A stretch of 64,000 bases of DNA from Cellulosilyticum lentocellum DSM 5427 (GTDB lineage Bacteria > Bacillota > Clostridia > Lachnospirales > Cellulosilyticaceae), in the NCBI RefSeq assembly GCF_000178835.2, contig NC_015275.1, positions 1,447,001 through 1,511,000 on the forward strand, read 5' to 3'. The position numbers and the translations under genes were made by a program. The notes below the pieces were generated by a model, which saw only the letters and a list, made by a program, of their open reading frames with translations, did not search any database and was not told the DNA's origin. Position 1 is the stretch's first letter, and each line of letters opens with the position of its first letter. Of the stretch, positions 1 through 64,000 are shown in pieces.

Positions 1-1
1 A

Positions 2-220
2 GGCGCTAGTCCTAGAGCAACCTTAGCTTTAAGCCGTAGTTCACAGGCTCTAGCGTATATGAATGGAAGAGATTTTGTCATTCCAGATGATATACGGAAG
101 ATGGTTATTCCTGTACTTGCTCATCGCTTGGTTCTTTCTAGTGAAGCAAAGCTTAATAAGCAAACACCTGAAAAGCTCCTTAAGGTGATTTTATCTAAAA
201 TAAAACAGCCTACCTTATAA
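2..220 (+). CDS. MoxR-family AAA+ ATPase, C-terminal fragment
   Basis: This is the last 72 codons of a gene cut by the window edge. The visible part opens with the GASPRAT segment typical of the lid domain of MoxR ATPases, followed by a helical tail containing VIPDDIRKMVIPVLAHR. MoxR proteins are AAA+ chaperones that usually sit directly before a DUF58 protein and a membrane transglutaminase, which is the order seen here (27 bp to the next start). Walker A and B lie outside the window. Identity rests on the C-terminal motif plus context. Confidence 0.85.
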   Translation, partial: GASPRATLALSRSSQALAYMNGRDFVIPDDIRKMVIPVLAHRLVLSSEAKLNKQTPEKLLKVILSKIKQPTL

Positions 221-247
221 GATAGAGGAGAGGGGGAGGAGTTTATC

Positions 248-1426
248 ATGTGGATTAGTCGAATCATGGTGATATTAAGCATAATAGCCAGTTGTACCTT
301 CGCCAGTTTTTTTGGTGGTAATTTAGCTTATGGTCTATTTTATTTTTCCTTAGCCGTTCCAGTAGTGGCTTTAATTTATGTGCTTTATGTTTATATGCAT
401 TTTAAAATCTATCAAAGTGTAGGAACTAAAACAGTTGTTAAAGGAGAGCCTGTCCCTTACTTTTTTCAGCTTTGTAATGAGGATAAAGTGACTTATTACA
501 GTATAAAGGTACACTTTTTTAAAGATAGATCTTATGTTTTAGAGGGAAAGGAAGATACAGAGTACTGCATGCTTCCTGGTGACAAGCAAAGTTTAAGTTC
601 TATGATGGTATGTAATTATCGAGGAGAATATGAAGTAGGGATTGATTCTGTTAAAATTGTGGATTTCTTTGGCTTGTTTCCTATGACCTATCCCTTAGCC
701 TCTAAGTTAAAGCTAACTGTATTACCGAGAGTGATTACTATAAATGACTCAAAGCTTATTGCAGTAAACCAGGATGCCAAGCAAAGTTTGTATCCTTTAA
801 AAAAGCAAGAAGAGGAATTAACAGCAGAAGCTAGAAAATATACTTATGGTGATACAAAGAAAATGATTCATTGGAAGTTAAGTGCTAAAAAACAAGAGCT
901 GATGAGTAGAACAAGGGTCGCTATTCCTGAAAGTGGTGTTTTATTATTTTGGGATTTATCAGAAACCAAGGGGAAAGAGATAGAAGTACTCATCGTCCAA
1001 GATCTGATTATCGAAAGTATTTTAGCCCTAGCTCAGTATTGCTTAAAAAAGAAGATACCATGTAGAATCTTTTTTTCTGAAGAAAAAATAAAGTCTCAGA
1101 AGATTTATAGCGAAACAGATTTTCAGAGCTTATATGAAAAAAGTAGCAGTGTTATTTTTAATACATCATTTACTTTAGCAGACATGATACAAATGAGTGA
1201 AAGAAGTATTTATGAAAATCAGCAGTATATCTTAGTGACTAATACCTTAAGTCAAACACTATATACTTGTTTATTACCAGTTTACTCAAGAGGTAATGAA
1301 GTAACTATTATTCTAGTAGAAGCAGTACCAGATGAGGAAACGAAGAAGCTAATGGATCTATTTATAGAGTCTCATTTACAGGTGGTTTGTTTAAGCTTAG
1401 GAACTAAGCTAGAGGAGGTGCTATAG
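248..1426 (+). CDS. DUF58 domain-containing membrane protein
   Basis: 392 aa. Two hydrophobic helices fill the first ~45 residues, then a soluble region with the DUF58 signature RKYTYGDTKKMIHWKLSAKK around residues 197-216. The C-terminal half resembles a von Willebrand A-like fold, as is usual in DUF58. A strong GGGGGAGGAG ribosome site precedes the ATG. The stop codon abuts the next start, so the two are almost certainly co-translated. DUF58 proteins accompany MoxR and a transglutaminase in many bacteria; the biochemical role is unknown but an envelope assembly function is commonly inferred. Confidence 0.88.
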   Translation: MWISRIMVILSIIASCTFASFFGGNLAYGLFYFSLAVPVVALIYVLYVYMHFKIYQSVGTKTVVKGEPVPYFFQLCNEDKVTYYSIKVHFFKDRSYVLEGKEDTEYCMLPGDKQSLSSMMVCNYRGEYEVGIDSVKIVDFFGLFPMTYPLASKLKLTVLPRVITINDSKLIAVNQDAKQSLYPLKKQEEELTAEARKYTYGDTKKMIHWKLSAKKQELMSRTRVAIPESGVLLFWDLSETKGKEIEVLIVQDLIIESILALAQYCLKKKIPCRIFFSEEKIKSQKIYSETDFQSLYEKSSSVIFNTSFTLADMIQMSERSIYENQQYILVTNTLSQTLYTCLLPVYSRGNEVTIILVEAVPDEETKKLMDLFIESHLQVVCLSLGTKLEEVL

Positions 1427-3880
1427 ATGAAAAGTATGACAAATGAGCAATGGCAGACTTATGAGCATCTTACTAAAACCATTCTGTTAGGGTTAGGTAT
1501 TTTACTTTTCATCAATACTTATTCGAAACTAAAATTACCCACTATGCTGATAGTAGTGGAAGTGTTTTTTATAGGGCTGATGATTGATCAAATCAATAAG
1601 TATAAAAAGTATATACAAACCTATTTATTATTAGGTGCGGCAATAGGGCTTCTTATAGGCGTTCTTGCTTGTTTCCATATTGATGTTATTAAATGTTTCT
1701 ATGAAAGCTTCCAGTGGCTTGGGCAATATGGAGGGATAGAGGATCGTTATGTATTTTATAAAGCCTTTTGCAGCAGTATTATTTTGAACATAGTAGTTCT
1801 TTTACCACTTTACTTGTTACAGAAATCCATAAAATTGCAAAGTGGCCTTAGTGCTATTATTTTAATAGGGATGATTGGTTTAACTATAAAAAAAATAGAG
1901 GTAGGTAAAGAGGTTGTCGTTTTGGTGCTAAGTTATATGGCCTGGGTTTTAATACAAGTAGGGAGCCAGTTAAATCAGCGTCAGAATAAACAGTATAGCA
2001 AGAAAGCTAGCACTTTTTTAGTACCATTTGCGCTTCTTATAGGCATTGGTTCTATCATAGGGCCAGCCTCTCCAAAACCTATTAGTTGGCAGTTTGTTAT
2101 TAAGACAGCTCAGCAAGTAGCAGAGAGCATTAATGACCTAGCCGCTTCAATTCAAGGATTTACAAGAGGGGATACAGGTGAGTTTCAAATTAGATTTTCT
2201 GATCAAGACAAGATGGAGTTAGGGGGTAAGCTAGAAAATTCAGAAGAAGTCCTTTTAACAGTAGAAGTACTGCCCTTATTAGAAAATACAAGAATAAAAC
2301 AACTTTATGAAAAATTAGGTTATCAGTTAAAGCAAACCCCTATGCCTAAGAATCCTACTTATTTAAAAGGTAATGTAAGAAATAGCTATACAGGACGTGG
2401 ATGGGATAGAGAGAAAGTCTATGAAGTAGAAGATGAGCAGGAGTATCAGTTAGAATATAAGGAATTACTGTATTCCTTATATCGTAGTGGAATCAATACA
2501 GCCCAAGAACTTTTTCATCCGGCTAGCATCGCCATCAATTTCGAAAAGCTACGTACAAAAAGCTTATTTTATACGAATGCTACCTACGATATGCGCCTTG
2601 AAGAAGATGAAAAGCTACCTTCTACCAAAGGGGTAAATATCACTTATAAACGGACCAAGAAAAAAGGTTTTAATTATCATTTTTCTTTTGTGGAAATGAA
2701 CTTAGGAAGTCAAATATTTAAGGACTATTTAAGGAGCTTAGAAAATTTCCATTATCAAGAGAACCCTATAGAGACGTCTCTAGTGCCAACAGCTTTACCA
2801 GAAGATGCTGTCTTTTGGCAAGCTTATCCTCAGCAAGGGATAGCTGGTTTTCTTACAAGTACAAAACTAGAAAAGCAGCTTTATGAAAGAGCAGTGCATA
2901 TTAAAGAGGATTATACAGTATTACCTAGTCATCTACCTGCTAGAGTATATGAACTAGCACAGAATATCACCAAAGACAGTCCTACTACCTATGACAAATT
3001 AGAAGCCATTAAGGCGTACTTAGCCCAATTTACTTATACTAAAATACCAGAGGCAGTCCCTAAAGATGAAGACTTTGTAGATTACTTTTTATTTGAGCAA
3101 AAAGAAGGCTATTGTACGTCCTTTGCTACAGCTATGGCAGTACTGGCAAGATGTATGGATATTCCTACGCGTTATGTAGAAGGCATTGTTGTAGATTATA
3201 ATCAAAGTGTTAACGGTGTTTATCCAGTAACAGAAAGTAAAATGCATGCTTGGGTAGAAGCTTATATAGAAGGATATGGCTGGGTTCCTTTTGACTCAAC
3301 ACCTCAGTTTAATAATTATAGTGCTCAAAACTGGAATGTGACACTAGCTAGTACGGGAGCCGAAGCTAGCACACCAGAAATCAACATGCCAGAGCAATCA
3401 CCTGCACTTGTGCCACCAGTTATAGAGGAACAAGTAAAAGAAGAAAATCTAGTACCTTGGATTATTTTATGGATCATAGGATTAAGTTTAGTCATCTTGC
3501 CCACATTATTTCTGACTTATATAGGAATTGTGGCTTTGCAATATAAGAGGAAGCTTAGGAAGGCCGTAACGAATGAAAAAGCTAAGTTATTACTGAAAGA
3601 GATATTGTTTTATTTAGGAAAAAGAGGGTATGAGAAACAAGAAGAGGAATCGATGCTTGAATACGCCAAGCGCATAGACCAAGAATTAAGCGTAAAAGAA
3701 GTACTTTTTGAAGAAATGATAACTATTTACTTAAATTATCGCTATGGGCAACATCAGGTGACAGGAGAAGAAATCAAGGGGTTAGAAGCGTATTTAGTTT
3801 GTTTGAAGAGAACACTAACAGAGGAGCTAAGTAGGCTAAACTATATACGTTTTAAAATACATTTTTTATTAGTAAAGTAA
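1427..3880 (+). CDS. membrane-anchored transglutaminase-like protein
   Basis: 817 aa. About six N-terminal membrane segments (residues ~15-215) lead into a large extracytoplasmic region. The papain-like transglutaminase core carries the triad Cys563 (EGYCTSFATAMAV), His607 (HAWVEAY) and Asp623 (PFDSTP). One more membrane helix (~680-705) is followed by a cytoplasmic tail resembling DUF4129. Length and architecture match the TgpA/YebA-like family that follows MoxR and DUF58 genes. The start has AGAGGAGG seven bases upstream and directly abuts the preceding stop. Likely acts at the outer face of the membrane; the substrate is unknown. Confidence 0.88.
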   Translation: MKSMTNEQWQTYEHLTKTILLGLGILLFINTYSKLKLPTMLIVVEVFFIGLMIDQINKYKKYIQTYLLLGAAIGLLIGVLACFHIDVIKCFYESFQWLGQYGGIEDRYVFYKAFCSSIILNIVVLLPLYLLQKSIKLQSGLSAIILIGMIGLTIKKIEVGKEVVVLVLSYMAWVLIQVGSQLNQRQNKQYSKKASTFLVPFALLIGIGSIIGPASPKPISWQFVIKTAQQVAESINDLAASIQGFTRGDTGEFQIRFSDQDKMELGGKLENSEEVLLTVEVLPLLENTRIKQLYEKLGYQLKQTPMPKNPTYLKGNVRNSYTGRGWDREKVYEVEDEQEYQLEYKELLYSLYRSGINTAQELFHPASIAINFEKLRTKSLFYTNATYDMRLEEDEKLPSTKGVNITYKRTKKKGFNYHFSFVEMNLGSQIFKDYLRSLENFHYQENPIETSLVPTALPEDAVFWQAYPQQGIAGFLTSTKLEKQLYERAVHIKEDYTVLPSHLPARVYELAQNITKDSPTTYDKLEAIKAYLAQFTYTKIPEAVPKDEDFVDYFLFEQKEGYCTSFATAMAVLARCMDIPTRYVEGIVVDYNQSVNGVYPVTESKMHAWVEAYIEGYGWVPFDSTPQFNNYSAQNWNVTLASTGAEASTPEINMPEQSPALVPPVIEEQVKEENLVPWIILWIIGLSLVILPTLFLTYIGIVALQYKRKLRKAVTNEKAKLLLKEILFYLGKRGYEKQEEESMLEYAKRIDQELSVKEVLFEEMITIYLNYRYGQHQVTGEEIKGLEAYLVCLKRTLTEELSRLNYIRFKIHFLLVK

Positions 3881-3908
3881 AGATCAAGCTTAACAGAAGA
3901 AGAGAATG

Positions 3909-3955
3909 AGTAGAGACCGTAAGTAGCCTATGAGCTACAAGGTCTCTACTTTATT
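3909..3955 (+). terminator. terminator after the MoxR/DUF58/transglutaminase operon
   Basis: Ten-base perfect stem AGTAGAGACC/GGTCTCTACT (3909-3918 with 3941-3950) enclosing a second stem GTAGC/GCTAC, followed by TTATT. The T-tract is short, so efficiency may be moderate. Confidence 0.65.
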
Positions 3956-4056
3956 GCTTCCAGTAATAGACTTAAAATTATGACATTTGATGCTTTGCTA
4001 TAAATAACTTGCTAATAAATAATTTAGCATTTATACTAATTAATATTCATAAAAGC

Positions 4057-4086
4057 TTGAAAAATAAAGAAAATTAGTGCTATCAT
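4057..4086 (+). promoter_or_regulatory. predicted promoter of iorAB
   Basis: TTGAAA at 4057-4062 and TATCAT at 4081-4086, with an 18-bp spacer. It lies about 50 bases before iorA; the leader holds a small hairpin (ATAGTTgcgaaaAACTAT). Predicted from sequence only. Confidence 0.5.
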
Positions 4087-4136
4087 AGAAATAGTTGCGA
4101 AAAACTATCGTTACATCATAAAGAAGGAGGATTTTC

Positions 4137-5864
4137 ATGAAAAAGTTAATGCTTGGAAATGAAGCCATTGCAAGAGGAGCTTATGAAGCTGGAGTAACTG
4201 TTGCAGTAGCTTACCCAGGAACACCTAGCACTGAAATTACAGAATTTATAGCTAAATATGATGAGATTTATGCAGAGTGGGCACCTAATGAAAAAGTAGC
4301 TCTAGAAGTAGCTATAGGAAGTAGCGTAGCAGGTGCTAGATCTGTTGTAGCTATGAAGCATGTTGGTTTAAATGTTGCAGCAGACCCTTTATTTACTGTC
4401 TCTTACACAGGTGTTAATGCAGGACTTGTTTTATTTGTTGCAGATGACCCTGGTATGCATAGCTCACAAAATGAGCAAGATACTAGAATGATAGCAAAGG
4501 CAGCCAATGTACCTGTTCTTGAACCTTCTGATAGCGAGGAATGTAAGGTCTTTGTTAAAAAAGCCATGGAAATCAGTGAAGCTTATGATACACCAGTTAT
4601 TGTAAGGCCTACTACTAGAGTATCTCACTCACAAGGAATTGTAGAAATAGGTGAAAGAGAAGCTGTAGAACTTAAGCCTTATGTGAAAGATATTCGCAAA
4701 TATGTTATGACACCAGCTAATGCAAGACCTAAGCATATTATGGTGGAAGAACGTAACTTACGCTTAGCAGAAGATGCAGATCAACTTGGCTTATGCCATG
4801 TTGAGAAAGCAGATAGTAAAGTGGGTATTATTACAAGTGGTATTTGCTATCAATATGTAAAAGAAGCAGGCCTTACTGCTAATATTTTAAAATTAGATAT
4901 GGTTAATCCACTGCCTACAGAAGTGATTAAAAATTTTGCTAATGAAGTAGAAGAGTTATACATAGTAGAAGAATTAGAGCCAGTTATTGAAGAACAAGTA
5001 AGAGCGCTAGGCTTTAATGCAAAAGGGAAAGAACTTTTTGGCAGACAGGGAGAAATATCTGTTAGGCAAATTAAAGTAGCTTTTGGTTTAGAAGTACCAA
5101 CTGTAAGAGCAGCAGAAAAATTACCTGTAAGACCGCCAGTACTTTGTCCTGGATGTCCACATAGAGGTGTTTATACGATTCTTAATAAATTAAATCTCAT
5201 AGTAACAGGAGATATCGGCTGCTATACTTTAGGTTCAGCACCTCCTCATGGGGCCATGGATACTTGTGTATGTATGGGGGCAAGTATTGGTATGGCTCAT
5301 GGTATGGAAAAAGCAAGAGGTAGGGAATTTAGCAAGAATGTTGTAGCGATTATTGGAGATTCTACTTTTATGCACTCTGGTCTTACTGGACTTGTGGACA
5401 TTGTGTACAATAAAGGTGTTTCTACAGTCATTATTGCAGACAACTCTATTACAGGCATGACAGGCCATCAACACAATCCTGCAACAGGTCGAACCCTAAA
5501 AAATGAAATGACTTATGCAGTAGATATTCCTGCATTATGCAAAGCAATAGGCGTACCCAATGTAGTAACTGTTGATGCTTATGATATGAAAGCTGTGGAA
5601 AAAGCTTTAAAAGAGGAAACAGCCAAAGAAGAACCCTCTGTTATTATTACAAAAGCACCTTGTAAATTAATTATTAAAGAAAAATGGGCCAACTTTGATA
5701 TTAATGATGAGACTTGCATTAAATGTGGCATGTGTTTAAAATTAGGTTGTCCAGCTATTTGCAAAGGTGAAGAAGGCATAAGTATTAATACAGCACTTTG
5801 TGCAGGTTGTGGCTTATGTGCTTCGGTTTGCCCAAAACAAGCGATTAGCAAGGAGGTAAAATAA
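4137..5864 (+). CDS. iorA: indolepyruvate ferredoxin oxidoreductase, alpha subunit
   Basis: 575 aa, the usual length for IorA. The N-terminal pyruvate-oxidoreductase-like domain (GNEAIARGAYEAGV, AYPGTPSTEI) is followed by a thiamine-diphosphate domain with CPGCPHRG and GDIGCYTLG, and a C-terminal 2[4Fe-4S] ferredoxin domain (CIKCGMC...C and CAGCGLCASVCP). With IorB it converts aryl pyruvates from Trp, Tyr and Phe transamination to aryl-acetyl-CoA, reducing ferredoxin; the reverse reaction is possible in anaerobes. Strong AAGGAGG site. It overlaps no neighbour; iorB begins two bases after its stop. Confidence 0.96.
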   Translation: MKKLMLGNEAIARGAYEAGVTVAVAYPGTPSTEITEFIAKYDEIYAEWAPNEKVALEVAIGSSVAGARSVVAMKHVGLNVAADPLFTVSYTGVNAGLVLFVADDPGMHSSQNEQDTRMIAKAANVPVLEPSDSEECKVFVKKAMEISEAYDTPVIVRPTTRVSHSQGIVEIGEREAVELKPYVKDIRKYVMTPANARPKHIMVEERNLRLAEDADQLGLCHVEKADSKVGIITSGICYQYVKEAGLTANILKLDMVNPLPTEVIKNFANEVEELYIVEELEPVIEEQVRALGFNAKGKELFGRQGEISVRQIKVAFGLEVPTVRAAEKLPVRPPVLCPGCPHRGVYTILNKLNLIVTGDIGCYTLGSAPPHGAMDTCVCMGASIGMAHGMEKARGREFSKNVVAIIGDSTFMHSGLTGLVDIVYNKGVSTVIIADNSITGMTGHQHNPATGRTLKNEMTYAVDIPALCKAIGVPNVVTVDAYDMKAVEKALKEETAKEEPSVIITKAPCKLIIKEKWANFDINDETCIKCGMCLKLGCPAICKGEEGISINTALCAGCGLCASVCPKQAISKEVK

Positions 5865-5865
5865 T

Positions 5866-6447
5866 ATGACAAAGAATATACTCATTGTTGGTGTAGGTGG
5901 TCAAGGAACACTTTTAACAGGTCGTATTATTGGGAACCATGCTATGACTAAAGGTCTTGATGTTAAAATGTCAGAGGTACATGGTATGGCACAACGTGGT
6001 GGTAGCGTCGTGATGCAAGTGAAATATGGTAAGAAAGTCTATTCACCACTTGTAGAAGTAGGCGAAGCAGATATTATCTTTGCTTTTGAAAAGTTAGAAG
6101 CACTTCGTTATTTACCTTATTTAAAAGAAAATGGGGTAATCATTGTTAACACCCAAGAAATTGATCCAATGCCGGTCGTTATGGGAGCTGATAAGTACCC
6201 AGAAAACATTTTAGAGACTTTAAAAGCAGGGTGTAAAGATCACTGTTTTATTGATGCTTTAACCATTGCAGAAGAAATTGGTAATGTTAAAGTGGTGAAT
6301 ATGATTATGATTGGTGCTTATGCAGCTTATATTGGTGATTCTCTAGAAGAGTGGGAAACAATTGTAGAAAAAACTGTACCAGCTAAAACCATAGAAATGA
6401 ATAAAGTAGCACTTCGAAAAGGTTATGCTGCGTATATGGAGAAATGA
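5866..6447 (+). CDS. iorB: indolepyruvate ferredoxin oxidoreductase, beta subunit
   Basis: 193 aa, the gamma-type (POR_gamma) subunit. It begins with NILIVGVGGQGTLLTGRIIG, the typical glycine-rich opening, and contains the conserved SEVHGMAQRGGSV loop. AGGAGG lies within the end of iorA and the start follows the iorA stop by one base, so the pair is translationally coupled. It forms the heterodimeric cytoplasmic oxidoreductase with IorA. Confidence 0.96.
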   Translation: MTKNILIVGVGGQGTLLTGRIIGNHAMTKGLDVKMSEVHGMAQRGGSVVMQVKYGKKVYSPLVEVGEADIIFAFEKLEALRYLPYLKENGVIIVNTQEIDPMPVVMGADKYPENILETLKAGCKDHCFIDALTIAEEIGNVKVVNMIMIGAYAAYIGDSLEEWETIVEKTVPAKTIEMNKVALRKGYAAYMEK

Positions 6448-6450
6448 AGA

Positions 6451-6473
6451 ATTAAAAATTAAAAATTAAAAAT
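6451..6473. repeat. 7-bp period AT-rich array
   Basis: Three direct copies of ATTAAAA plus a partial copy, directly after the iorB stop. A comparable 7-bp-period array (ATGAAAA type) occurs at 26404-26431. Confidence 0.6.
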
Positions 6474-6484
6474 AAAGAATAAAA

Positions 6485-6579
6485 GGTGAAGAATAAAAAA
6501 TAACGAAGAATAAATAATCAGAAGGTGTTTTAATTAACAACTATTCATTATTCATTCTTAATGATTAATTGCCTTCACC
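6485..6579. repeat. imperfect 95-bp palindrome upstream of glyA
   Basis: GGTGAAG (6485-6491) pairs with CTTCACC (6573-6579), and AAGAATAAATAAT (6506-6518) pairs with ATTATTCATTCTT (6547-6559) with one G-T/A-C style mismatch. The element looks like a small intergenic repeat or MITE-like unit rather than a coding sequence. It may form a leader structure for glyA. Confidence 0.4.
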
Positions 6580-6594
6580 ATAGGAGGATATTAA

Positions 6595-7830
6595 ATGTAC
6601 ACATTAGATGAATTAAACCTTGTAGACCCAGAGATTAAAGAGCTAATTGAAAAAGAAACTGCTAGACAAAACAACAAAATTGAATTAATTGCTTCAGAGA
6701 ACTTTGTTTCTAAAGCCGTTATGGCAGCCATGGGAAGTACCTTAACTAACAAATATGCAGAAGGATATCCAGGCAAACGTTACTATGGTGGATGTGAAGT
6801 CGTTGACCAGATTGAAGACTTAGCAAGAGACCGTGCTACAGAACTTTTTGGAGCAGAGCACGCTAATGTACAACCTAACTCAGGTTCACAAGCTAACCAA
6901 GCTGTTTTCTTTGCAGTTCTAAAACCAGGTGATACGGTAATGGGTATGGACCTTAGTCATGGTGGTCACTTAACTCATGGTAGCCCAGTTAATATGTCAG
7001 GAAAACACTACCATATCGTATCTTACGGTGTAGATAAGGAAACTGAAACAATTGACTATGATGTGGTAAGAGAAATTGCCTTAGAACATAAACCTAAAAT
7101 GATTATTGCTGGTGCTAGTAACTATTCTAGAGTGATAGATTTTGCTAAATTTAGAGAAATTGCAGATGAAGTAGGCGCATACCTTATGGTAGATATGGCT
7201 CATATTGCTGGCCTTGTAGCAGCAGGACTTCATCCAAGCCCAGTACCCTATGCACACTTTGTAACAACAACTACTCATAAAACACTTAGAGGACCACGTG
7301 GTGGTATGATTCTTTGTAGTAAAGAGTTTGCACCAATGATTGATAAATCTATTTTCCCTGGTATCCAAGGTGGCCCATTAATGCATGTCATTGCAGCTAA
7401 AGCTGTAAGCTTTAAAGAAGCGCTTTCTCCAGAGTTTAAAACTTATCAAGCTCAGATTATTAAGAATGCACAAGCACTTGCTAATGCATTAATCGGCAAA
7501 GGCCTTCGTATTGTATCAGGTGGTACAGATAATCACGTGATGAGCTTAGATGTAAGGAATATGAATGTAACAGGTAAAGAGGCAGAACATCTTTTAGATG
7601 AAATCGGTATTACTTGTAATAAAAATACGATTCCATTTGATCCAGCTTCACCATTTGTTACAAGTGGTGTAAGACTTGGAACAGCAGCTGTTACTACAAG
7701 AGGTATGAAAGAAGCTGATATGAAAGAAATTGCAGAGATTATCTACTTAACACTTAAAGATTTTGAAGTAAACAAAGAAGAATGTGCACAAAGAGTAGCT
7801 GCATTATTAAATCAATATCCACTATACTAA
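6595..7830 (+). CDS. glyA: serine hydroxymethyltransferase
   Basis: 411 aa, the canonical length. The pyridoxal-phosphate lysine is Lys229 in [15 protein letters not shown], with other hallmark segments [25 protein letters not shown] and [13 protein letters not shown]. It interconverts serine plus tetrahydrofolate with glycine plus methylene-tetrahydrofolate in the cytoplasm. Start has TAGGAGG eight bases upstream. No glycine riboswitch is evident in the leader. Confidence 0.98.
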
Positions 7831-7838
7831 GAGGTAAA

Positions 7839-7880
7839 AAGAGTCTTTACTGGTGAAGTGCTAGTAAAGGCTCTTCTTAT
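7839..7880 (+). terminator. glyA terminator
   Basis: Stem AAGAGTCTTTACT (7839-7851) with AGTAAAGGCTCTT (7863-7875), one G-U pair, followed by CTTATTTT. Confidence 0.8.
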
Positions 7881-8000
7881 TTTGGTAAGAAATCACAAAG
7901 ATTTAAAAGGCCATGTAAATACCCGGTAGGAGTGTTATAATAAGGGTAGCAAGTTGCTTTTGAGAAAGGGGTATATTTTTAGGAGAAGGAGGGGGAAGAA

Positions 8001-8408
8001 GTGAAAGAAACGCAGCTACTCTACAAAAAATTTCATACTAGAGAGAAATATAAAGATATAGATGAAATTAAAATTTTGACTGCCTTATACCAGTACTCAG
8101 TAGATAGCTTAGAAGCTGTTGTTTCACGCATTATCAATGAAGCTGTTCTGGGGCATATGAATCTAAATTTAGACTCTACTATTATGCAAATGCTAGCACT
8201 TAATGATTATTTAAGTAGTTTATTTATAAGAAACTTTGAAGCACTTATTTATAACTATTTAATTAATTACTTAGAAAAACAAGGCATAGAAGAAATAGAC
8301 GAGACGCTAGAAGAAAAGCTTGATGAGCTTGTAAAAAGCGTAGATATGAAAACAAATTTAGAAGAGTTACTAGCAGCACTTGATGAGCTTTGTATGGTTA
8401 ATCACTAG
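8001..8408 (+). CDS. small protein of unknown function
   Basis: 135 aa with a GTG start placed after GGAGGGGGAAGAA. No recognised domain. It is predicted almost entirely helical, acidic at the C terminus (EEIDETLEEKLDELVKSVD), with no membrane segment or signal peptide, so it is likely cytoplasmic. A TATAAT box at 7935-7940 lies upstream. It stands alone between terminator-like hairpins. Confidence 0.65.
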   Translation: MKETQLLYKKFHTREKYKDIDEIKILTALYQYSVDSLEAVVSRIINEAVLGHMNLNLDSTIMQMLALNDYLSSLFIRNFEALIYNYLINYLEKQGIEEIDETLEEKLDELVKSVDMKTNLEELLAALDELCMVNH

Positions 8409-8419
8409 GTACAACAATA

Positions 8420-8470
8420 AAGCAGTATTGCCGGAAAATATTGAAATATCAGGCGATATTGCTTTTGCTT
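8420..8470 (+). terminator. hairpin after the 8001-8408 gene
   Basis: AAGCAGTATTGCC (8420-8432) pairs with GGCGATATTGCTT (8452-8464), including two G-U pairs, then TTGCTTTTG. A weak terminator. Confidence 0.5.
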
Positions 8471-8605
8471 TTGTATAAAATGACTATAAAAATAAAAAAT
8501 ATTTTTTGTTTCTAAAATAATAAATAAAAAAGGAATTTTAATACGAGCATAGAAATAATATTAATAAGGAGCAAGTAGTTATCTTATCTTGAAGGAGGTC
8601 ATTCT

Positions 8606-10669
8606 ATGAAAGCATATGAAACATCATATATTCGTAATATTGCTTTATTAGGACACGGAAGTACAGGTAAAACAACTTTAGCAGAAGCTATGTTGTATGC
8701 CGCAGGTATGACATCAAGGTTAGGAAAAGTTGAGTCAGGCAGTACAGTCAGTGATTTTGATCCAGAAGAAATAAAACGTAAGATTTCGATTCGCACCTCT
8801 TTAGTACCTATTCTATGGAAAGATTATAAACTCAATTTACTGGATACACCGGGATACTTTGATTTCGTAGGTGGTGTTAAGGAAGCTGTAAGTGTAGCAG
8901 ATGGCGCGCTTATAGTGATTAAAGCTTCTGCAGGTGTAGAGGTAGGTACAGAAAAGGCATGGGAGATAGCTACAGAAGCAGATATCCCTAAAATGCTATT
9001 TATTACTGAAATGGATGCACCTAATGTGAATATTGAAGCCATTCTCACTACTTGTAAGGAGAAATTTGGTACGAGCATTGCACCAGTTCAAGTGCCTTGG
9101 TATGAAAAAGGACAGTTTGTAGGCTATGTACATGTTCTTAAAATGTTAGGTCGCCGCTTTGATGGGCAAAAGGTAGTAACTTGCCCAATACCAGACCACT
9201 TAGAGGAAGCTATTAAGCCTATACGAACCATGATTCTAGAAGCTGTAGCTGAGACTGACGAAGTACTGATGGAAAAATACTTTGCTGAAGAAGAGTTAAC
9301 ACCTGAAGAAATAGAAAAAGCTTATAAAAAAGGTGTGATGAATAAAGAAATTGTACCAGTCCTTTGTGGCAGCGCTGTTAATGCCACAGGTATATCTGTT
9401 TTAATGGATACAATGGTCTCCTTATTTCCAGCACCAAATGAAGCTAAGCCTTCTATAGGTATTCATCAAAAAACAGAAGAAGTAAAAGAAATAGCTTGTT
9501 CTAATGATGAAAAAAAATCAATCTTTATCTTCAAAACAATTGTAGACCCCTTTATTGGAAAACTTTCTTTGTTTAAGGTCAAAACGGGTACCATTAAAAC
9601 TGATGATGCGCTACTCAATGTAAGAGCAGGTGAAGTGGAGCGTTTTAGCCATCTTTATGTACTCTCAGGAAAAGAACAAAAAGAAGTAGCTGCCTTGTAT
9701 CCAGGGGATATAGGTGCAGTAGCTAAACTCAAAACACCTAGAACAGGTGATACCATGGCAGATAAAGATTTTGCTTACCAATATGAGCCTATGGTATTTC
9801 CAAAAGGCTTAGTGAAAAAAGCAATCTTCCCTACAGGTAAAGGGGATGAAGAAAAAATGTCTAGCAGCTTAATGAAGCTTATGGCAGAAGATTATACTTT
9901 ATCTGTAGAAAATGATAAAGAAACACATGAGACTATCCTATGCGGTATAGGAGAACAACAATTAGATGTGGTTGTGAGTATGTTAAAGAATAAATTTAAA
10001 GTAGATGTGTATTTAGCACAACCTACTACGCCTTATAGAGAAACGATTAAAGGTAAGGCTAATGTACGTGGCAAGCACAAGAAACAATCTGGCGGACATG
10101 GACAATATGGTGATGTGGTCATGGCGTTTGAACCTTCAGGAGACTTAGAAATGCCTTATGTATTTGAAGAAAAAATATTTGGAGGTTCAGTTCCTAAGCA
10201 ATACTTCCCCGCTGTAGAAAAAGGTTTAGAAGAGTGTACTTTAAAAGGAGTATTAGCTGGCTATCCAGTAGTAGGGGTTAAAGCTGTTTTATTAGATGGT
10301 TCTTACCACCCTGTGGATTCTTCTGAAATGGCCTTTAAGATGGCAACGACCTTAGCTTTCAAGGAAGGTGTAGGAAAGGCAAGTCCTACTTTATTAGAGC
10401 CTATTGCCCATGTAGAAATTAAAGTGCCAGATGAATACACAGGCGATATTATGGGAGATATGAAAAAGCGCAGAGGTCATATGATTGGTATGGATCAAAG
10501 GGATAGTAAACAGGTTATTATTGCTGAGGTACCTCTAGCAGAGCTTTACACCTATGCTACAGATGTACGATCAATGACACAAGGCAGGGGAGAAGTAGAT
10601 TATTACTTTGAACGTTATGAAGAAGCACCAGTAGATATTCAGCAAAAGGTCATTGCTGCTAGAGCATAG
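8606..10669 (+). CDS. EF-G-like translational GTPase (divergent paralogue)
   Basis: 687 aa, colinear with elongation factor G: GTPase domain with P-loop GHGSTGKTT (16-24) and DTPG (80-83), then domains II-V (e.g. GGHGQYGDVVMAFEP, KKRRGHMIGMD). It differs from housekeeping EF-G: the G4 motif NKxD reads TEMD (134-137), and the switch I end reads KRKIS instead of ERGIT. These features place it in the EF-G-like/EF-G-2 group, whose role is poorly known. Strong GAAGGAGG site; apparently monocistronic with its own terminator. Confidence 0.88.
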   Translation: MKAYETSYIRNIALLGHGSTGKTTLAEAMLYAAGMTSRLGKVESGSTVSDFDPEEIKRKISIRTSLVPILWKDYKLNLLDTPGYFDFVGGVKEAVSVADGALIVIKASAGVEVGTEKAWEIATEADIPKMLFITEMDAPNVNIEAILTTCKEKFGTSIAPVQVPWYEKGQFVGYVHVLKMLGRRFDGQKVVTCPIPDHLEEAIKPIRTMILEAVAETDEVLMEKYFAEEELTPEEIEKAYKKGVMNKEIVPVLCGSAVNATGISVLMDTMVSLFPAPNEAKPSIGIHQKTEEVKEIACSNDEKKSIFIFKTIVDPFIGKLSLFKVKTGTIKTDDALLNVRAGEVERFSHLYVLSGKEQKEVAALYPGDIGAVAKLKTPRTGDTMADKDFAYQYEPMVFPKGLVKKAIFPTGKGDEEKMSSSLMKLMAEDYTLSVENDKETHETILCGIGEQQLDVVVSMLKNKFKVDVYLAQPTTPYRETIKGKANVRGKHKKQSGGHGQYGDVVMAFEPSGDLEMPYVFEEKIFGGSVPKQYFPAVEKGLEECTLKGVLAGYPVVGVKAVLLDGSYHPVDSSEMAFKMATTLAFKEGVGKASPTLLEPIAHVEIKVPDEYTGDIMGDMKKRRGHMIGMDQRDSKQVIIAEVPLAELYTYATDVRSMTQGRGEVDYYFERYEEAPVDIQQKVIAARA

Positions 10670-10694
10670 TAGAAGAGAATAATGGGTTAAATAT

Positions 10695-10742
10695 CAAAGA
10701 GCTTCTTGAGTGATAGTTTTCTAACACTCAAGAAGCTCTTTG
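10695..10742 (+). terminator. 18-bp perfect hairpin after the EF-G-like gene
   Basis: Arms 10695-10712 and 10725-10742 are perfectly complementary around a 12-base loop. The stem is strong but is followed by ACGTTTAA rather than a T-tract. Confidence 0.6.
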
Positions 10743-10830
10743 ACGTTTAATAAGTATTTCTAAAAGTAATATGCGTAAATATATTTTTTTGAGTAGTTAA
10801 AAAATAATTAAATATAAAATTTAAATAATA

Positions 10831-10859
10831 TTGACAAATTTAAAGAAAGCGATTATAAC
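10831..10859 (+). promoter_or_regulatory. promoter of the GntR/ABC operon
   Basis: TTGACA at 10831-10836, 17-bp spacer, TATAAC at 10854-10859. The operator palindrome begins at the very next base, at about the expected transcription start. Confidence 0.75.
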
Positions 10860-10903
10860 TTAGTTAAGTGGTTAGTTACTCAACTAACTAACCACTTAAC
10901 TAA
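10860..10903. promoter_or_regulatory. 19-bp-arm operator palindrome for GntR (YtrA-like)
   Basis: Arms 10860-10878 and 10885-10903 are perfectly complementary (TTAGTTAAGTGGTTAGTTA type), with a 6-base spacer. Within each arm the GGTTAGTTA half repeats the TTAGTTAAG element. Its position over the +1 region argues for autorepression by the GntR protein encoded at 11016. Confidence 0.7.
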
Positions 10904-11015
10904 AGGTAAGTGAAACAAAGTTTAAAGATAATTATAAATTAAGGCAAATGAGTAAGGCTGTTAAATGAATGACGTAAATAATTTCAATAAGCAAGTTATA
11001 AGGTAGGTGAAATGA

Positions 11016-11387
11016 GTGAAGTGGATATTAAATGAGGAAGAACCAATTTATATTCAAATAGCTAGAGCCATAGAAGATGAAATTTTACAAGAAGGCTTTT
11101 TAGAAGAAGCACAAATCCCCTCTACTAATGAGTTATCCAGGGTTTATCAGATCAATCCAGCTACGGTTTTAAAGGGGATTAATCTATTAGTAGAACGCAA
11201 TATTTTATATAAGAAAAGAGGGATTGGTATGTTTATTAGTACTGGGGCTGTTAGCGCTATTAAAGAAACTCGGAAAGAGAGCTTCAAGCAAGTTGTTATT
11301 ACCAATCTCCTTGAAGAAGCGAAAAAGTTAGGGATTAGTAAGAAAGATTTAATAGAGATGATAGAGATGAGTAAGGAGGAATTATGA
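11016..11387 (+). CDS. GntR-family transcriptional regulator, YtrA subfamily
   Basis: 123 aa. Winged-helix GntR domain at residues ~8-75 (EPIYIQIARAIEDEI, IPSTNELSRVYQINPATVLKGINLLVERNIL), followed by the short helical tail of the YtrA subfamily instead of a large effector domain. GTG start after AGGTAGGTG. It overlaps the ATP-binding gene by four bases. Likely represses its own ABC operon through the 10860-10903 palindrome. Confidence 0.9.
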   Translation: MKWILNEEEPIYIQIARAIEDEILQEGFLEEAQIPSTNELSRVYQINPATVLKGINLLVERNILYKKRGIGMFISTGAVSAIKETRKESFKQVVITNLLEEAKKLGISKKDLIEMIEMSKEEL

Positions 11388-12268
11388 TGGAGGAACTAGC
11401 TGTTCAGATAGAGCATTTAAATTATAGCTTTGGCTCACATGAGGTACTAAAAGAGATGAGTTTCAATCTTGAGGCTAATAAGATATATGGCTTATTAGGA
11501 AGAAATGGGGCAGGGAAGACTACACTTATTAATCTTCTAGTGAATCAGTTAATTGCTAGAGAGGGAAGTATACAGATTTTTGGAGAAGATCCCAGGAAGA
11601 ATCCAGCTGTTTTAAAGAAGGTGTGTATTGCTAGAGAAGCAGAATTTTATGCGCCTTATATGAAAGGAAAAGCTATTCTGCAGCTGTATAGTCAGTTTTA
11701 TGAAGGTTATGATAAACAGTTAGAACAAAAGTTGGTGGCATTTTTTGATATTCCAGTGGATATAGCCTATCGTAAGTATTCTAGAGGAATGAAGTCTTTA
11801 TTATTTATGATAGTGGCTCTTTGTTCAAAGGCACCTCTCACTATTTTAGATGAACCTACATTAGGAATGGATGCTCCTAATAGAGAACAATTTTATAAAA
11901 TTTTATTAGATGAATATGTAAAAGAGCCACGTACTTTTATTATTTCTACTCACCTCATTAATGAGATAGAAAATTTATTAGAAGAAGTAATTATTATTGA
12001 TCAAGGAGAAAGGCTTCTCCAAGAAGAAGTAGAAAGCCTAAAGTCAAAAGCCATTTATTTATCTGGAAATAAAGAAGAATTAGAACGTTTAACAGCTTTG
12101 AAAATGGCAAAGCCTAAAGAAAGCTTTGGTAAGAGCGCAACCTATGCTTATATTGGTGAACTTGATGAGCTAGATCAAAAGCTGATTCAATCTACTCATA
12201 TAGAAATATCACCTATGAGTATTCAGCAGATTTTTGTAGAACTTACAAAGGGGAAGGAGTATGAATAA
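11384..12268 (+). CDS. ABC transporter ATP-binding protein
   Basis: 294 aa. Walker A GRNGAGKTT, a degenerate signature (KYSRGMKSL), Walker B LTILDEP and the switch His in IISTHLINEI. The C-terminal ~80 residues are a family-specific extension. Best matches the YtrB/CcmA-like class of exporter ATPases that pair with GntR (YtrA) regulators. The start overlaps the GntR stop and its own stop overlaps the next start, so the operon is translationally coupled. Substrate unknown; related systems respond to cell-wall stress. Confidence 0.9.
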   Translation: MMEELAVQIEHLNYSFGSHEVLKEMSFNLEANKIYGLLGRNGAGKTTLINLLVNQLIAREGSIQIFGEDPRKNPAVLKKVCIAREAEFYAPYMKGKAILQLYSQFYEGYDKQLEQKLVAFFDIPVDIAYRKYSRGMKSLLFMIVALCSKAPLTILDEPTLGMDAPNREQFYKILLDEYVKEPRTFIISTHLINEIENLLEEVIIIDQGERLLQEEVESLKSKAIYLSGNKEELERLTALKMAKPKESFGKSATYAYIGELDELDQKLIQSTHIEISPMSIQQIFVELTKGKEYE

Positions 12269-12957
12269 TGAGTGATTATAAAACTACTCTTGGATTCCTT
12301 CAAAAAGGTATAACTAAGATGATATTAAAGAGTATGTGGCTAATGGTTATGTTAGATGGCATAGAGTTTTTAGTTAAGTGGCAAATCTTCAAGGAAAATC
12401 AGCAAAGCGGCGTGGTGCTTTCGTTTTATACGGGACATATAGTTTTTTTGCTACTTGTATTAGGAGGAATAGGGGTTCTATTAAGTGGCCATCAGTTTGG
12501 CGGATACATAAGTATTTTGGCAAATCGCAAAAGGTGCCTGCAAGGGATAATAAGTTATAGCCTCATAGTCAGCTGCATAGGAACCTTATTGATGAGGGGT
12601 TTTACATTTATACTGACAGAAAGTATAGGTAGGTTAAGTCAACTTCCTTATAGGAGTTTTCAAAGTTGGAGTTTGTTAGAGGATTTATTTTTGAGTTTAC
12701 TAAGCATAAGTGTAGGACTCCTAATAGGTGCTCTTTTTTATAGGTTACATAGGAGAAGCTTTGTATTAGGTTTATGTGTATTAGCTTTTATAGGGATTAA
12801 GGTATTTGAGAGGTATCAGCTTTCACCTTGGTATGAAAGAATGAATGGCTTTTCACCTATTCTAGTAGGAAGCATAGCTATACCTGTATTTATAGGTCTC
12901 ACTGTGGTCCTGCTTTACAAAGCACCTATTAAAGCCTATGCCCATAATTGGTTATAA
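12268..12957 (+). CDS. ABC transporter permease-like membrane protein
   Basis: 229 aa with about six hydrophobic helices and no other recognised domain. It shares a loop (SILANRKRCL) and the C-terminal tail KAPIKAYAHNWL with the next gene, showing the two are paralogues. The first base of the ATG overlaps the stop of the ATPase gene. Presumed membrane subunit of the GntR-regulated exporter. Confidence 0.75.
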   Translation: MSDYKTTLGFLQKGITKMILKSMWLMVMLDGIEFLVKWQIFKENQQSGVVLSFYTGHIVFLLLVLGGIGVLLSGHQFGGYISILANRKRCLQGIISYSLIVSCIGTLLMRGFTFILTESIGRLSQLPYRSFQSWSLLEDLFLSLLSISVGLLIGALFYRLHRRSFVLGLCVLAFIGIKVFERYQLSPWYERMNGFSPILVGSIAIPVFIGLTVVLLYKAPIKAYAHNWL

Positions 12958-12969
12958 AGGAGGTAAGGT

Positions 12970-13746
12970 ATGAAGGGAAAACAGGAAAATGCTTTTTTTA
13001 TTAAAGCTTTTATTAAACGAAGCTTCATTGTGTTGATATTAGGAAGTATTTTAATGGCCATAACACTGATGAAGTTTTATGAGGCTTATGTAGGTTTAGA
13101 TTTAAGTGCAAGGGCCCAGGCAAAATTAGTTTTTTCAACACCCTATATTATAACGGGCATTTACTTATTTGTATTAGGGATGAGCTTTAGCTATTATGAA
13201 TATCCAGGCATAATTAGTATTTATGCTAATCGTAAAAATAATCTAAGACAAATGCTACTTGTAGGAACAGTAGGAATCATCATTTTAGAAAGTATTAATG
13301 GTGGCATTACCAGCCTATTTACTTTAGGAGCGAGATATCTATGTCCAGCAGCATCTGTGCAAAATGGTTTTTTTGATGATACTTTGAAGGAATTTCAAAA
13401 TCTTCAATTTGGAAGTATATTTGTCTCGAGTATAAAAGAAGAGATTGGGATAGGTTTATTTGTTTTTGCCCTCGGATCTTTAATTGGTAGTTTATTTTAT
13501 CGCTTAAAAGCAAGCTCAGCCATTTGTGTTTTAAGCATTTTACCCATTTTTTTAGCCCTGAGCTTTATTGCTGAAATTTTATTTCATACACAGATGACAG
13601 CTTTATTTATGCTTAGTATGCTGATGGTGATTAAGCCAATAATTAATTTTTGGGGACAACTAGTTTATAGTACTTTATTTTATGTGTTAGCTTATGCCCT
13701 ACTTAGAAAAGCACCTATTAAAGCCTATGCACATGATTTGTTATAA
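12970..13746 (+). CDS. ABC transporter permease-like membrane protein (paralogue)
   Basis: 258 aa with about six membrane helices. It carries SIYANRKNNLRQ and ends in RKAPIKAYAHDLL, matching the upstream gene. 23 nt around the KAPIKAYAH codons are identical in both genes (12919-12941 and 13708-13730). AAGGAGG precedes its ATG. Likely the second membrane half of a heterodimeric exporter. Confidence 0.75.
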   Translation: MKGKQENAFFIKAFIKRSFIVLILGSILMAITLMKFYEAYVGLDLSARAQAKLVFSTPYIITGIYLFVLGMSFSYYEYPGIISIYANRKNNLRQMLLVGTVGIIILESINGGITSLFTLGARYLCPAASVQNGFFDDTLKEFQNLQFGSIFVSSIKEEIGIGLFVFALGSLIGSLFYRLKASSAICVLSILPIFLALSFIAEILFHTQMTALFMLSMLMVIKPIINFWGQLVYSTLFYVLAYALLRKAPIKAYAHDLL

Positions 13747-13813
13747 ACCAAGCTGATAATGAAGTGAATATACTATTCGAAGGGATGAAATAGAGAGGAA
13801 AGAAGGAAAATAG

Positions 13814-15928
13814 ATGGAGAGAACAAAGTCTAAAAAGACAAAGACCAGGCGTGTGCTGGTTAGTATCGTATTAGGGGGCTTATTACTAATACTGATAGGT
13901 ATAATAGTTTATGTGGCTAAAACTATAAGTAAGGCACCTGATATAAGTGAGGTCAACATCACGCAGCCCATAAAAGCTAATTCTATTATATATGATGTGT
14001 TAGGGGAAAAAATAGATGAATTTTCAGCTGCAGATAATAGAAGTTATATAGGAATAGAAGAAATACCAACATTCGTTATACAAGCAGTTATTACTATTGA
14101 AGATAGTAGGTTTTATGAACATCATGGCATTGATATAAGAAAGATATTAGGTGCTGTCGTTAATAATTTTAGTTCTGGGTCACTATCAGATGGGGCTAGT
14201 ACCATTACACAGCAAGTAATTAAAAATGCTGTCGCCCTAGAAGGAAATAGTCTAGAAAAAAAGATACAAGAGCAGTATTTAGCGATTAAGTTTGAACAGC
14301 TTTATTCGAAAGATACTATTTTAGAATATTACTTAAATAGCATGGGTTTTGGTACAAATATTGTAGGAATAGAAGCAGCCGCAAATCAATATTATGGGAA
14401 ATCAGCATCAGAGCTTAGCTTAGTAGAAGGGGCTACATTAGCAGTACTTATGGAAAGACCTACCTATTATAGTCTGTATACTCACCCTGAAAATAACTGG
14501 GAAAAAGTTAAACAGGTTTTAGAACAAATGGAAAAGGCGGGGTACCTCACAGCAGAGGAAAAAGAGCAGGCATTACTGGAAAAGCCTTATGAGAGACTAG
14601 GTGAAGGACTCCAACAACTATTAGAGGGAGCTCCTAAGGAAGCAATACAGAGCTATTTTGTGGATGCCCTATATAAGCAAATACTAGAGGATTTGCAAAC
14701 GGTTTATAATATTTCAGAGATAGAAGCAAAAGCCAAGATCTATAGTGATGGGCTTCAGATTGAATCAACATTAGACTCTAGAGTGCAAAGTATTGTAGAA
14801 AAATATATGGCTGATGAAAGTAATTATCCAGAGAGTCTTTATAAAATACAAGTAGAGTATAGTATAGCAGGTGTAAAAGCTAATGGAACAATGTTTGATA
14901 AGAAGGTACAAAGTATCATTTTAAATAGCCAAGAGGATATTCCGGCATTTGAAGAAAAGCAACTTGAAAAATGGCATATAGGACAAGGAGACACAATAGT
15001 GAGTGAAAATCTGATTACTATGCCACAGCCACAAAGCGCTTTTGTCGTCACTGATTATAAAACAGGAGCTGTTAAAGCTTTATACGGAGGTAGAGGAGAG
15101 AAGTACTATCATGGCTTTAATTATGCAACGCAGGCAAAGCGTATGCCAGGCTCTACTTTTAAAGTATTAGCAGCGTATGCACCAGCCTTAAATGAAGGGA
15201 AAATTACACCAGATACGATGATTAGAAATGAAAAAGTAAGCTTCACCATAGAGGAGGGGGGGAGCTGGACTCCACTGAATTGGAATGGTCAATATCAAGG
15301 CTCCTATACCATAACCCAAGCAATTGCTAATTCTATGAATGTGATAGCCGCCAAGGTATTAGTAGAGCAAGTGGGTATAGACAAATCTTTTGAGTATTTA
15401 AAGGAATTTGGTTTTACTACACTTAGAGAGGAAGATAAAACTTATGCACTGAGTATGGGAGGTTTAACAGATGGCGTTACACCTTTAGAATTAACAGCAG
15501 CGTATGCGACTATTGCCAATGAAGGTACTTATCTAGCACCTAGTTTTTATACAGTAGTAAAAGATAGGGAAGGCAATATATTACTAGATCGTACACAAGG
15601 TGAGTTGCAAAATAGTCATCAGGTACTTAGCCAAGAAGCAGCAGGGCAACTAACAACAATGCTCTGTGAGGTAGTAGATGGGCCAAGTGCTCATACAGGT
15701 GGTAAGATTAGAAATCACTTTAAACAGATGCCTATAGCTGGGAAAACAGGTACTGCTAGTAATAATACAGATTTACTATTTGTAGGCTATACGCCTTATT
15801 ATGCAGCAACTATATGGACCGGTTATAGTAATCCTGATGCAATGCAAAGAAGTAATAACTATCATTTAGATTTATGGGCAAAGATTATGAATGAAATTCA
15901 CCAAGGGGAAGAAATTAAGAAATTTTGA
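13814..15928 (+). CDS. class A penicillin-binding protein (bifunctional)
   Basis: 704 aa. A basic N terminus and one membrane anchor (~13-36) precede a GT51 glycosyltransferase domain with catalytic Glu96 in EDSRFYEHHG and the GASTITQQ motif. The transpeptidase domain holds Ser447-Lys450 (STFK), SMN, and KTG at 644-646. It polymerises lipid II into glycan and cross-links stem peptides on the outer membrane face. Length is at the short end for PBP1a-type proteins, with no PASTA or Fn3 tail. A 10-bp hairpin overlaps the stop codon. Confidence 0.95.
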   Translation: MERTKSKKTKTRRVLVSIVLGGLLLILIGIIVYVAKTISKAPDISEVNITQPIKANSIIYDVLGEKIDEFSAADNRSYIGIEEIPTFVIQAVITIEDSRFYEHHGIDIRKILGAVVNNFSSGSLSDGASTITQQVIKNAVALEGNSLEKKIQEQYLAIKFEQLYSKDTILEYYLNSMGFGTNIVGIEAAANQYYGKSASELSLVEGATLAVLMERPTYYSLYTHPENNWEKVKQVLEQMEKAGYLTAEEKEQALLEKPYERLGEGLQQLLEGAPKEAIQSYFVDALYKQILEDLQTVYNISEIEAKAKIYSDGLQIESTLDSRVQSIVEKYMADESNYPESLYKIQVEYSIAGVKANGTMFDKKVQSIILNSQEDIPAFEEKQLEKWHIGQGDTIVSENLITMPQPQSAFVVTDYKTGAVKALYGGRGEKYYHGFNYATQAKRMPGSTFKVLAAYAPALNEGKITPDTMIRNEKVSFTIEEGGSWTPLNWNGQYQGSYTITQAIANSMNVIAAKVLVEQVGIDKSFEYLKEFGFTTLREEDKTYALSMGGLTDGVTPLELTAAYATIANEGTYLAPSFYTVVKDREGNILLDRTQGELQNSHQVLSQEAAGQLTTMLCEVVDGPSAHTGGKIRNHFKQMPIAGKTGTASNNTDLLFVGYTPYYAATIWTGYSNPDAMQRSNNYHLDLWAKIMNEIHQGEEIKKF

Positions 15929-15948
15929 TTATTTCCGAGGAAATAATC
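15927..15948 (+). terminator. short hairpin over the PBP stop
   Basis: GATTATTTCC/GGAAATAATC, a perfect 10-bp stem with a two-base loop. No T-tract; possibly an mRNA 3'-end stabiliser. Confidence 0.4.
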
Positions 15949-15988
15949 CTTAAAACGATAAAAAAGAAAAAAGAGGATAAATAAATTG

Positions 15989-16040
15989 AAGAGGTTATGC
16001 AATGATGAAGATTTTAAAAGCATCATCAGCATAACCTCTT
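15989..16040. terminator. bidirectional terminator between convergent genes
   Basis: AAGAGGTTATGC (15989-16000) and GCATAACCTCTT (16029-16040) are perfectly complementary, with a further GATGA/TCATC pairing inside. It sits between the converging PBP gene and the minus-strand DUF1648 gene. Confidence 0.65.
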
Positions 16041-16115
16041 ATTATGAACTATTAGTTAAGTTAGTAAGCTTATTGATTGTATTTATAAATCGAGTAAAAA
16101 GATAAACAATAGTGT

Positions 16116-17228
16116 TTAATAAGAGGAAAAAATAATGGCACCAATAATCACTAAAAGAGTGACTAAAATAATCAGTTTTCCTTTGAAAGAACCGATATTG
16201 ATGGTCCAGCCGAGACCATGACGTTTGGCGACTAAAACAGCAGGGTCATTAGGGTTATTATAAAATAGTCCCCAAAGCCAATAATCATCTTGTTCTTCAG
16301 GAGGAAGGTAAGCTTCATTTTCCTCCTTGTAGGGAAGATTTCGCTTATAGCAATAGCTATTATATCCCATTAAAATAACGCTTAAGAAAATAGCGCCTAC
16401 TGAAAGATAGTTATAAATAGGAGTTAAAGTTACTCCTTGAACGGTAGAAAAAACAATGCCCATCATCATTGACGTAATGGCAAAAACTAAAATAAGAATA
16501 GTAAGTGCACTCCATTTAAGGTATTTCAAAATAACAGTTTTCCCTTTTTCTAACTGTTCTTTGCTCAGCTTGCTTCTTTTGTTAAAGGCGCTATCTAAAC
16601 TATAACTAAAAAGAAGTGTGATGAGTATTGTCATGCCGGAAGGGAAAAGTGCTGTGGCAATATTTTTATTAGCCCAGCCATCAATTTCACCCACGATATT
16701 AAAATGAGTAGGAATAAGCTGAGGCATTTCATTATAGTGGTAAAGTGTATAAGCTCCTAGAAAAAGGCCAATTACTAGTGGGATATACAAAAGCTTTTTA
16801 TAAATCATTTTAATTTTATTTTTTTGCTCCATAAAAGCAGTATCAATAAGAAGTTTACCGCCTGTAGGTTGAGGCAGATTTAAACTTTTCTTATAAGCTT
16901 TTGTTTGCGCATAAGACTTACCATAAACAACAAAGTATAATAAAGTTTCTAATAAAAGAATACCCCCCAATAAAGGGCTATGATTTAAAACGGGTATTTT
17001 AATGAGTAGTAATAAAATCATAAGCGTTGTTATGATAAAAGTAATGGTTGTATGAATAAGAAAACTTTTAAGGATTTTTTTGGCTTCAGGTGTTTGACGA
17101 TAAGCATGTTCTAAGAAAATCCCCATATACGTATCGGCAGTAGAAAAATAAGGTGTTAATATAAAAAGAATATAAAGGATAACGTTAGTTCCAATAACGG
17201 ATAAAATAGTAAAGGTTGTATTAGTCAT
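16116..17228 (-). CDS. DUF1648/DUF5808 membrane protein
   Basis: About 370 aa. Eight or so membrane helices, a DUF1648 segment (NEMPQLIPTHFNIVGEIDGWANK) near the middle and a C-terminal DUF5808 segment (DDYWLWGLFYNNPNDP...KRHGLGWTINIG). The longest frame starts at a GTG (17237) that overlaps AGGAGG; the ATG at 17226-17228, eight bases after that ribosome site, is the better start. It overlaps the upstream GntR gene by eight bases. Such proteins commonly pair with YtrA-type GntR regulators; biochemical function unknown. Confidence 0.85.
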   Translation of the reverse strand: MTNTTFTILSVIGTNVILYILFILTPYFSTADTYMGIFLEHAYRQTPEAKKILKSFLIHTTITFIITTLMILLLLIKIPVLNHSPLLGGILLLETLLYFVVYGKSYAQTKAYKKSLNLPQPTGGKLLIDTAFMEQKNKIKMIYKKLLYIPLVIGLFLGAYTLYHYNEMPQLIPTHFNIVGEIDGWANKNIATALFPSGMTILITLLFSYSLDSAFNKRSKLSKEQLEKGKTVILKYLKWSALTILILVFAITSMMMGIVFSTVQGVTLTPIYNYLSVGAIFLSVILMGYNSYCYKRNLPYKEENEAYLPPEEQDDYWLWGLFYNNPNDPAVLVAKRHGLGWTINIGSFKGKLIILVTLLVIIGAIIFSSY

Positions 17229-17610
17229 TTTGAACACCTCCTGTTTGCTTGTAATAATGAGATAGGCGGTTTAGCAAATAAGCTTCATTGTGGCCCATTA
17301 GCTTAGCTTTAGCAGTAAGTAGGGCAAAAGCGTCCTCTAATTCAGCTTCAGTTTTAGGTGAGGCCTGAATAGGAAGTGAACTTACAAGAGCACCTTTCCG
17401 TCTGTCCATCTGAATATAACCTTCTTCTTTGAGTAAATTATAAGCTTTATTAACAGTATGCAGGTTAATGCCAATCTCTTCACCTAAGCTCCTAACAGAA
17501 GGGAGAGATTCATTAGGCGCTAATTCACCATTAGCCATAGCTAAGATGATCGCTTCGTAAAGTTGTTCATAAATAGGTTTTTCGCTATTAAAATCGAGTT
17601 CTATAAGCAT
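17221..17610 (-). CDS. GntR-family regulator, YtrA subfamily
   Basis: 129 aa. GntR winged helix (KPIYEQLYEAIILAMANGEL, LPSVRSLGEEIGINLHTVNKAYNLLKEEGYI) and a short helical tail. AAAGGAGG precedes the ATG. First gene of a two-gene operon with the DUF1648 protein; likely binds the inverted repeat at 17721-17745. Confidence 0.9.
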   Translation of the reverse strand: MLIELDFNSEKPIYEQLYEAIILAMANGELAPNESLPSVRSLGEEIGINLHTVNKAYNLLKEEGYIQMDRRKGALVSSLPIQASPKTEAELEDAFALLTAKAKLMGHNEAYLLNRLSHYYKQTGGVQND

Positions 17611-17720
17611 AAAAGCCTCCTTTGATTCAAAATTGAAAGATAGTGATTCAGTTTTTATAAAGAGTGAGTATGAATATCTAAGAAGTTGCTTTAGATCATA
17701 GAAACTGAATGCTTAAGATA

Positions 17721-17745
17721 ATTGTTATATAATTAGTATAACAAT
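17721..17745 (-). promoter_or_regulatory. operator palindrome and promoter of the GntR/DUF1648 operon
   Basis: ATTGTTATA (17721-17729) and TATAACAAT (17737-17745) are perfect inverted repeats with a 7-base spacer. On the minus strand a TTGCTT/TATACT pair with 16-bp spacing overlaps the repeat, so regulator binding would block the promoter. Confidence 0.55.
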
Positions 17746-17946
17746 AGTGGCAAAAAAAGCAAGTGAAATAGGATTAAGTTATAGTTAAGGAGTCGTTACA
17801 TGAATAATAAAATAAGAAGGTTGTTTGTGATATAATGCTTATTAGTGGTTAAGAGATTAGAGCTTTTTGTAAATAGAAGGCTTAGTAAAAATAGTAGTAG
17901 AGTAAGCAGAGTACTAAAGAAAGCTCATAAGGAGGAAGTAAGTGAA

Positions 17947-18708
17947 ATGCAAAGTTATGCACTAATTACAGGCGCTACAAGTGGGATAGGTCTAGCTTTA
18001 ACTAAAATATTCTGGGATAAGGGTTATTCACTCATTTTAGTAGGAAGAAATAAACACAAGCTTGCGGCTTTGGAAAAACAATTAAAGGGAGAAAGAACGG
18101 ATTTGAAGGTAGTCATCTGCAAACAAGATTTATCACAGGCAGGGGCAGGAGCGGCACTTTATTTATGGGTAAAGCAGCAGCAACTTTCAGTAGATATACT
18201 CATTAATAATGCAGGAGCTGGTTATGTAGGTGAGTTTTGTGAGTGCAGCGCTACAAAGATAGAAGAACTTATGACATTAAATATGACAAGCTTAACAGAG
18301 CTTACTTATGAATTCGCAAAAGAAATGAAAAGGAGAAGACGAGGCAAAATTTTAAATGTAGCTTCTACAGGTTCCTATCATCCAGGGGCCTATACAGCTG
18401 TTTATTATGCAACTAAAGCTTATGTCCTGTCGTTATCAGAAGCACTCTATAAGGAATTAAAGCCTTATGGTGTGACAGTGTCTAGCTTGTGCCCAGGGGC
18501 AACAGCAACGCAGTTCGCTAAGTCGGCGGGGCGAGTAGATGCTGGTTTTGCCATGTCAGCGGAGTTTGTCGCCAAAAAGGCTTTTGAGGGACTGCAAAAA
18601 GGTAAGAAAGTGATTATTCCAGGCATACAAAACAAACTCTTAATCAAAGTCCCAAGGTCCATAGCGGCTTATTTTGTGGCACGTTACCAGCAAAAGTTAA
18701 AGGCATAG
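17947..18708 (+). CDS. short-chain dehydrogenase/reductase
   Basis: 253 aa from the ATG preferred here. The Rossmann glycine motif TGATSGIG is at residues ~9-16, NNAGAG in the middle, the catalytic YYATK (Tyr...Lys) follows a Ser-rich strand, and there is a C-terminal RYQQ tail. It belongs to the classical SDR/DltE-like group and probably reduces a carbonyl with NAD(P)H; substrate unknown. The frame stays open to a GTG at 17845, but TATAAT at 17831-17836 would make that start leaderless. AAGGAGG at 17929-17935 serves the ATG at 17947. Confidence 0.88.
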   Translation: MQSYALITGATSGIGLALTKIFWDKGYSLILVGRNKHKLAALEKQLKGERTDLKVVICKQDLSQAGAGAALYLWVKQQQLSVDILINNAGAGYVGEFCECSATKIEELMTLNMTSLTELTYEFAKEMKRRRRGKILNVASTGSYHPGAYTAVYYATKAYVLSLSEALYKELKPYGVTVSSLCPGATATQFAKSAGRVDAGFAMSAEFVAKKAFEGLQKGKKVIIPGIQNKLLIKVPRSIAAYFVARYQQKLKA

Positions 18709-18726
18709 GAAAAGCTTAATGTCTCA

Positions 18727-18775
18727 TATATATGCTAAGAGACACAAGACGACTATCTTGTGAGGGCATATATAA
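18727..18775 (+). promoter_or_regulatory. leader hairpin before the peroxiredoxin gene
   Basis: Outer arms around TATATATGC and GCATATATA enclose an inner stem CACAAGA/TCTTGTG (18743-18749 with 18756-18762). It ends just before the GGGAGG ribosome site. A regulatory role is possible but unproven. Confidence 0.35.
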
Positions 18776-18788
18776 GGGAGGTTTAGCA

Positions 18789-19430
18789 ATGCCAGATAAC
18801 TTTGTTTTAATAGGTGATCAGCTGCCACAAATGAAAGTGCAGACAACCCATGGTATAAGGGTAATACCTGATGATTATGAGGGGAAATGGCTTATTTTAT
18901 TTAGTCATCCAGGGGATTTTACACCTGTGTGTACCACGGAGTTTGTTTCATTTGCAGAAAACTATCCAACCTTTCAAAAATTAAATGCAGATTTGCTAGG
19001 TTTATCAGTAGACCAAGTACAGCCACATATTGAATGGGTTAATTGGATTAAGGACAACTTAGGGGTAACTATACCGTTTCCTATTATTGCAGATCCTTTA
19101 GGAAATGTGGCTAAAAGATTGGGAATGATACAAACTGCAACAGGTACTAAAACAGTAAGAGCTGTTTATTATGTAGATCCTACAGGCAAAGTAAGGCTTA
19201 TTTTATATTATCCAGCAGAGGTTGGTAGAAATATGGAGGAGATTATAAGAGCCTTAGTAGCCCTTCAAGTAGCTGATGCTAATAAAGTAGCAATGCCAGC
19301 TAACTGGCCTAATAATGAACTCATACAAGATCAAGTGATTATTCCTCCTGCTACAGATATTTATGAGGCAGAAGAAAATGCAAAGCTTTACAATAACTAT
19401 GCTTGGTGGTTTGCTTATAAGCCTTTATAG
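18789..19430 (+). CDS. 1-Cys peroxiredoxin (Prx6 type)
   Basis: 213 aa. Thioredoxin-fold peroxiredoxin with the peroxidatic Cys48 in [12 protein letters not shown]. No other cysteine is present, so it lacks a resolving Cys and fits the Prx6/archaeal-type group with its C-terminal arm ([21 protein letters not shown]). It reduces peroxides in the cytoplasm using an external thiol. The frame extends upstream to 18732, but GGGAGG at 18776-18781 supports the ATG at 18789. Confidence 0.93.
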
Positions 19431-19465
19431 AAATAGTTAATAAAGCAATAAAAAATAAGTTAACT

Positions 19466-19514
19466 AAAAGATTCTATAGTGACTTAGACTTTAAGTCATT
19501 ATAGAATCTTTTTA
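19466..19514 (+). terminator. peroxiredoxin terminator
   Basis: A ~20-bp stem (19466-19486 with 19492-19512, one mismatch) ending in a run of T. The strongest terminator in this section. Confidence 0.85.
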
Positions 19515-19789
19515 TAAGTTTGAGGATGCACTCTGTGAAACCATTGTCAATTGATCTTTCTCAGGATAAAATGATATTGGATATTAAGGACCAATATTGA
19601 TTGAGAGACAGCTTTATGGTTTGTCTCATTACCCAGTCCATGTACCGAGAATCCCAAAGAGGTGAGTCGGAGTGACAACAGGTTTTCTGCAAAATAAACT
19701 TTCCCATACAGCTACAAAGGATTAAAGGGATAGAAAAATATCCATAAAAATATTTAAAACAAATGGAGCTTTTAAGGAGGAAAGAAGCT

Positions 19790-21187
19790 ATGAAGAAACA
19801 GGCATTAAACCCCTATTTACCGTCATGGGAGTATATTCCTGACGGAGAACCCTATGTATTCGGAGACAGAGTATATATTTATGGCTCCCATGATTGGTAC
19901 AATGGACATGTATTTTGTTTGGGAGATTATGTATGTTGGTCCGCTCCTGTGGATGATTTGTCTGACTGGAGATATGAGGGTGTGATTTATCTCAAGAATC
20001 AGGATCCATTAAATAAGGACAGTAAGATGTGTTTGTACGCACCAGATGTGACCCAGGGACCCGATGGTAGATATTATCTGTATTATGTACTGGATCATGT
20101 GTCAGTGGTTTCTGTAGCAGTGTGTGATACTCCTGCGGGAAAATATGAATTCTACGGCTATGTACATTATGAGGACGGTACCCGTTTAGGAGAAAGACAG
20201 GGGGATGAGCCCCAGTTTGATCCAGGAGTATTGACAGAAGGTAATGTAACCTATTTGTACACAGGCTTCTGTGGACGCGGAGACAAATCTAGAACCGGAG
20301 CTATGGCAACGGTGATAGCATCTGATATGTTGACCATTATGGAAGATCCTGTATTTGTAGCACCAGGTTGTGAGTATGGTATGGGTACCACCTTCCAGGG
20401 ACATGAGTTCTTTGAAGCACCCTCCATTCGTAAGATGGGAGATACCTATTACCTTATATATTCTTCCGTGGTAATGCATGAGCTTTGCTATGCAACCAGT
20501 AAGAATCCCACTTCTGGCTTTGTATATGGTGGCGTAATTGTCAGCAATAGCGATTTACATATTGATACCTACAAGCCTGCAAATCAACCCATGGCATATG
20601 GTGCCAATAACCACGGCAGTATCGTTGACATTTCCGGTGACTGGTATATTTTTTACCATCGTCATACCAATGGTACATGGTACAGCAGACAAGGCTGTGC
20701 AGAGAAATTAACCATCCTGCCTGACGGGAGCATTCCTCAGGTGGAAATTACTTCCTGTGGTTTGAATGGCGGACCTTTAGAGGGCAAGGGTGAGTATCCT
20801 GCTTATATTGCTTGTAATCTCTTTAGAGATGAGCCTTCCGTTTATGTGGGAGACAGCTGTGCACCTAAGATTATGCAGGATGGTCGCGATGGTGATGAGG
20901 AGCCCGGTTACATCGCTAATATGCAACATTCTGCAACTGCAGGCTTTAAATATTTTAATTGCAAGGATGTAAAGGAAATTTCTATTAAGGTCAGAGGCTA
21001 CGCAGGTGGTGAGTTTGAGGTGAGAACTGCCTGGGATGGTCCTGTACTAGCAAAGCTGAAAGTAAATTATGCCAATGTATGGGAGGAATATACTGCACCT
21101 GTTAGCATTCCCGATGGTAAGCAGGCAATTTATCTAACCTATATTGGAGAAGGCAATGCCAGTCTGCTTTCTTTTACTTTAAGATAA
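19790..21187 (+). CDS. glycoside hydrolase family 43 (arabinofuranosidase/xylosidase-like)
   Basis: 465 aa. Five-bladed propeller N-terminal domain with GH43 hallmarks: YIPDGEPYVFGDRVYIYGSHD region, YAPDVTQGPDGRYYLYY (pKa-modulating Asp) and FFEAPSIRK (acid Glu). A C-terminal ~120-residue beta-sandwich looks like a CBM6-type module. No signal peptide, so it is likely cytoplasmic and acts on imported arabino/xylo-oligosaccharides. AAGGAGG at 19774-19780 supports this ATG rather than the one at 19763. Codon use (CTG, CCC, ACC) is richer in G+C than its neighbours, suggesting transfer. Confidence 0.9.
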   Translation: MKKQALNPYLPSWEYIPDGEPYVFGDRVYIYGSHDWYNGHVFCLGDYVCWSAPVDDLSDWRYEGVIYLKNQDPLNKDSKMCLYAPDVTQGPDGRYYLYYVLDHVSVVSVAVCDTPAGKYEFYGYVHYEDGTRLGERQGDEPQFDPGVLTEGNVTYLYTGFCGRGDKSRTGAMATVIASDMLTIMEDPVFVAPGCEYGMGTTFQGHEFFEAPSIRKMGDTYYLIYSSVVMHELCYATSKNPTSGFVYGGVIVSNSDLHIDTYKPANQPMAYGANNHGSIVDISGDWYIFYHRHTNGTWYSRQGCAEKLTILPDGSIPQVEITSCGLNGGPLEGKGEYPAYIACNLFRDEPSVYVGDSCAPKIMQDGRDGDEEPGYIANMQHSATAGFKYFNCKDVKEISIKVRGYAGGEFEVRTAWDGPVLAKLKVNYANVWEEYTAPVSIPDGKQAIYLTYIGEGNASLLSFTLR

Positions 21188-21282
21188 TATTAGAGACAAG
21201 ACGAAAACTATGCCCCATATTTCGTAATAACGAAACATCAATAAAAATAAATGAAATATTATGAGAGATTAACAATAGAGAT

Positions 21283-21331
21283 AAAAAATCATAAGTGATG
21301 GACTACCAATAACTTATGATTTTTTTATTTT
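21283..21331 (+). terminator. GH43 terminator
   Basis: AAAATCATAAGT (to 21296) pairs with ACTTATGATTTT (from 21312), followed by TTTTATTTT. Confidence 0.75.
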
Positions 21332-21374
21332 AATGATAGGCATTGATCGTAATTGACATGTAATAGGTTCAATC

Positions 21375-22121
21375 TTAAATATTTTTTTTAAAATAAAAGG
21401 AATAGAGATGTGTACCAACTAAGATGACAGTAAAAAGTATAATGCCTACCCAACTACTCATAAAAGCTAGTGGCTTTGTGAGGTGGTAGCTAAAAGAATG
21501 AAGTGAAAGGGTATTAAGGTCTTGCATTAGTTTTTCTAGAAAATCAGAAAAGAAGCTTATCAAATAAGGAGAAAACAAAAGAAGTAAGGCTATAAGCCTC
21601 TTGTACCAAGGAGTATGGGCTGATGGCGTAACAAAAGATGGCTGTAGGGCAAATAGTACAGTAAGTAACAAGTTGTATATTAAAATAAAACCTAATGCAA
21701 CAGATATACTATAAGAAATATTAACAACTTTTAATGCAATACAGCAGAAAATAAGTATACCTACTGAAATACCCATAGTAGACCAATAGGAGATAAGCTG
21801 AGCCCGGTGGTAATCTTGTTGTGTGACAGGAAAAGAAAGGGAAAATGCTTTAAAATCCCTTTTGTTCCTAGGAAGTTTAGAGCAGCCAAAGTTAGAATAA
21901 AAACTCAGAGTGGCTGAAAATGTACTACTGATCATAAGGGTCTGAAACAGTGAATATTGACTATGTGAAAAATAGTGAGGGTCTAGGCATAAAGAAATAG
22001 TTAAAACTAGGGCTAATACATAAAGTAGATAAACTACAAGTTTTAGAATAAAAAGAGACCTAGTACCTTCTTTTCCTAAAAGTTCTTTAGAAGCTATTAA
22101 TAATAGACGTGCTTTTTCCAT
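21375..22121 (-). CDS. ABC exporter membrane protein
   Basis: 248 aa with about six membrane helices and no recognised motif. It is the last gene of a GntR-ATPase-permease-permease operon and starts four bases after the preceding gene ends. Presumed membrane subunit of an ABC exporter; substrate unknown. Confidence 0.7.
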   Translation of the reverse strand: MEKARLLLIASKELLGKEGTRSLFILKLVVYLLYVLALVLTISLCLDPHYFSHSQYSLFQTLMISSTFSATLSFYSNFGCSKLPRNKRDFKAFSLSFPVTQQDYHRAQLISYWSTMGISVGILIFCCIALKVVNISYSISVALGFILIYNLLLTVLFALQPSFVTPSAHTPWYKRLIALLLLFSPYLISFFSDFLEKLMQDLNTLSLHSFSYHLTKPLAFMSSWVGIILFTVILVGTHLYSFYFKKNI

Positions 22122-22125
22122 GATT

Positions 22126-22770
22126 TTATCTCCTAAAAGTAGTATTTGAATAATAGGGATGTAAAACTTTATAAGTTGTAAAGAAGGCTAGCATTCCTGT
22201 GAATATGACTATGGCAATTTGCTTAAAGAGAGAAAGTGTTTCTTCAAAATGAATAAGGTAGCCATAATGATTAGAAAGATCTATTTCAAGAGTGATAGGT
22301 AGCACTAGAGCAATAGAAAGAAAGATAATATAAGTAGTCCACTTCCAATCATTTGTACTAAACATGAAAGGCGAATGGATATAGATACGAGTAAATATAT
22401 CAAGACTAAGGATAGCCAAATTGAAAGTGACTAAAATAGTAAAAAAGCCTATGGGGACATGCTGCCAAACAAAATAGACATAAAAAATGCTACTGCTAAG
22501 TATAAAGAGTCCTATACTATGTAAAAACATCAATGGAACAATGGAAGTATGGCGAAGGGGGCTAGCGCTATAAAACTCATATTTTTTTGGCATCATTGAA
22601 GAAAAGGTTGTTACCCCCATATAGGATAAGACAATGTAGAGTGAATCAATCCCTACTTTTGTCCATTGCTGAATAAGAAGGGTAATAACAATAAGTACTA
22701 GGCAAGTAAGATAACTTCCAGTAAAAAATCCACCTTTCAAAAGTGCTTTATATTCTTTAAATAATAGCAT
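22126..22770 (-). CDS. ABC exporter membrane protein (ABC-2 type-like)
   Basis: 214 aa, about six hydrophobic helices starting at residue ~15. The segment SMMPKKYEFYSASPLRHTSIVP resembles loops in Firmicutes ABC-2-type permeases. It lies 12 bases downstream of the ATPase gene. Confidence 0.7.
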   Translation of the reverse strand: MLLFKEYKALLKGGFFTGSYLTCLVLIVITLLIQQWTKVGIDSLYIVLSYMGVTTFSSMMPKKYEFYSASPLRHTSIVPLMFLHSIGLFILSSSIFYVYFVWQHVPIGFFTILVTFNLAILSLDIFTRIYIHSPFMFSTNDWKWTTYIIFLSIALVLPITLEIDLSNHYGYLIHFEETLSLFKQIAIVIFTGMLAFFTTYKVLHPYYSNTTFRR

Positions 22771-22782
22771 CAGATCACCTTC

Positions 22783-23673
22783 TTAGAGTCCTTTCAAAAT
22801 AGGATTGTTATTTTCGTTTTGAATCCCATAGGTAAGAAGGGTTAAGAGATTTTCAATATTGGGGACCTTAATCTGCTCAGAATTAAAGTATTTTAGAGCA
22901 TTTTCTCTAAGTAGGAGTCCCTCAAAGCGTATATCTCCTTTGCGAATGCCAATAAAAATTTCCTTGTGAGTTTGAAGCTGGCTTAAGTTCCCTTCTACTA
23001 GGGCATATTTTTCTTGAAGGTGGTCTATAGATAAACTCTCTCGTATAGTACCTTGATGAATGAGGGTGATATAGTCTGCTATTTTATCTAGATCTGTTGT
23101 GATATGAGTAGAGAGAAAGACAGAACGCTCACCATCTGCTACGAATTCTCGCAAAATATCGAGTACTTCTAAACGAGCAGAAGGATCAAGACCAACTGTG
23201 GGCTCATCTAAAATAAGAAGCTGAGGTCTATGGGCAAGAGCTAGAGCTAGCATAGCTTTGGTTTTCATTCCCTTAGAAAATTCATGCATTTTCTGGCTTT
23301 GCGGTAGATTCCAAGTCTCTACAATAGTTTGGAAAAAGTCTTCATCCCAGGTTTTATAAAAAGGCTTAAGTGCTTTGGCATGACTAGCTAATGTTGCACT
23401 ATCTGTAAAATAGTCATCTGCAGGAACATAACCTAGTTTTTCTTTGACAGCTACTTCATTTACAATATGGTCTAAACCAAAGAGTTTGATTTCTCCAGAG
23501 TCTTTTGGGAGTCCATTTAATAAAAGTTTAATAGTAGTCGTTTTTCCCGAACCATTTTCACCAATGAATCCCATAATACAGCCTTTTTCAAGCTGAATGG
23601 TTATATCTTGTAAGGAAAAGGTTTTAAAATGTTTGTTTAAGTGTTGGACTTCTAAAATAGACATTGTATTCAC
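22783..23673 (-). CDS. ABC transporter ATP-binding protein
   Basis: 296 aa. Walker A GENGSGKTT, signature-like EFSKGMKTK, Walker B LLILDEP, and switch His in FLSTHITTD. The C-terminal ~90 residues are an extension typical of YtrB/BcrA-like exporters. It overlaps the GntR gene by four bases. Energises the two membrane proteins that follow. Confidence 0.92.
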   Translation of the reverse strand: MNTMSILEVQHLNKHFKTFSLQDITIQLEKGCIMGFIGENGSGKTTTIKLLLNGLPKDSGEIKLFGLDHIVNEVAVKEKLGYVPADDYFTDSATLASHAKALKPFYKTWDEDFFQTIVETWNLPQSQKMHEFSKGMKTKAMLALALAHRPQLLILDEPTVGLDPSARLEVLDILREFVADGERSVFLSTHITTDLDKIADYITLIHQGTIRESLSIDHLQEKYALVEGNLSQLQTHKEIFIGIRKGDIRFEGLLLRENALKYFNSEQIKVPNIENLLTLLTYGIQNENNNPILKGL

Positions 23674-24041
23674 TCCTTATAGATCGTTTCAATAATTTTT
23701 AATAAGTCTTTTTTTAAGATACCTATCTCATACATTTTTTGAGTGGCATCAGTGTAGCTAAGAAGAAGTTTTTGCTGATGTGCATAGAGAACTTCTGTTA
23801 AATCAGGAAGTTTAACAAAAGTGCCTTTTCCAGACAGGGTATAGATAAAGCCTTCATGTTCTAAATCGGTATAAGCTCTCTTGGTAGTCATCATACTAAC
23901 ATTCAAATCTTTAGCGAGTTGCCTAATAGAGGGAAGTGGATCATGATGAGTAAGCTCGCCATTATAAATGTTTTGCTTAATAGCTTCCTTAATTTGTTCA
24001 TACATGGGAAGGGAGCTACTGTAGTCAAGATAGATAGTCAT
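23670..24041 (-). CDS. GntR-family regulator, YtrA subfamily
   Basis: 124 aa from the ATG with GAGGAGG seven bases upstream (24039-24041); the longer frame to 24119 would read through the operator and is rejected. Winged helix (LPMYEQIKEAIKQNIYNGEL, LPSIRQLAKDLNVSMMTTKRAYTDLEHEGFI) plus a short helical tail. Likely autoregulates the downstream exporter operon. Confidence 0.9.
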   Translation of the reverse strand: MTIYLDYSSSLPMYEQIKEAIKQNIYNGELTHHDPLPSIRQLAKDLNVSMMTTKRAYTDLEHEGFIYTLSGKGTFVKLPDLTEVLYAHQQKLLLSYTDATQKMYEIGILKKDLLKIIETIYKE

Positions 24042-24079
24042 AAAAGAGCCTCCTCTCAATAACATAGTTTGTGTGGTGT

Positions 24080-24112
24080 ATAAAGTGTGTATATATGATA
24101 TATACACTTTAT
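24080..24112. promoter_or_regulatory. operator palindrome of the second GntR/ABC operon
   Basis: ATAAAGTGT (24080-24088) and ACACTTTAT (24104-24112) are perfect inverted arms; the TATATA-rich centre extends the symmetry. It lies 40-70 bases upstream of the GntR start. Confidence 0.6.
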
Positions 24113-24249
24113 GAAACAAGAATACACCAGTGATAAAAATAAGTCAATGAAATTTAATTAATATTCATTAATTTCTAAACATTATAGAAGTATAACTGGT
24201 ATGTGAAGATGTGGTTATTATATAGTGATAATTTAGTTGGAAAAATAAA

Positions 24250-24402
24250 ATGAAAACAAATGGAGATGGTCCTACTATGATGAATTTATCCTTTGATTGT
24301 GAAGTGGAAGATAAGGTGATAACTGGATTAAAGGATTTAAGTATAGAAAATAATCAAGAAGAAATATTTAGAGAGACCATGAGTGTAGGTGGTGGATATT
24401 GA
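24250..24402 (+). CDS. possible small protein (50 aa)
   Basis: An open frame encoding an acidic 50-residue peptide beginning MKTNGDGPTMMNLSFDCEVE. Internal ATGs at 24277/24280 follow GGAGA and may be the true start. It overlaps the next small frame by 11 bases, as in co-translated genes. No homology recognised; could be chance. Confidence 0.35.
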   Translation: MKTNGDGPTMMNLSFDCEVEDKVITGLKDLSIENNQEEIFRETMSVGGGY

Positions 24403-24562
24403 AATCTTTACTGTAGGGCTAGATGAGCAATTACTAAAGGAGATTCTTTATAGGGGGAGACCTCTGTTACTTACTGAGCTAACCTATGATGAGGATAAGG
24501 AAATATTAAAGATAGGAATCAGTAGAGAAGAAATGACAGAGCATATGGATCCTATGATATAA
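24392..24562 (+). CDS. possible small protein (56 aa)
   Basis: GTG-initiated frame reading VDIEIFTVGLDEQLLKEILY and ending EEMTEHMDPMI. It overlaps the upstream small frame in a different phase and ends 55 bases before the alcohol dehydrogenase. TAGGTG lies just before the start. Unknown function; low support. Confidence 0.35.
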   Translation: MDIEIFTVGLDEQLLKEILYRGRPLLLTELTYDEDKEILKIGISREEMTEHMDPMI

Positions 24563-24617
24563 TAATGTTAGAAATAATGAGTGTAATAAAATTCAAAAGG
24601 GCAGAGGAGAAAATGAC

Positions 24618-25799
24618 ATGAATAATTTTGTTTACTGGGCACCAACAGAAGTGATTTTTGGGAAGGATACAGAGTTACAAGTTACAGCAGCTATTAAAAA
24701 ATTCAATGGAAACCGCATTATTATTGTATATGGCGGAGGCAGTGTCGTTAGAAGCGGCCTATTAAATAGAGTTTTAGAGCAATTTAAAAAGGAGAATATA
24801 CCTTATAAAGCACTAGGAGGTGTACAACCCAACCCTCGTTTAGGCTTTGCTAAGAAGGCTATAGAAGAAGCCAAAGCTTTTGGAGCCGACTTTATTTTAG
24901 CTGTAGGCGCAGGAAGTGTGATTGATACTGCAAAAGCGATTGCCCATGGTGTAGCTAATCCAGAGGTGGAACTATGGGACTTTTGGCTGCGTAAGCAAGT
25001 GGTAGAGAGAAGTTTACCTGTAGGCTGTATACTTACTTTATCAGCAGCAGGGAGTGAAACAAGTAATTCCTCTGTTTTAACCAATGAAGAGACAGGTGAA
25101 AAACGTGGATTAAGTACAGATTTTAATCGCCCTAAATTTGCCATTATGAATCCTGAAATCACTTATACTTTACCTAAAGAGCAAATTACATACGGTATAG
25201 TAGATATTATGATGCATACGCTAGATCGTTATTTTACACCAACCAAAGGTAATGCCTTTACGGATGAAGTAGCAGAGGCTCTCCTTAGAACAGTAATTCA
25301 TTACGGAGAAAAAGCACTACAGAATTCTCATGATTACGAAGCCATGAGTGAACTTATGTGGTGTGGTAGCATATCCCATAATGGACTCACTGGTTTAGGG
25401 GCAGTAAGTGATTTTGCACCTCATCAATTAGGTCATGAATTAAGTGGTAAATTTGATGTGGCACATGGCGCTAGCTTGTCAACCATATGGGGAGCATGGG
25501 CAAATTATTGCTATGAGGAAAATCCAGAACGCTTTGCTCAGTTTGGTAAAAAAGTATGGGGGATTGAAGAAGAAGATACTAAGAAATGTGCTGTACGTGC
25601 CATAGAAAAATTGGTAGACTATTTTAAGTCAATTGGTGCACCAACTTGTTTTAGTGAATTAGGAATAGGTATTCAAGATGAAGAAAGCTTGAGAGATTTA
25701 GCAAGAAGATGTGCCTTTTATGGAACACGTACCATCGGAAGCTTTAAGGTATTGGATGAGAAAGCTATGTATGAGATTTATAAGATAGCAAATAAATAA
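24618..25799 (+). CDS. iron-containing alcohol dehydrogenase (butanol dehydrogenase type)
   Basis: 393 aa, the standard length for BDH/YqhD-like enzymes. Nucleotide-binding GGGSVVRSG and GAGSVIDTAKAIAHG in the N-terminal domain; metal ligands are the Asp/His set in DIMMHTLDR, PHQLGHELSGKFDVAHGASL. It reduces aldehydes to alcohols with NAD(P)H in fermentation. Followed after 32 bases by a NUDIX gene, probably on the same transcript. Confidence 0.93.
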   Translation: MNNFVYWAPTEVIFGKDTELQVTAAIKKFNGNRIIIVYGGGSVVRSGLLNRVLEQFKKENIPYKALGGVQPNPRLGFAKKAIEEAKAFGADFILAVGAGSVIDTAKAIAHGVANPEVELWDFWLRKQVVERSLPVGCILTLSAAGSETSNSSVLTNEETGEKRGLSTDFNRPKFAIMNPEITYTLPKEQITYGIVDIMMHTLDRYFTPTKGNAFTDEVAEALLRTVIHYGEKALQNSHDYEAMSELMWCGSISHNGLTGLGAVSDFAPHQLGHELSGKFDVAHGASLSTIWGAWANYCYEENPERFAQFGKKVWGIEEEDTKKCAVRAIEKLVDYFKSIGAPTCFSELGIGIQDEESLRDLARRCAFYGTRTIGSFKVLDEKAMYEIYKIANK

Positions 25800-25831
25800 T
25801 AATCTATAAGATAGGTGGTGGCGGATGAGTC

Positions 25832-26374
25832 ATGGAAATGCTTGATATTGTGGATGAAAATGGAGAGCCAACAGGCATTATAAAAGAAAGAAGTAAGGTA
25901 CATGCTGAGGGAGATTTACACAGAACATCTCATGTATGGATTGTAAGAGATAATGGTAAGGGGGGATTAGATGTTTTACTTCAAAAAAGAAGTAAAGACA
26001 AGGATTCCCATCCAGGTTGCTATGATATATCCTCAGCAGGACATATACCTGCAGGTTCAACCTATGTAGATTCAGCACTTCGTGAATTAGAAGAAGAGCT
26101 AGGTATAAAAGCCTCCTCAGAAGAACTAGAAGAGCGTATGATTAGGCGCATAGCAGAAACGAATATTTTTTATGGCAAAGCGTTTATAGACAATCAGATC
26201 ACAAGGGTTTATAGATTAAAAAGAAATGACATTGACTTAAGCAAGCTTAAGTTACAACAAGAAGAGATAGAAGCAGTTATGTGGATGGATTATGAACTAT
26301 GTATAGAAGCTATAAAAAATAATACAATAAAGCATTGTGTGTACTTAGAGGAACTAGAGTGTTTGAAGGATTAA
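25832..26374 (+). CDS. NUDIX hydrolase (Idi/YfcD-like)
   Basis: 180 aa. NUDIX box GHIPAGSTYVDSALRELEEELGI: the REUxEExGU core is intact, but the first Glu of Gx5E is Ser (GHIPAGS), a variation seen in the isopentenyl-diphosphate-isomerase-like subgroup. N-terminal MEMLDIVDENGEPTGIIKERSKVHAEGDLHRTSHVW is typical of that subgroup. Likely hydrolyses a nucleoside-diphosphate-linked compound; substrate unknown. Confidence 0.88.
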   Translation: MEMLDIVDENGEPTGIIKERSKVHAEGDLHRTSHVWIVRDNGKGGLDVLLQKRSKDKDSHPGCYDISSAGHIPAGSTYVDSALRELEEELGIKASSEELEERMIRRIAETNIFYGKAFIDNQITRVYRLKRNDIDLSKLKLQQEEIEAVMWMDYELCIEAIKNNTIKHCVYLEELECLKD

Positions 26375-26403
26375 GCAGAAATAACGTTCTTCGTAGTTAA
26401 ACA

Positions 26404-26431
26404 ATGAACAATGAAAAATGAAAAATGAAAA
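26404..26431. repeat. 7-bp period AT-rich array
   Basis: ATG triplets at 26404, 26411, 26418 and 26425 mark four units of about 7 bp (ATGAAAA type). It resembles the array at 6451-6473 in period and composition. Confidence 0.5.
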
Positions 26432-26440
26432 AAATGGAAA

Positions 26441-26469
26441 TTGACATAAGTTAACATAAATGTTATATT
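26441..26469 (+). promoter_or_regulatory. codBA promoter
   Basis: TTGACA at 26441-26446, 17-bp spacer, TATATT at 26464-26469. Transcription would begin about 20 bases before the PyrR-type hairpin. Confidence 0.75.
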
Positions 26470-26490
26470 AAATAAAACAAAAAAATAAAG

Positions 26491-26619
26491 TACCTTTAAT
26501 TAAGTCCAGTGAGGCTTATAAGGTAAACGGATCGGTAGAAGAGCTCCATGAGATAGGGGCTCTTCTAGAAGCAGAGCCCCTTAGTTTACAATTAAAGGTC
26601 AAACTAAGGGGTTCTTTTT
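26491..26619 (+). promoter_or_regulatory. PyrR-dependent attenuator
   Basis: The hairpin 26491-26525 presents AGTCCAGTGAGGCTT in its loop region, matching the PyrR-binding consensus (ARUCCNGNGAGGYU). Downstream, GCCCCTTAGTTT (26576-26587 region) and AAACTAAGGGG (26600-26611) form a terminator followed by TTCTTTTTC. ACCTTTAATT of the PyrR hairpin is also complementary to AATTAAAGGT (26590-26599) in the terminator loop, giving an alternative fold. PyrR with UMP would favour termination, linking cytosine uptake to pyrimidine supply. Confidence 0.85.
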
Positions 26620-26652
26620 CTGTTTATGGTACTTGAGATAAGGAGAGTACAG

Positions 26653-27894
26653 ATGAAGCAAAAACAACATGAAGATCATGATTTTTCATTAGGAGTAGTA
26701 TCAGCAAGTCATAAGAAAGGTTTTCTAGCCATGTTAGTGGTCATGCTAGGGTTTACCTTTTTCTCAGCAAGTATGCTAAGTGGTGGTACATTAGGAACAA
26801 GTATGGACTTAAAGCAGTTCTTTGTAGCCGTATTTATTGGAAATGTCATCTTATGTAGTTATACAGGATTACTGGCTTACATTGCAGGAGACACAGGTTT
26901 ATCAACTCACCTATTAGCACGTTATTCCTTTGGTGAAAAAGGGTCTTACTTAGTATCCTTTTTATTAGGTGCCACACAAATTGGGTGGTTTGGTGTAGGT
27001 GTTGCCATGTTTGCTATTCCAGTTTCTAAAGTAACAGGGGTTAGTGTAGGGGTATTAGTAGCCATAGCAGGTCTTTTAATGACAGCAACAGCTTACTTCG
27101 GGATGAAATCCCTGATGATATTAAGTGCGATTGCAGTACCAGCCATTGCCATTTTAGGTTCTACATCAGTAGGAATGGCTATTAATAGTGTGGGAGGAAT
27201 AAGTGGGCTTGCCGCTATTACCCCAGAAGAATCTATGACAATGAGTGCGGCTGTAGCAGTAGTAGTAGGGTCCTTCATTAGTGGAGGAACTTTAACACCA
27301 GATTTCACACGTTTTGCAAAAAGTAAACGCATTGGTGTAAGTACCACAGTCATTGCCTTCTTAGTAGGAAATACATTAATGTTTATCTTTGGTGCTATTG
27401 GTGCCATGGTAACAGGAGAAGCAGACATTTCAGAAGTCATGTTTCTTCAAGGGCTGATCGTACCAGCTATTATTGTACTAGGGCTTAATATATGGACAAC
27501 CAATGATAATGCTTTATATGCTTCAGGGCTTGGCTTTTCAAATATTACAAAACAACCTAAAAGCAAACTAGTGATTATTAATGGGATAGTAGGAACACTA
27601 CTTGCGGTAATTCTTTATAACAACTTTATGAGCTGGCTCAACTTACTCAATACCTTTATGCCAAGTATTGGTGGGGTAATCATTGCAGACTACTTTATTA
27701 TCAATAAAGGCAAATATGAAGCTTTTGAAAAAGCAAGCTTTAAAGGTGTTAATATGATTGGAATCATAGCATGGGCATTAGGTGTACTGGCAGCACATTT
27801 CTTACCAGGTATTACCCCTATTAATGCAGTCGTAACATCTGTAATCAGTTACGCTATGCTCACAGTGGTTTTTAGCAATCGAAAAGAAAAATAG
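26653..27894 (+). CDS. codB: cytosine permease (NCS1 family)
   Basis: 413 aa with about twelve membrane helices; NCS1 features such as GWFGVGVAMFAIP, GGTLTPDFTRFAKSK and WTTNDNALYASGL are typical of CodB. Imports cytosine with a cation. The frame continues to 26626, inside the attenuator terminator tail, but AAGGAGA six bases before the ATG at 26653 marks the start. First gene of the PyrR-controlled codBA unit. Confidence 0.95.
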   Translation: MKQKQHEDHDFSLGVVSASHKKGFLAMLVVMLGFTFFSASMLSGGTLGTSMDLKQFFVAVFIGNVILCSYTGLLAYIAGDTGLSTHLLARYSFGEKGSYLVSFLLGATQIGWFGVGVAMFAIPVSKVTGVSVGVLVAIAGLLMTATAYFGMKSLMILSAIAVPAIAILGSTSVGMAINSVGGISGLAAITPEESMTMSAAVAVVVGSFISGGTLTPDFTRFAKSKRIGVSTTVIAFLVGNTLMFIFGAIGAMVTGEADISEVMFLQGLIVPAIIVLGLNIWTTNDNALYASGLGFSNITKQPKSKLVIINGIVGTLLAVILYNNFMSWLNLLNTFMPSIGGVIIADYFIINKGKYEAFEKASFKGVNMIGIIAWALGVLAAHFLPGITPINAVVTSVISYAMLTVVFSNRKEK

Positions 27895-27895
27895 A

Positions 27896-27954
27896 GGATA
27901 TAAGTGAAGCGAGGTACCAAGGAACGCAAAGAGTACTTCGCTTTACTTATATCC
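27896..27954 (+). terminator. 22-bp hairpin between codB and codA
   Basis: Arms 27896-27917 and 27933-27954 pair along their whole length with two non-Watson-Crick positions. No T-tract follows, so it may be a partial terminator or an RNA-stability element setting the codB:codA ratio. Confidence 0.55.
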
Positions 27955-28051
27955 TAAATAGTATAGGGATGAAGGATAAGAGGAAAATAAATAGTAGTAA
28001 GTTCTTTAGGAAATGAATCAGTCAATTAATAAATAGATAAGGAGAAACGAT

Positions 28052-29317
28052 GTGATTATTAAAAATGCGAAATTAGAAGATAAGGCTCAGTTAGTAGATA
28101 TTAAAATTGAAAATGGGTGCTTTACTGAAATTGCTCCTATGATAGAAGCAGGAGAGCATGAAGAAATTATTGATGCTAAGGGATGGCTTGTAGTACCACC
28201 CTTTGTAGAACCACATATTCACTTAGATACAACCTTGACAGCAGGTGAGCCAAGATGGAATGAAAGCGGGACACTTTTTGAAGGTATTCAATGTTGGTCA
28301 GAGCGAAAAGAAGCTTTAAATAAAGAAGACGTTAAAAATAGAGCAAGACAAGCCATTAAATGGCAAGTGGCTAATGGGATTCAGTTTATCCGTACCCATG
28401 TAGATACAACAGATCCAGAATTAACAGCCATTAAAGCTTTAGTAGAACTAAGAGAAGAGCTAAAAGACTTTGTAACCTTGCAAATCGTTGCCTTCCCACA
28501 AGAAGGAATTTTATCTTATCCTAATGGATTAGAGCTATTAGAAGAAGCTTTAAAATTAGGGGCAGATGTTATTGGCGCCATTCCACACTTTGAATTTACT
28601 AGAGAATACGGGGTAGCCTCTATTGAGAAAATCTTTGAGCTAGCGAAAAAATATGATGTTTTAATTGATGTACATTGTGATGAAATTGATGATGAACAAT
28701 CACGTTTTATTGAAGTAGTTGCTACTAAAGCTTATGAAAATCAAATGGGACATAAAGTAACAGCAAGCCATACAACAGCCATGCATTCTTATAATGGAGC
28801 ATATGCTTATAAGCTGTTTAGACTGCTTAAAATGTCAGGCATTAATTTCGTAGCTAATCCACTGGTGAATATTCACTTACAAGGACGTTTTGACACTTAT
28901 CCAAAACGTCGTGGGATTACGAGAGTGAAAGAAATGCTAGAAGCAGATATTAATGTATGCTTTGGTCATGATGATATCTTTGACCCATGGTATCCATTAG
29001 GGACAGGCAATATGCTTCAAGTGCTTCATATGGGCTTACATGTCTGCCAAATCATGGGCTATGGCCAAATTAATGAAAGCCTTAAGCTTATCGGAAAAAA
29101 TAGTGCAAAAGCATTAAATATTCAAAACCAATATGGCATTGAAGTGGGTAAACCAGCCAACCTCATTATTCTTCCAGCAGAGAATGGGTATGATGCCGTA
29201 AGAAGACAAGTACCAGTTGCGTATTCTATAAGAAAAGGAAAGGTTATTGCTCAAACACAGATTAGTGAAACGACTGTTTATTTAGAGAAAGAAGAAGTGG
29301 TTGATTTTAAGAAATAG
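28052..29317 (+). CDS. codA: cytosine deaminase
   Basis: 421 aa amidohydrolase. Metal ligands His55 and His57 ([12 protein letters not shown]), the [11 protein letters not shown] motif, and [13 protein letters not shown] near residue 305 match CodA. It converts cytosine to uracil plus ammonia, feeding pyrimidine salvage. GTG start after AAGGAGA; the nearby ATG is followed at once by TGA. Co-regulated with codB. Confidence 0.95.
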
Positions 29318-29334
29318 AAAAGACGGTTTTATAA

Positions 29335-29363
29335 TTGAAATTATTTTATCAGTAGAATATAAT
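29335..29363 (+). promoter_or_regulatory. promoter of the DUF1292 gene
   Basis: TTGAAA at 29335-29340, 17-bp spacer, TATAAT at 29358-29363. Confidence 0.65.
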
Positions 29364-29403
29364 GTTACTTAAAGATTAGCGTGCAATAATAGGAGACGAT
29401 GTA

Positions 29404-29649
29404 ATGAATGAATATGAAGTAATCAGTATTCCTGTATCAGATGGAACGGAGAGAGAGTTTGCAATTATGGATACCTTTGAGGTGAGACGTAAAACGTATA
29501 TGGCGGTATCTTTAGTTGAAGAGGATGAAATTAAAGAAGGCGTATATATTTATCGTTATTATAATGCTGAAGATGGAGACGTGATTATAGAAGAGATTGC
29601 AGAACCTGATGAATACAGTAAAGCAGTAGCAGCATATGAAAAGAGATAG
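29404..29649 (+). CDS. DUF1292 family protein
   Basis: 81 aa. Compact beta-rich acidic protein; EFAIMDTFEVRRKTYMAVSL and IYRYYNAEDGDVIIEEI fit the DUF1292 pattern found across Firmicutes, often near alaS/yrrK-type genes. Function unknown, cytoplasmic. Own promoter and terminator. Confidence 0.85.
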   Translation: MNEYEVISIPVSDGTEREFAIMDTFEVRRKTYMAVSLVEEDEIKEGVYIYRYYNAEDGDVIIEEIAEPDEYSKAVAAYEKR

Positions 29650-29654
29650 TTGAT

Positions 29655-29694
29655 AAAGAACTGGTGCACTAAAATAAGTGCCCAGTTCTTTTTT
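29655..29694 (+). terminator. DUF1292 terminator
   Basis: AAAGAACTGG.GCACT pairs with AGTGCCCAGTTCTTT, ending in six T. Confidence 0.85.
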
Positions 29695-29725
29695 ACACCC
29701 GGTAGGAGTACAATCTACCGGGTGT
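29695..29725. terminator. GC-rich hairpin
   Basis: ACACCCGGTAG (29695-29705) and CTACCGGGTGT (29715-29725) form a perfect 11-bp stem, immediately after the DUF1292 terminator and before the end of the minus-strand DUF1846 gene. ACCCGGTAGGAGT also occurs at about 7920. Confidence 0.5.
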
Positions 29726-29742
29726 AAGTAATGGAGAAAGCA

Positions 29743-31215
29743 TTATAGAGGTTTGTTCTTATAAACTGCTTCAGTGGTAAACTCAATGCCAAGCTTCTTG
29801 AAAGTCTTCATATCAACAGGAGATAAGACTACAGTAGCGTGGAGCTGACAGCCAGCTAGTTTTGGAAGTTGCTCTAATGCTAATTTGGCATTTGAATCAG
29901 TGGCAGCACACATAGAAAGTGCAATTAGAACCTCGTCTGTATGTAAGAGGGGATTTTTACTACCTAAATAATGCGTTTTTAGGGTTTGAATGGGCTCTAT
30001 AAAGTCAGGGGAGATAAGATGAATGGCATCATCAATGCCTCCGAGTACCTTAACTGCATTTAATAAAGCAGCAGAAGAAGCACCGAGAAGATCACCAGTC
30101 TTGCCAGTGACAATGCTGCCGTCTTGAAGCTCTAGGGCTATAGCAGGAGCTCCAGTTTCAGCAGCTAATGCATTAGCAACAGGTACAACCAACCTAGCAT
30201 CAGTAGTGATTTTAGCTCGTTTCATCAATAGTTCGATTTTGTATACTTCCTCTTTGGTAGCTTCACCTTTGATTAAGCGGTTCATAGACTGGTAATAACG
30301 ACGGATGATTTCTTGGTGAGAAGCCTCTTGACATACCTCATCATCGATAATACAGTTGCCGGCCATATTGACCCCCATATCTGTTGGAGACGCATATGGG
30401 CAACTGCCATAAATACCTTCAAACATGGCTGCTAGTACAGGATAAATTTCAACATCGCGGTTGTAGTTTACTGTAGTTATGCCATAGGCTTCTAAGTGGA
30501 AAGGATCAATCATGTTGACATCATTAAGGTCCGCTGTGGCTGCTTCATAAGCTAAATTTACAGGATGCTTTAGAGGAAGATTCCAAACTGGAAAAGTCTC
30601 AAATTTAGCATATCCAGCTTTTAGACCACGTTTATTTTCATGATACAATTGAGAAAGGCAAGTAGCCATCTTACCACTACCTGGTCCTGGTGCAGTAACA
30701 ATGACTAATGGACGAGTTGTTTCTACATAATCATTTTTGCCATAGCCTTCATCACTGATGATGTGAGATACATTGTTAGGATAACCTTCTATAGAATAGT
30801 GATGATATACCCTGATATCCATGTTTTCTAATTTGTATTGAAACATATTTATAGAGGCCTGTCCCGTGTAACGTGTAATCACTACACTACTAACATATAG
30901 ACCCTTTTCTCTGTAGACTTGAATAAGACGTAGAACGTCTTGGTCGTAGGGAATACCTAGATCATGTCTTACTTTATTATTTTCGATATCGGCGGCATTG
31001 ATAGAAATGATGATTTCTGCATGATCCGATAGTTGCATAAGCATCTGAAGTTTGCTATCAGGAGCAAAGCCCGGAAGTACACGTGATGCGTGATAGTCAT
31101 CAAACAACTTCCCCCCAAACTCTAGATATAGTTTGTCACCAAATTGACTAATACGCTCGCGAATGTGTTCAGATTGCATAGTTAGGTACCGATGATTATC
31201 AAATCCAATTTTCAT
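29743..31215 (-). CDS. DUF1846 family protein
   Basis: 490 aa, full family length. The opening GFDNHRYLTMQSEHIRERI and the internal VTAPGPGSGKMATCLSQLYHE (P-loop-like glycine stretch) are characteristic. Large conserved cytoplasmic protein in Firmicutes; structures exist but no established function. Monocistronic on the minus strand. Confidence 0.92.
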   Translation of the reverse strand: MKIGFDNHRYLTMQSEHIRERISQFGDKLYLEFGGKLFDDYHASRVLPGFAPDSKLQMLMQLSDHAEIIISINAADIENNKVRHDLGIPYDQDVLRLIQVYREKGLYVSSVVITRYTGQASINMFQYKLENMDIRVYHHYSIEGYPNNVSHIISDEGYGKNDYVETTRPLVIVTAPGPGSGKMATCLSQLYHENKRGLKAGYAKFETFPVWNLPLKHPVNLAYEAATADLNDVNMIDPFHLEAYGITTVNYNRDVEIYPVLAAMFEGIYGSCPYASPTDMGVNMAGNCIIDDEVCQEASHQEIIRRYYQSMNRLIKGEATKEEVYKIELLMKRAKITTDARLVVPVANALAAETGAPAIALELQDGSIVTGKTGDLLGASSAALLNAVKVLGGIDDAIHLISPDFIEPIQTLKTHYLGSKNPLLHTDEVLIALSMCAATDSNAKLALEQLPKLAGCQLHATVVLSPVDMKTFKKLGIEFTTEAVYKNKPL

Positions 31216-31767
31216 TTTTTAATTTCCTTTTTGTATAAAATTTGTATGTTATCTAGAAGACCTTTAATAGTTGCTTCATATAGATAAGTTAAACATATAT
31301 AGTGGAGAATTGTCAAAGTACTCTTTAAAATGGCGTCTATAATAAAACATTTTATTAATAAACCTGAAAACCATTACTTTTCTAATATCAATTTACTTCT
31401 CTTTAGGTATAATGGGAGACGAAAGAACATACGATTATGCTATCGCCCTTAGTGTAGTAACAACAAGCAATTGTTAGAGGGGGTCCTAAACCGTGTATCA
31501 TATAAAGAATTTAAAATATTGAAGAACAGAAAGTCTCTCAAGGTATTGATATACAATAATTTGAGTGGATTGTATTAGTGAGAAAATAGGAGGCGTTTTT
31601 AGGTAGTATTAGGGGCTTCAAGTAGTAGGCGTCACTACAATGTCATAAGATTTAGCTTAACGTTGGTCTGACAAAAGTAAAAAGGCGGATTAGAAATGAA
31701 TAGTTAACAACAACTAGGTTCATATTGTATAATAAAGCTAAATAACAAAATACGAGGAGGAATAGAT
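31216..31767. other. 552-bp intergenic region
   Basis: No convincing reading frame or recognised RNA. A TATAAT at about 31408 is isolated. At the right end TTAACA (31704-31709) and TATAAT (31728-31733), 18-bp spacer, form a likely promoter for the toxin-antitoxin pair. The remainder may be decayed sequence. Confidence 0.5.
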
Positions 31768-31941
31768 ATGACACTTGCTCAAAAGTTAGTCAATGAATTC
31801 GAAGCATTAACGGACAATCAGAAGCTGGAAGTAATAGATTTTGTAGAGTTTTTAAAACAAAAAAATCAGAAAACCATAGAAAGCCTTATGGACGAAGTTA
31901 TATTAGAAAATGAAGAAGCACTAAAGGAGCTTGCTAAATAG
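31768..31941 (+). CDS. antitoxin of a Doc-type toxin-antitoxin pair
   Basis: 57 aa, MTLAQKLVNEFEALTDNQKL at the start and an acidic helical tail with LMDEVILENEEALKELAK. ACGAGGAGG precedes the ATG. Its last base is the first base of the toxin start (TAGTG), which is typical translational coupling. Assigned as antitoxin from size, charge and position; it resembles small DUF2281-like antitoxins. Confidence 0.7.
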   Translation: MTLAQKLVNEFEALTDNQKLEVIDFVEFLKQKNQKTIESLMDEVILENEEALKELAK

Positions 31942-32318
31942 TGAAAAATATAGAATTTGAGCAATTAGTATTGTTCCATGAAAAAATAGTAGCAAAAACG
32001 GGTGGGGGTAGTGGTGTTAGAGATGAAGGCCTCCTTAAAAGTGCTTTATGTAGAGGGAGTATGACATTTGGGGGAATGGACCTATATACACCAGATGAAA
32101 GGAAAATAGCAGCAATAACTCATAGTCTTATTTGTAATCACGGATTTTTAGATGGGAATAAACGTATTGGTGTTGCTGTAATGAGTTTACTTTGTAAGAT
32201 GAATAGCATTGTTTTAGTATATACACAACAAGAGCTTATAGCGTTAGGGTTAGCTATAGCGAATGGAAATAAAAATGAGGAAGAGATATTTGAGTGGATT
32301 GTAAGTCATAAAAATTAA
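31941..32318 (+). CDS. Fic/Doc-family toxin (death-on-curing)
   Basis: 125 aa with a GTG start. The Fic motif HGFLDGNKRIGVA is at residues 67-79 (His67, Asp71), and the N-terminal VRDEGLLKSALCRG fits Doc. Doc enzymes phosphorylate EF-Tu and block translation. The paired antitoxin supports a type II module, possibly stabilising this accessory region. Confidence 0.88.
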   Translation: MKNIEFEQLVLFHEKIVAKTGGGSGVRDEGLLKSALCRGSMTFGGMDLYTPDERKIAAITHSLICNHGFLDGNKRIGVAVMSLLCKMNSIVLVYTQQELIALGLAIANGNKNEEEIFEWIVSHKN

Positions 32319-32350
32319 ATGAGATGATATAAGACAAGGGAGGTGAGGAT

Positions 32351-32917
32351 ATGCCATTAGCAGAACAAAAAAGAGTATATACCTATAGAGACTATCTGAA
32401 TTGGGATGGAGACAAAAGGATTGAAATCTTAGATGGTAGACTTTATATGCAAGCAGCACCCTCTAGGAGACATCAAGAAATACTATCAGAGCTTCATAGA
32501 CAGATTGCAAACTATCTAGTGGGCAAAAATTGTAAGGTGTACCCTGCACCTTTTGAAGTTCGCCTTGAAACCATAGAAATATCTGAGCAGATTATCAATG
32601 TATTTGAGCCAGATTTAAGCATTATTTGTGACAAAAATAAATTAGATGATAGAGGATGTAAAGGTGCACCAGATTGGATTATAGAAATCACCTCACCATC
32701 TACAGCGAGAGTTGATAAGATTAAGAAATTTAATAAATATGAAGAAGCTGGGGTAAAAGAGTATTGGATTATTGAACCAGAAGAAAACATCGTAAGCGTA
32801 TTTACATTAGGTGATAACAAACGTTATGGCAGGCCGGAGATGTATGCAGGAGATGAAAAAGTTATTGTAAAAACACTAGAAAGCTTAGAAATTGACTTAG
32901 AAACAGTATTTTCCTAG
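32351..32917 (+). CDS. Uma2-family (DUF820) putative endonuclease
   Basis: 188 aa. PD-(D/E)xK nuclease-like fold of the Uma2 family: FEPDLSIICDKNKLDDRGCKGAPDWIIEITSPST supplies the Asp and ExK-like residues, followed by KYEEAGVKEYWIIEP. Function not established; common next to defence and TA genes. AGGGAGGTG precedes the ATG. Confidence 0.88.
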   Translation: MPLAEQKRVYTYRDYLNWDGDKRIEILDGRLYMQAAPSRRHQEILSELHRQIANYLVGKNCKVYPAPFEVRLETIEISEQIINVFEPDLSIICDKNKLDDRGCKGAPDWIIEITSPSTARVDKIKKFNKYEEAGVKEYWIIEPEENIVSVFTLGDNKRYGRPEMYAGDEKVIVKTLESLEIDLETVFS

Positions 32918-33139
32918 AGAAGAGAAAAAATACTTATAAGACAAAAAGGGAGGCAGCCATATCCTTTTGAGTCTAAATCTATAACTGGTAAGATAAGATA
33001 AACCAAAGCCTAGAAGGAAAGTCATGGTGGTAATCTAAAGAAAAAGAGAATGACAGCCTTATAGTTAAGGTGATTCTTGCAGGACATGGTGCAAAATTCT
33101 TTTAGAAATAGGTGCAGGGGAGATTTACATAAAATAACA

Positions 33140-33168
33140 TTGACAAAAATAGCTTTTAAGGATAGATT
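33140..33168 (+). promoter_or_regulatory. mgtE leader promoter
   Basis: TTGACA at 33140-33145, 17-bp spacer, TAGATT at 33163-33168. Start would fall near 33175, at the edge of the M-box. Confidence 0.65.
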
Positions 33169-33179
33169 AGAAGAGAATT

Positions 33180-33345
33180 GAATAGTCCGGTAGATAAGGT
33201 TACCACAGGGATAAGGATTGCTGCCGCGAAATAGTGGAGACACTATTAGTTGGTTAGCAGGCTATGTCGAATCCAAGGCATAATCTAATGCAATTTCAAG
33301 ATGACTCCAGTCATTGCGCCCTGTGAAGCTAAAGTTTGAACGGTA
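33180..33345 (+). ncRNA. M-box (ykoK) magnesium riboswitch
   Basis: Conserved blocks occur in M-box order: GATAAGGTTACC, GCTGCC, GAAATAGTGGAGACAC, TTAGCAGG, TCGAATCCAAGG, TAATGCA, then CTGTGAAGCTAAAG. CACAGGG (33204-33210) pairs with CCCTGTG (33319-33325) to close the core. Mg2+ binding to M-boxes exposes a terminator, which here follows at 33392, and the downstream gene is a Mg2+ transporter. Confidence 0.82.
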
Positions 33346-33391
33346 GTATAGTAGAATTAGACTCTATTATAAAGTGATGATTGATATAGAT

Positions 33392-33426
33392 CCACGCCAG
33401 TGTTCATGCTTTGGCGTGGTTTTTTA
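33392..33426 (+). terminator. M-box expression-platform terminator
   Basis: CCACGCCA (33392-33399) with TGGCGTGG (33412-33419) and then seven T (33420-33426 less one). Strong intrinsic terminator placed between riboswitch and mgtE. Confidence 0.85.
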
Positions 33427-33464
33427 TTTGCCAAAATAAAAGTGATAAAAGAGAGGTGAGGAGA

Positions 33465-33560
33465 ATGGATGGTGAATGTAGTGGGCAGGGCATAAATCGG
33501 AATAGGAAAAAGAAGAGATTCTATGTGGCTAAGAAACCATCCGTTCTTTGGCCGATATAG
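33465..33560 (+). CDS. possible 31-aa leader peptide
   Basis: MDGECSGQGINRNRKKKRFY..., preceded by GAGGTGAGGAGA. It overlaps the next small frame in another phase. May be a leader peptide of mgtE or chance. Confidence 0.3.
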   Translation: MDGECSGQGINRNRKKKRFYVAKKPSVLWPI

Positions 33561-33627
33561 AAGAATTAATATTTTTTATGAAGAACATGTCTTGCGCTTA
33601 CAGGATGAATATAAATTCAAAGTGTAA
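33523..33627 (+). CDS. possible 34-aa small protein before mgtE
   Basis: MWLRNHPFFGRYRRINIFYE... ends 15 bases before the mgtE start. Aromatic- and arginine-rich. Ribosome site weak (AGAAGAGA). Could be a translational leader; unknown. Confidence 0.35.
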   Translation: MWLRNHPFFGRYRRINIFYEEHVLRLQDEYKFKV

Positions 33628-33642
33628 AGAGGAGGACAAAAA

Positions 33643-34974
33643 ATGAATAAAGAAATCATTTTACAATTAATCAATCAAAAGGATTTTTCTACTTTAAAAG
33701 AGCAGCTTCATGAGATGAATCCTGTAGACTTAGCAACGCTTTTAGAAGCATTAGAGGAAAGACAATTACTTATTACTTTTAGATTACTTAATAAAGAAGC
33801 AGCAGCAGAAACTTTTTCTTATATGAATAGTTTAACGAGAAAATTGCTTATTGAGGGTCTTACAGATCAGGAACTTAAAGAAGTAATGGATGAAATGTTC
33901 TTAGATGATACAGTAGACATTATTGAAGAAATGCCGGCAAATGTGGTAAAACGTATTTTGAAAAATACAGATGAAGCAACTAGAAATAGTATTAATACCA
34001 TTCTAAACTATCCTAAAGATAGTGCTGGAAGCATGATGACTATTGAATATATTCATTTAAAAAAAGATATGTGTGTTTCAGAGGCAATTGAACGTATTCG
34101 TACAGAAGGAATAGACAAAGAAACGATTTATACATGTTATGTAACAGAAAACCGCAAGCTTATTGGCTTAGTATCAGTTAAAGATTTATTAATGTCAAAA
34201 GATGAAGATAAGGTTGGAGACATTATGGAGACCAATGTCATCTGGACTTATACCCATGAGGACCGAGAAAATGTGGCTAAGATGTTTGGAAAATATGACT
34301 TTTTAGCTATACCTGTAGTAGACACAGAGCAGTATCTGGTAGGAATTGTAACCGTTGATGATGCTATGGATGTTATAGAGGAAGAGACAACAGAAGATAT
34401 GACTAAGATGGCGGCTATGAGCCCTAGCGAAGAAAGCTATTTTGAAACTTCTGTATTAAATCATGCAAAACATCGTATTTTATGGCTTTTAGTGCTTATG
34501 CTATCTGCTACTATTACTGGTACCATTATTACCACATATGAAGGAGCCTTTTCCACTATTCCATTACTAGTTGCTTTTATTCCTATGTTGATGGATACAG
34601 GAGGCAATTGTGGGTCACAAAGCTCTACATTGATTATTCGTGGGTTAGCTTTGGATGAGATTAAGTTCAAGGATTTCTTTAAGGTTATTTTTAAAGAGTT
34701 TCGTATTTCATTAATAGTGAGTATGGTATTAGCCACTGTTAATGGACTTAGAATATTTTTAATGTATCGTGATTTAACATTAGCTATAGTCGTTGGATGT
34801 ACCTTAGTATGTACAATCGTTATGGCAAAAGTGATAGGATGCATCTTACCGCTTATCGCTAAAAAATGTAAGTTAGATCCAGCTATTATGGCAGCACCAT
34901 TAATTACAACCATTGTGGATACATGCTCTATTTTAGTGTATTTTAATATTGCTACGCTTTTCTTTAAATTATAG
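33643..34974 (+). CDS. mgtE: magnesium transporter MgtE
   Basis: 443 aa, the usual length. N-terminal superhelical domain (~1-130, LLEALEERQLLITFRLL), tandem CBS domains (~133-255), and five membrane helices from ~285 with PMLMDTGGNCGSQSSTLIIRGLA, the conserved MgtE pore segment. The cytoplasmic domains sense Mg2+ and close the pore. GAGGAGG site. Expression is further set by the upstream M-box. Confidence 0.96.
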   Translation: MNKEIILQLINQKDFSTLKEQLHEMNPVDLATLLEALEERQLLITFRLLNKEAAAETFSYMNSLTRKLLIEGLTDQELKEVMDEMFLDDTVDIIEEMPANVVKRILKNTDEATRNSINTILNYPKDSAGSMMTIEYIHLKKDMCVSEAIERIRTEGIDKETIYTCYVTENRKLIGLVSVKDLLMSKDEDKVGDIMETNVIWTYTHEDRENVAKMFGKYDFLAIPVVDTEQYLVGIVTVDDAMDVIEEETTEDMTKMAAMSPSEESYFETSVLNHAKHRILWLLVLMLSATITGTIITTYEGAFSTIPLLVAFIPMLMDTGGNCGSQSSTLIIRGLALDEIKFKDFFKVIFKEFRISLIVSMVLATVNGLRIFLMYRDLTLAIVVGCTLVCTIVMAKVIGCILPLIAKKCKLDPAIMAAPLITTIVDTCSILVYFNIATLFFKL

Positions 34975-34975
34975 G

Positions 34976-35022
34976 GATATAAAAAACAGCTATTTCACTT
35001 AGAATAGCTGTTTTTTATATCT
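34976..35022 (+). terminator. mgtE terminator
   Basis: Long stem GATATAAAAAACAGCTATT / AATAGCTGTTTTTTATATC around CACTTAG. T-rich descending arm; probably works in both directions. Confidence 0.8.
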
Positions 35023-35101
35023 TGATTTAGTGTAAGCAAAACATTTAGGCATAATTAACAAGGAAAACAGATAAAATATATAGATTAAAAAATTAAAAAA
35101 G

Positions 35102-35130
35102 TTGACAATATTTATTACTATATATATAAT
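35102..35130 (+). promoter_or_regulatory. promoter of the oligopeptide ABC operon
   Basis: Consensus TTGACA (35102-35107), 17-bp spacer, TATAAT (35125-35130). Confidence 0.85.
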
Positions 35131-35181
35131 TATAAAAAATTAAACATATAGTAATACTAGGAATTAAAAGGGGATGAAGTA

Positions 35182-36849
35182 ATGAAAAAGAAAATAGGGA
35201 GTTATCTTTTGATGACACTTCTTGTGGGAGCGCTTTTAGTAGGGTGTGGAAGTACGACGAGTAAAGAAACCTCAGTAACACCTAATCCGAATGAGACCGA
35301 AACAGTAGCAAGTCAGACGATTAACTATGCGATTTGGAGTTCTCCAAAAGGTGTTTTCAATCCAGTTTTATTAAATGATATTTATGATAGAAAAGTAGGG
35401 GAATTAGTGTTCTCATCACTACTTACTTTAGATGCAGATGATAACATTATCCCAGCCCTAGCTGAAAGCTATGAAGTTTCTGAGGATAATCTTAAAATAA
35501 CATTCAAGCTAAGAAGTAATGTGACTTGGCATGATGGGAAACCTTTTACTGCAAAGGATGTTGCTTTTACTTTTACAAGTATAGCCGACCCTAATTATAC
35601 AGGGCCTCGTTTTGCTGAGATAGAGAAGCTAGTAGGGGCACAAGACTATAGAGATGGCAAAGCAGATACTGTAAAGGGAATTGAAATCATTGATGAAAAG
35701 ACCATTAGCTTTACATACTCAGAAGTTTATGCAGCAGCCCTTGCTAATTTTGCTATTCGTGGCATTTTACCTGAGCATCTATGGGGAGCTATTCCTGTAG
35801 GAGAATGGGAGAAACAAACTAATCTATTAACCAATCCAATCGGTACAGGTGCTTTTAAGCTAGTAAATTTTGTACCTGATCAATACGTAGAGCTTGTAAG
35901 AAATGATAATTATTTCTTAGGTGCACCAAAACTTGAAAAAGTGATTTTAAAAGTAAGTAACCAAGAGACAGCCCAAGGAGAACTGATTAATGGCACCTTA
36001 GATATTGCAGCGCTATCTTCTTTTAAACAACAGGATTTAGATACTTATACTTCAGCAGGCAAGACGATTTTAGAATATCCTAGTGCTAGCTATCAATTTA
36101 TGACTATGAATAATGAAAATCCATTATTTGCAGATAAGAGAGTAAGGCAGGCTATCACTTATGCTATTAACCGTGATGGACTTGTAAATCAGTTACTTGA
36201 AGGACATGGTTCGATTATTAATGCACCTCTTGCAGTATCTAGCTGGGCCTATCCAAAAGAGGGATTAAATGATTACGCTTATGACACTGAAAAAGCAAAA
36301 TCTCTTCTTGCAGAAGCAGGTTGGACAGAAGAAAATGGTGTATTACAAAAAGAGGGTACTGTATTTAAAGTGGATTTACTTGTGCCTACAGGTAATAAAG
36401 TAAGAGAACAATCAGCACCAGTTATTCAGCAAAACTTAAAAGAAGTAGGTATTGAAATAAATATCCAGGCCATGGATTTTGCTTCTGTAAAAGCAAAGGT
36501 ATATGAAGAGCACTCTTATGAAATGGCTCTCATGGGCTTCTCTTTAGAGCTTGACCCAGCTGATGCCAAATCTTATTGGAGCTCAGAATTACTAGGTAAA
36601 CCAGGCTTCAACTTTGCGAACTTCAATAATGCACAAAGCGATACTATACTTAATCAAGCAGCACAATCACTTAACCAAGATGAAAGAAAAGTTCATTATA
36701 ATGAATGGGCAAAATTACTTAATGAAGAAGCACCTTTTGTTTATCTCTATAGCCCAAATGAGGCAAGAGTATATAATCCAAACATCAAAGGTTACAACTT
36801 CTCTAACTATATAGAGTTCCCTAATATTCATAAATGGACTGTGGAATAA
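35182..36849 (+). CDS. peptide ABC transporter substrate-binding lipoprotein
   Basis: 555 aa. Lipoprotein signal with lipobox LLVGC (Cys22), then an SBP_bac_5 (OppA/DppA/AppA-like) fold: TFKLRSNVTWHDGKPFTAKDVAFTF and the family C terminus. Captures peptides or related ligands outside the membrane for the permeases below. Strong own promoter; an internal terminator follows, so it is probably made in excess over the permease. Confidence 0.95.
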   Translation: MKKKIGSYLLMTLLVGALLVGCGSTTSKETSVTPNPNETETVASQTINYAIWSSPKGVFNPVLLNDIYDRKVGELVFSSLLTLDADDNIIPALAESYEVSEDNLKITFKLRSNVTWHDGKPFTAKDVAFTFTSIADPNYTGPRFAEIEKLVGAQDYRDGKADTVKGIEIIDEKTISFTYSEVYAAALANFAIRGILPEHLWGAIPVGEWEKQTNLLTNPIGTGAFKLVNFVPDQYVELVRNDNYFLGAPKLEKVILKVSNQETAQGELINGTLDIAALSSFKQQDLDTYTSAGKTILEYPSASYQFMTMNNENPLFADKRVRQAITYAINRDGLVNQLLEGHGSIINAPLAVSSWAYPKEGLNDYAYDTEKAKSLLAEAGWTEENGVLQKEGTVFKVDLLVPTGNKVREQSAPVIQQNLKEVGIEINIQAMDFASVKAKVYEEHSYEMALMGFSLELDPADAKSYWSSELLGKPGFNFANFNNAQSDTILNQAAQSLNQDERKVHYNEWAKLLNEEAPFVYLYSPNEARVYNPNIKGYNFSNYIEFPNIHKWTVE

Positions 36850-36860
36850 TTAAATAATCT

Positions 36861-36913
36861 AAAAGGTGCTTGTAAAGTTGAGAAAGAAAAATCACTTTAC
36901 AAGCGCCTTTTTT
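36861..36913 (+). terminator. intra-operon terminator after the binding protein
   Basis: AAAGGTGCTTGTAAAGT pairs with ACTTTACAAGCGCCTTT (one mismatch), followed by TTTT. Partial read-through would give a high binding-protein to permease ratio. Confidence 0.8.
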
Positions 36914-36941
36914 GAGTTAAAAAAATGGAGGAGGTGGAAGT

Positions 36942-37904
36942 TTGAGGTATGTAGTGAAACGGTTACTTCAAACCATTCCTATATTAATAGGAATTTCAAT
37001 CATTATCTTTGCACTAGTTAATTTACAGCCAGGAGATCCTTATGCCAATATGATGGACCCCAATTTATCTGCTGAGATGAGAGAAGAGATGTTAGAAAAG
37101 ATAGGTCATTATGACCCACTACCTTTGCAATATGTGAGGTGGCTGGGCCGTGCTGTGCAAGGAGACTTAGGGTATTCTATAGTCTATAAAGCACCTGTTT
37201 TAGAGGTCATTGGGAGCAGGTTAGGAAATACTTTTATTTTATCCTTAACAGCTATACTACTGAGTGTTTTGATTGCCATTCCTATTGGCATTATAACAGC
37301 TATTTGGCAGAAGAAATTAATAGATTACATTGCTACAGTCATTGCCCTTATGGGGTTGTCTATTCCGGCTTTTTTCTTTGGGATGCTCATGATTAAATGG
37401 TTTGCAGTAGATCTTAAGTGGCTCCCAGTCTCAGGAATGGTAACAGCAGGTGCTAATTTGGAAGGAATGGCGTATGTCGTTGACGTAGTGAGACATATGA
37501 TTTTACCAACCTTAGTGTTAGCCCTTATTAATACAGCTTCACTTATGCGCTATACAAGGTCTCATATGATAGAGATCATTCAGCAAGATTTTATTCGAAC
37601 AGCTAGGGCAAAAGGTGTGAGAGGTTATCGGGTTATTTATAAGCATGCCTTAAAGAACTGTATGATTCCTATTATTACTATTATCAGCCTTCAAATACCT
37701 ACCCTCTTTTCTGGGGCCTTACTTACAGAAACGATTTTTATATGGCCAGGCATCGGGAGGCTTAACTATGAAGCGGTTATGAATAGGGACTATCCACTGA
37801 TTATGGGGATTGTGATGATCATTGCTGTTTTAACACTAGCAGCTAATCTTATAGCTGATATACTGTATGCTATTGTTGACCCTCGTATTAAATATGAAGC
37901 CTAG
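36942..37904 (+). CDS. peptide ABC transporter permease (DppB/OppB type)
   Basis: 320 aa with six membrane helices. TTG start after GGAGGAGG. RYVVKRLLQTIPILIGISIIIF is the typical opening, and the EAA loop (TARAKGVRGYRVIYKHALKNCMIP) couples to the ATPases. 16 bases precede the next start. Confidence 0.95.
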   Translation: MRYVVKRLLQTIPILIGISIIIFALVNLQPGDPYANMMDPNLSAEMREEMLEKIGHYDPLPLQYVRWLGRAVQGDLGYSIVYKAPVLEVIGSRLGNTFILSLTAILLSVLIAIPIGIITAIWQKKLIDYIATVIALMGLSIPAFFFGMLMIKWFAVDLKWLPVSGMVTAGANLEGMAYVVDVVRHMILPTLVLALINTASLMRYTRSHMIEIIQQDFIRTARAKGVRGYRVIYKHALKNCMIPIITIISLQIPTLFSGALLTETIFIWPGIGRLNYEAVMNRDYPLIMGIVMIIAVLTLAANLIADILYAIVDPRIKYEA

Positions 37905-37920
37905 AAAAGAGGTGAAGTGT

Positions 37921-38784
37921 ATGAAAAGATTAATAAGTCAAACAAAAGTGTTAGCTCAGCGCGTCTTTGGTAAAAATAAACTGGCATTAGTAGGATTTAG
38001 TATTTTAATGCTCTTTATTATGTTGGCGGCTGTGGCACCGGTTATAGCACCTTATGAGAGAGATGCTATTGACCTTGGTATGATAGAAGTAGCACCTTCT
38101 AGAGAACATCTTTTAGGAACAGATGAATTAGGTAGAGATGTACTGACGAGACTTTTATATGGTGGAAGAGTATCATTAGGTGTAAGTCTTATGGCAACAG
38201 TACTTCAACTCGTCATTGGTGTGACTTTAGGAGCTATTGCAGGTTACTTTGGCGGCTTAGTAGATAACATGATTATGAGGCTGGTAGATATTATGATGTG
38301 CTTTCCCTTCTTTGTTATTGCGATTTCTATGGCAGCTATTATGGAGCCAGGGGTAGTAAGTTTAGTGATTATTATAGGGATTTTACAATGGACTAATATT
38401 GCTAGGATTGTGCGCGTAGAGATTTTATCTCTTAAACAAAGGGAGTTTATAGAAGCAAGTAGAGTACTAGGATTAAATAGTTTTGAAATCATTAAAAAGC
38501 ATCTTTTGCCAAATGTACTAGCACCTCTTATTGTTTATACCACACTGGCTATTGCCAATGGGATACTCTTAGAAGCAGGACTGAGTTTCTTAGGAATGGG
38601 TGTTAGGCAGCCACAGCCTAGTTGGGGGAATATGCTAACAGCTGCACAAAGTATGAGAGTGCTTAAGTCGCAGTGGTGGCTTTGGATACCACCAGGTTTA
38701 TTGGTATTTTTAACAGTACTTTCTATTAACTTTTTAGGTGATGGACTAAGAGATGGACTTGATCCTAAATTAAAGAGGAGGTGA
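37921..38784 (+). CDS. peptide ABC transporter permease (DppC/OppC type)
   Basis: 287 aa with six membrane helices; GTDELGRDVLTRLLYGGRVSL and the EAA loop EASRVLGLNSFEIIKKHLLPN are hallmarks. The frame stays open back to 37867 inside dppB, but AGAGGTG before the ATG at 37921 gives the start. Partner of the preceding permease. Confidence 0.95.
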   Translation: MKRLISQTKVLAQRVFGKNKLALVGFSILMLFIMLAAVAPVIAPYERDAIDLGMIEVAPSREHLLGTDELGRDVLTRLLYGGRVSLGVSLMATVLQLVIGVTLGAIAGYFGGLVDNMIMRLVDIMMCFPFFVIAISMAAIMEPGVVSLVIIIGILQWTNIARIVRVEILSLKQREFIEASRVLGLNSFEIIKKHLLPNVLAPLIVYTTLAIANGILLEAGLSFLGMGVRQPQPSWGNMLTAAQSMRVLKSQWWLWIPPGLLVFLTVLSINFLGDGLRDGLDPKLKRR

Positions 38785-38788
38785 GCAA

Positions 38789-39784
38789 ATGACTATGGAA
38801 AATGAAGCCATATTAGAAGTAAAAGATTTAAAAGTAAGTTTTCTAACAGATGAGGGGAAAGTACAGGTAATTAATGAGATAGGATTTACTTTAGAAAAAG
38901 GGAAAATACTTGGCATCGTAGGTGAGTCAGGCTGTGGTAAAAGTGCATTAGCCTTGTCTATTATGGGACTTTTAGCCAAAGGACAAGGTTTTGTAGATGG
39001 CGGCGAAATCAAATTAGGGGATAAAGCATTACTTCAGCTTAAGGAGAGCGAACTTGAGAAAATAAGAGGCAATGAAATGGCTATGATTTTTCAAGAACCT
39101 ATGACTTCTTTGAATCCCGTAATAACTATAGGAGACCAAATTGGTGAAGCCCTACGAATTCACAAGGGATTAAAGGGAAGAGCCAATAAGGAAAAAGTGG
39201 TGGAGCTTTTAAATGCTGTTAATATTCCAGAGCCAGATAGGGTGATGAAGGAATATCCACATTTATTAAGTGGGGGCATGAGACAAAGAGTAATGATAGC
39301 TATGGCACTTAGCTGTGTGCCACAGTTACTTATTGCAGATGAACCTACGACTGCTTTGGATGTGACTATTCAAGCACAAATATTAGAGCTTATTAAAGAA
39401 CTTAATAAAGTCTATGAAACAAGTATAATGCTCATCACTCATGACCTAGGTGTCATTGCAGAAATGACAGATGAAGTATTGGTACTTTATGCAGGAAATA
39501 TAGTAGAAAAAACAACTGTAGAAGAACTTTTTGATAACCCAAAACATCCTTATACAAAAGGCCTCTTAGATTCTAGGCCAAGTAAAGGAACGATTCATCG
39601 TTATTTACATAGTATAAAAGGAACAGTTCCTTCTTTAAAAGAAATGCCAAAGGGGTGTGCCTTTTATCCTAGGTGTGATTATAGGAAGGAAGTGTGCAAA
39701 GAGGTGAAGCCTAGTTGGACCAATCTCACGATGGAACATGGGGTAAGGTGTTTCTTGTATGAGGAGGGTATGAATAATGAGTGA
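38789..39784 (+). CDS. peptide ABC transporter ATPase (DppD/OppD type)
   Basis: 331 aa. Walker [10 protein letters not shown], signature LSGGMRQR, Walker B LLIADEPT, and the C-terminal oligopeptide-transporter cysteine cluster (GCAFYPRCDYRKEVC). GAGGAGGTGAG site. Overlaps the next gene by eight bases. Confidence 0.96.
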   Translation: MTMENEAILEVKDLKVSFLTDEGKVQVINEIGFTLEKGKILGIVGESGCGKSALALSIMGLLAKGQGFVDGGEIKLGDKALLQLKESELEKIRGNEMAMIFQEPMTSLNPVITIGDQIGEALRIHKGLKGRANKEKVVELLNAVNIPEPDRVMKEYPHLLSGGMRQRVMIAMALSCVPQLLIADEPTTALDVTIQAQILELIKELNKVYETSIMLITHDLGVIAEMTDEVLVLYAGNIVEKTTVEELFDNPKHPYTKGLLDSRPSKGTIHRYLHSIKGTVPSLKEMPKGCAFYPRCDYRKEVCKEVKPSWTNLTMEHGVRCFLYEEGMNNE

Positions 39785-40775
39785 TATAATTTTACAGGTA
39801 GAAAATCTAAAAAAGCATTTTGTAACTCAAAAGGGGTTATTTAAATCTAAAAATAAAAGTTTAAAAGCGGTGGATGGTATTTCATTAACCATTCACAGAG
39901 GGGAATCTTTCGCTTTAGTAGGTGAGTCTGGATGTGGTAAATCTACAGTTGGACGGACCATCCTTAATTTACTAACGCCTACAGCAGGCAAAGTAATTTT
40001 TGAGGGGCAAACCCTTTATGATGTGGAAAACAAGGTGAAAATAGATAAAAAAAGTGTATTTAAGCTAAGAAAAGATATGCAGCTTATATTTCAAGACCCG
40101 TTTGCAAGTCTAGATCCTAGAATGAATGTAGGTCAAATCGTTTCTGAAGGTATCATCAAACATAAAATTGCCAATCAAAAAGAGGCTTTAGAGCTAGCAG
40201 CTAAGATGCTAAAGTTATGCGGATTAGATAGTGAGGCTATGGGGCGATATCCTCATGAATTTAGTGGTGGACAACGGCAACGTATTGGCATAGCTAGAGC
40301 ACTTGTGTTGCAGCCAAAGTTCATTGTAGCAGATGAACCTATAGCGGCTTTGGATGTGTCTATACAAGCACAAGTACTTAATTTGATGACAGACCTAAAA
40401 GCACAATTTGGGCTTACTTACTTATTTATTTCTCATGATTTAGAGGTGGTACGTTACTTTTGCGACCAAGTAGCAGTAATGTATATGGGCAATATTGTAG
40501 AAAAAGCATCTACTAAGGCATTATTTGAGGAGTCTTTACATCCTTATACAAAGGCACTTTTATCAGCTATTCCGAAGACGCATCCGAAAATGGAAAAACA
40601 AAGGATTTTACTAAAAGGTGAAATGCCCAGTCCGGTGAATCCACCAAGTGGCTGTAAGTTTCATAACCGTTGCCTTTATGCTAAGGAAGTTTGTATGAAA
40701 GAGGCGCCTTTATTAGAAGAAGTGAGGCAAGGTCACTTTGTAGCTTGTCATAGGTGGCAAGAAATCGGTAGTTAG
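39777..40775 (+). CDS. peptide ABC transporter ATPase (DppF/OppF type)
   Basis: 332 aa. Walker [10 protein letters not shown], signature FSGGQRQR, Walker B FIVADEPI, and the [15 protein letters not shown] cysteine tail. Second ATPase of the transporter, co-translated with the first. Confidence 0.96.
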
Positions 40776-40785
40776 GAGTGAGAGA

Positions 40786-41511
40786 ATGAAACCATTAATT
40801 GGGATTACAACAGCATATGAAAAAAGAGCAATAAGGGATTATGAGAGTTTAAGTTATAATTATATTAGGGCTGTTCAGCTAGCAGGGGGCCTTCCTATTC
40901 TTATTCCAACACTTTTATATGAAGAGATGGACAGGTATTTAGATTTAATAGATGGTCTTATTTTATCAGGGGGAGATGATATTGATCCAGCTCTTTATGG
41001 TGAAGAACCTATTTTAGAGCTAGGAGACGTATGCCCAGAAAGAGACCTTTTTGAAATGAAATTTTTTGATAAAGCACTAGAGAGAAAAGTTCCTATACTA
41101 GGTATTTGTAGAGGGTTTCAAATCATGAATGTAGCATTGGGGGGAACCCTTTATCAAGATATAAAAGTGCAGCAAGGTAGTGGGTTTAATCATTTAAACT
41201 TAGTGGACCCAGTGGATACCTTGGAACATGAAGTGACTCTTGAGCAAAATTCTAAGCTTTATCAGATGATGGGAAAGGATAGGTTGATGGTTAATTCCTT
41301 ACATCATCAAGCTGTCAATAAGGTAGGAGAAAACTTAAAGGTAGTAGGATTTTCCTCTGATCATATTGTTGAAGCTTTGGAGTATGAAGGAGAGAGTTTT
41401 ATGTTAGGTGTGCAGTGGCATCCGGAAGATTTGGTAGTAAAGGATAACTATTTTCTAGAATTATTTAAGGCGTTTATAGAAGAGGTAAAAAATAAAATGA
41501 TTTTAGACTAA
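40786..41511 (+). CDS. gamma-glutamyl-GABA hydrolase-like class I amidotransferase (peptidase C26)
   Basis: 241 aa. Nucleophile Cys108 in GICRGFQ, His212 and Glu214 in GVQWHPED: a complete triad. The family (PuuD and relatives) hydrolyses gamma-glutamyl amides. As last gene of a peptide-transporter operon, ten bases after the ATPase, it may process imported gamma-glutamyl compounds; that link is inference. Confidence 0.9.
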   Translation: MKPLIGITTAYEKRAIRDYESLSYNYIRAVQLAGGLPILIPTLLYEEMDRYLDLIDGLILSGGDDIDPALYGEEPILELGDVCPERDLFEMKFFDKALERKVPILGICRGFQIMNVALGGTLYQDIKVQQGSGFNHLNLVDPVDTLEHEVTLEQNSKLYQMMGKDRLMVNSLHHQAVNKVGENLKVVGFSSDHIVEALEYEGESFMLGVQWHPEDLVVKDNYFLELFKAFIEEVKNKMILD

Positions 41512-41521
41512 GTAAAAAATG

Positions 41522-41567
41522 AAATCCCTTAAGGTATTATTATATAGTATCTTAAGGGATTTTTATT
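41522..41567 (+). terminator. terminator of the peptide transporter operon
   Basis: AAATCCCTTAAGGTA pairs with TATCTTAAGGGATTT (one G-U-like position), followed by TTATT. It separates this operon from the radical SAM cluster. Confidence 0.85.
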
Positions 41568-41624
41568 AGATGATTTGATATTACCTTTTGTTTAATAAAA
41601 ATTATTAGTGTTATTAAAAATATT

Positions 41625-41640
41625 TATAATAGTGTATAAT
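41625..41640 (+). promoter_or_regulatory. likely -10 region of the radical SAM operon
   Basis: Two TATAAT hexamers (41625-41630 and 41635-41640) lie 30-45 bases before the first start. No clear -35 is seen, so the exact promoter is uncertain. Confidence 0.4.
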
Positions 41641-41670
41641 AATTTGTATAAAGTAGTATAGGGGGAGTTT

Positions 41671-42954
41671 ATGAAGCTATTATTGATTCATGCATGGAAT
41701 AAGGATGAAAGAAGTTATAGGGGAAAGTTATCTAAATTACTTAGTTATCCTTCTTTAACATTATCCACACTGGTTTCGTTAGTACCAACGGATTTGGGGA
41801 GTGAGATTGATGTATGTGATGAAATGTCACAGAAGGTGGATTATGATAAGAAAAAGTATGATGTTGTAGCCATTAGCTTTGAGACATCTTCTAGTATACA
41901 AGCGTATGAACATGCAAAGGCATTTAAGCAGCGTGGTGCGTACATTTTGTTGGGGGGATATCATGTAAGTAATTTGCCAGAAGAAGGCTTAGAACATGGG
42001 GATACAGTCATTATAGGGGCTGGAGAGATATCTTTTCCAGCTTTTTTTTATGATTTTAATAGGGGACAGCCTCAAAAGGTCTATGATCATCAAAAGTTTG
42101 ATGTCTGCCATATAAAGGTACCCGCTAGGCAGCAGGTGAGCCATGCTAAGTATTTAGGAATTCCAGCTATTATTGCAGACAGGGGATGTAATAATAGCTG
42201 CAAGTTTTGTGCCATTAGCAAAATGTGGCGAAGTGATCCAAGGCCTATAGAAGCAGTAGTAGATGAATTAAAGGCTCTTAAAACGAATAAGGTTATTTTT
42301 TTTGATCCTAATTTTTTTAAGCCAAGGGAGTATGCATTAGAGCTGATGAAAGCATTAGAAAAATTAAATATAAGATGGGCATCTAATGCAACGGCAGATG
42401 TGGCTTTTGATGATGAACTATTAGAAGCTGCTAGGAGAAGTAGGTGTACAGGCGTTCTGATTGGGTTTGAATCCCTTAGTGAGCAGTCACTTAAAGGGGT
42501 TAAAAAACGATTTTCTAATACGGAGAAGTATAAAGAGATTGTTGAAAGAATGCATCACTATAACATAGCTGTAAATGGCTGTTTTGTATTAGGCTTTGAT
42601 CATGATACAGAAGAAGAATTGCTTTCTATGCCAGAGCGTATTCGTTATATGCATTTAGATTTGACTAGGTTTGCTATTTTAACGCCTATTCCTGGATCCC
42701 CGCTTTTTAAGGAATTAGAAGAACAAGGGAGAATATTAACAAGGGATTGGTCAAGATACACCCAACATAGAGCTGTTTTTCAGCCTATTCATATGTCTCC
42801 ACAAAGACTAGAGGAGATTTACCGTAAAGTTTGGGCAGAAACCTATCAATATAAAAATATTATAGAACGCGTATGGCATGCACCTAATAAATCATTAATA
42901 GAAAAAACAGTACTATTAGGTAGTAATATTGGGTTTAAATATGTAGGGATATAA
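41671..42954 (+). CDS. B12-binding-domain radical SAM enzyme 1
   Basis: 427 aa. Residues 1-~135 form a Rossmann-like cobalamin-binding-type domain (VVAISFETSSSIQAYEHAK, ILLGGYHVSNLPEE) without the DxHxxG His ligand, as is usual in class B radical SAM methylases. The [4Fe-4S]/SAM site is Cys173-x3-Cys177-x2-Cys180 (RGCNNSCKFC). A C-terminal ~70 residues carry YKNIIERVWHAPNKS. It belongs with enzyme 4 (47942) in one subtype. First gene of the cluster; GGGGGAG site. Reaction unknown: methylation or another radical rearrangement. Confidence 0.9.
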   Translation: MKLLLIHAWNKDERSYRGKLSKLLSYPSLTLSTLVSLVPTDLGSEIDVCDEMSQKVDYDKKKYDVVAISFETSSSIQAYEHAKAFKQRGAYILLGGYHVSNLPEEGLEHGDTVIIGAGEISFPAFFYDFNRGQPQKVYDHQKFDVCHIKVPARQQVSHAKYLGIPAIIADRGCNNSCKFCAISKMWRSDPRPIEAVVDELKALKTNKVIFFDPNFFKPREYALELMKALEKLNIRWASNATADVAFDDELLEAARRSRCTGVLIGFESLSEQSLKGVKKRFSNTEKYKEIVERMHHYNIAVNGCFVLGFDHDTEEELLSMPERIRYMHLDLTRFAILTPIPGSPLFKELEEQGRILTRDWSRYTQHRAVFQPIHMSPQRLEEIYRKVWAETYQYKNIIERVWHAPNKSLIEKTVLLGSNIGFKYVGI

Positions 42955-42966
42955 AGGGGGAGACGT

Positions 42967-44316
42967 ATGAACGTTACAGTCATTAGAGTAAGTATGTTTG
43001 AAGGAAAAAGTTATGATGCCATGAAACCCCTCATTTTTCCCATTATAGCTTCTTTGACACCAGAAACAGTAAAGATAGACTACTTAGATGACCGTATTGA
43101 AACACTTCCAGAATATTTATCATCCGATATGGTTGTTCTATCCTTTGATACTTTTTCTGCCAAGAGGGCTTATCAGCTTGCTAGGCGTTATAAAAGAGAG
43201 GACAATTTGGTGGTATTGGGGGGCTTTCATGCCAGTATGTTGCCGGATGAGGCAGCAGACTATGGAGATGTTGTATTAGTAGGTGATGCAGAAGATACAT
43301 GGCCTCTTTTAATAGAGGATGCCTTAAAAGGAGAGGTAAAGCCACGTTATAGCTCTAAGGGAGATTGTGAGTTAAGCTATATAGATCCTAATCATTCTTC
43401 TTTTAAAGGAAAACGTTATCAAAAAATAGGAGTTGTCCAATTTTCTAGAGGCTGTAAGTTTGGGTGTGACTTTTGTTCCATTAAAGCTATGTACCCTCAT
43501 CAGGTACGTCAAAAAAATATTGAACTGATGGTACGGGAGATTAAGGAGACCAAAGAAAGATTATTTTTCTTTATAGATGATAACCTCTTTTTAAATGAAG
43601 AAACAACACTTCGATTGTTACAAGCACTTAAACAATGTAAGAAAAGGTGGGCATGTCAAATTAGCATAGATATTGCCATGAACGATAAATTATTGAAGCT
43701 CATGAAAGAGAGTGGCTGCTTATTAGTACTCATTGGTTTTGAATCATTAGATGCCGGTAACCTTAAGCATATGAAGAAAGTGGCAAATTTAGCCACCCAG
43801 TATGAAGAGGCTATTAAAAATATTTACAAGCATGGACTCATGATTTATGCCACTTTTGTCCTAGGCTATGATGAGGATACTAATGAAAGCTTTGAAGCAA
43901 CCTTTCGATTTGCTATGAAGCATCATTTTGCTGTGGCTAACTTTAATCCACTTATTCCTATGCCAGGAACAGCACTATATAAGCGATTGGAAGAGGAAAA
44001 TAGACTGATTTACAAGGCATGGTGGACCAATAGTCAGTGTTGCTATGGTGATACGGTATATGAGCCTAAGAAATTAACGCCTTCTGAACTTCGTGAGGGT
44101 TGTAAAAAAATAAGATATCAATTTTATGGCATTAAGAATATCATAAAAAGAATGCTAGGCAATCCTTTACATTTACGTCCATTTCATTTGGGGGTTTATC
44201 TCATATTAAATATCATTTCAGCTATAGAAATTCGTAGAAAACAAGGTAAGCAATTAGGGGGAGGTAGGGATGAAGTTAGTATTAATCAAACCAAACATCG
44301 GGAGAAGAGAACATAG
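42967..44316 (+). CDS. B12-binding-domain radical SAM enzyme 2
   Basis: 449 aa. N-terminal domain with YLDDRIETLP, LSFDTFSAKRAYQLARRY and VLGGFHASMLPDEAADYGDVVLVGDAEDTW; radical SAM cluster Cys163-Cys167-Cys170 (RGCKFGCDFC). Shares the DDR/E-T-x-T-A-x-R-x-Y pattern with enzymes 3 and 5. Its last 47 bases overlap the start of enzyme 3 in another frame. Starts 12 bases after enzyme 1. Confidence 0.9.
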   Translation: MNVTVIRVSMFEGKSYDAMKPLIFPIIASLTPETVKIDYLDDRIETLPEYLSSDMVVLSFDTFSAKRAYQLARRYKREDNLVVLGGFHASMLPDEAADYGDVVLVGDAEDTWPLLIEDALKGEVKPRYSSKGDCELSYIDPNHSSFKGKRYQKIGVVQFSRGCKFGCDFCSIKAMYPHQVRQKNIELMVREIKETKERLFFFIDDNLFLNEETTLRLLQALKQCKKRWACQISIDIAMNDKLLKLMKESGCLLVLIGFESLDAGNLKHMKKVANLATQYEEAIKNIYKHGLMIYATFVLGYDEDTNESFEATFRFAMKHHFAVANFNPLIPMPGTALYKRLEEENRLIYKAWWTNSQCCYGDTVYEPKKLTPSELREGCKKIRYQFYGIKNIIKRMLGNPLHLRPFHLGVYLILNIISAIEIRRKQGKQLGGGRDEVSINQTKHREKRT

Positions 44317-45631
44317 CTTGTATGTGGATGAAGGGCGCATGGAACCGTTGCAGTTAGGGATTTTAGCAGCTCTTACACCGGCAGAGGTTGAAGTAGTCAT
44401 GTATGATGACCGCATGGAGGATATTCCTTATGATGAACCAGCAGATCTAGTAGCCATTACAGTGGAAACCTTTACGGCAAGACGAGCCTATGAAATTAGT
44501 GAGGAATATAGAAAAAGAGGTGTGCCAACGGTTATGGGTGGTATGCATGCCATGCTTTTGCCTGAAGAAGTTATGGCGCATGCTAGTAGTGTCATCATAG
44601 GGGATGCAGAAGATGTATGGGGGCAGATGCTAGAAGACTTTAAAGAAGGACGTCTCCAAAAGGTATATCATGCCATTCAACCTACAATACCACAAAAGGG
44701 TGTGATTACCCGAAGAGATATTTTTGAGGGGAAGGGCTATTTACCCATTACCTTATTACAGTTTTCAAGAGGGTGTAAATATCATTGCAATTTTTGTGCA
44801 TCTAGTAGCTATTTTAAAGGACGTCATTATACAAGGGACGTAGAGGAAGTGATAGAAGAAATTCAAAGCCAAAAAAGGAAGCTCTTATTTTTTGTAGATG
44901 ATAATATTGTATCAGATTTTGAAAAAGCTAAGGCATTATTTCGTGGGTTGATTCCTCTTAAGGTTAAGTGGGTGAGTCAAGGTAGCATAGATATGCTAGA
45001 AGATGAAGAACTCATGTCTCTCATGGTGAAAAGTGGCTGTTTAGGCTTAGTTATTGGTTTTGAATCCATTAATGAAGCTAATCTTGAGTTTGCCAATAAA
45101 GGCGCTAACAGAAAAAAGGCACTTAATCACTATAAAAAGGAAATTAAAGCCCTTAGAAAATGGGGACTCCAAACCTGGGCAGCCTTTACTGTAGGCTATG
45201 ATGGGGATACCAAGGAAAGCATAGAGGAAACTTGCAGATTTGCTATAAAAAACAAATTCTGCTTTGCTGCTTATAATATTTTAATGCCTTATCCTAACAC
45301 ACCGCTTTATGAGAAGCTAAAAAAAGAAGGGCGCCTATTGTATGATGGCAAATGGTGGCTCCATGAAGCCTACCGTTTTAATTATGCAGCATTTATACCT
45401 GAAAATATGACGCCTGATCAGCTCACAGAAGTTTCGTTTTGGTGTAGAAGGACCTTTAATAGTCCTTGGTCTATTTTTACAAGAGCACTTGAAGTGAGAA
45501 CCAATATGCGTACACCTTATCGTTTCTTGACGTATTTGATTTACAATCCACTATTTAGAAAAGAAGTTTTTAAAAAGCAGGGCATGAAATTTGGCTTAAA
45601 GAAGGAGGTAAAGCAACATGGCGAATCTTAA
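44270..45631 (+). CDS. B12-binding-domain radical SAM enzyme 3
   Basis: 453 aa. MEPLQLGILAALTP, YDDRMEDIPYDEPADLVAITVETFTARRAYEI and VMGGMHAMLLPEEV define the cobalamin-domain subtype; Cys169-Cys173-Cys176 (RGCKYHCNFC) is the radical SAM site. GGGGGAGGTAGGG inside enzyme 2 supplies the ribosome site. Overlaps the next gene by 14 bases. Confidence 0.9.
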   Translation: MKLVLIKPNIGRREHSLYVDEGRMEPLQLGILAALTPAEVEVVMYDDRMEDIPYDEPADLVAITVETFTARRAYEISEEYRKRGVPTVMGGMHAMLLPEEVMAHASSVIIGDAEDVWGQMLEDFKEGRLQKVYHAIQPTIPQKGVITRRDIFEGKGYLPITLLQFSRGCKYHCNFCASSSYFKGRHYTRDVEEVIEEIQSQKRKLLFFVDDNIVSDFEKAKALFRGLIPLKVKWVSQGSIDMLEDEELMSLMVKSGCLGLVIGFESINEANLEFANKGANRKKALNHYKKEIKALRKWGLQTWAAFTVGYDGDTKESIEETCRFAIKNKFCFAAYNILMPYPNTPLYEKLKKEGRLLYDGKWWLHEAYRFNYAAFIPENMTPDQLTEVSFWCRRTFNSPWSIFTRALEVRTNMRTPYRFLTYLIYNPLFRKEVFKKQGMKFGLKKEVKQHGES

Positions 45632-46322
45632 AGGGAGTGTAGTAAAACAAGAAGCATTAACAAAGTCAGACAAAGAAGTGATGTATGCGCTGATGGATAC
45701 GTTTTATGACAATATCACAAAAGATAATTTTTTAAAAGATTTAGAAGAGAAAGATTACTGTATTGTCCTAAGAGATGAGACGGGGCATATATGGGGCTTT
45801 TCTACTCAAAAGATTTTACATATTCCTGTAGGAGATACAATGATGCATGGGGTCTTTTCAGGAGATACGATTATTCATAAGGATTATTGGGGCAGTATGG
45901 CTTTATTTATAGAGTTTGCTAAATTCTTTTTTAAATTTGAAGAGGTCTACGGCGAATTTTATTGGTTTTTAATTTGTAAAGGCTACAAAACTTATAAGCT
46001 ATTACCCACCTTTTTTAATACCTTTTATCCTAACTATAAGCTGGTAACGCCAGCGTCTATAAAAGAAAAGATGGATGCCTATGGGATGTACTGTTATCCA
46101 GAGGACTATGACCCTCAGACTGGGGTGATTTGTTATAAACAGCAAAAGGATAGGCTTAAAGAACATGTAGCAGATATCACAGAAGATAAATTAAAGGATG
46201 AGCACATTGCTTACTTTGTAAAGCATAACCCAGAATATATAAAGGGTAATGATATCGTTTGTATCACAAGGCTTTCAAAGGATAATCTTTCAAAAAGAGC
46301 AGTTAGATTTTTATTTCAATAG
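45618..46322 (+). CDS. GNAT-like protein of the radical SAM cluster
   Basis: 234 aa, cytoplasmic, rich in aromatic residues. CIVLRDETGHIWGFSTQKILHIPV followed by SGDTIIHKDYWGSMALFIEF is laid out like an N-acyltransferase core (strand, acceptor loop, helix), but no clear acyl-CoA P-loop RxxGxG/A is visible. Assignment as GNAT-like is tentative. GAAGGAGG site; the stop overlaps the region before the GH3 gene. Confidence 0.6.
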   Translation: MANLKGSVVKQEALTKSDKEVMYALMDTFYDNITKDNFLKDLEEKDYCIVLRDETGHIWGFSTQKILHIPVGDTMMHGVFSGDTIIHKDYWGSMALFIEFAKFFFKFEEVYGEFYWFLICKGYKTYKLLPTFFNTFYPNYKLVTPASIKEKMDAYGMYCYPEDYDPQTGVICYKQQKDRLKEHVADITEDKLKDEHIAYFVKHNPEYIKGNDIVCITRLSKDNLSKRAVRFLFQ

Positions 46323-46336
46323 TGACAGGAGGAACT

Positions 46337-47893
46337 ATGAAGCGTCTTTTTTATTATCTAATCAACACAGCTTGCATCGCTCTTTATAAAAAAAGCTATG
46401 AAACCTTCATGGAGGATTTTTCTTTAGAAAAAATAAAGGACGTACAACAAGAAAAACTGTTAACACTTTTAGAGCAACAGGCAGAGACTGAGTATGGCAA
46501 AAAATATGACTTTAAGGGCATTAAGGGGATAAAGGAATATGGTGAAAAGGTGCCACTTTCTGATTATGAAACCTATAGACCTTATATTGAAAGGTTAGAG
46601 CAAGAGAAGGCGCCACTATTAACGAGTGAAGTGCTTATAGCCTTTGAGCCAACTAGCGGTTCAACGAAAGCTTATAAGTTGATTCCTTATACAAAGACGT
46701 TAAAAGAAGAATTTCAATGGGGGATTAAACCGTGGCTTTATGATTTGTATACAGCTTATCCAGCTATTCGATGGGGAAAAAGCTATTGGTCCATTACACC
46801 GGCTACAAGTAGGCAAAATATAACGCCAAGTGGTATTCCTATTGGATTTGAAGAAGATGGTGATTACTTTGGTAAGCTTGAAAAATATTTAATGGATTGC
46901 ATTTTTGTGTCACCGAAGGCGATTAAGGCAGAGACGGATATGGATAAGTTCTATGAAAAGACAGTATTAGCTCTTTTAAAAGAAAAAAATCTAACACTGA
47001 TTTCTGTTTGGAATCCTACCTATTTGCTTCTACTCCTTGAGTACTTAGATATCCATCAAGAAAGCTTATTATCTAAGGTGCCAAAAAGGCGAAGAAGACA
47101 AATAGAGAAGGCGGTAAGAGACAAACAATATGAAGCGATCTGGCAAAAGCTTGTGATTATAAGCTGCTGGTGTGATGCTAATGCCAAAGTATATGCAGAG
47201 CAAGTTCAAGCTTTATTTCCAAATACCTTTATTCAACCCAAAGGACTCCTTTCTACAGAATGCTTTACTTCCTTTCCTCTAGTTGGAAAAGAAGGCTGTG
47301 TTATGAGCATGTATTCGCATTTCTTTGAATTCTTGCCACTTAATAAAGAAGAGAAGACTGAAAATGAAATAGTGGGTATAGAGGCACTAGAAAAAAATAA
47401 GACCTATGAAGTTGTTGTAACAACAGCAGGTGGCTTTTATAGGTATCGTACCTATGATGTGATTGAAGTATTAGGCTTTAATGAAGCGATGCCACTTGTA
47501 AGATTTATAGGTAAAAATGATAAGGTATGTGATCTGTTTGGAGAAAAGCTACATGAAGACTTTTGTAAGGCGTGTATAGAGAGCTTGCAATTAAATGAGA
47601 CATTTTATCTTTTTGCTCCTCATAAGGATCACTATGTGCTTTATATTCAAAGTAAAGAACTGCCTTCAGTCCAGCAAGTAGAAAAAAGGCTAAGGCAAAA
47701 TTTTCATTATGATTACTGTAGACATTTAGGACAGCTAAAGCCTATTAAGCTATTTATTTTAACCGGTAATCCTAAAAAAGAATATAGTGAAGGGTGTATG
47801 GCAAAGGGACAAAAGTTAGGGGATATTAAGCCCACTTATTTAGCTTTAACAGAGGGATGGGACACTATTTTTACTGGTTATTATAAGGAGTAA
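46337..47893 (+). CDS. GH3-family acyl-adenylate/amide synthetase
   Basis: 518 aa. ATP motif FEPTSGSTKAYKLIPYT (TSGST at 106-110), SYWSITPATS, and VVVTTAGGFYRYRTYDVIEVLGF are hallmarks of the GH3 (auxin-responsive) family in the ANL superfamily. Such enzymes activate a carboxylic acid with ATP and pass it to an amine, forming an amide. The longer frame starts with GTG at 46322 before the AGGAGG site; the ATG at 46337, four bases after it, is chosen. Placement inside a radical SAM operon implies ligation of a modified acid. Confidence 0.87.
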   Translation: MKRLFYYLINTACIALYKKSYETFMEDFSLEKIKDVQQEKLLTLLEQQAETEYGKKYDFKGIKGIKEYGEKVPLSDYETYRPYIERLEQEKAPLLTSEVLIAFEPTSGSTKAYKLIPYTKTLKEEFQWGIKPWLYDLYTAYPAIRWGKSYWSITPATSRQNITPSGIPIGFEEDGDYFGKLEKYLMDCIFVSPKAIKAETDMDKFYEKTVLALLKEKNLTLISVWNPTYLLLLLEYLDIHQESLLSKVPKRRRRQIEKAVRDKQYEAIWQKLVIISCWCDANAKVYAEQVQALFPNTFIQPKGLLSTECFTSFPLVGKEGCVMSMYSHFFEFLPLNKEEKTENEIVGIEALEKNKTYEVVVTTAGGFYRYRTYDVIEVLGFNEAMPLVRFIGKNDKVCDLFGEKLHEDFCKACIESLQLNETFYLFAPHKDHYVLYIQSKELPSVQQVEKRLRQNFHYDYCRHLGQLKPIKLFILTGNPKKEYSEGCMAKGQKLGDIKPTYLALTEGWDTIFTGYYKE

Positions 47894-47941
47894 GAGTAGA
47901 ATTATAAAAAGTCCTTTATAGAAAAATGGGGAGGAAAATAT

Positions 47942-49267
47942 ATGAAAATAGCATTACTTGCACCAGCAGGTGCCATGCACAGGTATAATGGGAATTTTGG
48001 AAAATCTCTTCATTATGCACCATTAACTTTAACAACATTAGCGGCTTTGGTACCAGAAGAATTAAATGCTGAGGTTGTGATTTATGATGAGACAGTAGGC
48101 GTCATTCCACTGGATTTAGAAGCAGATTTAATAGGAATCACCTGTATTACTGGCACAGCTCCTAGGTGTTATGCTTACGGGGATTATTTTAGAAAAAAGG
48201 GAATTAAGGTTTTTATAGGAGGTGTGCATCCGTCTATAATGCCAGAGGAAGCTGCATTGCATGCTGATGTGGTAATGACAGGGTTTTCAGAGTTCACCTT
48301 TCCGCAGATGCTAAAGGATTTTATAAGGGGAGAACTAAAACCTATTTATCATCAAGGGTGTAATTTTAAAATAGAAGGTAGACCTATTCCAAGAAGGGAA
48401 TTACTAAATAAAAAAGGTTATATTACCACCAATACAGTAGAATTGGTCAGAGGTTGTAGTCATCCATGTACTTTCTGTGCCTATCCCACTGCATTTGGAC
48501 GTACGGTGTACAAAAGACCCATTGAAGAAGTAGTGGCAGAGATTGCGGCTTTAAATGCTAAAATCATTGTTTTTCCAGATGTCAATCTCATTATAGACAT
48601 AGAATATGCAAAAAAGCTATTTAAAGCATTGATTCCTTTAAAGATTTATTGGTTGGGACTGGTGACCTCTCATGTGGGAATGGATGATGAGCTATTAAAA
48701 ATATTTGAAAAAAGTGGTTGTAAAGGGTTACTCATTGGGTTTGAATCCATTAGTCAAGAGTCTCAAGCTTATGTGCACAAAGGTGTTAATCAAGTAGCCT
48801 CTTATGCGGAGCTAATGAATAAACTACATGCACATGGGATTCTGGTACAAGGTTGTTTCGCTTTTGGTGGGGACCATGAAGATACCTCTGTTTTTGAAAG
48901 AACCGTTGAGATGGTGACAAAAGTCAAAATTGATTTGCCACGCTACAGTATTTTGACACCTTTTCCAAAGACAGAGTTATATCGCCAACTAGATAAAGCT
49001 GGACGCATTTTTGAACGCAATTGGGCAATGTATGATGTAGAGCATTGTGTATTTACCCCTGCTCAAATGACTGTGGAGGAGTTGGAAGCAGGTATTACAT
49101 GGGCATGGAAAGAAACGTATAAAACCAGTAACATCTTAAAGCGTCTAGCGCCCTTTAGACATACTCCATGGCTTTCTATTCCACTTAATATGGGCTATAA
49201 GGGATATGCCAATAAATATGAGCTTTTTACAAGAGAAGTAATGTGTGATAACTCCAGTATTCAGTAA
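47942..49267 (+). CDS. B12-binding-domain radical SAM enzyme 4
   Basis: 441 aa. HYAPLTLTTLAALVPEELNAEV, YDETVGVIPLDLEADLIGITCITG and FIGGVHPSIMPEEAALHADVVMTGFSEFTFPQM form the N-terminal domain, close to enzyme 1 in pattern. Radical SAM site Cys172-Cys176-Cys179 (RGCSHPCTFC). GGGGAGG site, 48 bases after the GH3 gene. Confidence 0.9.
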   Translation: MKIALLAPAGAMHRYNGNFGKSLHYAPLTLTTLAALVPEELNAEVVIYDETVGVIPLDLEADLIGITCITGTAPRCYAYGDYFRKKGIKVFIGGVHPSIMPEEAALHADVVMTGFSEFTFPQMLKDFIRGELKPIYHQGCNFKIEGRPIPRRELLNKKGYITTNTVELVRGCSHPCTFCAYPTAFGRTVYKRPIEEVVAEIAALNAKIIVFPDVNLIIDIEYAKKLFKALIPLKIYWLGLVTSHVGMDDELLKIFEKSGCKGLLIGFESISQESQAYVHKGVNQVASYAELMNKLHAHGILVQGCFAFGGDHEDTSVFERTVEMVTKVKIDLPRYSILTPFPKTELYRQLDKAGRIFERNWAMYDVEHCVFTPAQMTVEELEAGITWAWKETYKTSNILKRLAPFRHTPWLSIPLNMGYKGYANKYELFTREVMCDNSSIQ

Positions 49268-49324
49268 GGTAACTGGAAAGAGACAAAGTAATGAGGGACA
49301 TACTAACTAGGAAGGGTGAAAAAG

Positions 49325-50656
49325 ATGAAGCTAACCTTTATTTTACCTGCCATTGGGAAAAAGGCAGGACAAAAGTACATAGGAACCTGGAAAATGGAGC
49401 CACTGACTATAGCAGTACTCAAGGGGCTAACGCCAAATGATATTGAAACAGCTTTTTATGATGATAGAATTGAACTCATTGATTATGATGCTCCAACAGA
49501 CTTAGTAGTTATTACGGTGGAGACTTATACAGCAAAAAGGTCTTATGAAATTGCTAAGAAGTATCGCGAAAGAGGTGTGACAGTAGTAATGGGAGGGTAT
49601 CATACAACCCTTGTACCAGAAGAAGTGAAGCAGCATGCTCATAGTATTATGGTAGGTAATGCTGAAAACACCTGGCAAGAGATGCTAGAAGACTTTAGAA
49701 AAGGTCAGCTTAAGACATGTTACAAAGGCGAAACGGTATTTAGCAATACGCTTCCTGATAAATCTATATTTAAAGGGAAAAAATATTTACCAGTTTCATT
49801 AGTTGAAACAGGTAGAGGCTGTTGTAATCGTTGTGATTTTTGTGCTATTGCAGGGTATTATAGCTGTAAGTATTTTGCAAGACCTCACGAGCAGATTGTG
49901 GCAGATATTAAGAAGTCAGAGCATAAGTATCACTTCTTAGTAGATGATAATTTAATGGCGAACAAAGCAAATGCTTTAGGGCTATTTGAAAAAATCACGC
50001 CTTTAGGCATCAAATGGGCAGGACAGGGCACGCTGAGTATGGCAAAGGATGAAAAGCTATTAAAAGCTATGAAGCAAAGTGGATGTGAAATTATTCTCAT
50101 CGGCTTTGAAAGCTTAGAACAAGAAAACCTTAGGCAAATGAATAAGTCTATTAATATTTTGAGTAAAGAAAATGATGAGCTCGTAAAGCGTATTCATGAT
50201 GCAGGTATGGGTATTTACGCTACCTTTGTATTTGGATATGACTATGATACAGAGGCAACCATTGAAAGGGCCTTGAAATTTTCAGAGAAACACAAGTTTT
50301 ATACAGCAGCTTTTAATCATTTATTACCGTTTCCAGGAACGCCTCTATATAAACGTCTAAAAGAAGAAAAGCGTCTGTTACAAGATGAATGGTGGTTAAA
50401 GGAAGATTATAACTATGGGGAGTTAGCTTTTGTGCCTAAAAATATGTCACCAGAAAGATTAAGTCAACTTTGTTGTGATGCACGCAAAGAATTTTCTAAT
50501 TTTAAAAATGTATGGAGACGGGGGATATTTGCCATGAGCCATTCTAATCCTATGTTATGGACGTTATTTTGGGGAATGAATCTTAGAATTGGAGGAGAAG
50601 TGGATCAAAAGATGAATGTGCCTATAGGAGGAAATCTAGATGAGCTTCCAAAGTAA
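49325..50656 (+). CDS. B12-binding-domain radical SAM enzyme 5
   Basis: 443 aa from the ATG. MEPLTIAVLKGLTP, YDDRIELIDYDAPTDLVVITVETYTAKRSYEI and VMGGYHTTLVPEEV align with enzyme 3. Radical SAM site Cys166-Cys170-Cys173 (RGCCNRCDFC). A GTG three codons upstream is possible, but it overlaps the GAAGGG ribosome site. Overlaps the final gene of the cluster by 17 bases. Confidence 0.9.
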   Translation: MKLTFILPAIGKKAGQKYIGTWKMEPLTIAVLKGLTPNDIETAFYDDRIELIDYDAPTDLVVITVETYTAKRSYEIAKKYRERGVTVVMGGYHTTLVPEEVKQHAHSIMVGNAENTWQEMLEDFRKGQLKTCYKGETVFSNTLPDKSIFKGKKYLPVSLVETGRGCCNRCDFCAIAGYYSCKYFARPHEQIVADIKKSEHKYHFLVDDNLMANKANALGLFEKITPLGIKWAGQGTLSMAKDEKLLKAMKQSGCEIILIGFESLEQENLRQMNKSINILSKENDELVKRIHDAGMGIYATFVFGYDYDTEATIERALKFSEKHKFYTAAFNHLLPFPGTPLYKRLKEEKRLLQDEWWLKEDYNYGELAFVPKNMSPERLSQLCCDARKEFSNFKNVWRRGIFAMSHSNPMLWTLFWGMNLRIGGEVDQKMNVPIGGNLDELPK

Positions 50657-51701
50657 ACAATATGTATTTTATAAAGCGACAGATGAGGATCAGCTTGGGA
50701 TTCAAGAGGTTTTTAAGAGTGGCAAGTTTGAAGGGGATATTGCTGTGCAATATTTAAGAGATCCTAACCCTCTAGCCTCCTTTCAAAAGGAAGGAGATAA
50801 ATGTTTCATAGTGGTACTTAAAGAGAAAGAGAAAGATAAAATTATAGGAACAGGAAGCTGTATTATAAGAAGCGTGTATTGGCAAGGAGAAATCAAGCGT
50901 TTAGGTTATTTAGCAGGTCTTAAACTATTGCCAGAGTATCAAAAGAAGATTCTCTTTATTCCTGCTATTTATCGTTATTTATACGAGGAGATAAAAGAGG
51001 AAGTTGACCTATACTTTACCACTATTTTAAGTGAGAATATAGCTGTTCAAAAGATGCTGGAAAAGCCTAGGAAAGTAATGCCACTTTATATTTATGCAGG
51101 AGAATATAAGGTTTACTTTTGTAAGTCAGGTATTAGAAAAAGGAAGTTGAAGGGAGACATCAGACAGTGTAATAAAGATGAATTAGAAGCATTATATGAA
51201 GCTAAAGCTAAAACAGTTAATGGTAGTTTAGTCAAGATTGATGCTTATGATTTAAAAAATGCTACCTTTTATGGCCTATTTGAAAATGGAAAAGCTGTTA
51301 CAGGAGGCTATGTTTTAAATCAGCAGAGTTATAAACAATACGTGGTGAAAAGCTATAGCTTCCTTTATAGCATACTTTCAAAATGTCCAAGCCGCCTACT
51401 AGGCTATCCTTCTTTTCCTAAAATGAATGAAGCAGCTAATTATGCCTGCGCTGCTATTTGGGATCTCGAAGATAATAAAGAAAGAGTAGAGCGATTGTGG
51501 GCTTATATGAGAATGGAAGCTAGAAGCTATGATTTTCTCATGATTGGACTACATGAGAAAGATCCACTTAGGTCATGTATTGAAAAAGGAAAACATATCC
51601 CTTATAGTAGCAGATGCTATTGGGTAGATTGGCAACATAACAGGGTCCCTTATGAAAAAGCTTTAGGAGAAAATTTAGCCGTTGATGTAGCGTTCTTGTA
51701 A
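50640..51701 (+). CDS. GNAT-family N-acetyltransferase-like protein
   Basis: 353 aa. The N-terminal GNAT-type half contains IIGTGSCIIRSVYWQGEIKRLGYLAGLKLLPEYQKK, laid out like the acyl-CoA-binding region; the C-terminal half is a second, GNAT-related or unique domain ending in KHIPYSSRCYWVDWQ. AGGAGG lies within the end of enzyme 5. Last gene of the cluster; may acylate the pathway product. Confidence 0.75.
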   Translation: MSFQSKQYVFYKATDEDQLGIQEVFKSGKFEGDIAVQYLRDPNPLASFQKEGDKCFIVVLKEKEKDKIIGTGSCIIRSVYWQGEIKRLGYLAGLKLLPEYQKKILFIPAIYRYLYEEIKEEVDLYFTTILSENIAVQKMLEKPRKVMPLYIYAGEYKVYFCKSGIRKRKLKGDIRQCNKDELEALYEAKAKTVNGSLVKIDAYDLKNATFYGLFENGKAVTGGYVLNQQSYKQYVVKSYSFLYSILSKCPSRLLGYPSFPKMNEAANYACAAIWDLEDNKERVERLWAYMRMEARSYDFLMIGLHEKDPLRSCIEKGKHIPYSSRCYWVDWQHNRVPYEKALGENLAVDVAFL

Positions 51702-51760
51702 GAAGTTTTGTAACACTTCTATACCATAAGAATGAAAAATGATAAATACTTTTTTTACTA

Positions 51761-51789
51761 TTGTATTTTTATTAGAGACATAGTAGTAT
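51761..51789 (+). promoter_or_regulatory. promoter of the padR operon
   Basis: TTGTAT at 51761-51766, 17-bp spacer, TAGTAT at 51784-51789. Confidence 0.5.
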
Positions 51790-51799
51790 ATACCTAGAT

Positions 51800-51815
51800 T
51801 TACAATGTATTGTAA
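51800..51815. promoter_or_regulatory. PadR operator candidate
   Basis: TTACAAT-GT-ATTGTAA, perfect inverted repeat 11 bases downstream of the predicted -10 and just before the GGAGGT ribosome site. Typical place for PadR autorepression. Confidence 0.6.
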
Positions 51816-51829
51816 TAGGAGGTATAGAG

Positions 51830-52192
51830 ATGGCGATTAGCAAAGAATTACTTAAGGGAACTACTACTTTACTCATTTTACAACTATTAAATGAGAAGGA
51901 CCAATATGGTTATGAGCTCACTAAAGCATTAGAGCAAAGAACTGACAACCTTTTTACACTTAAGGAAGGAACCCTGTATCCTATTTTGCATGCTCTTGAA
52001 AATGAAGGGATGATAGAGGCTTATTGGGAAGATACCCAGTCGGCTAGAAAGCGTAAATATTATCGCATTACAGAAGCAGGAAAAAAGGGACTAAAAGAGA
52101 AGAAAGAAGAGTGGCAGCTTTATTCTGAAGGTGTAAGAAAGGTAATAGGGGGAGGGGTACTTAGTGAACCATTATGTAGATGCTTTTCTTAA
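51830..52192 (+). CDS. PadR-family transcriptional regulator
   Basis: 120 aa. Winged helix-turn-helix with LKGTTTLLILQLLNEKDQYGYELTKALEQRT and LKEGTLYPILHALENEGMI. Autoregulatory repressor type. Overlaps the next gene by 29 bases; PadR proteins are often paired with HAAS-domain proteins, as here. Confidence 0.93.
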   Translation: MAISKELLKGTTTLLILQLLNEKDQYGYELTKALEQRTDNLFTLKEGTLYPILHALENEGMIEAYWEDTQSARKRKYYRITEAGKKGLKEKKEEWQLYSEGVRKVIGGGVLSEPLCRCFS

Positions 52193-53735
52193 AGAAGTAT
52201 TAGAGCAAGTAAGATATAAAAGGATGCATCCTCAATTAGCTCAAGAATTAAATGACCATATTGAATCTTTAAAAGAAACATTAATGGAGGAAGAAGGCTA
52301 TACAGAGGATAAGGCTTATGAAGAGGCGGTAAGGCAAATGGGAGAGAGTGTGGAGATCGGAAAGAGTCTTCACAAAATGCATAAGCCAAGGTTAGAGTGG
52401 CCTACAGTCTTACTTATAGTAGGTCTTTTGGGAATTAGTTTAATCACTATGTTTACTTATGAGTATTATTTTAGTACATATATACAAGGGGCAAGTTACT
52501 TGTACAAGCAGTTCATCTGTATAGTAATAGGTGCTATTGGTTTAATTGGCATGTATTTTATGGATTATAAAAGGATAGAGAAATATTCGTTACTTTTATA
52601 TGTAGCAGCACTGGTTTTACTTATCTTAACTTTCTTATGGGGATATGAATTAAATGGAGCAAAAAAATGGTTAGGAATAGGTGTTTTTCAGTTTGAAACA
52701 GCAGTATTAGTCTCCCCACTCATTATAATAAGTTATATAGGATTAGCAAGAAAATGGAGTAAGAGAGGAAAGTCTGGTGCTATGTTTCTATTCGTGCTGA
52801 TGATGCTTCCTACAATATTTTATGTGAGAGGGAATCTTGCTCAAGGGATAATTGTTTTTATTGTGCTAGTGGGGATTTTCTACAAACATTATCCTAACTG
52901 TTTAAAGCTGATATCGAATAAAAAGCATCATTTCATCTTGTGGATTGCTATACTAGGAGTGGTGGGAACCTTCTTTATTAAAAAGATAATAGAGGCACCT
53001 CACCGGTTGGAGCGTATAAGGGCTTGGCTCAATCCTAGTATTGACCCTATGGGAGAAGGATGGCTTACAATACAGCTTAGAAATATGTGTAAGGGTGCAA
53101 GTCTTGTAGGAAATGATGGTTTATTTTATACATTAGAGCAATTAGGAACAACAGAAGTGGTACCGCCTTATGGAAGTAGTGTTACGGATTATATCCTTAA
53201 CTTTATGATTGGTATTTTGGGAATATTACCAGCTATTATTTTGGTGTGTATGATTATAGGACTTCTTATAAGATGCTTTAAAACAGCAGCAAAGGTGAGA
53301 GAAGGGTATGGGCATGATTTACTAATCAGTATTAGCACCCTATTTAGTGTACAATTTATATTAAGTATACTCTCAAACCTAGGGATTCTTCCTAGTATAA
53401 GTGGCACTTATATGCCATTTGTTTCCTATGGCGGGACTAACTTGGTTTGCAATATGATACTGATAGGCTTTTTCCTAGGCATTTATCGCCGCAAAGATAT
53501 TAATCCAGTCCAGTTGATTAGTGAGGGTACAGCAGAAGCTAAGAGGCAAGGATGGATGCAGTGGGTGAATGCATTTTTTGAAATAGAAGATAAAGAGATA
53601 GATAAAGATTTTAAAGATAATTTTGAAGGGGAATTAAGTAATAGAGCATTAGCTGAAGCAGCCCTTAATTTTTTAAGGGGCTGTGAGGAAGTAGAATCAG
53701 TAGAGGTAGTTTTTAAGGATCAAGTACAAGAGTAG
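52164..53735 (+). CDS. HAAS-FtsW/RodA/SpoVE fusion protein
   Basis: 523 aa. GTG start after GGGGGAGGGG. Residues ~1-75 form a HAAS-type domain (LAQELNDHIESLKETLMEEEGYTEDKAYEEAVRQMG). About ten membrane helices follow, with RIRAWLNPSIDPMGEGWLTIQL and SYGGTNLVCNMILIGFFLGIYRR characteristic of SEDS proteins (FtsW/RodA). The C-terminal ~65 residues are acidic and cytoplasmic. SEDS proteins polymerise peptidoglycan glycan; the usual GEELG after TDYI reads IGILG here, so activity is uncertain. Probably controlled by PadR. Confidence 0.85.
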   Translation: MNHYVDAFLKEVLEQVRYKRMHPQLAQELNDHIESLKETLMEEEGYTEDKAYEEAVRQMGESVEIGKSLHKMHKPRLEWPTVLLIVGLLGISLITMFTYEYYFSTYIQGASYLYKQFICIVIGAIGLIGMYFMDYKRIEKYSLLLYVAALVLLILTFLWGYELNGAKKWLGIGVFQFETAVLVSPLIIISYIGLARKWSKRGKSGAMFLFVLMMLPTIFYVRGNLAQGIIVFIVLVGIFYKHYPNCLKLISNKKHHFILWIAILGVVGTFFIKKIIEAPHRLERIRAWLNPSIDPMGEGWLTIQLRNMCKGASLVGNDGLFYTLEQLGTTEVVPPYGSSVTDYILNFMIGILGILPAIILVCMIIGLLIRCFKTAAKVREGYGHDLLISISTLFSVQFILSILSNLGILPSISGTYMPFVSYGGTNLVCNMILIGFFLGIYRRKDINPVQLISEGTAEAKRQGWMQWVNAFFEIEDKEIDKDFKDNFEGELSNRALAEAALNFLRGCEEVESVEVVFKDQVQE

Positions 53736-53760
53736 AACATTAAAATTGAAATCAACTAAA

Positions 53761-53806
53761 CGACAAAAAGGGAACCATGCATACACGCATGATTCCCTCT
53801 TTGTCT
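53761..53806 (+). terminator. terminator after the padR operon
   Basis: GACAAAAAGGGAA.CATGC pairs with GCATG.TTCCCTCTTTGTC around ATACAC. T-rich descending arm. Confidence 0.75.
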
Positions 53807-53809
53807 CTC

Positions 53810-54210
53810 AGACTCTAGTTTGGCTTTCATTTTTCCTTCAGTAAACCTCATCAAAGGCATAGTAATGGCTCCTCAGCATATAGATGCTATAAGAAGAGGC
53901 ATACTTTAGGCATTATGAAAGCTAAACCAATGAGTGAGGAGCTCTTAAAAGTCTTAGCCGGCGCACCTTTATGAGAGGAAGCTAAGGCCTTAAGACTCTG
54001 GTTTGAAACTTTGTTTGTTGGTATTGCTATAGATGTAAAAACGCACTCGATAACTTATAAGTGGCGCCTCCCTGTCAGCGCACAAGTGAACATTTTCCTT
54101 AAGTCCAGAGGTACCTATAACAATAGATTGAGACTTGGCTGACCCGGTCAGTTCCTCAGGTTGATGCTGCGGTGATTATGCCGTGGGAAGTTATTTAATT
54201 TGTTTTTACA
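53810..54210 (+). ncRNA. candidate structured RNA region
   Basis: No reading frame, but base composition is richer in G+C than other gaps and complementary segments are frequent: TAGTTTGGCTTTCAT (from 53818) with ATGAAAGCTAAACCA (~53917-53931); CTTAGC with GCTAAG (~53953 and 53981); CGCACT with AGTGGCG (~54042 and 54060); CTGACC with GGTCAG (54137-54149 region). AGACTCTRGTTTG occurs twice (53810 and 53993). It does not match RNase P, tmRNA, SRP or 6S signatures that I know. Could equally be a decayed element. Confidence 0.35.
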
Positions 54211-54344
54211 CTTCTATATATGTGGGCTGTAAGTGGAATCCCTAATGAAAAATAAAATATTTTTGAAAATTTAAATAAAAAGGGGAACTCAGTTGTTTTT
54301 TTTACGTCTAAAGAATTAAATAAATATTGAGGGGGAGTCAAGTG

Positions 54345-55331
54345 ATGAAAAAATGGGGAAATCAATTTAAAAAACTCATGTTTGTAGTAGGAATAAGTAG
54401 TATGATATTAGCTAATGGCTGTGGTAGTAGTAAGTCGGCAAGTGAAGCAGCTGCACCTGCTGCGAATGCTTATGCAGCACCACAAGAAGAGGCAGCTTAT
54501 ACGAGCAATGAATCTTCAGTTACTAGCGATGAAAAAGCAGGCCAGGATGCAGCGGGGTATACTGGTGAGAATCCGAAAATTAATACCACCTCAACGTATA
54601 ATCGTAAAGTGATTAAAACAGGAAATATGGAGATTCAAACAGAGCACTTTGGTCAAACGGTTGAAAGCTTAACCAACTGTGTAATCAGCTTAGGGGGTTA
54701 CATAGAAAGTTCGAATATTCAAGGAAGTAGCTTTTACAATAAGGATTCTAATAACCGAACAGCTACTTTAACAGTGAGAGTGCCACAGGCCCAGTTTGAT
54801 GTTTTTGTCAATCGCGGGAGTGAATTTGGAAATGTATCTTACTTATCTTGCAATAATGAAGATGTGACAAGTGCTTATGTAGATACAGAAATCAGATTAA
54901 AGACATTAAAAGCAAGATATGACCGTTTACTAAAACTTCTAGAGAAATCAGGGACGCTTCAGGAACTATTTGAATTAGAACAAGAAGTTAGTAATGTTAC
55001 TTATGAAATAGAAAATCTAAGTGGTACACTTCAGCACTATGATGCTTTAGTAGATATGGGTACGCTTTCTATTCAAGTGCAAGAAGTAAAAGAAATAGTA
55101 GTAGAGGAAGAAGTAGTAGATCCAACCTTTGGTAAGCAAGTAGAAGAAGTGTTTAAAGGCTCTATGAATACCTTAATGGAAATAGGTAAAGGGATCATCA
55201 TTTTAGTTACAGGACTTCTACCTTTTGTTGTCATAATTATCCCTGTTATACTAATTGGTGTTAACCTTTATAAAAGAAATAATAAGAAAAAAAGGACACT
55301 AGAGAAAAACGAAGAAGAAAATGAAGAATAA
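54345..55331 (+). CDS. DUF4349 lipoprotein
   Basis: 328 aa. Lipoprotein signal with ILANGC (Cys26), a low-complexity Ala/Ser linker, the DUF4349 region (YNRKVIKTGNMEIQTEHFGQTVESL, then a coiled coil), and a C-terminal membrane helix (~285-307) with a charged tail. The frame opens at a TTG (54327) but GGGGGAG supports the ATG at 54345. Envelope protein of unknown role. Confidence 0.88.
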   Translation: MKKWGNQFKKLMFVVGISSMILANGCGSSKSASEAAAPAANAYAAPQEEAAYTSNESSVTSDEKAGQDAAGYTGENPKINTTSTYNRKVIKTGNMEIQTEHFGQTVESLTNCVISLGGYIESSNIQGSSFYNKDSNNRTATLTVRVPQAQFDVFVNRGSEFGNVSYLSCNNEDVTSAYVDTEIRLKTLKARYDRLLKLLEKSGTLQELFELEQEVSNVTYEIENLSGTLQHYDALVDMGTLSIQVQEVKEIVVEEEVVDPTFGKQVEEVFKGSMNTLMEIGKGIIILVTGLLPFVVIIIPVILIGVNLYKRNNKKKRTLEKNEEENEE

Positions 55332-55429
55332 AGTGTACTACATTATGTTAATATCCTCAATAAACCGTTGCTTTTCATCATTAAGTATGATAAAATTTGC
55401 CTTATAAAAATAGTATACATTAAAAACAA

Positions 55430-55662
55430 TGATGCGAAGTAGTAGGAAAGTCGTTTTATCAGAGAGCTACTGGGTGGTGTGAAGTAGTAAAATGGATTTT
55501 GTGAACTCGTCGCTAAGTTCCAGGCTGAACTCATAGTAGGTCATGGCGGGTCTTCCCGTTATAGAAGTTTGAGTGTGTAGGGGATTCCCTGCAAATAAGA
55601 GTGGTAACGCGGAAATAGAACCTTTCGTCTCTTGGAATATCTAAGAGTCGGAAGGTTTTTTT
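55430..55662 (+). promoter_or_regulatory. T-box leader of leuS (leucine, CUC specifier)
   Basis: T-box motif TGGTAACGCGG at 55602-55612. Upstream, stem I elements include AGAGAG and GGGTGGTGTGAAG, and the specifier loop GTGAACTC carries CTC (Leu) at 55506-55508. A terminator (AACCTTTCG.CTCTT / AAGAG.CGGAAGGTT, 55619-55655, then T-run) follows. Uncharged tRNA-Leu stabilises the antiterminator and allows leuS transcription. Confidence 0.92.
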
Positions 55663-55765
55663 GATGCTATTTACTAAAGGAAAAACATCACTATATAGCC
55701 ACTATTATAAATAGTAATTGTACATGTTATAGTGATTTAAACACAATACCTAAGGAGGCAAAACA

Positions 55766-58162
55766 ATGCAATACAATCACAAAGAGATTGAACAAAAATG
55801 GCGTAAACATTGGGAAGAGCACCCAGTTAATGTTGAAACAGAAGGTAAAAAGCCTTATTACTGTTTAGATATGTTCCCATATCCATCAGGAAATGGTCTT
55901 CACGTAGGTCACTGGAGAGGTTATGTACTTTCAGATGTATGGAGCCGCTATAAAATTCTTCAAAACCACTATGTCCTTCACCCAATGGGATGGGATGCCT
56001 TTGGTCTTCCAGCAGAAAACTATGCCATCCAAAAGAAAGTACACCCAGCTATTGCTACAGCAGAAAACGTTGCAAACTTCAAACGTCAGCTTCACGATAT
56101 CAGTGCTGTTTATGACTGGGATAAGGAAGTTAATACAACAGATCCAGAATTCTACAAATGGACACAATGGATTTTCCTTAAAATGTTTGAAAATGGTCTT
56201 GCTTATGAAAAAGAGATGCCAATCAACTGGTGTCCATCATGTAAAACAGGTCTTGCAAATGAAGAAGTAAAAGAAGGCTGTTGTGATCGTTGTGGCAGTA
56301 CCGTTACGAAGAAAAACCTTCGTCAATGGATGCTTAAAATTACAAATTATGCAGAAAGACTTCTTAATGACTTAGATGGTCTTGATTGGCCAGAAAAAGT
56401 TAAAAAGATGCAAGCTGACTGGATTGGTAAAAGCTATGGTGCTGAAATCGACTTCGAAATCGAAGGTACAGATGAAAAGATTAAAGTTTTCACCACTAGA
56501 CCAGATACACTTTATGGGGCAAGCTTTATGGTAATGGCACCAGAGCATGCAAAAGTGATGGTACTTACTACAGAAAGCCAAAAAGCTGAAGTTGAAAAAT
56601 ATGTATTTGATGCTTCTACAAAATCATCAGTAGACCGTATGGCTGACAAAGAAAAAACAGGTGTATTCTTAGGTAGATATGCAATCAATCCTCTTAATGG
56701 AGCAAAAATTCCAGTATGGATTTCTGACTATGTACTCGCTGACTATGGTACAGGTGCCATCATGTGTGTACCAGCTCATGATGATAGAGACTTTGCTTTT
56801 GCTAAGAAATTTGATTTACCAATCATCCAGGTTATTTCTAAGTCAGGAGAAGAAGAAGAGCTTACTGAGGCTTACACAGAAGCTGGTGTCATGATTAATT
56901 CAGGAGATTTCAATGGCATGCCATCTGAAGAAGCTAAAAAAGCAATTCCAGAGTTCCTTGAAACACAAAATATTGGTAAGAAAACAACTAACTACAAGCT
57001 TCGTGACTGGGTATTCTCACGTCAAAGATATTGGGGAGAACCAATTCCAGTTGTTCACTGTGACTGCTGTGGTATTGTAGGGGTTAAAGAAGAAGACCTT
57101 CCAATTCGTCTCCCAGATGTAGAAAGCTATGAGCCAACAGGTACAGGTGAATCTCCACTCGCAGCTATTGATGAGTGGGTTAACACAACTTGTCCAAAAT
57201 GTGGTGGTCCAGCTAAACGTGAAACAAACACAATGCCACAATGGGCTGGTTCATCTTGGTACTTCTTAAGATATCCAAACCCACACAATGATGAGGAGCT
57301 TATTAGCAAAGAAGATATGAAAAAATGGCTACCAGTAGACATGTATGTAGGTGGTATTGAGCATGCTGTTCTTCACCTGCTTTACGCTCGTTTCTATACT
57401 AAATTCTTATTTGATATTGGAGTTGTAGACTTTGAAGAACCATTTAAACGTCTCTTCAATCAAGGTATGGTGACTAAAGCTGGCGCTAAAATGAGTAAAT
57501 CAAAAGGAAATGTTGTTTCTCCAGATGAGCTTGTTGAAAAATATGGCTGTGACTCACTTCGTATGTATGAACTCTTCATTGGACCACCAGAACTTGATTC
57601 TGAATGGGATGATAGAGGTATTGAAGGGGTTTACCGTTTCCTTAATAAAGTATGGAAATTAGTGGATGAAAATACTGCAGTAGCAGAAACAAAAGATATG
57701 GAAAGAATTCGTCATAAACTTATTCGCGATATTACAGTGCGTATGGAAAACTTCAACTTAAATACAGTAGTAAGTGGTTTCATGCAATACACTAATGAGC
57801 TTCTTGACCTTCAAAAGAAACAAGGAGGCCTTGCTAATGAAACACTTAAGGCTCTTGTTATTCTTTTAGCACCATTTGTGCCACACATTAGTGAGGAGCT
57901 TTGGGCTAAAGTAGGCGGAAGCGGCAGTGTATTTGAAAATACATGGCCAACTTATGACGAAGAAAAGATGAAAGAAGATGAAGTAGAAATCGTTGTTCAA
58001 ATCACAGGAAAAATTGCTGCACGTATGATGATTTCTCCAGAAGCAAGTCAAGAAGAGGCGATTAAAAAAGCAAAAGAGCTTATTGCTGATAAGTTAGCAG
58101 GTAAGACGGTAGTTAAAGAAATTTATGTTCCAGGACGTATTGTTAACCTTGTAGCTAAATAA
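55766..58162 (+). CDS. leuS: leucyl-tRNA synthetase
   Basis: 798 aa, bacterial length. Class I motifs: HVGH at 46-49 (YPSGNGLHVGHWRGY) and KMSKS at 575-579. Editing (CP1) domain with FTTRPDTLYGASF and zinc-type cysteines CPSCKTGLANEEVKEGCCDRC. Charges tRNA-Leu. TAAGGAGG site; regulated by the T-box leader. Confidence 0.98.
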   Translation: MQYNHKEIEQKWRKHWEEHPVNVETEGKKPYYCLDMFPYPSGNGLHVGHWRGYVLSDVWSRYKILQNHYVLHPMGWDAFGLPAENYAIQKKVHPAIATAENVANFKRQLHDISAVYDWDKEVNTTDPEFYKWTQWIFLKMFENGLAYEKEMPINWCPSCKTGLANEEVKEGCCDRCGSTVTKKNLRQWMLKITNYAERLLNDLDGLDWPEKVKKMQADWIGKSYGAEIDFEIEGTDEKIKVFTTRPDTLYGASFMVMAPEHAKVMVLTTESQKAEVEKYVFDASTKSSVDRMADKEKTGVFLGRYAINPLNGAKIPVWISDYVLADYGTGAIMCVPAHDDRDFAFAKKFDLPIIQVISKSGEEEELTEAYTEAGVMINSGDFNGMPSEEAKKAIPEFLETQNIGKKTTNYKLRDWVFSRQRYWGEPIPVVHCDCCGIVGVKEEDLPIRLPDVESYEPTGTGESPLAAIDEWVNTTCPKCGGPAKRETNTMPQWAGSSWYFLRYPNPHNDEELISKEDMKKWLPVDMYVGGIEHAVLHLLYARFYTKFLFDIGVVDFEEPFKRLFNQGMVTKAGAKMSKSKGNVVSPDELVEKYGCDSLRMYELFIGPPELDSEWDDRGIEGVYRFLNKVWKLVDENTAVAETKDMERIRHKLIRDITVRMENFNLNTVVSGFMQYTNELLDLQKKQGGLANETLKALVILLAPFVPHISEELWAKVGGSGSVFENTWPTYDEEKMKEDEVEIVVQITGKIAARMMISPEASQEEAIKKAKELIADKLAGKTVVKEIYVPGRIVNLVAK

Positions 58163-58169
58163 TAAAATA

Positions 58170-58220
58170 CAAAGTAAAAAGACATGTTACTTAAAAGTAC
58201 ATGTCTTTTTACTTTGTAAA
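58170..58220 (+). terminator. leuS terminator
   Basis: ACAAAGTAAAAAGACATGT pairs perfectly with ACATGTCTTTTTACTTTGT around an 11-base loop; T-rich and likely bidirectional with rbsK. Confidence 0.85.
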
Positions 58221-58244
58221 TAGATATGAGATTATCATAAAATT

Positions 58245-59171
58245 TTATAAGTTTTCTGTAGTGGGTAGTATTTCTTCTCGGAAAGGAATTGAACTTTGAG
58301 CACCTTCACGAGTAACTGTTATAGCAGCCACTTGATTACCAAAGACAATAGCTTCTTCAATGGATTTTCCTTCAGCAAGATAAACAGCTAAGGCGCCATT
58401 AAAGGAGTCTCCAGCAGCAGTTGTATCGATTGCCTTGACACTGAGTGCAGGGAAGTGACGAGCTTCTTCTAGTGTGACTAAAATGGCGCCTTTTTCACCT
58501 AAAGTCGTAATGACATGTTTAACACCAGAGAGAAGTAAAGTTTGTGCAGCAATAATAGCATCATCTACTGTAGTAACAGGTTGATTTGTTAAAGTGCTCA
58601 GTTCGGTTTCGTTAGGGGTTATATAATCAATTTTACTTAGTATTTCATTAGGTAAATGACTAATGGCAGGTGCTGGATTAAGGATAATGGTCTTATGATA
58701 CTTGTGTGCTAAGGCAGCAGCTTCATAGACAGCTTCTAAAGGAATTTCTAATTGTAGCATAATAATGTCAGCTATTTTAAAGAGCTCATCATGAGCCATA
58801 ATCACTTCTTTTGTTACTGTGTTATTGGCATTAGGGAGTACTACGATAGAATTATTACCCATCTTATTAAGATAGATAATGGCCATACCAGAGCCCGTTT
58901 CTGAATTTGCTTGAATAGGAGAGGTATTTACACCTGCTTTTTGAAGGCTTTGTAGGAGCTTTTCACCGGAAGGGTCCTTGCCTACAGCACCTAGCATAGT
59001 CACATGACCACCTAAGCTAGAAGCAGCATAAGCTTGATTAGCCCCCTTACCACCAGGAACTTCTTTTGCAAAATGGCCTAGTAAGGTCTCACCAGCTATA
59101 GGTGTATGATCCACTTCAATAATCCAATCCATATTTAAGCTTCCTATGACTAATATATTTGACTTTTTCAT
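58245..59171 (-). CDS. rbsK: ribokinase
   Basis: 308 aa PfkB-family kinase. GGKGANQAYAASSLGG at 40-55 and the anion-hole motif DTTAAGDSFNGAL near residue 250 match RbsK. Phosphorylates ribose at O5. Monocistronic on the minus strand with no rbs transporter nearby. Confidence 0.93.
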   Translation of the reverse strand: MKKSNILVIGSLNMDWIIEVDHTPIAGETLLGHFAKEVPGGKGANQAYAASSLGGHVTMLGAVGKDPSGEKLLQSLQKAGVNTSPIQANSETGSGMAIIYLNKMGNNSIVVLPNANNTVTKEVIMAHDELFKIADIIMLQLEIPLEAVYEAAALAHKYHKTIILNPAPAISHLPNEILSKIDYITPNETELSTLTNQPVTTVDDAIIAAQTLLLSGVKHVITTLGEKGAILVTLEEARHFPALSVKAIDTTAAGDSFNGALAVYLAEGKSIEEAIVFGNQVAAITVTREGAQSSIPFREEILPTTENL

Positions 59172-59372
59172 AATAAGGCTCCTTTGTGTTAATCTTATTA
59201 TTCATCTTAATACAAGGATTAATAACTGTCAAAGAGCCGAAAAAGATGAAGAATTTTTGGTGAAAATATAAAGTATTTTAATGAATAGCTAGAAAAGTTT
59301 GCTAAGTAAGGTGACTCATGATATGGTAGACATAAGATACATATTATACCTAGTAGAAAGGATAAGATAATA

Positions 59373-60152
59373 ATGGCTTACACAAAGCAAGACTTATTGC
59401 AAGCACTAGAAAAATTAAAGATTAACCCAAGAGGCACGTTATTAGTTCACTCTTCTATGAAGAGTATAGGAGAAGTAGAAGGTGGTGCTGACACCGTATT
59501 AGACGCTTTAATGATTTATATGAAGGAAGGGCTATTGGTCTTGCCTACCCATACGTGGTCTTATATTAATGCAGAAAATCCTAAATTTGATGTAGTTCAT
59601 TCAGAGGTATGTGTAGGCATTTTGCCAGAGTTATTTAGAAAAAGGCCAGGTGTTGTAAGATCGCTACATCCTACACATTCAGTAGCTGCCATAGGACAAG
59701 ATAAAGAAGATTTTATAAAAGATAATGAATTATGGCATACACCTTGTGCAAGACAGTCTCCTTGGGGAAAATTATTAGATAGAAATGCACAGATTATGCT
59801 TTTAGGAGTGGACCTTAGAAGAAATACTTTTATGCACGGCGTAGAAGAGTGGGTAGATATTAAAGGACGTCTGACAGATGAAATGGAGCCATTAGTTGTT
59901 ATTAATGAAAAGGGAGAAGAGCTATCAGTGCCTTCTAGAAGACATTGTGGTGATCATTGGTCAGAATATTTTTGGAAAGTAGATGATTATTTTAAGGAAA
60001 AAGGTGTGATGCATCTAGGAAAGTTTGGTGATGCTACAGTTCGTATTTGCGAGACTCAGGGAGTGGCAGCGTTACTTAATGACATGCTAGCCATTAATCC
60101 TCATCTCTTTTCAAATAATGAACCATTAGAAATAGAACGTTATAGAAAGTAA
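59373..60152 (+). CDS. AAC(3)-family N-acetyltransferase
   Basis: 259 aa. LLVHSSMKSIGEVEGGADTVLDAL, LVLPTHTWSY and SLHPTHSVAAIG are the Antibiotic_NAT (AAC(3)/YokD) signatures. Family members transfer acetyl from acetyl-CoA to an amine, in some cases the 3-amino group of aminoglycosides. Chromosomal YokD-like members may have other substrates, so a resistance role is not claimed. Confidence 0.88.
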   Translation: MAYTKQDLLQALEKLKINPRGTLLVHSSMKSIGEVEGGADTVLDALMIYMKEGLLVLPTHTWSYINAENPKFDVVHSEVCVGILPELFRKRPGVVRSLHPTHSVAAIGQDKEDFIKDNELWHTPCARQSPWGKLLDRNAQIMLLGVDLRRNTFMHGVEEWVDIKGRLTDEMEPLVVINEKGEELSVPSRRHCGDHWSEYFWKVDDYFKEKGVMHLGKFGDATVRICETQGVAALLNDMLAINPHLFSNNEPLEIERYRK

Positions 60153-60255
60153 ACAAATTGCAAATAAAATATGACCATACTATGATTTGCTTGCAAAATA
60201 AGAACTATCTATTTAGGATAAGAATGATAAGTTTTAGATAAGGTAGGATAAGTGC

Positions 60256-60414
60256 ATGGCAGAGCAAAAACAAAAAAAGAAAGCTAGAAAAAAACAAAAG
60301 GGTAGAAGAGTCTTCAGTAAAGGGTTTGTATTTTCTACTTTATTATTAGCAATCATTACTTTTTATGTGTGTTTAACAATAGGAATGAATATATATGATG
60401 AGATACCATTTTAG
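60256..60414 (+). CDS. small basic single-pass membrane protein
   Basis: 52 aa. A very basic N terminus (MAEQKQKKKARKKQKGRR) precedes one membrane helix (FVFSTLLLAIITFYVCLTIGM) and a short tail. Topology predicts a cytoplasmic N terminus. Ribosome site weak (AAGGTAGG, about 10 bases upstream). Function unknown. Confidence 0.6.
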   Translation: MAEQKQKKKARKKQKGRRVFSKGFVFSTLLLAIITFYVCLTIGMNIYDEIPF

Positions 60415-60452
60415 TAAAAGAAAGCTTATAGAGGTTTTTAAATAAAATAGAA

Positions 60453-60490
60453 AAAATAAAGGTGCTATGAAAGATTAGCACCTTTATTTT
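60453..60490. terminator. bidirectional terminator
   Basis: AAAATAAAGGTGCTA (60453-60467) with TAGCACCTTTATTTT (60476-60490), perfect, between convergent genes. Confidence 0.85.
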
Positions 60491-60510
60491 ATAGAGCAAT
60501 ACTATGTTTG

Positions 60511-60783
60511 TTAAAAGCCTTTTTTTGAAGAAAGCATCTTAACGAGAGCATCAAATTGTCCTCTTTGATTTTTAGGAAGTTGACTTTTAAAATATTGAAG
60601 TATGGCAAGTTGCATCTCAGGAGTAAAGGGGATATTTTTTTGATTGGCTTCATTAGAAATAGCCATAAGAAGACCTAATATCTCTACATTACTTTTATAA
60701 TTTGCACTGGACAAAATAGTTTCTAAACGACTAACAAAATCTTGATCAACACCTTGAAAAGCAGGGTTTTCAGAAAGCTTCAT
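60511..60783 (-). CDS. small protein of unknown function
   Basis: 90 aa, all-helical soluble protein. Its C-terminal segment (LAILQYFKSQLPKNQRGQFDALVKML) may match the helical tail of the 60821 gene. AAAGGAGG site. Likely co-transcribed with that gene, 37 bases upstream. Confidence 0.65.
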   Translation of the reverse strand: MKLSENPAFQGVDQDFVSRLETILSSANYKSNVEILGLLMAISNEANQKNIPFTPEMQLAILQYFKSQLPKNQRGQFDALVKMLSSKKGF

Positions 60784-60820
60784 ATCGTTTACCTCCTTTA
60801 AGAATAGTTTATATCATCGT

Positions 60821-61342
60821 TTATTTCATAAAACCGGAAAGTAATTTTAATAATTGAACTTGACTAGGATCTAGTAAAGGAGATAATTTATCTATGATTT
60901 GACTAGGATTGGGTGAAGTACTTTGTGTTTCTGCTGAAGTGGCAGAAGGTGTAATCGGTGGTGCCAGGGGTGCATCTTCAGGTATACCAGAGTCACTAGC
61001 ATGCAAGGAATAAGTAGGTTCATCTAAACCATCAGTAGTACTACGTGGGCTTAATAAGTCTCTGGCTTCTGTAAGTTTTAAAATAGCATCTATAAAATAA
61101 GCTTTATCGCTAGAAAGATTTTGTTTAACATCCGTTAGAAAATTTTTTTCCCAACCGGTCTCTTGTGAACGGCTCATTGAACGCACAAAATCCTCACTGG
61201 AATATAAATTAATCGTATACATCAACTCCATGGCCTTAATAAGAACAGCTACAGGTCTTTGACGGTCTGCCCTTAGGTAAGGAAGAAGTGATTTAGAGAT
61301 CATTAATACATCATTATTTACAGCCCGATCTAGAGTGCTCAT
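60821..61342 (-). CDS. unknown protein, 173 aa
   Basis: Start set at the ATG 61340-61342 with GGAGG upstream; the longer frame to 61471 adds a membrane-like stretch that overlaps the divergent gene and is rejected. Helical N-terminal half (NNDVLMISKSLLPYLRADRQRPVAVLIKAMEL), a Pro/Ser-rich linker (~residues 110-150) and a helical tail (SQIIDKLSPLLDPSQVQLLKLLSGF). No known domain. Confidence 0.65.
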   Translation of the reverse strand: MSTLDRAVNNDVLMISKSLLPYLRADRQRPVAVLIKAMELMYTINLYSSEDFVRSMSRSQETGWEKNFLTDVKQNLSSDKAYFIDAILKLTEARDLLSPRSTTDGLDEPTYSLHASDSGIPEDAPLAPPITPSATSAETQSTSPNPSQIIDKLSPLLDPSQVQLLKLLSGFMK

Positions 61343-61471
61343 ACAAAACCTCCATTTAGGGTATCTTTTATAATGTATGATAGTTCTGAGGAAGATTAGA
61401 ACCGAAATGGTTATTTTTATCTGAGTTAAAGAATAAAATACTAATGAATTCGTTAATAAGAGAGTGATCAT

Positions 61472-61861
61472 ATGGAGAATGAGAATTTAGTCGTGAATTT
61501 AGAACAGGATTTAACAGAAATAGCGGGATTGATATGGGGATATATGGACAAGAAATACATATCTCAGATGAAACGACAATTAGATGGTTATAGACAAAGC
61601 TGTGAACAAAATTTATGTAAGGAAGCGCAGCTATTAAAAGCGATGATACCCTTTATGCCAGAAGAAAGTAAATTACTACAAACTGTAGTAGACACGATTA
61701 TTTATAATGATATGATTGAAAAAAGCCTGGAAGAGCATGAGGAACTAGGGAGACTTTACAGGGATGAAAATAAAGACAGGGAAAATCTGAAGAAGCTCAT
61801 GTATAAGCTTGTTTTATTCAAAATTGTAACAGCAATAGAAAAAGGAAGTATGGATGCATAA
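61472..61861 (+). CDS. unknown helical protein, 129 aa
   Basis: Acidic, predicted all-helical, no membrane helix or signal. MDKKYISQMKRQLDGYRQSCEQNLCKEAQLLKAMIPFMPEE suggests a helical bundle. Divergently transcribed from the 173-aa gene, with which it may be functionally linked. Ribosome site weak (AAGAGAGTGA). Confidence 0.6.
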   Translation: MENENLVVNLEQDLTEIAGLIWGYMDKKYISQMKRQLDGYRQSCEQNLCKEAQLLKAMIPFMPEESKLLQTVVDTIIYNDMIEKSLEEHEELGRLYRDENKDRENLKKLMYKLVLFKIVTAIEKGSMDA

Positions 61862-61992
61862 AGTGAGCCTGTATAAAGGTCTTGTTAAGAAGGATTGACT
61901 TATATTGAAAAGCAGAAAGACAATGATATAATTATTTTTGTAAGAAAGAAAAACTATTTAATGAGCCATTTCAGTAAAACCTTTTCCCTAAT

Positions 61993-62042
61993 AAGAGGCT
62001 GACTAAAAAGATGGAAAAATCCACTTTTTTGGTCAGCCTCTT
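61993..62042. terminator. terminator hairpin
   Basis: AAGAGGCTGACTAAAAAG pairs with CTTTTTTGGTCAGCCTCTT (one G-U pair). Lies between the 129-aa gene and the insertion sequence. Confidence 0.75.
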
Positions 62043-62105
62043 CCAATTAGATAGTGAGTATATAAATGAAATAAATAAAATAGGGGGCTGTAAAAAAACA
62101 GCCTC

Positions 62106-62149
62106 GAAACAAGGAGCAGGTCGCCTGTAGCGACCTGCTCCTTGTTTTT
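62106..62149 (-). terminator. IS-internal hairpin at the transposase 3' end
   Basis: AACAAGGAGCAGGTCGC pairs perfectly with GCGACCTGCTCCTTGTT around CTGTA. A/T-rich flanks on both sides allow termination in either direction. Confidence 0.8.
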
Positions 62150-62240
62150 TAATAGATTTATTATCATTATCACAAAATTAGAAGTCACTTATTAAGCCTA
62201 TGGTTTTATAGGGTTTAAATGATGATATTATATCCGTTTT

Positions 62241-63827
62241 TTATGCAGCTATGGATGTCCGATGTTTCTTGTTATGATACTTATAGAGGTTGTATCCACA
62301 AGAAATTAACGTGAATTCTAAAATGACAGCTTTTTCACCTCGCCGAAATAATCTTTTATAAGATCTATCCCACTTAATTATCCCAAATGTCCCCTCTGAT
62401 TGAATACTTCTGTTCATACACAATAAGGCACCATGAATTGATTCTAGATTATTTATTACTTCCTTATGTATTTCTGTTAATTCTCGATTAAGGCGTACTG
62501 TTCTATTTCCATGTGATCTTTTGCAACATTCACTACGATATGGACATCCTGCACAGTCTTCACATTCATATATTTCTTCTGTTCTACCATATTGATTTTT
62601 ATATATATGCCTATCACATTTATATATAAACTTTTTATTATTAGGACAGATCAGGTTTCCTTGTTCATCTCTTTTGAAATTTACTGCACGATATGGATCA
62701 TAATGATATTTTTCATTCTTAGTTTCCCTCTCAAACATAGTAAATTTCATATATTTTTCCATGCCATGTTCCTCACAATAAAGATAATTATTATAAGAAC
62801 CATATCCTGCGTCAGCAACAGGATACGTTGGATAATGACCATAAGTAGCATTAAACTTTTCCATTAAAGGTTGAAAACATTCCATGTCTGAAGCATAAGG
62901 TTTTGCGTCTATTACAGCTATATATTCATCACATATGGAAGCCTGCATGTTGTAAGCAGGAAGGAGCTGGTCATTTCCCATATAATCACGTTTGATTCTC
63001 ATAAAAGTTGCATCGTGATCAGTTTTTGAATAACTATTTCTTCGCTCACCACATACTTCGAGGTGCTTTGCATATTTCTTGAGGCGTTCTAGATACCCCT
63101 GCATTTCCTGATACTGTTTTTGATGGATACTTTTCTTATGCCCCGCTCCGGAAACAAATTTTGAAACCTCTAGATTTATTGCCTTCTGATAATTTTCAAG
63201 CAATGCCTCAACGTAATCAATCGCATATTCATCTCTTTTTTCTAACTTCACATTAAGAAAACTAAGAACCTCTGAATTCATTGTATCGATGAGTAATGAG
63301 ATCTTTTCGAACACTTTGTTTCTATTTTTGATGCAAGATTTCTTCCATACCCAGGTATAGCGATTAGCATTAGCTTCGATCTTTGTTCCATCGATGTAAG
63401 TGTGATGTAAATCCACATGCTCTTGATCAAAAATATAAGAATTGATATCAATGAAGATTTGTTCAATTGAAGTCGTTAATTCATTACGAATAAAGTTGCC
63501 GAAAGTAGCAAAAGATGGAGCTTTCATTCCGTCAAGAAGATACATATATCTGATGTCTGTACGGCAGAGTTTTTCAATATTTCTTAAAGAACTAATGCCA
63601 TGCTCCATAAAAGTGAAAAGTATAATCTTAAGCATTTTATCTGAATCACATCTTGGACGACCTGTTTTGCAGTCCTTCTCTACAAAATATCGTGTTAGGT
63701 CAATGTGATCCATTACTTCGCATAAAGTATATACTGGATCTGAAATATCAATTATTTTTTCGATATCCAATGGTAATTTTAGCTGTCTTGGTGTAAAATT
63801 ATCATTGGTATTTTTGTTTAGTAGCAT
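62241..63827 (-). CDS. IS1182-family transposase
   Basis: 528 aa, apparently intact. N-terminal DUF772-type region (CKTGRPRCDSDKMLKIILF, MYLLDGMKAPSFATFGNF). DDE residues Asp146 (IDGTKIEANAN), Asp339 (VADAGYG) and Glu478 (QSEGTFG). A zinc-like cysteine patch CEDCAGCPYRSECC (~422-435) precedes the last catalytic segment. Full IS1182-type length. Confidence 0.93.
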   Translation of the reverse strand: MLLNKNTNDNFTPRQLKLPLDIEKIIDISDPVYTLCEVMDHIDLTRYFVEKDCKTGRPRCDSDKMLKIILFTFMEHGISSLRNIEKLCRTDIRYMYLLDGMKAPSFATFGNFIRNELTTSIEQIFIDINSYIFDQEHVDLHHTYIDGTKIEANANRYTWVWKKSCIKNRNKVFEKISLLIDTMNSEVLSFLNVKLEKRDEYAIDYVEALLENYQKAINLEVSKFVSGAGHKKSIHQKQYQEMQGYLERLKKYAKHLEVCGERRNSYSKTDHDATFMRIKRDYMGNDQLLPAYNMQASICDEYIAVIDAKPYASDMECFQPLMEKFNATYGHYPTYPVADAGYGSYNNYLYCEEHGMEKYMKFTMFERETKNEKYHYDPYRAVNFKRDEQGNLICPNNKKFIYKCDRHIYKNQYGRTEEIYECEDCAGCPYRSECCKRSHGNRTVRLNRELTEIHKEVINNLESIHGALLCMNRSIQSEGTFGIIKWDRSYKRLFRRGEKAVILEFTLISCGYNLYKYHNKKHRTSIAA

Positions 63828-63847
63828 AAATAAATTATACCAAAAAA

Positions 63848-63878
63848 ATTGCTGAAGTCTTACGACCTCAGCGATTTT
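63848..63878. repeat. hairpin at the transposase 5' side of the IS
   Basis: ATTGCTGAAGTC and GACCTCAGCGAT form a ~12-bp stem around TTAC, followed on the + strand by TTTTTT. Lying upstream of the transposase, it could block read-through transcription entering the element. Confidence 0.55.
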
Positions 63879-64000
63879 TTCGTTAGGGGAGTTTTTTTAC
63901 ATCCCCCTATTTTTATTTATTTTATTAAGCCTATTGAATATCGTTTCTTAAGAAACCACAAGGTGATTTACAGAAGCACATCCAAACAATAACAATAATG

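What the first reader, a model, noticed from the sequence alone, without database searches (positions are those of the whole stretch)
41671..51701. Uncharacterised biosynthetic operon: five B12-type radical SAM enzymes, a GH3 amide synthetase and two GNAT-like proteins
Eight genes run on one strand with overlaps or gaps of at most 57 bases, bounded by a terminator at 41522 and a new promoter at 51761. Five enzymes have intact CxxxCxxC clusters and a cobalamin-type N-terminal domain. Class B radical SAM enzymes in arrays are known in lipid, hopanoid, tetrapyrrole and antibiotic pathways, usually methylating unactivated carbon. Here they are combined with an acid-activating amide synthetase and acyltransferase-like proteins, with no PKS, NRPS or precursor peptide. 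I infer a pathway that builds or remodels a carboxylate and then forms an amide.
Basis: partly seen in the sequence, partly recalled or inferred. Interest (0 to 1): 0.85.

Follow-up and report, generated by a model that had tools for sequence, protein, structure and literature searches.

The report
Radical-enzyme operon making unknown acyl amide
Eight adjacent genes form an undescribed, widely conserved bacterial assembly line in which radical enzymes probably modify a small fatty-acid-like amide that is put together by a plant-hormone-type amide synthetase and a bacterial look-alike of the human protein-myristoylating enzyme.

Summary
In detail: eight genes on one strand (41671-51701), five intact CxxxCxxC radical SAM enzymes, a GH3 amide synthetase and two proteins of GNAT fold. 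Relatives were found in 82 loci. Where at least 6.5 kb is held on each side of the first GNAT gene, GH3 lies with it in 46 of 47, and radical SAM genes plus both GNATs in 38 of 47. The five radical SAM genes form old orthologous groups (two weakly supported). Seven literature searches for the gene set showed no described pathway (long listings were capped). The product is unknown. Main new point: the last gene is a tandem GNAT with the fold of eukaryotic N-myristoyltransferase (Z 23.7, 298 of 353 residues). Its C-terminus is fixed in 57 of 57 complete members (Leu or Met last, acidic residue at -5), as expected for a catalytic C-terminal carboxylate. Three outside members keep the end point and the acidic residue, with Leu, Ile or Val last. 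Best reading: an N-acylated amide is built by GNAT, GH3 and NMT-type enzymes and tailored by radical SAM enzymes; related loci use Rieske-type oxygenases instead or, in one case, as well. Cobalamin use and methylation remain untested.

The parts
41515..41572 (+). intrinsic terminator in front of the operon
   Evidence: hairpin followed by T run; -23.2 kcal/mol, z -7.0
41671..42954 (+). rA: radical SAM protein with B12-binding-like N-terminal domain (427 aa); optional member
   Evidence: PF04055 68.7 bits, PF02310 31.6 bits (just under cut-off); orthologue in 41 of 82 loci
42967..44316 (+). rB: radical SAM protein with B12-binding-like domain (449 aa); optional, found with rC
   Evidence: PF04055 66 bits, PF02310 35.5 bits; orthologue in 53 of 82 loci
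44270..45631 (+). rC: radical SAM protein with B12-binding-like domain (453 aa); optional
   Evidence: PF04055 60.3 bits, PF02310 32.6 bits; 55 of 82 loci, identity mostly 56-82%
45618..46322 (+). GN1: single GNAT-fold acyltransferase-like protein (234 aa), marker of the module
   Evidence: no Pfam/NCBIfam hit; AlphaFold2 pLDDT 96; GNAT fold Z 12.6; a four-sequence alignment of it fetched the 80 loci
46322..47893 (+). GH3: ATP-dependent acyl acid amido synthetase (523 aa; GTG start, or internal ATG at 46337)
   Evidence: PF03321, PF23571, PF23572 all over cut-off; plant GH3 enzymes are the nearest solved structures; 76 of 82 loci
47942..49267 (+). rD: radical SAM protein with B12-binding-like domain (441 aa); core member of the rSAM version
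   Evidence: PF04055 58.1 bits, PF02310 38.4 bits; 65 of 82 loci
49316..50656 (+). rE: radical SAM protein with B12-binding-like domain (446 aa); core member of the rSAM version
   Evidence: PF04055 49.8 bits, PF02310 27.7 bits (under cut-off); 61 of 82 loci
50640..51701 (+). GN2: tandem-GNAT, N-myristoyltransferase-type N-acyltransferase (353 aa) with invariant C-terminal end
   Evidence: pLDDT 94.6; NMT Z 23.7, 298 residues, last residue aligned with the last residue listed for NMT; C-terminus in one column in 57 of 57; 60 of 82 loci

Best explanation
The operon makes a small N-acylated amide, a lipo-amino compound. GN2 works like an N-myristoyltransferase: its N-terminal GNAT half holds a long-chain acyl thioester, the second half the acceptor, and its own C-terminal carboxylate acts as the base that deprotonates the acceptor amine (inferred from fold and C-terminal conservation; not assayed). 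GH3 activates a carboxylate with ATP and joins it to an amine (family knowledge). GN1 supplies a further acyl transfer (fold shown, reaction inferred). rD and rE, then rB-rC, then rA, are successive radical SAM tailoring steps on this scaffold (order inferred from how often each is present); they probably use cobalamin as well as SAM, but whether they methylate, oxidise or form rings is open. Related loci in other phyla put Rieske, ferritin-like, fatty-acid hydroxylase or desaturase enzymes around the same module, or no tailoring enzymes at all, so the acyl-amide module is the constant part and oxidative tailoring the variable part.
For: Gene set conserved: in 47 loci with at least 6.5 kb on both sides of GN1, GH3 in 46, rD 39, rE 38, GN2 39, rC 33, rB 31, rA 25. 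Five orthologous radical SAM groups, 267 of 267 with CxxxCxxC. GN2: NMT-type fold; 57 of 57 complete C-termini (window included) end in one alignment column while the seven other operon families end in 5-17 different columns; out-of-sample members from Citrobacter, Acinetobacter and Burkholderia also end E-x-x-x-[L/I/V]. C-terminal carboxylate as catalytic base in human NMT1: passages of PMC7048800. GH3: its only NCBIfam hit is OlsH, an N-acyl ornithine synthetase (PMC12493201, abstract and passages). Oxygenase loci: Rieske in 8 of the 12 loci without any radical SAM gene (Pfam confirmation for L108, L112 and L113), and in Burkholderia. Lipid-type neighbours: FA_hydroxylase with OlsE as its only NCBIfam hit (51.7 bits, cut-off 475), FA_desaturase, PAP2 phosphatase beside three loci (L132 by Pfam; L096 and L101 by tblastn at 39% and 30%).
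Against: No substrate or product is known. GH3 scores 43 bits against OlsH's cut-off of 620, so it is not OlsH. By E-value, Foldseek puts two uncharacterised bacterial tandem GNATs (3n7z, 2i00; ranks 1-9) ahead of NMT (from rank 10), and lists Eis as well. No fatty acid, ACP or acyl-CoA ligase gene lies in the operon. The Acinetobacter version sits with a HlyD/MFS/outer-membrane efflux set and an amidase, which fits a secreted metabolite as well as a lipid. Two rSAM-bearing planctomycete loci also hold oxygenase-type matches (L096 three Rieske and a desaturase, L102 a desaturase; tblastn only), so the swap 'radical SAM or oxygenase' is not clean. L104 (20.7 kb held) and the shorter L100 lack rE and GN2. 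In L038 the GN2 frame is interrupted near residue 300; the usual end is found in another frame, and the row was not counted. Four zero-rSAM loci show no Rieske; three of them are held only over 4-10 kb (L099, L110, L111).
Confidence: 0.55

Rival explanations
1. It makes a membrane aminolipid of the ornithine-lipid kind: GH3 acts as OlsH does, joining a free fatty acid to an amino acid, and the acyltransferases add the second chain.
For: OlsH is the only NCBIfam family hit by GH3 and is shown to make N-acyl ornithine (PMC12493201, abstract and passages). In Bacteriovoracaceae the module sits with a FA_hydroxylase whose only NCBIfam hit is ornithine lipid hydroxylase OlsE, and with a hexapeptide acyltransferase-like protein. 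No exporter in the window operon.
Against: Score far below the OlsH cut-off (43 versus 620). Patchy distribution (4 of 391 Clostridia genomes) and presence on a Citrobacter plasmid fit a specialised product better than a bulk membrane lipid. An OlsI relative was not searched for by sequence; none is named among the Pfam hits of the operon.
Confidence: 0.2
2. It makes a small non-lipid metabolite (antibiotic, signal or metal ligand); GN1 and GN2 transfer short acyl groups as Eis, mycothiol synthase or HisAT do.
For: Foldseek's lowest E-values for GN2 are bacterial tandem GNATs that are not NMT. HisAT, a tandem GNAT, is most active with short acyl chains, though myristoyl still works (PMC12219266). 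The Acinetobacter locus has a tripartite efflux set. Foldseek's first rows for GN1 are aminoglycoside acetyltransferases.
Against: A C-terminus that ends at the active site is the mark that PMC12219266 uses for NMT-type against HisAT-type; the C-terminal conservation here points that way. All 50 rows that VIA-align lists are NMT, over the whole length.
Confidence: 0.2
3. One reading: the five enzymes are serial cobalamin-dependent C-methylases that build a branched carboxylate.
For: B12-binding-like N-terminal domain in all five, three over cut-off. rC's best NCBIfam hit is the PhpK P-methyltransferase family (95.4 bits, cut-off 600). The host genome and 4 of 6 other operon genomes tested have a CobS match, so probably make cobalamin. 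Methylations are called the most common reaction of the class in the abstract of PMC11659888 (search listing).
Against: Best family hits of the other four are non-methylases (BchE, HpnJ), and the nearest solved structure to rD is 6fd2, AprD4 by recall. Two operon genomes have no CobS match. No cobalamin riboswitch at gathering score in the window or in eight sister loci.
Confidence: 0.25

Closest known systems
OlsH/OlsI ornithine lipid pathway of planctomycetes (PMC12493201)
   Same: bacterial GH3-type amide synthetase joining a carboxylate to an amine; lipid context
   Different: 43 bits against cut-off 620 for OlsH; here with radical SAM and NMT-type enzymes
[quoted passage not shown]
   Same: tandem GNAT fold over the whole length, C-terminal residue aligned with the last NMT residue listed, C-terminus invariant in position
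   Different: 9-14% identity, no Pfam hit at all for GN2; sits in a biosynthetic operon. Bacterial NMT-type structures were noted by a structure search in PMC12219266 but given no function in section 10 and the passages I read
BchE / HpnJ / PhpK / AprD4 class radical SAM enzymes
   Same: radical SAM core, with a B12-binding-like N-terminal domain; BchE has an oxygen-dependent counterpart (recalled), as these loci seem to
   Different: BchE and HpnJ 69-96 bits against cut-offs of 481 and 578, PhpK at most 95 against 600; five separate orthologous groups
Lipid biosynthesis radical SAM family TIGR04072 (rSAM_ladder_B12)
   Same: lipid-associated B12-binding/radical SAM proteins; 54-65 bits for all five
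   Different: cut-off 360 not reached; no fatty acid synthesis genes in the operon

Membership tests
N-myristoyltransferase (functional type) | tandem GNAT fold like NMT over the whole length | tested here: met
   Z 23.7, rmsd 3.3, 298 of 353 residues to 4cax; all 50 rows listed are NMT structures
N-myristoyltransferase (functional type) | protein C-terminus placed at the active site as catalytic base | tested here: inconclusive
   last residue aligned with the last NMT residue listed and invariant in position, 57 of 57; model coordinates were not open to distance measurement
N-myristoyltransferase (sequence family) | match to the Pfam NMT families | tested here: not met
   no Pfam hit for GN2 at E 0.01
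N-myristoyltransferase | transfers myristoyl to N-terminal glycine of proteins | not testable with these tools
   needs an assay
GH3 acyl acid amido synthetases | GH3 N, central and C-terminal domains over cut-off | tested here: met
   152, 73.3 and 26.4 bits against 23.6 each
OlsH lyso-ornithine lipid synthetase | equivalog score of at least 620 bits | tested here: not met
   43.4 bits
Radical SAM superfamily | PF04055 and CxxxCxxC | tested here: met
   all five over cut-off; motif in 267 of 267 orthologues
Cobalamin-dependent radical SAM enzymes | N-terminal B12-binding domain | tested here: inconclusive
   PF02310 over cut-off in 3 of 5; partial coverage in four of the five
Cobalamin-dependent radical SAM enzymes | bound cobalamin | not testable with these tools
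   needs purified protein
BchE, HpnJ, HpnR, PhpK, AprD4, TIGR04072 | equivalog or subfamily cut-off score | tested here: not met
   all scores far below cut-off for all five proteins

The most novel reading that the evidence does not exclude
A previously undescribed, horizontally moving class of bacterial lipo-amide, made by a constant GNAT-GH3-NMT module and tailored interchangeably by oxygen-independent radical SAM enzymes or oxygen-dependent Rieske/diiron/desaturase enzymes. In it, bacterial NMT-type enzymes have their first assigned role, as small-molecule N-acyltransferases that use their own C-terminus as base.
Probability: 0.4. Interest if true: 0.85.

Novelty: new variant of a known kind. 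Interest (0 to 1): 0.7.

Why it matters
A gene set of this size and conservation with no described product is a concrete target: it would yield a new compound class from gut and sediment anaerobes, new chemistry for five radical SAM groups, and a bacterial counterpart of N-myristoyltransferase, an enzyme long reported as eukaryotic only (so stated in PMC12219266). The parallel radical SAM and oxygenase versions would be another case, next to BchE and its aerobic counterpart (recalled), of one pathway with anaerobic and aerobic solutions.

Tried and rejected
Lead from Paraburkholderia NifA nodules (PMC8305402, passages): the GH3 genes there are plant genes; unrelated. Cobalamin riboswitch as a sign of B12 use: none at gathering score in the window or in eight loci. 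Viral contigs: 99 candidate stretches, none confirmed as a relative of GN1. PHROGs: no hit for GN1, GN2 or GH3. Second GH3 group of Lachnospirales (L006-L031; 24-45% identity over short aligned stretches, best E 1.9e-23 against 5e-44 or better for the operon type): taken as a different family; no other operon gene found in their short loci. Insertion site in congeners: not resolved, because the flanking C26 peptidase gene has no match there and the FtsW-like gene has close matches in one congener only (two copies at 43-44%). Solved-structure profile search for GN1: no usable hit. LasI-type autoinducer synthase for GN1: Z 11.6, within 1 of the top rows (GCN5, NatD), so not informative. Citrobacter operon DNA in 20,395 E. 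coli records: no megablast match. Script fault: one search counted only 9 rB because sequences running past a stop were dropped; corrected. Rows dropped before counts: L054 (taken as the same contig as L033 by length and content); short pieces of L083 rE and L056 rC; GN2 of L086 (contig end) and L038 (interrupted frame); two further GN2 rows cut by contig ends (L048, L078). L119 and L121 have the contig lengths of L036 and L104 and were not counted as new. The GN1 tree used 45 of the 83 rows on hand, the GN1 model 51 and the GN2 model 38 sequences.
Full report
What is there. The window lies in a 4,714,237-base single-contig genome, whose size fits Cellulosilyticum lentocellum DSM 5427 (recalled, not tested). 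Eight genes run on the + strand from 41671 to 51701, here called rA, rB, rC, GN1, GH3, rD, rE, GN2. They overlap or are 12-48 bases apart. A strong terminator precedes them. The right boundary is open: a PadR gene starts 128 bases downstream, and the scan lists neither a terminator nor a + strand promoter-like site in between, though that scan also misses the left terminator. Domain content: five radical SAM proteins with a B12-binding-like N-terminal domain (three of five over the Pfam cut-off), a full GH3 protein, and two proteins without any Pfam or NCBIfam hit. The five radical SAM proteins are 28-40% identical to each other. At E 0.001 the only match to rD in the genome outside the operon is weak (E 3.5e-4).

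Conservation. One scan of a collection of 84,980 species genomes with a four-sequence GN1 alignment gave 195 relatives among 270 candidate stretches; the best 80 were kept. With three loci from whole-genome searches and one duplicate removed, 82 loci hold GN1. Of the 47 with at least 6.5 kb on both sides of GN1, 24 hold all eight families, 6 lack only rA, 5 hold GN1, GH3, rD, rE and GN2 only, and 4 hold other subsets with radical SAM genes. In 8 of the 47 there is no radical SAM gene: six have GN1 and GH3, one has GN1, GH3 and GN2 (L101), one has only GN1 (L112). By record title, radical SAM-bearing members come from Lachnospiraceae, Oscillospiraceae, Alkaliphilus, Peptoclostridium, Limnochordia, UBP9, Saganbacteria and Planctomycetota; 13 of the 80 titles name ruminant gut samples. 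Gene order is mostly fixed, but L034, L040, L097 and the planctomycetes rearrange it. A tree of 272 radical SAM proteins puts rA-rE into five groups with four misplaced rows in all (L046, L095, L097, L102). Local support is 0.90 for rA, 0.82 for rB and 1.00 for rC, but only 0.63 for rD and 0.69 for rE (FastTree). All 267 non-window members have CxxxCxxC. I infer that the duplications are older than the spread.

Distribution. GN1 is in 4 of 391 Clostridia genomes, own genome included, and in 1 of 7 of the genus. The operon-type GH3 is in 4 of 392 genomes of the order (own included; E 5e-44 or better); 28 further genomes have only a weaker match (E 1.9e-23 or worse). The GN1 tree places the window with Alkaliphilus serpentinus and a Clostridiaceae MAG (support 100/99), which suggests transfer, since its own genus and family show no other copy in these samples. 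Those two loci show no rA within the 10 kb held on each side. Direct evidence of mobility: a 159-kb mobilizable IncFIB/IncFII plasmid of Citrobacter portucalensis carries GN1-GH3-rD-rE-GN2-rB-rC, then a PAP2 phosphatase and an rA-like gene on the other strand. Megablast found no second copy among 72,556 plasmid records and none in 20,395 E. coli records.

GN2 is NMT-like. An AlphaFold2 model from 38 sequences (pLDDT 94.6) is a tandem GNAT. VIA-align lists N-myristoyltransferases in all 50 rows, Z 22.2-23.7, 292-301 residues, with model residue 353 at the end of every aligned range (Aspergillus 492, human 496, yeast 455, Plasmodium 410). Human Gln496 is the C-terminal residue and its carboxylate the catalytic base (PMC7048800, passages); that the other numbers are also last residues is recalled. 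If GN2 works in the same way, its C-terminus must be fixed: all 57 complete members, window included, end in the same alignment column, 56 with Leu and 1 with Met, and residue -5 is Glu (52) or Asp (5). The seven other operon families end in 5-17 different columns. rE comes closest, with 55 of 60 ending in one column. Three members that were not in the alignment, found later, end E-V-G-R-I (Acinetobacter), E-I-Y-L-V (Burkholderia) and E-I-A-L-L (Citrobacter). One locus, L038, has an interrupted GN2 frame and was not counted. Foldseek by E-value puts other bacterial tandem GNATs ahead of NMT, so chain length is inferred, not shown. PMC12219266 (section 10 and passages) reports that NMT-type structures occur in bacteria and archaea; in what I read it gives no function for the bacterial ones.

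GN1 and GH3. GN1 is a confident single GNAT (pLDDT 96; Z 12.6) without a clear nearest functional relative. GH3's only curated-model hit is OlsH (43 bits, cut-off 620), and the solved structures it matches are plant GH3 enzymes. OlsH joins fatty acids to ornithine with ATP (PMC12493201, abstract and passages).

Variable tailoring. Twelve of the 82 loci have no radical SAM gene; 8 of these carry Rieske proteins (L105-L109, L112-L114; Pfam for L108, L112 and L113). The Bacteriovoracaceae set of L108 also has a FA_hydroxylase, an SDR and a 2Fe-2S protein over cut-off, and, below the curated cut-offs, two ferritin-like/AurF-like proteins and a hexapeptide acyltransferase-like protein. The 8 GN1 proteins fall in one clade (100/99) together with L110 and L111, where no such genes were seen on short contigs. 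Burkholderia arboris has GN1-GN2 beside a Metal_hydrol protein, a fatty acid desaturase, GH3 and Rieske. A 3.97-Mb Acinetobacter record has amidase, HlyD, MFS, GN1, GH3, outer-membrane efflux protein and GN2, and no match to the radical SAM or oxygenase queries in the 24.7 kb read. Against a clean swap: of the 70 loci with radical SAM genes, two planctomycete loci also show oxygenase-type matches (L096: three Rieske at 23-26% and one desaturase; L102: one desaturase; tblastn E 1e-6). In that search no Clostridia locus does. PAP2-type phosphatases lie beside L132, L096 and L101.

Reading. The constant part is GN1 plus GH3, usually with GN2: two acyl transfers and one ATP-driven amide bond. The variable part is oxidative or radical tailoring. 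I therefore think that the operon makes an N-acylated amide whose scaffold is modified by rD and rE, then by rB-rC and rA where present. Shown: gene set, conservation, folds, C-terminal invariance, a plasmid copy. Inferred: NMT-like mechanism, long acyl chain, amide product, order of steps. Unknown: substrates, product, cobalamin use, methylation. For methylation speaks rC's best family hit, PhpK; the best hits of the other four are BchE or HpnJ. CobS is found in 5 of 7 operon genomes tested, own included, so cobalamin is probably available to most, but this does not show its use here.

Known or not. Seven literature searches over 5.39 million open papers were aimed at this gene set; none of the papers listed describes it. 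Three of the seven returned more papers than were listed (57, 20 listed; 255, 10 listed; 25, 10 listed), and subscription journals are mostly not in that library. Three further searches were on NMT and on the cobalamin domain. The curated cut-offs of the NCBIfam hits listed for the radical SAM and GH3 proteins are all missed by a wide margin. I call it a new variant of a known kind (an operon of known superfamilies in an undescribed combination), with a fair chance that the product class is new.

Noticed in passing
L132 (NZ_CP134684.1, Citrobacter portucalensis plasmid, record 51417-60075): The same radical SAM/GH3/NMT-type operon sits on a mobilizable plasmid of an enterobacterium, followed by a PAP2 phosphatase.
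   Followed up: partly
L130 (NZ_CP064203.1, 1499872-1524561): Acinetobacter baumannii record of chromosome size (listed as a plasmid) with amidase, HlyD/MFS efflux, GN1, GH3, outer-membrane efflux protein and NMT-type GN2: a short version of the module beside an efflux set.
   Followed up: partly
L131 (NZ_CP101525.1, 1776535-1801230): Burkholderia arboris has GN1-GN2 beside a Metal_hydrol protein (weak AurF match), a fatty acid desaturase, GH3 and a Rieske oxygenase.
   Followed up: partly
L096, 1048-13971: Gemmataceae locus that combines three Rieske-like genes, two radical SAM genes, the GN2-GN1-GH3 module, a PAP2-like and a desaturase-like gene (tblastn).
   Followed up: partly
L046, first gene with an rD match: Clostridia MAG with an extra radical SAM gene in front of GN1 that the tree leaves outside the rD group.
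   Followed up: no
window 51830-53735: PadR regulator overlapping a gene with a long N-terminal extension (HAAS-like by eye) fused to an FtsW/RodA domain; one congener genome has two neighbouring copies at 43-44% identity.
   Followed up: no
window 55420-55635: T-box leader (128.5 bits) in front of an ORF at 55766 that reads as a leucyl-tRNA synthetase by eye.
   Followed up: no
window 33179-33355 and 26489-26621: M-box magnesium riboswitch and PyrR binding site.
   Followed up: no
L006-L031: A second, weaker-matching bacterial GH3 group (open frames mostly 535-623 aa) in 28 of 392 genomes of the order, without other operon genes in the short loci held for it.
   Followed up: no
rE family C-terminus: rE also has an unusually fixed end (55 of 60 in one column, last residue Lys in 54); meaning unknown.
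   Followed up: no
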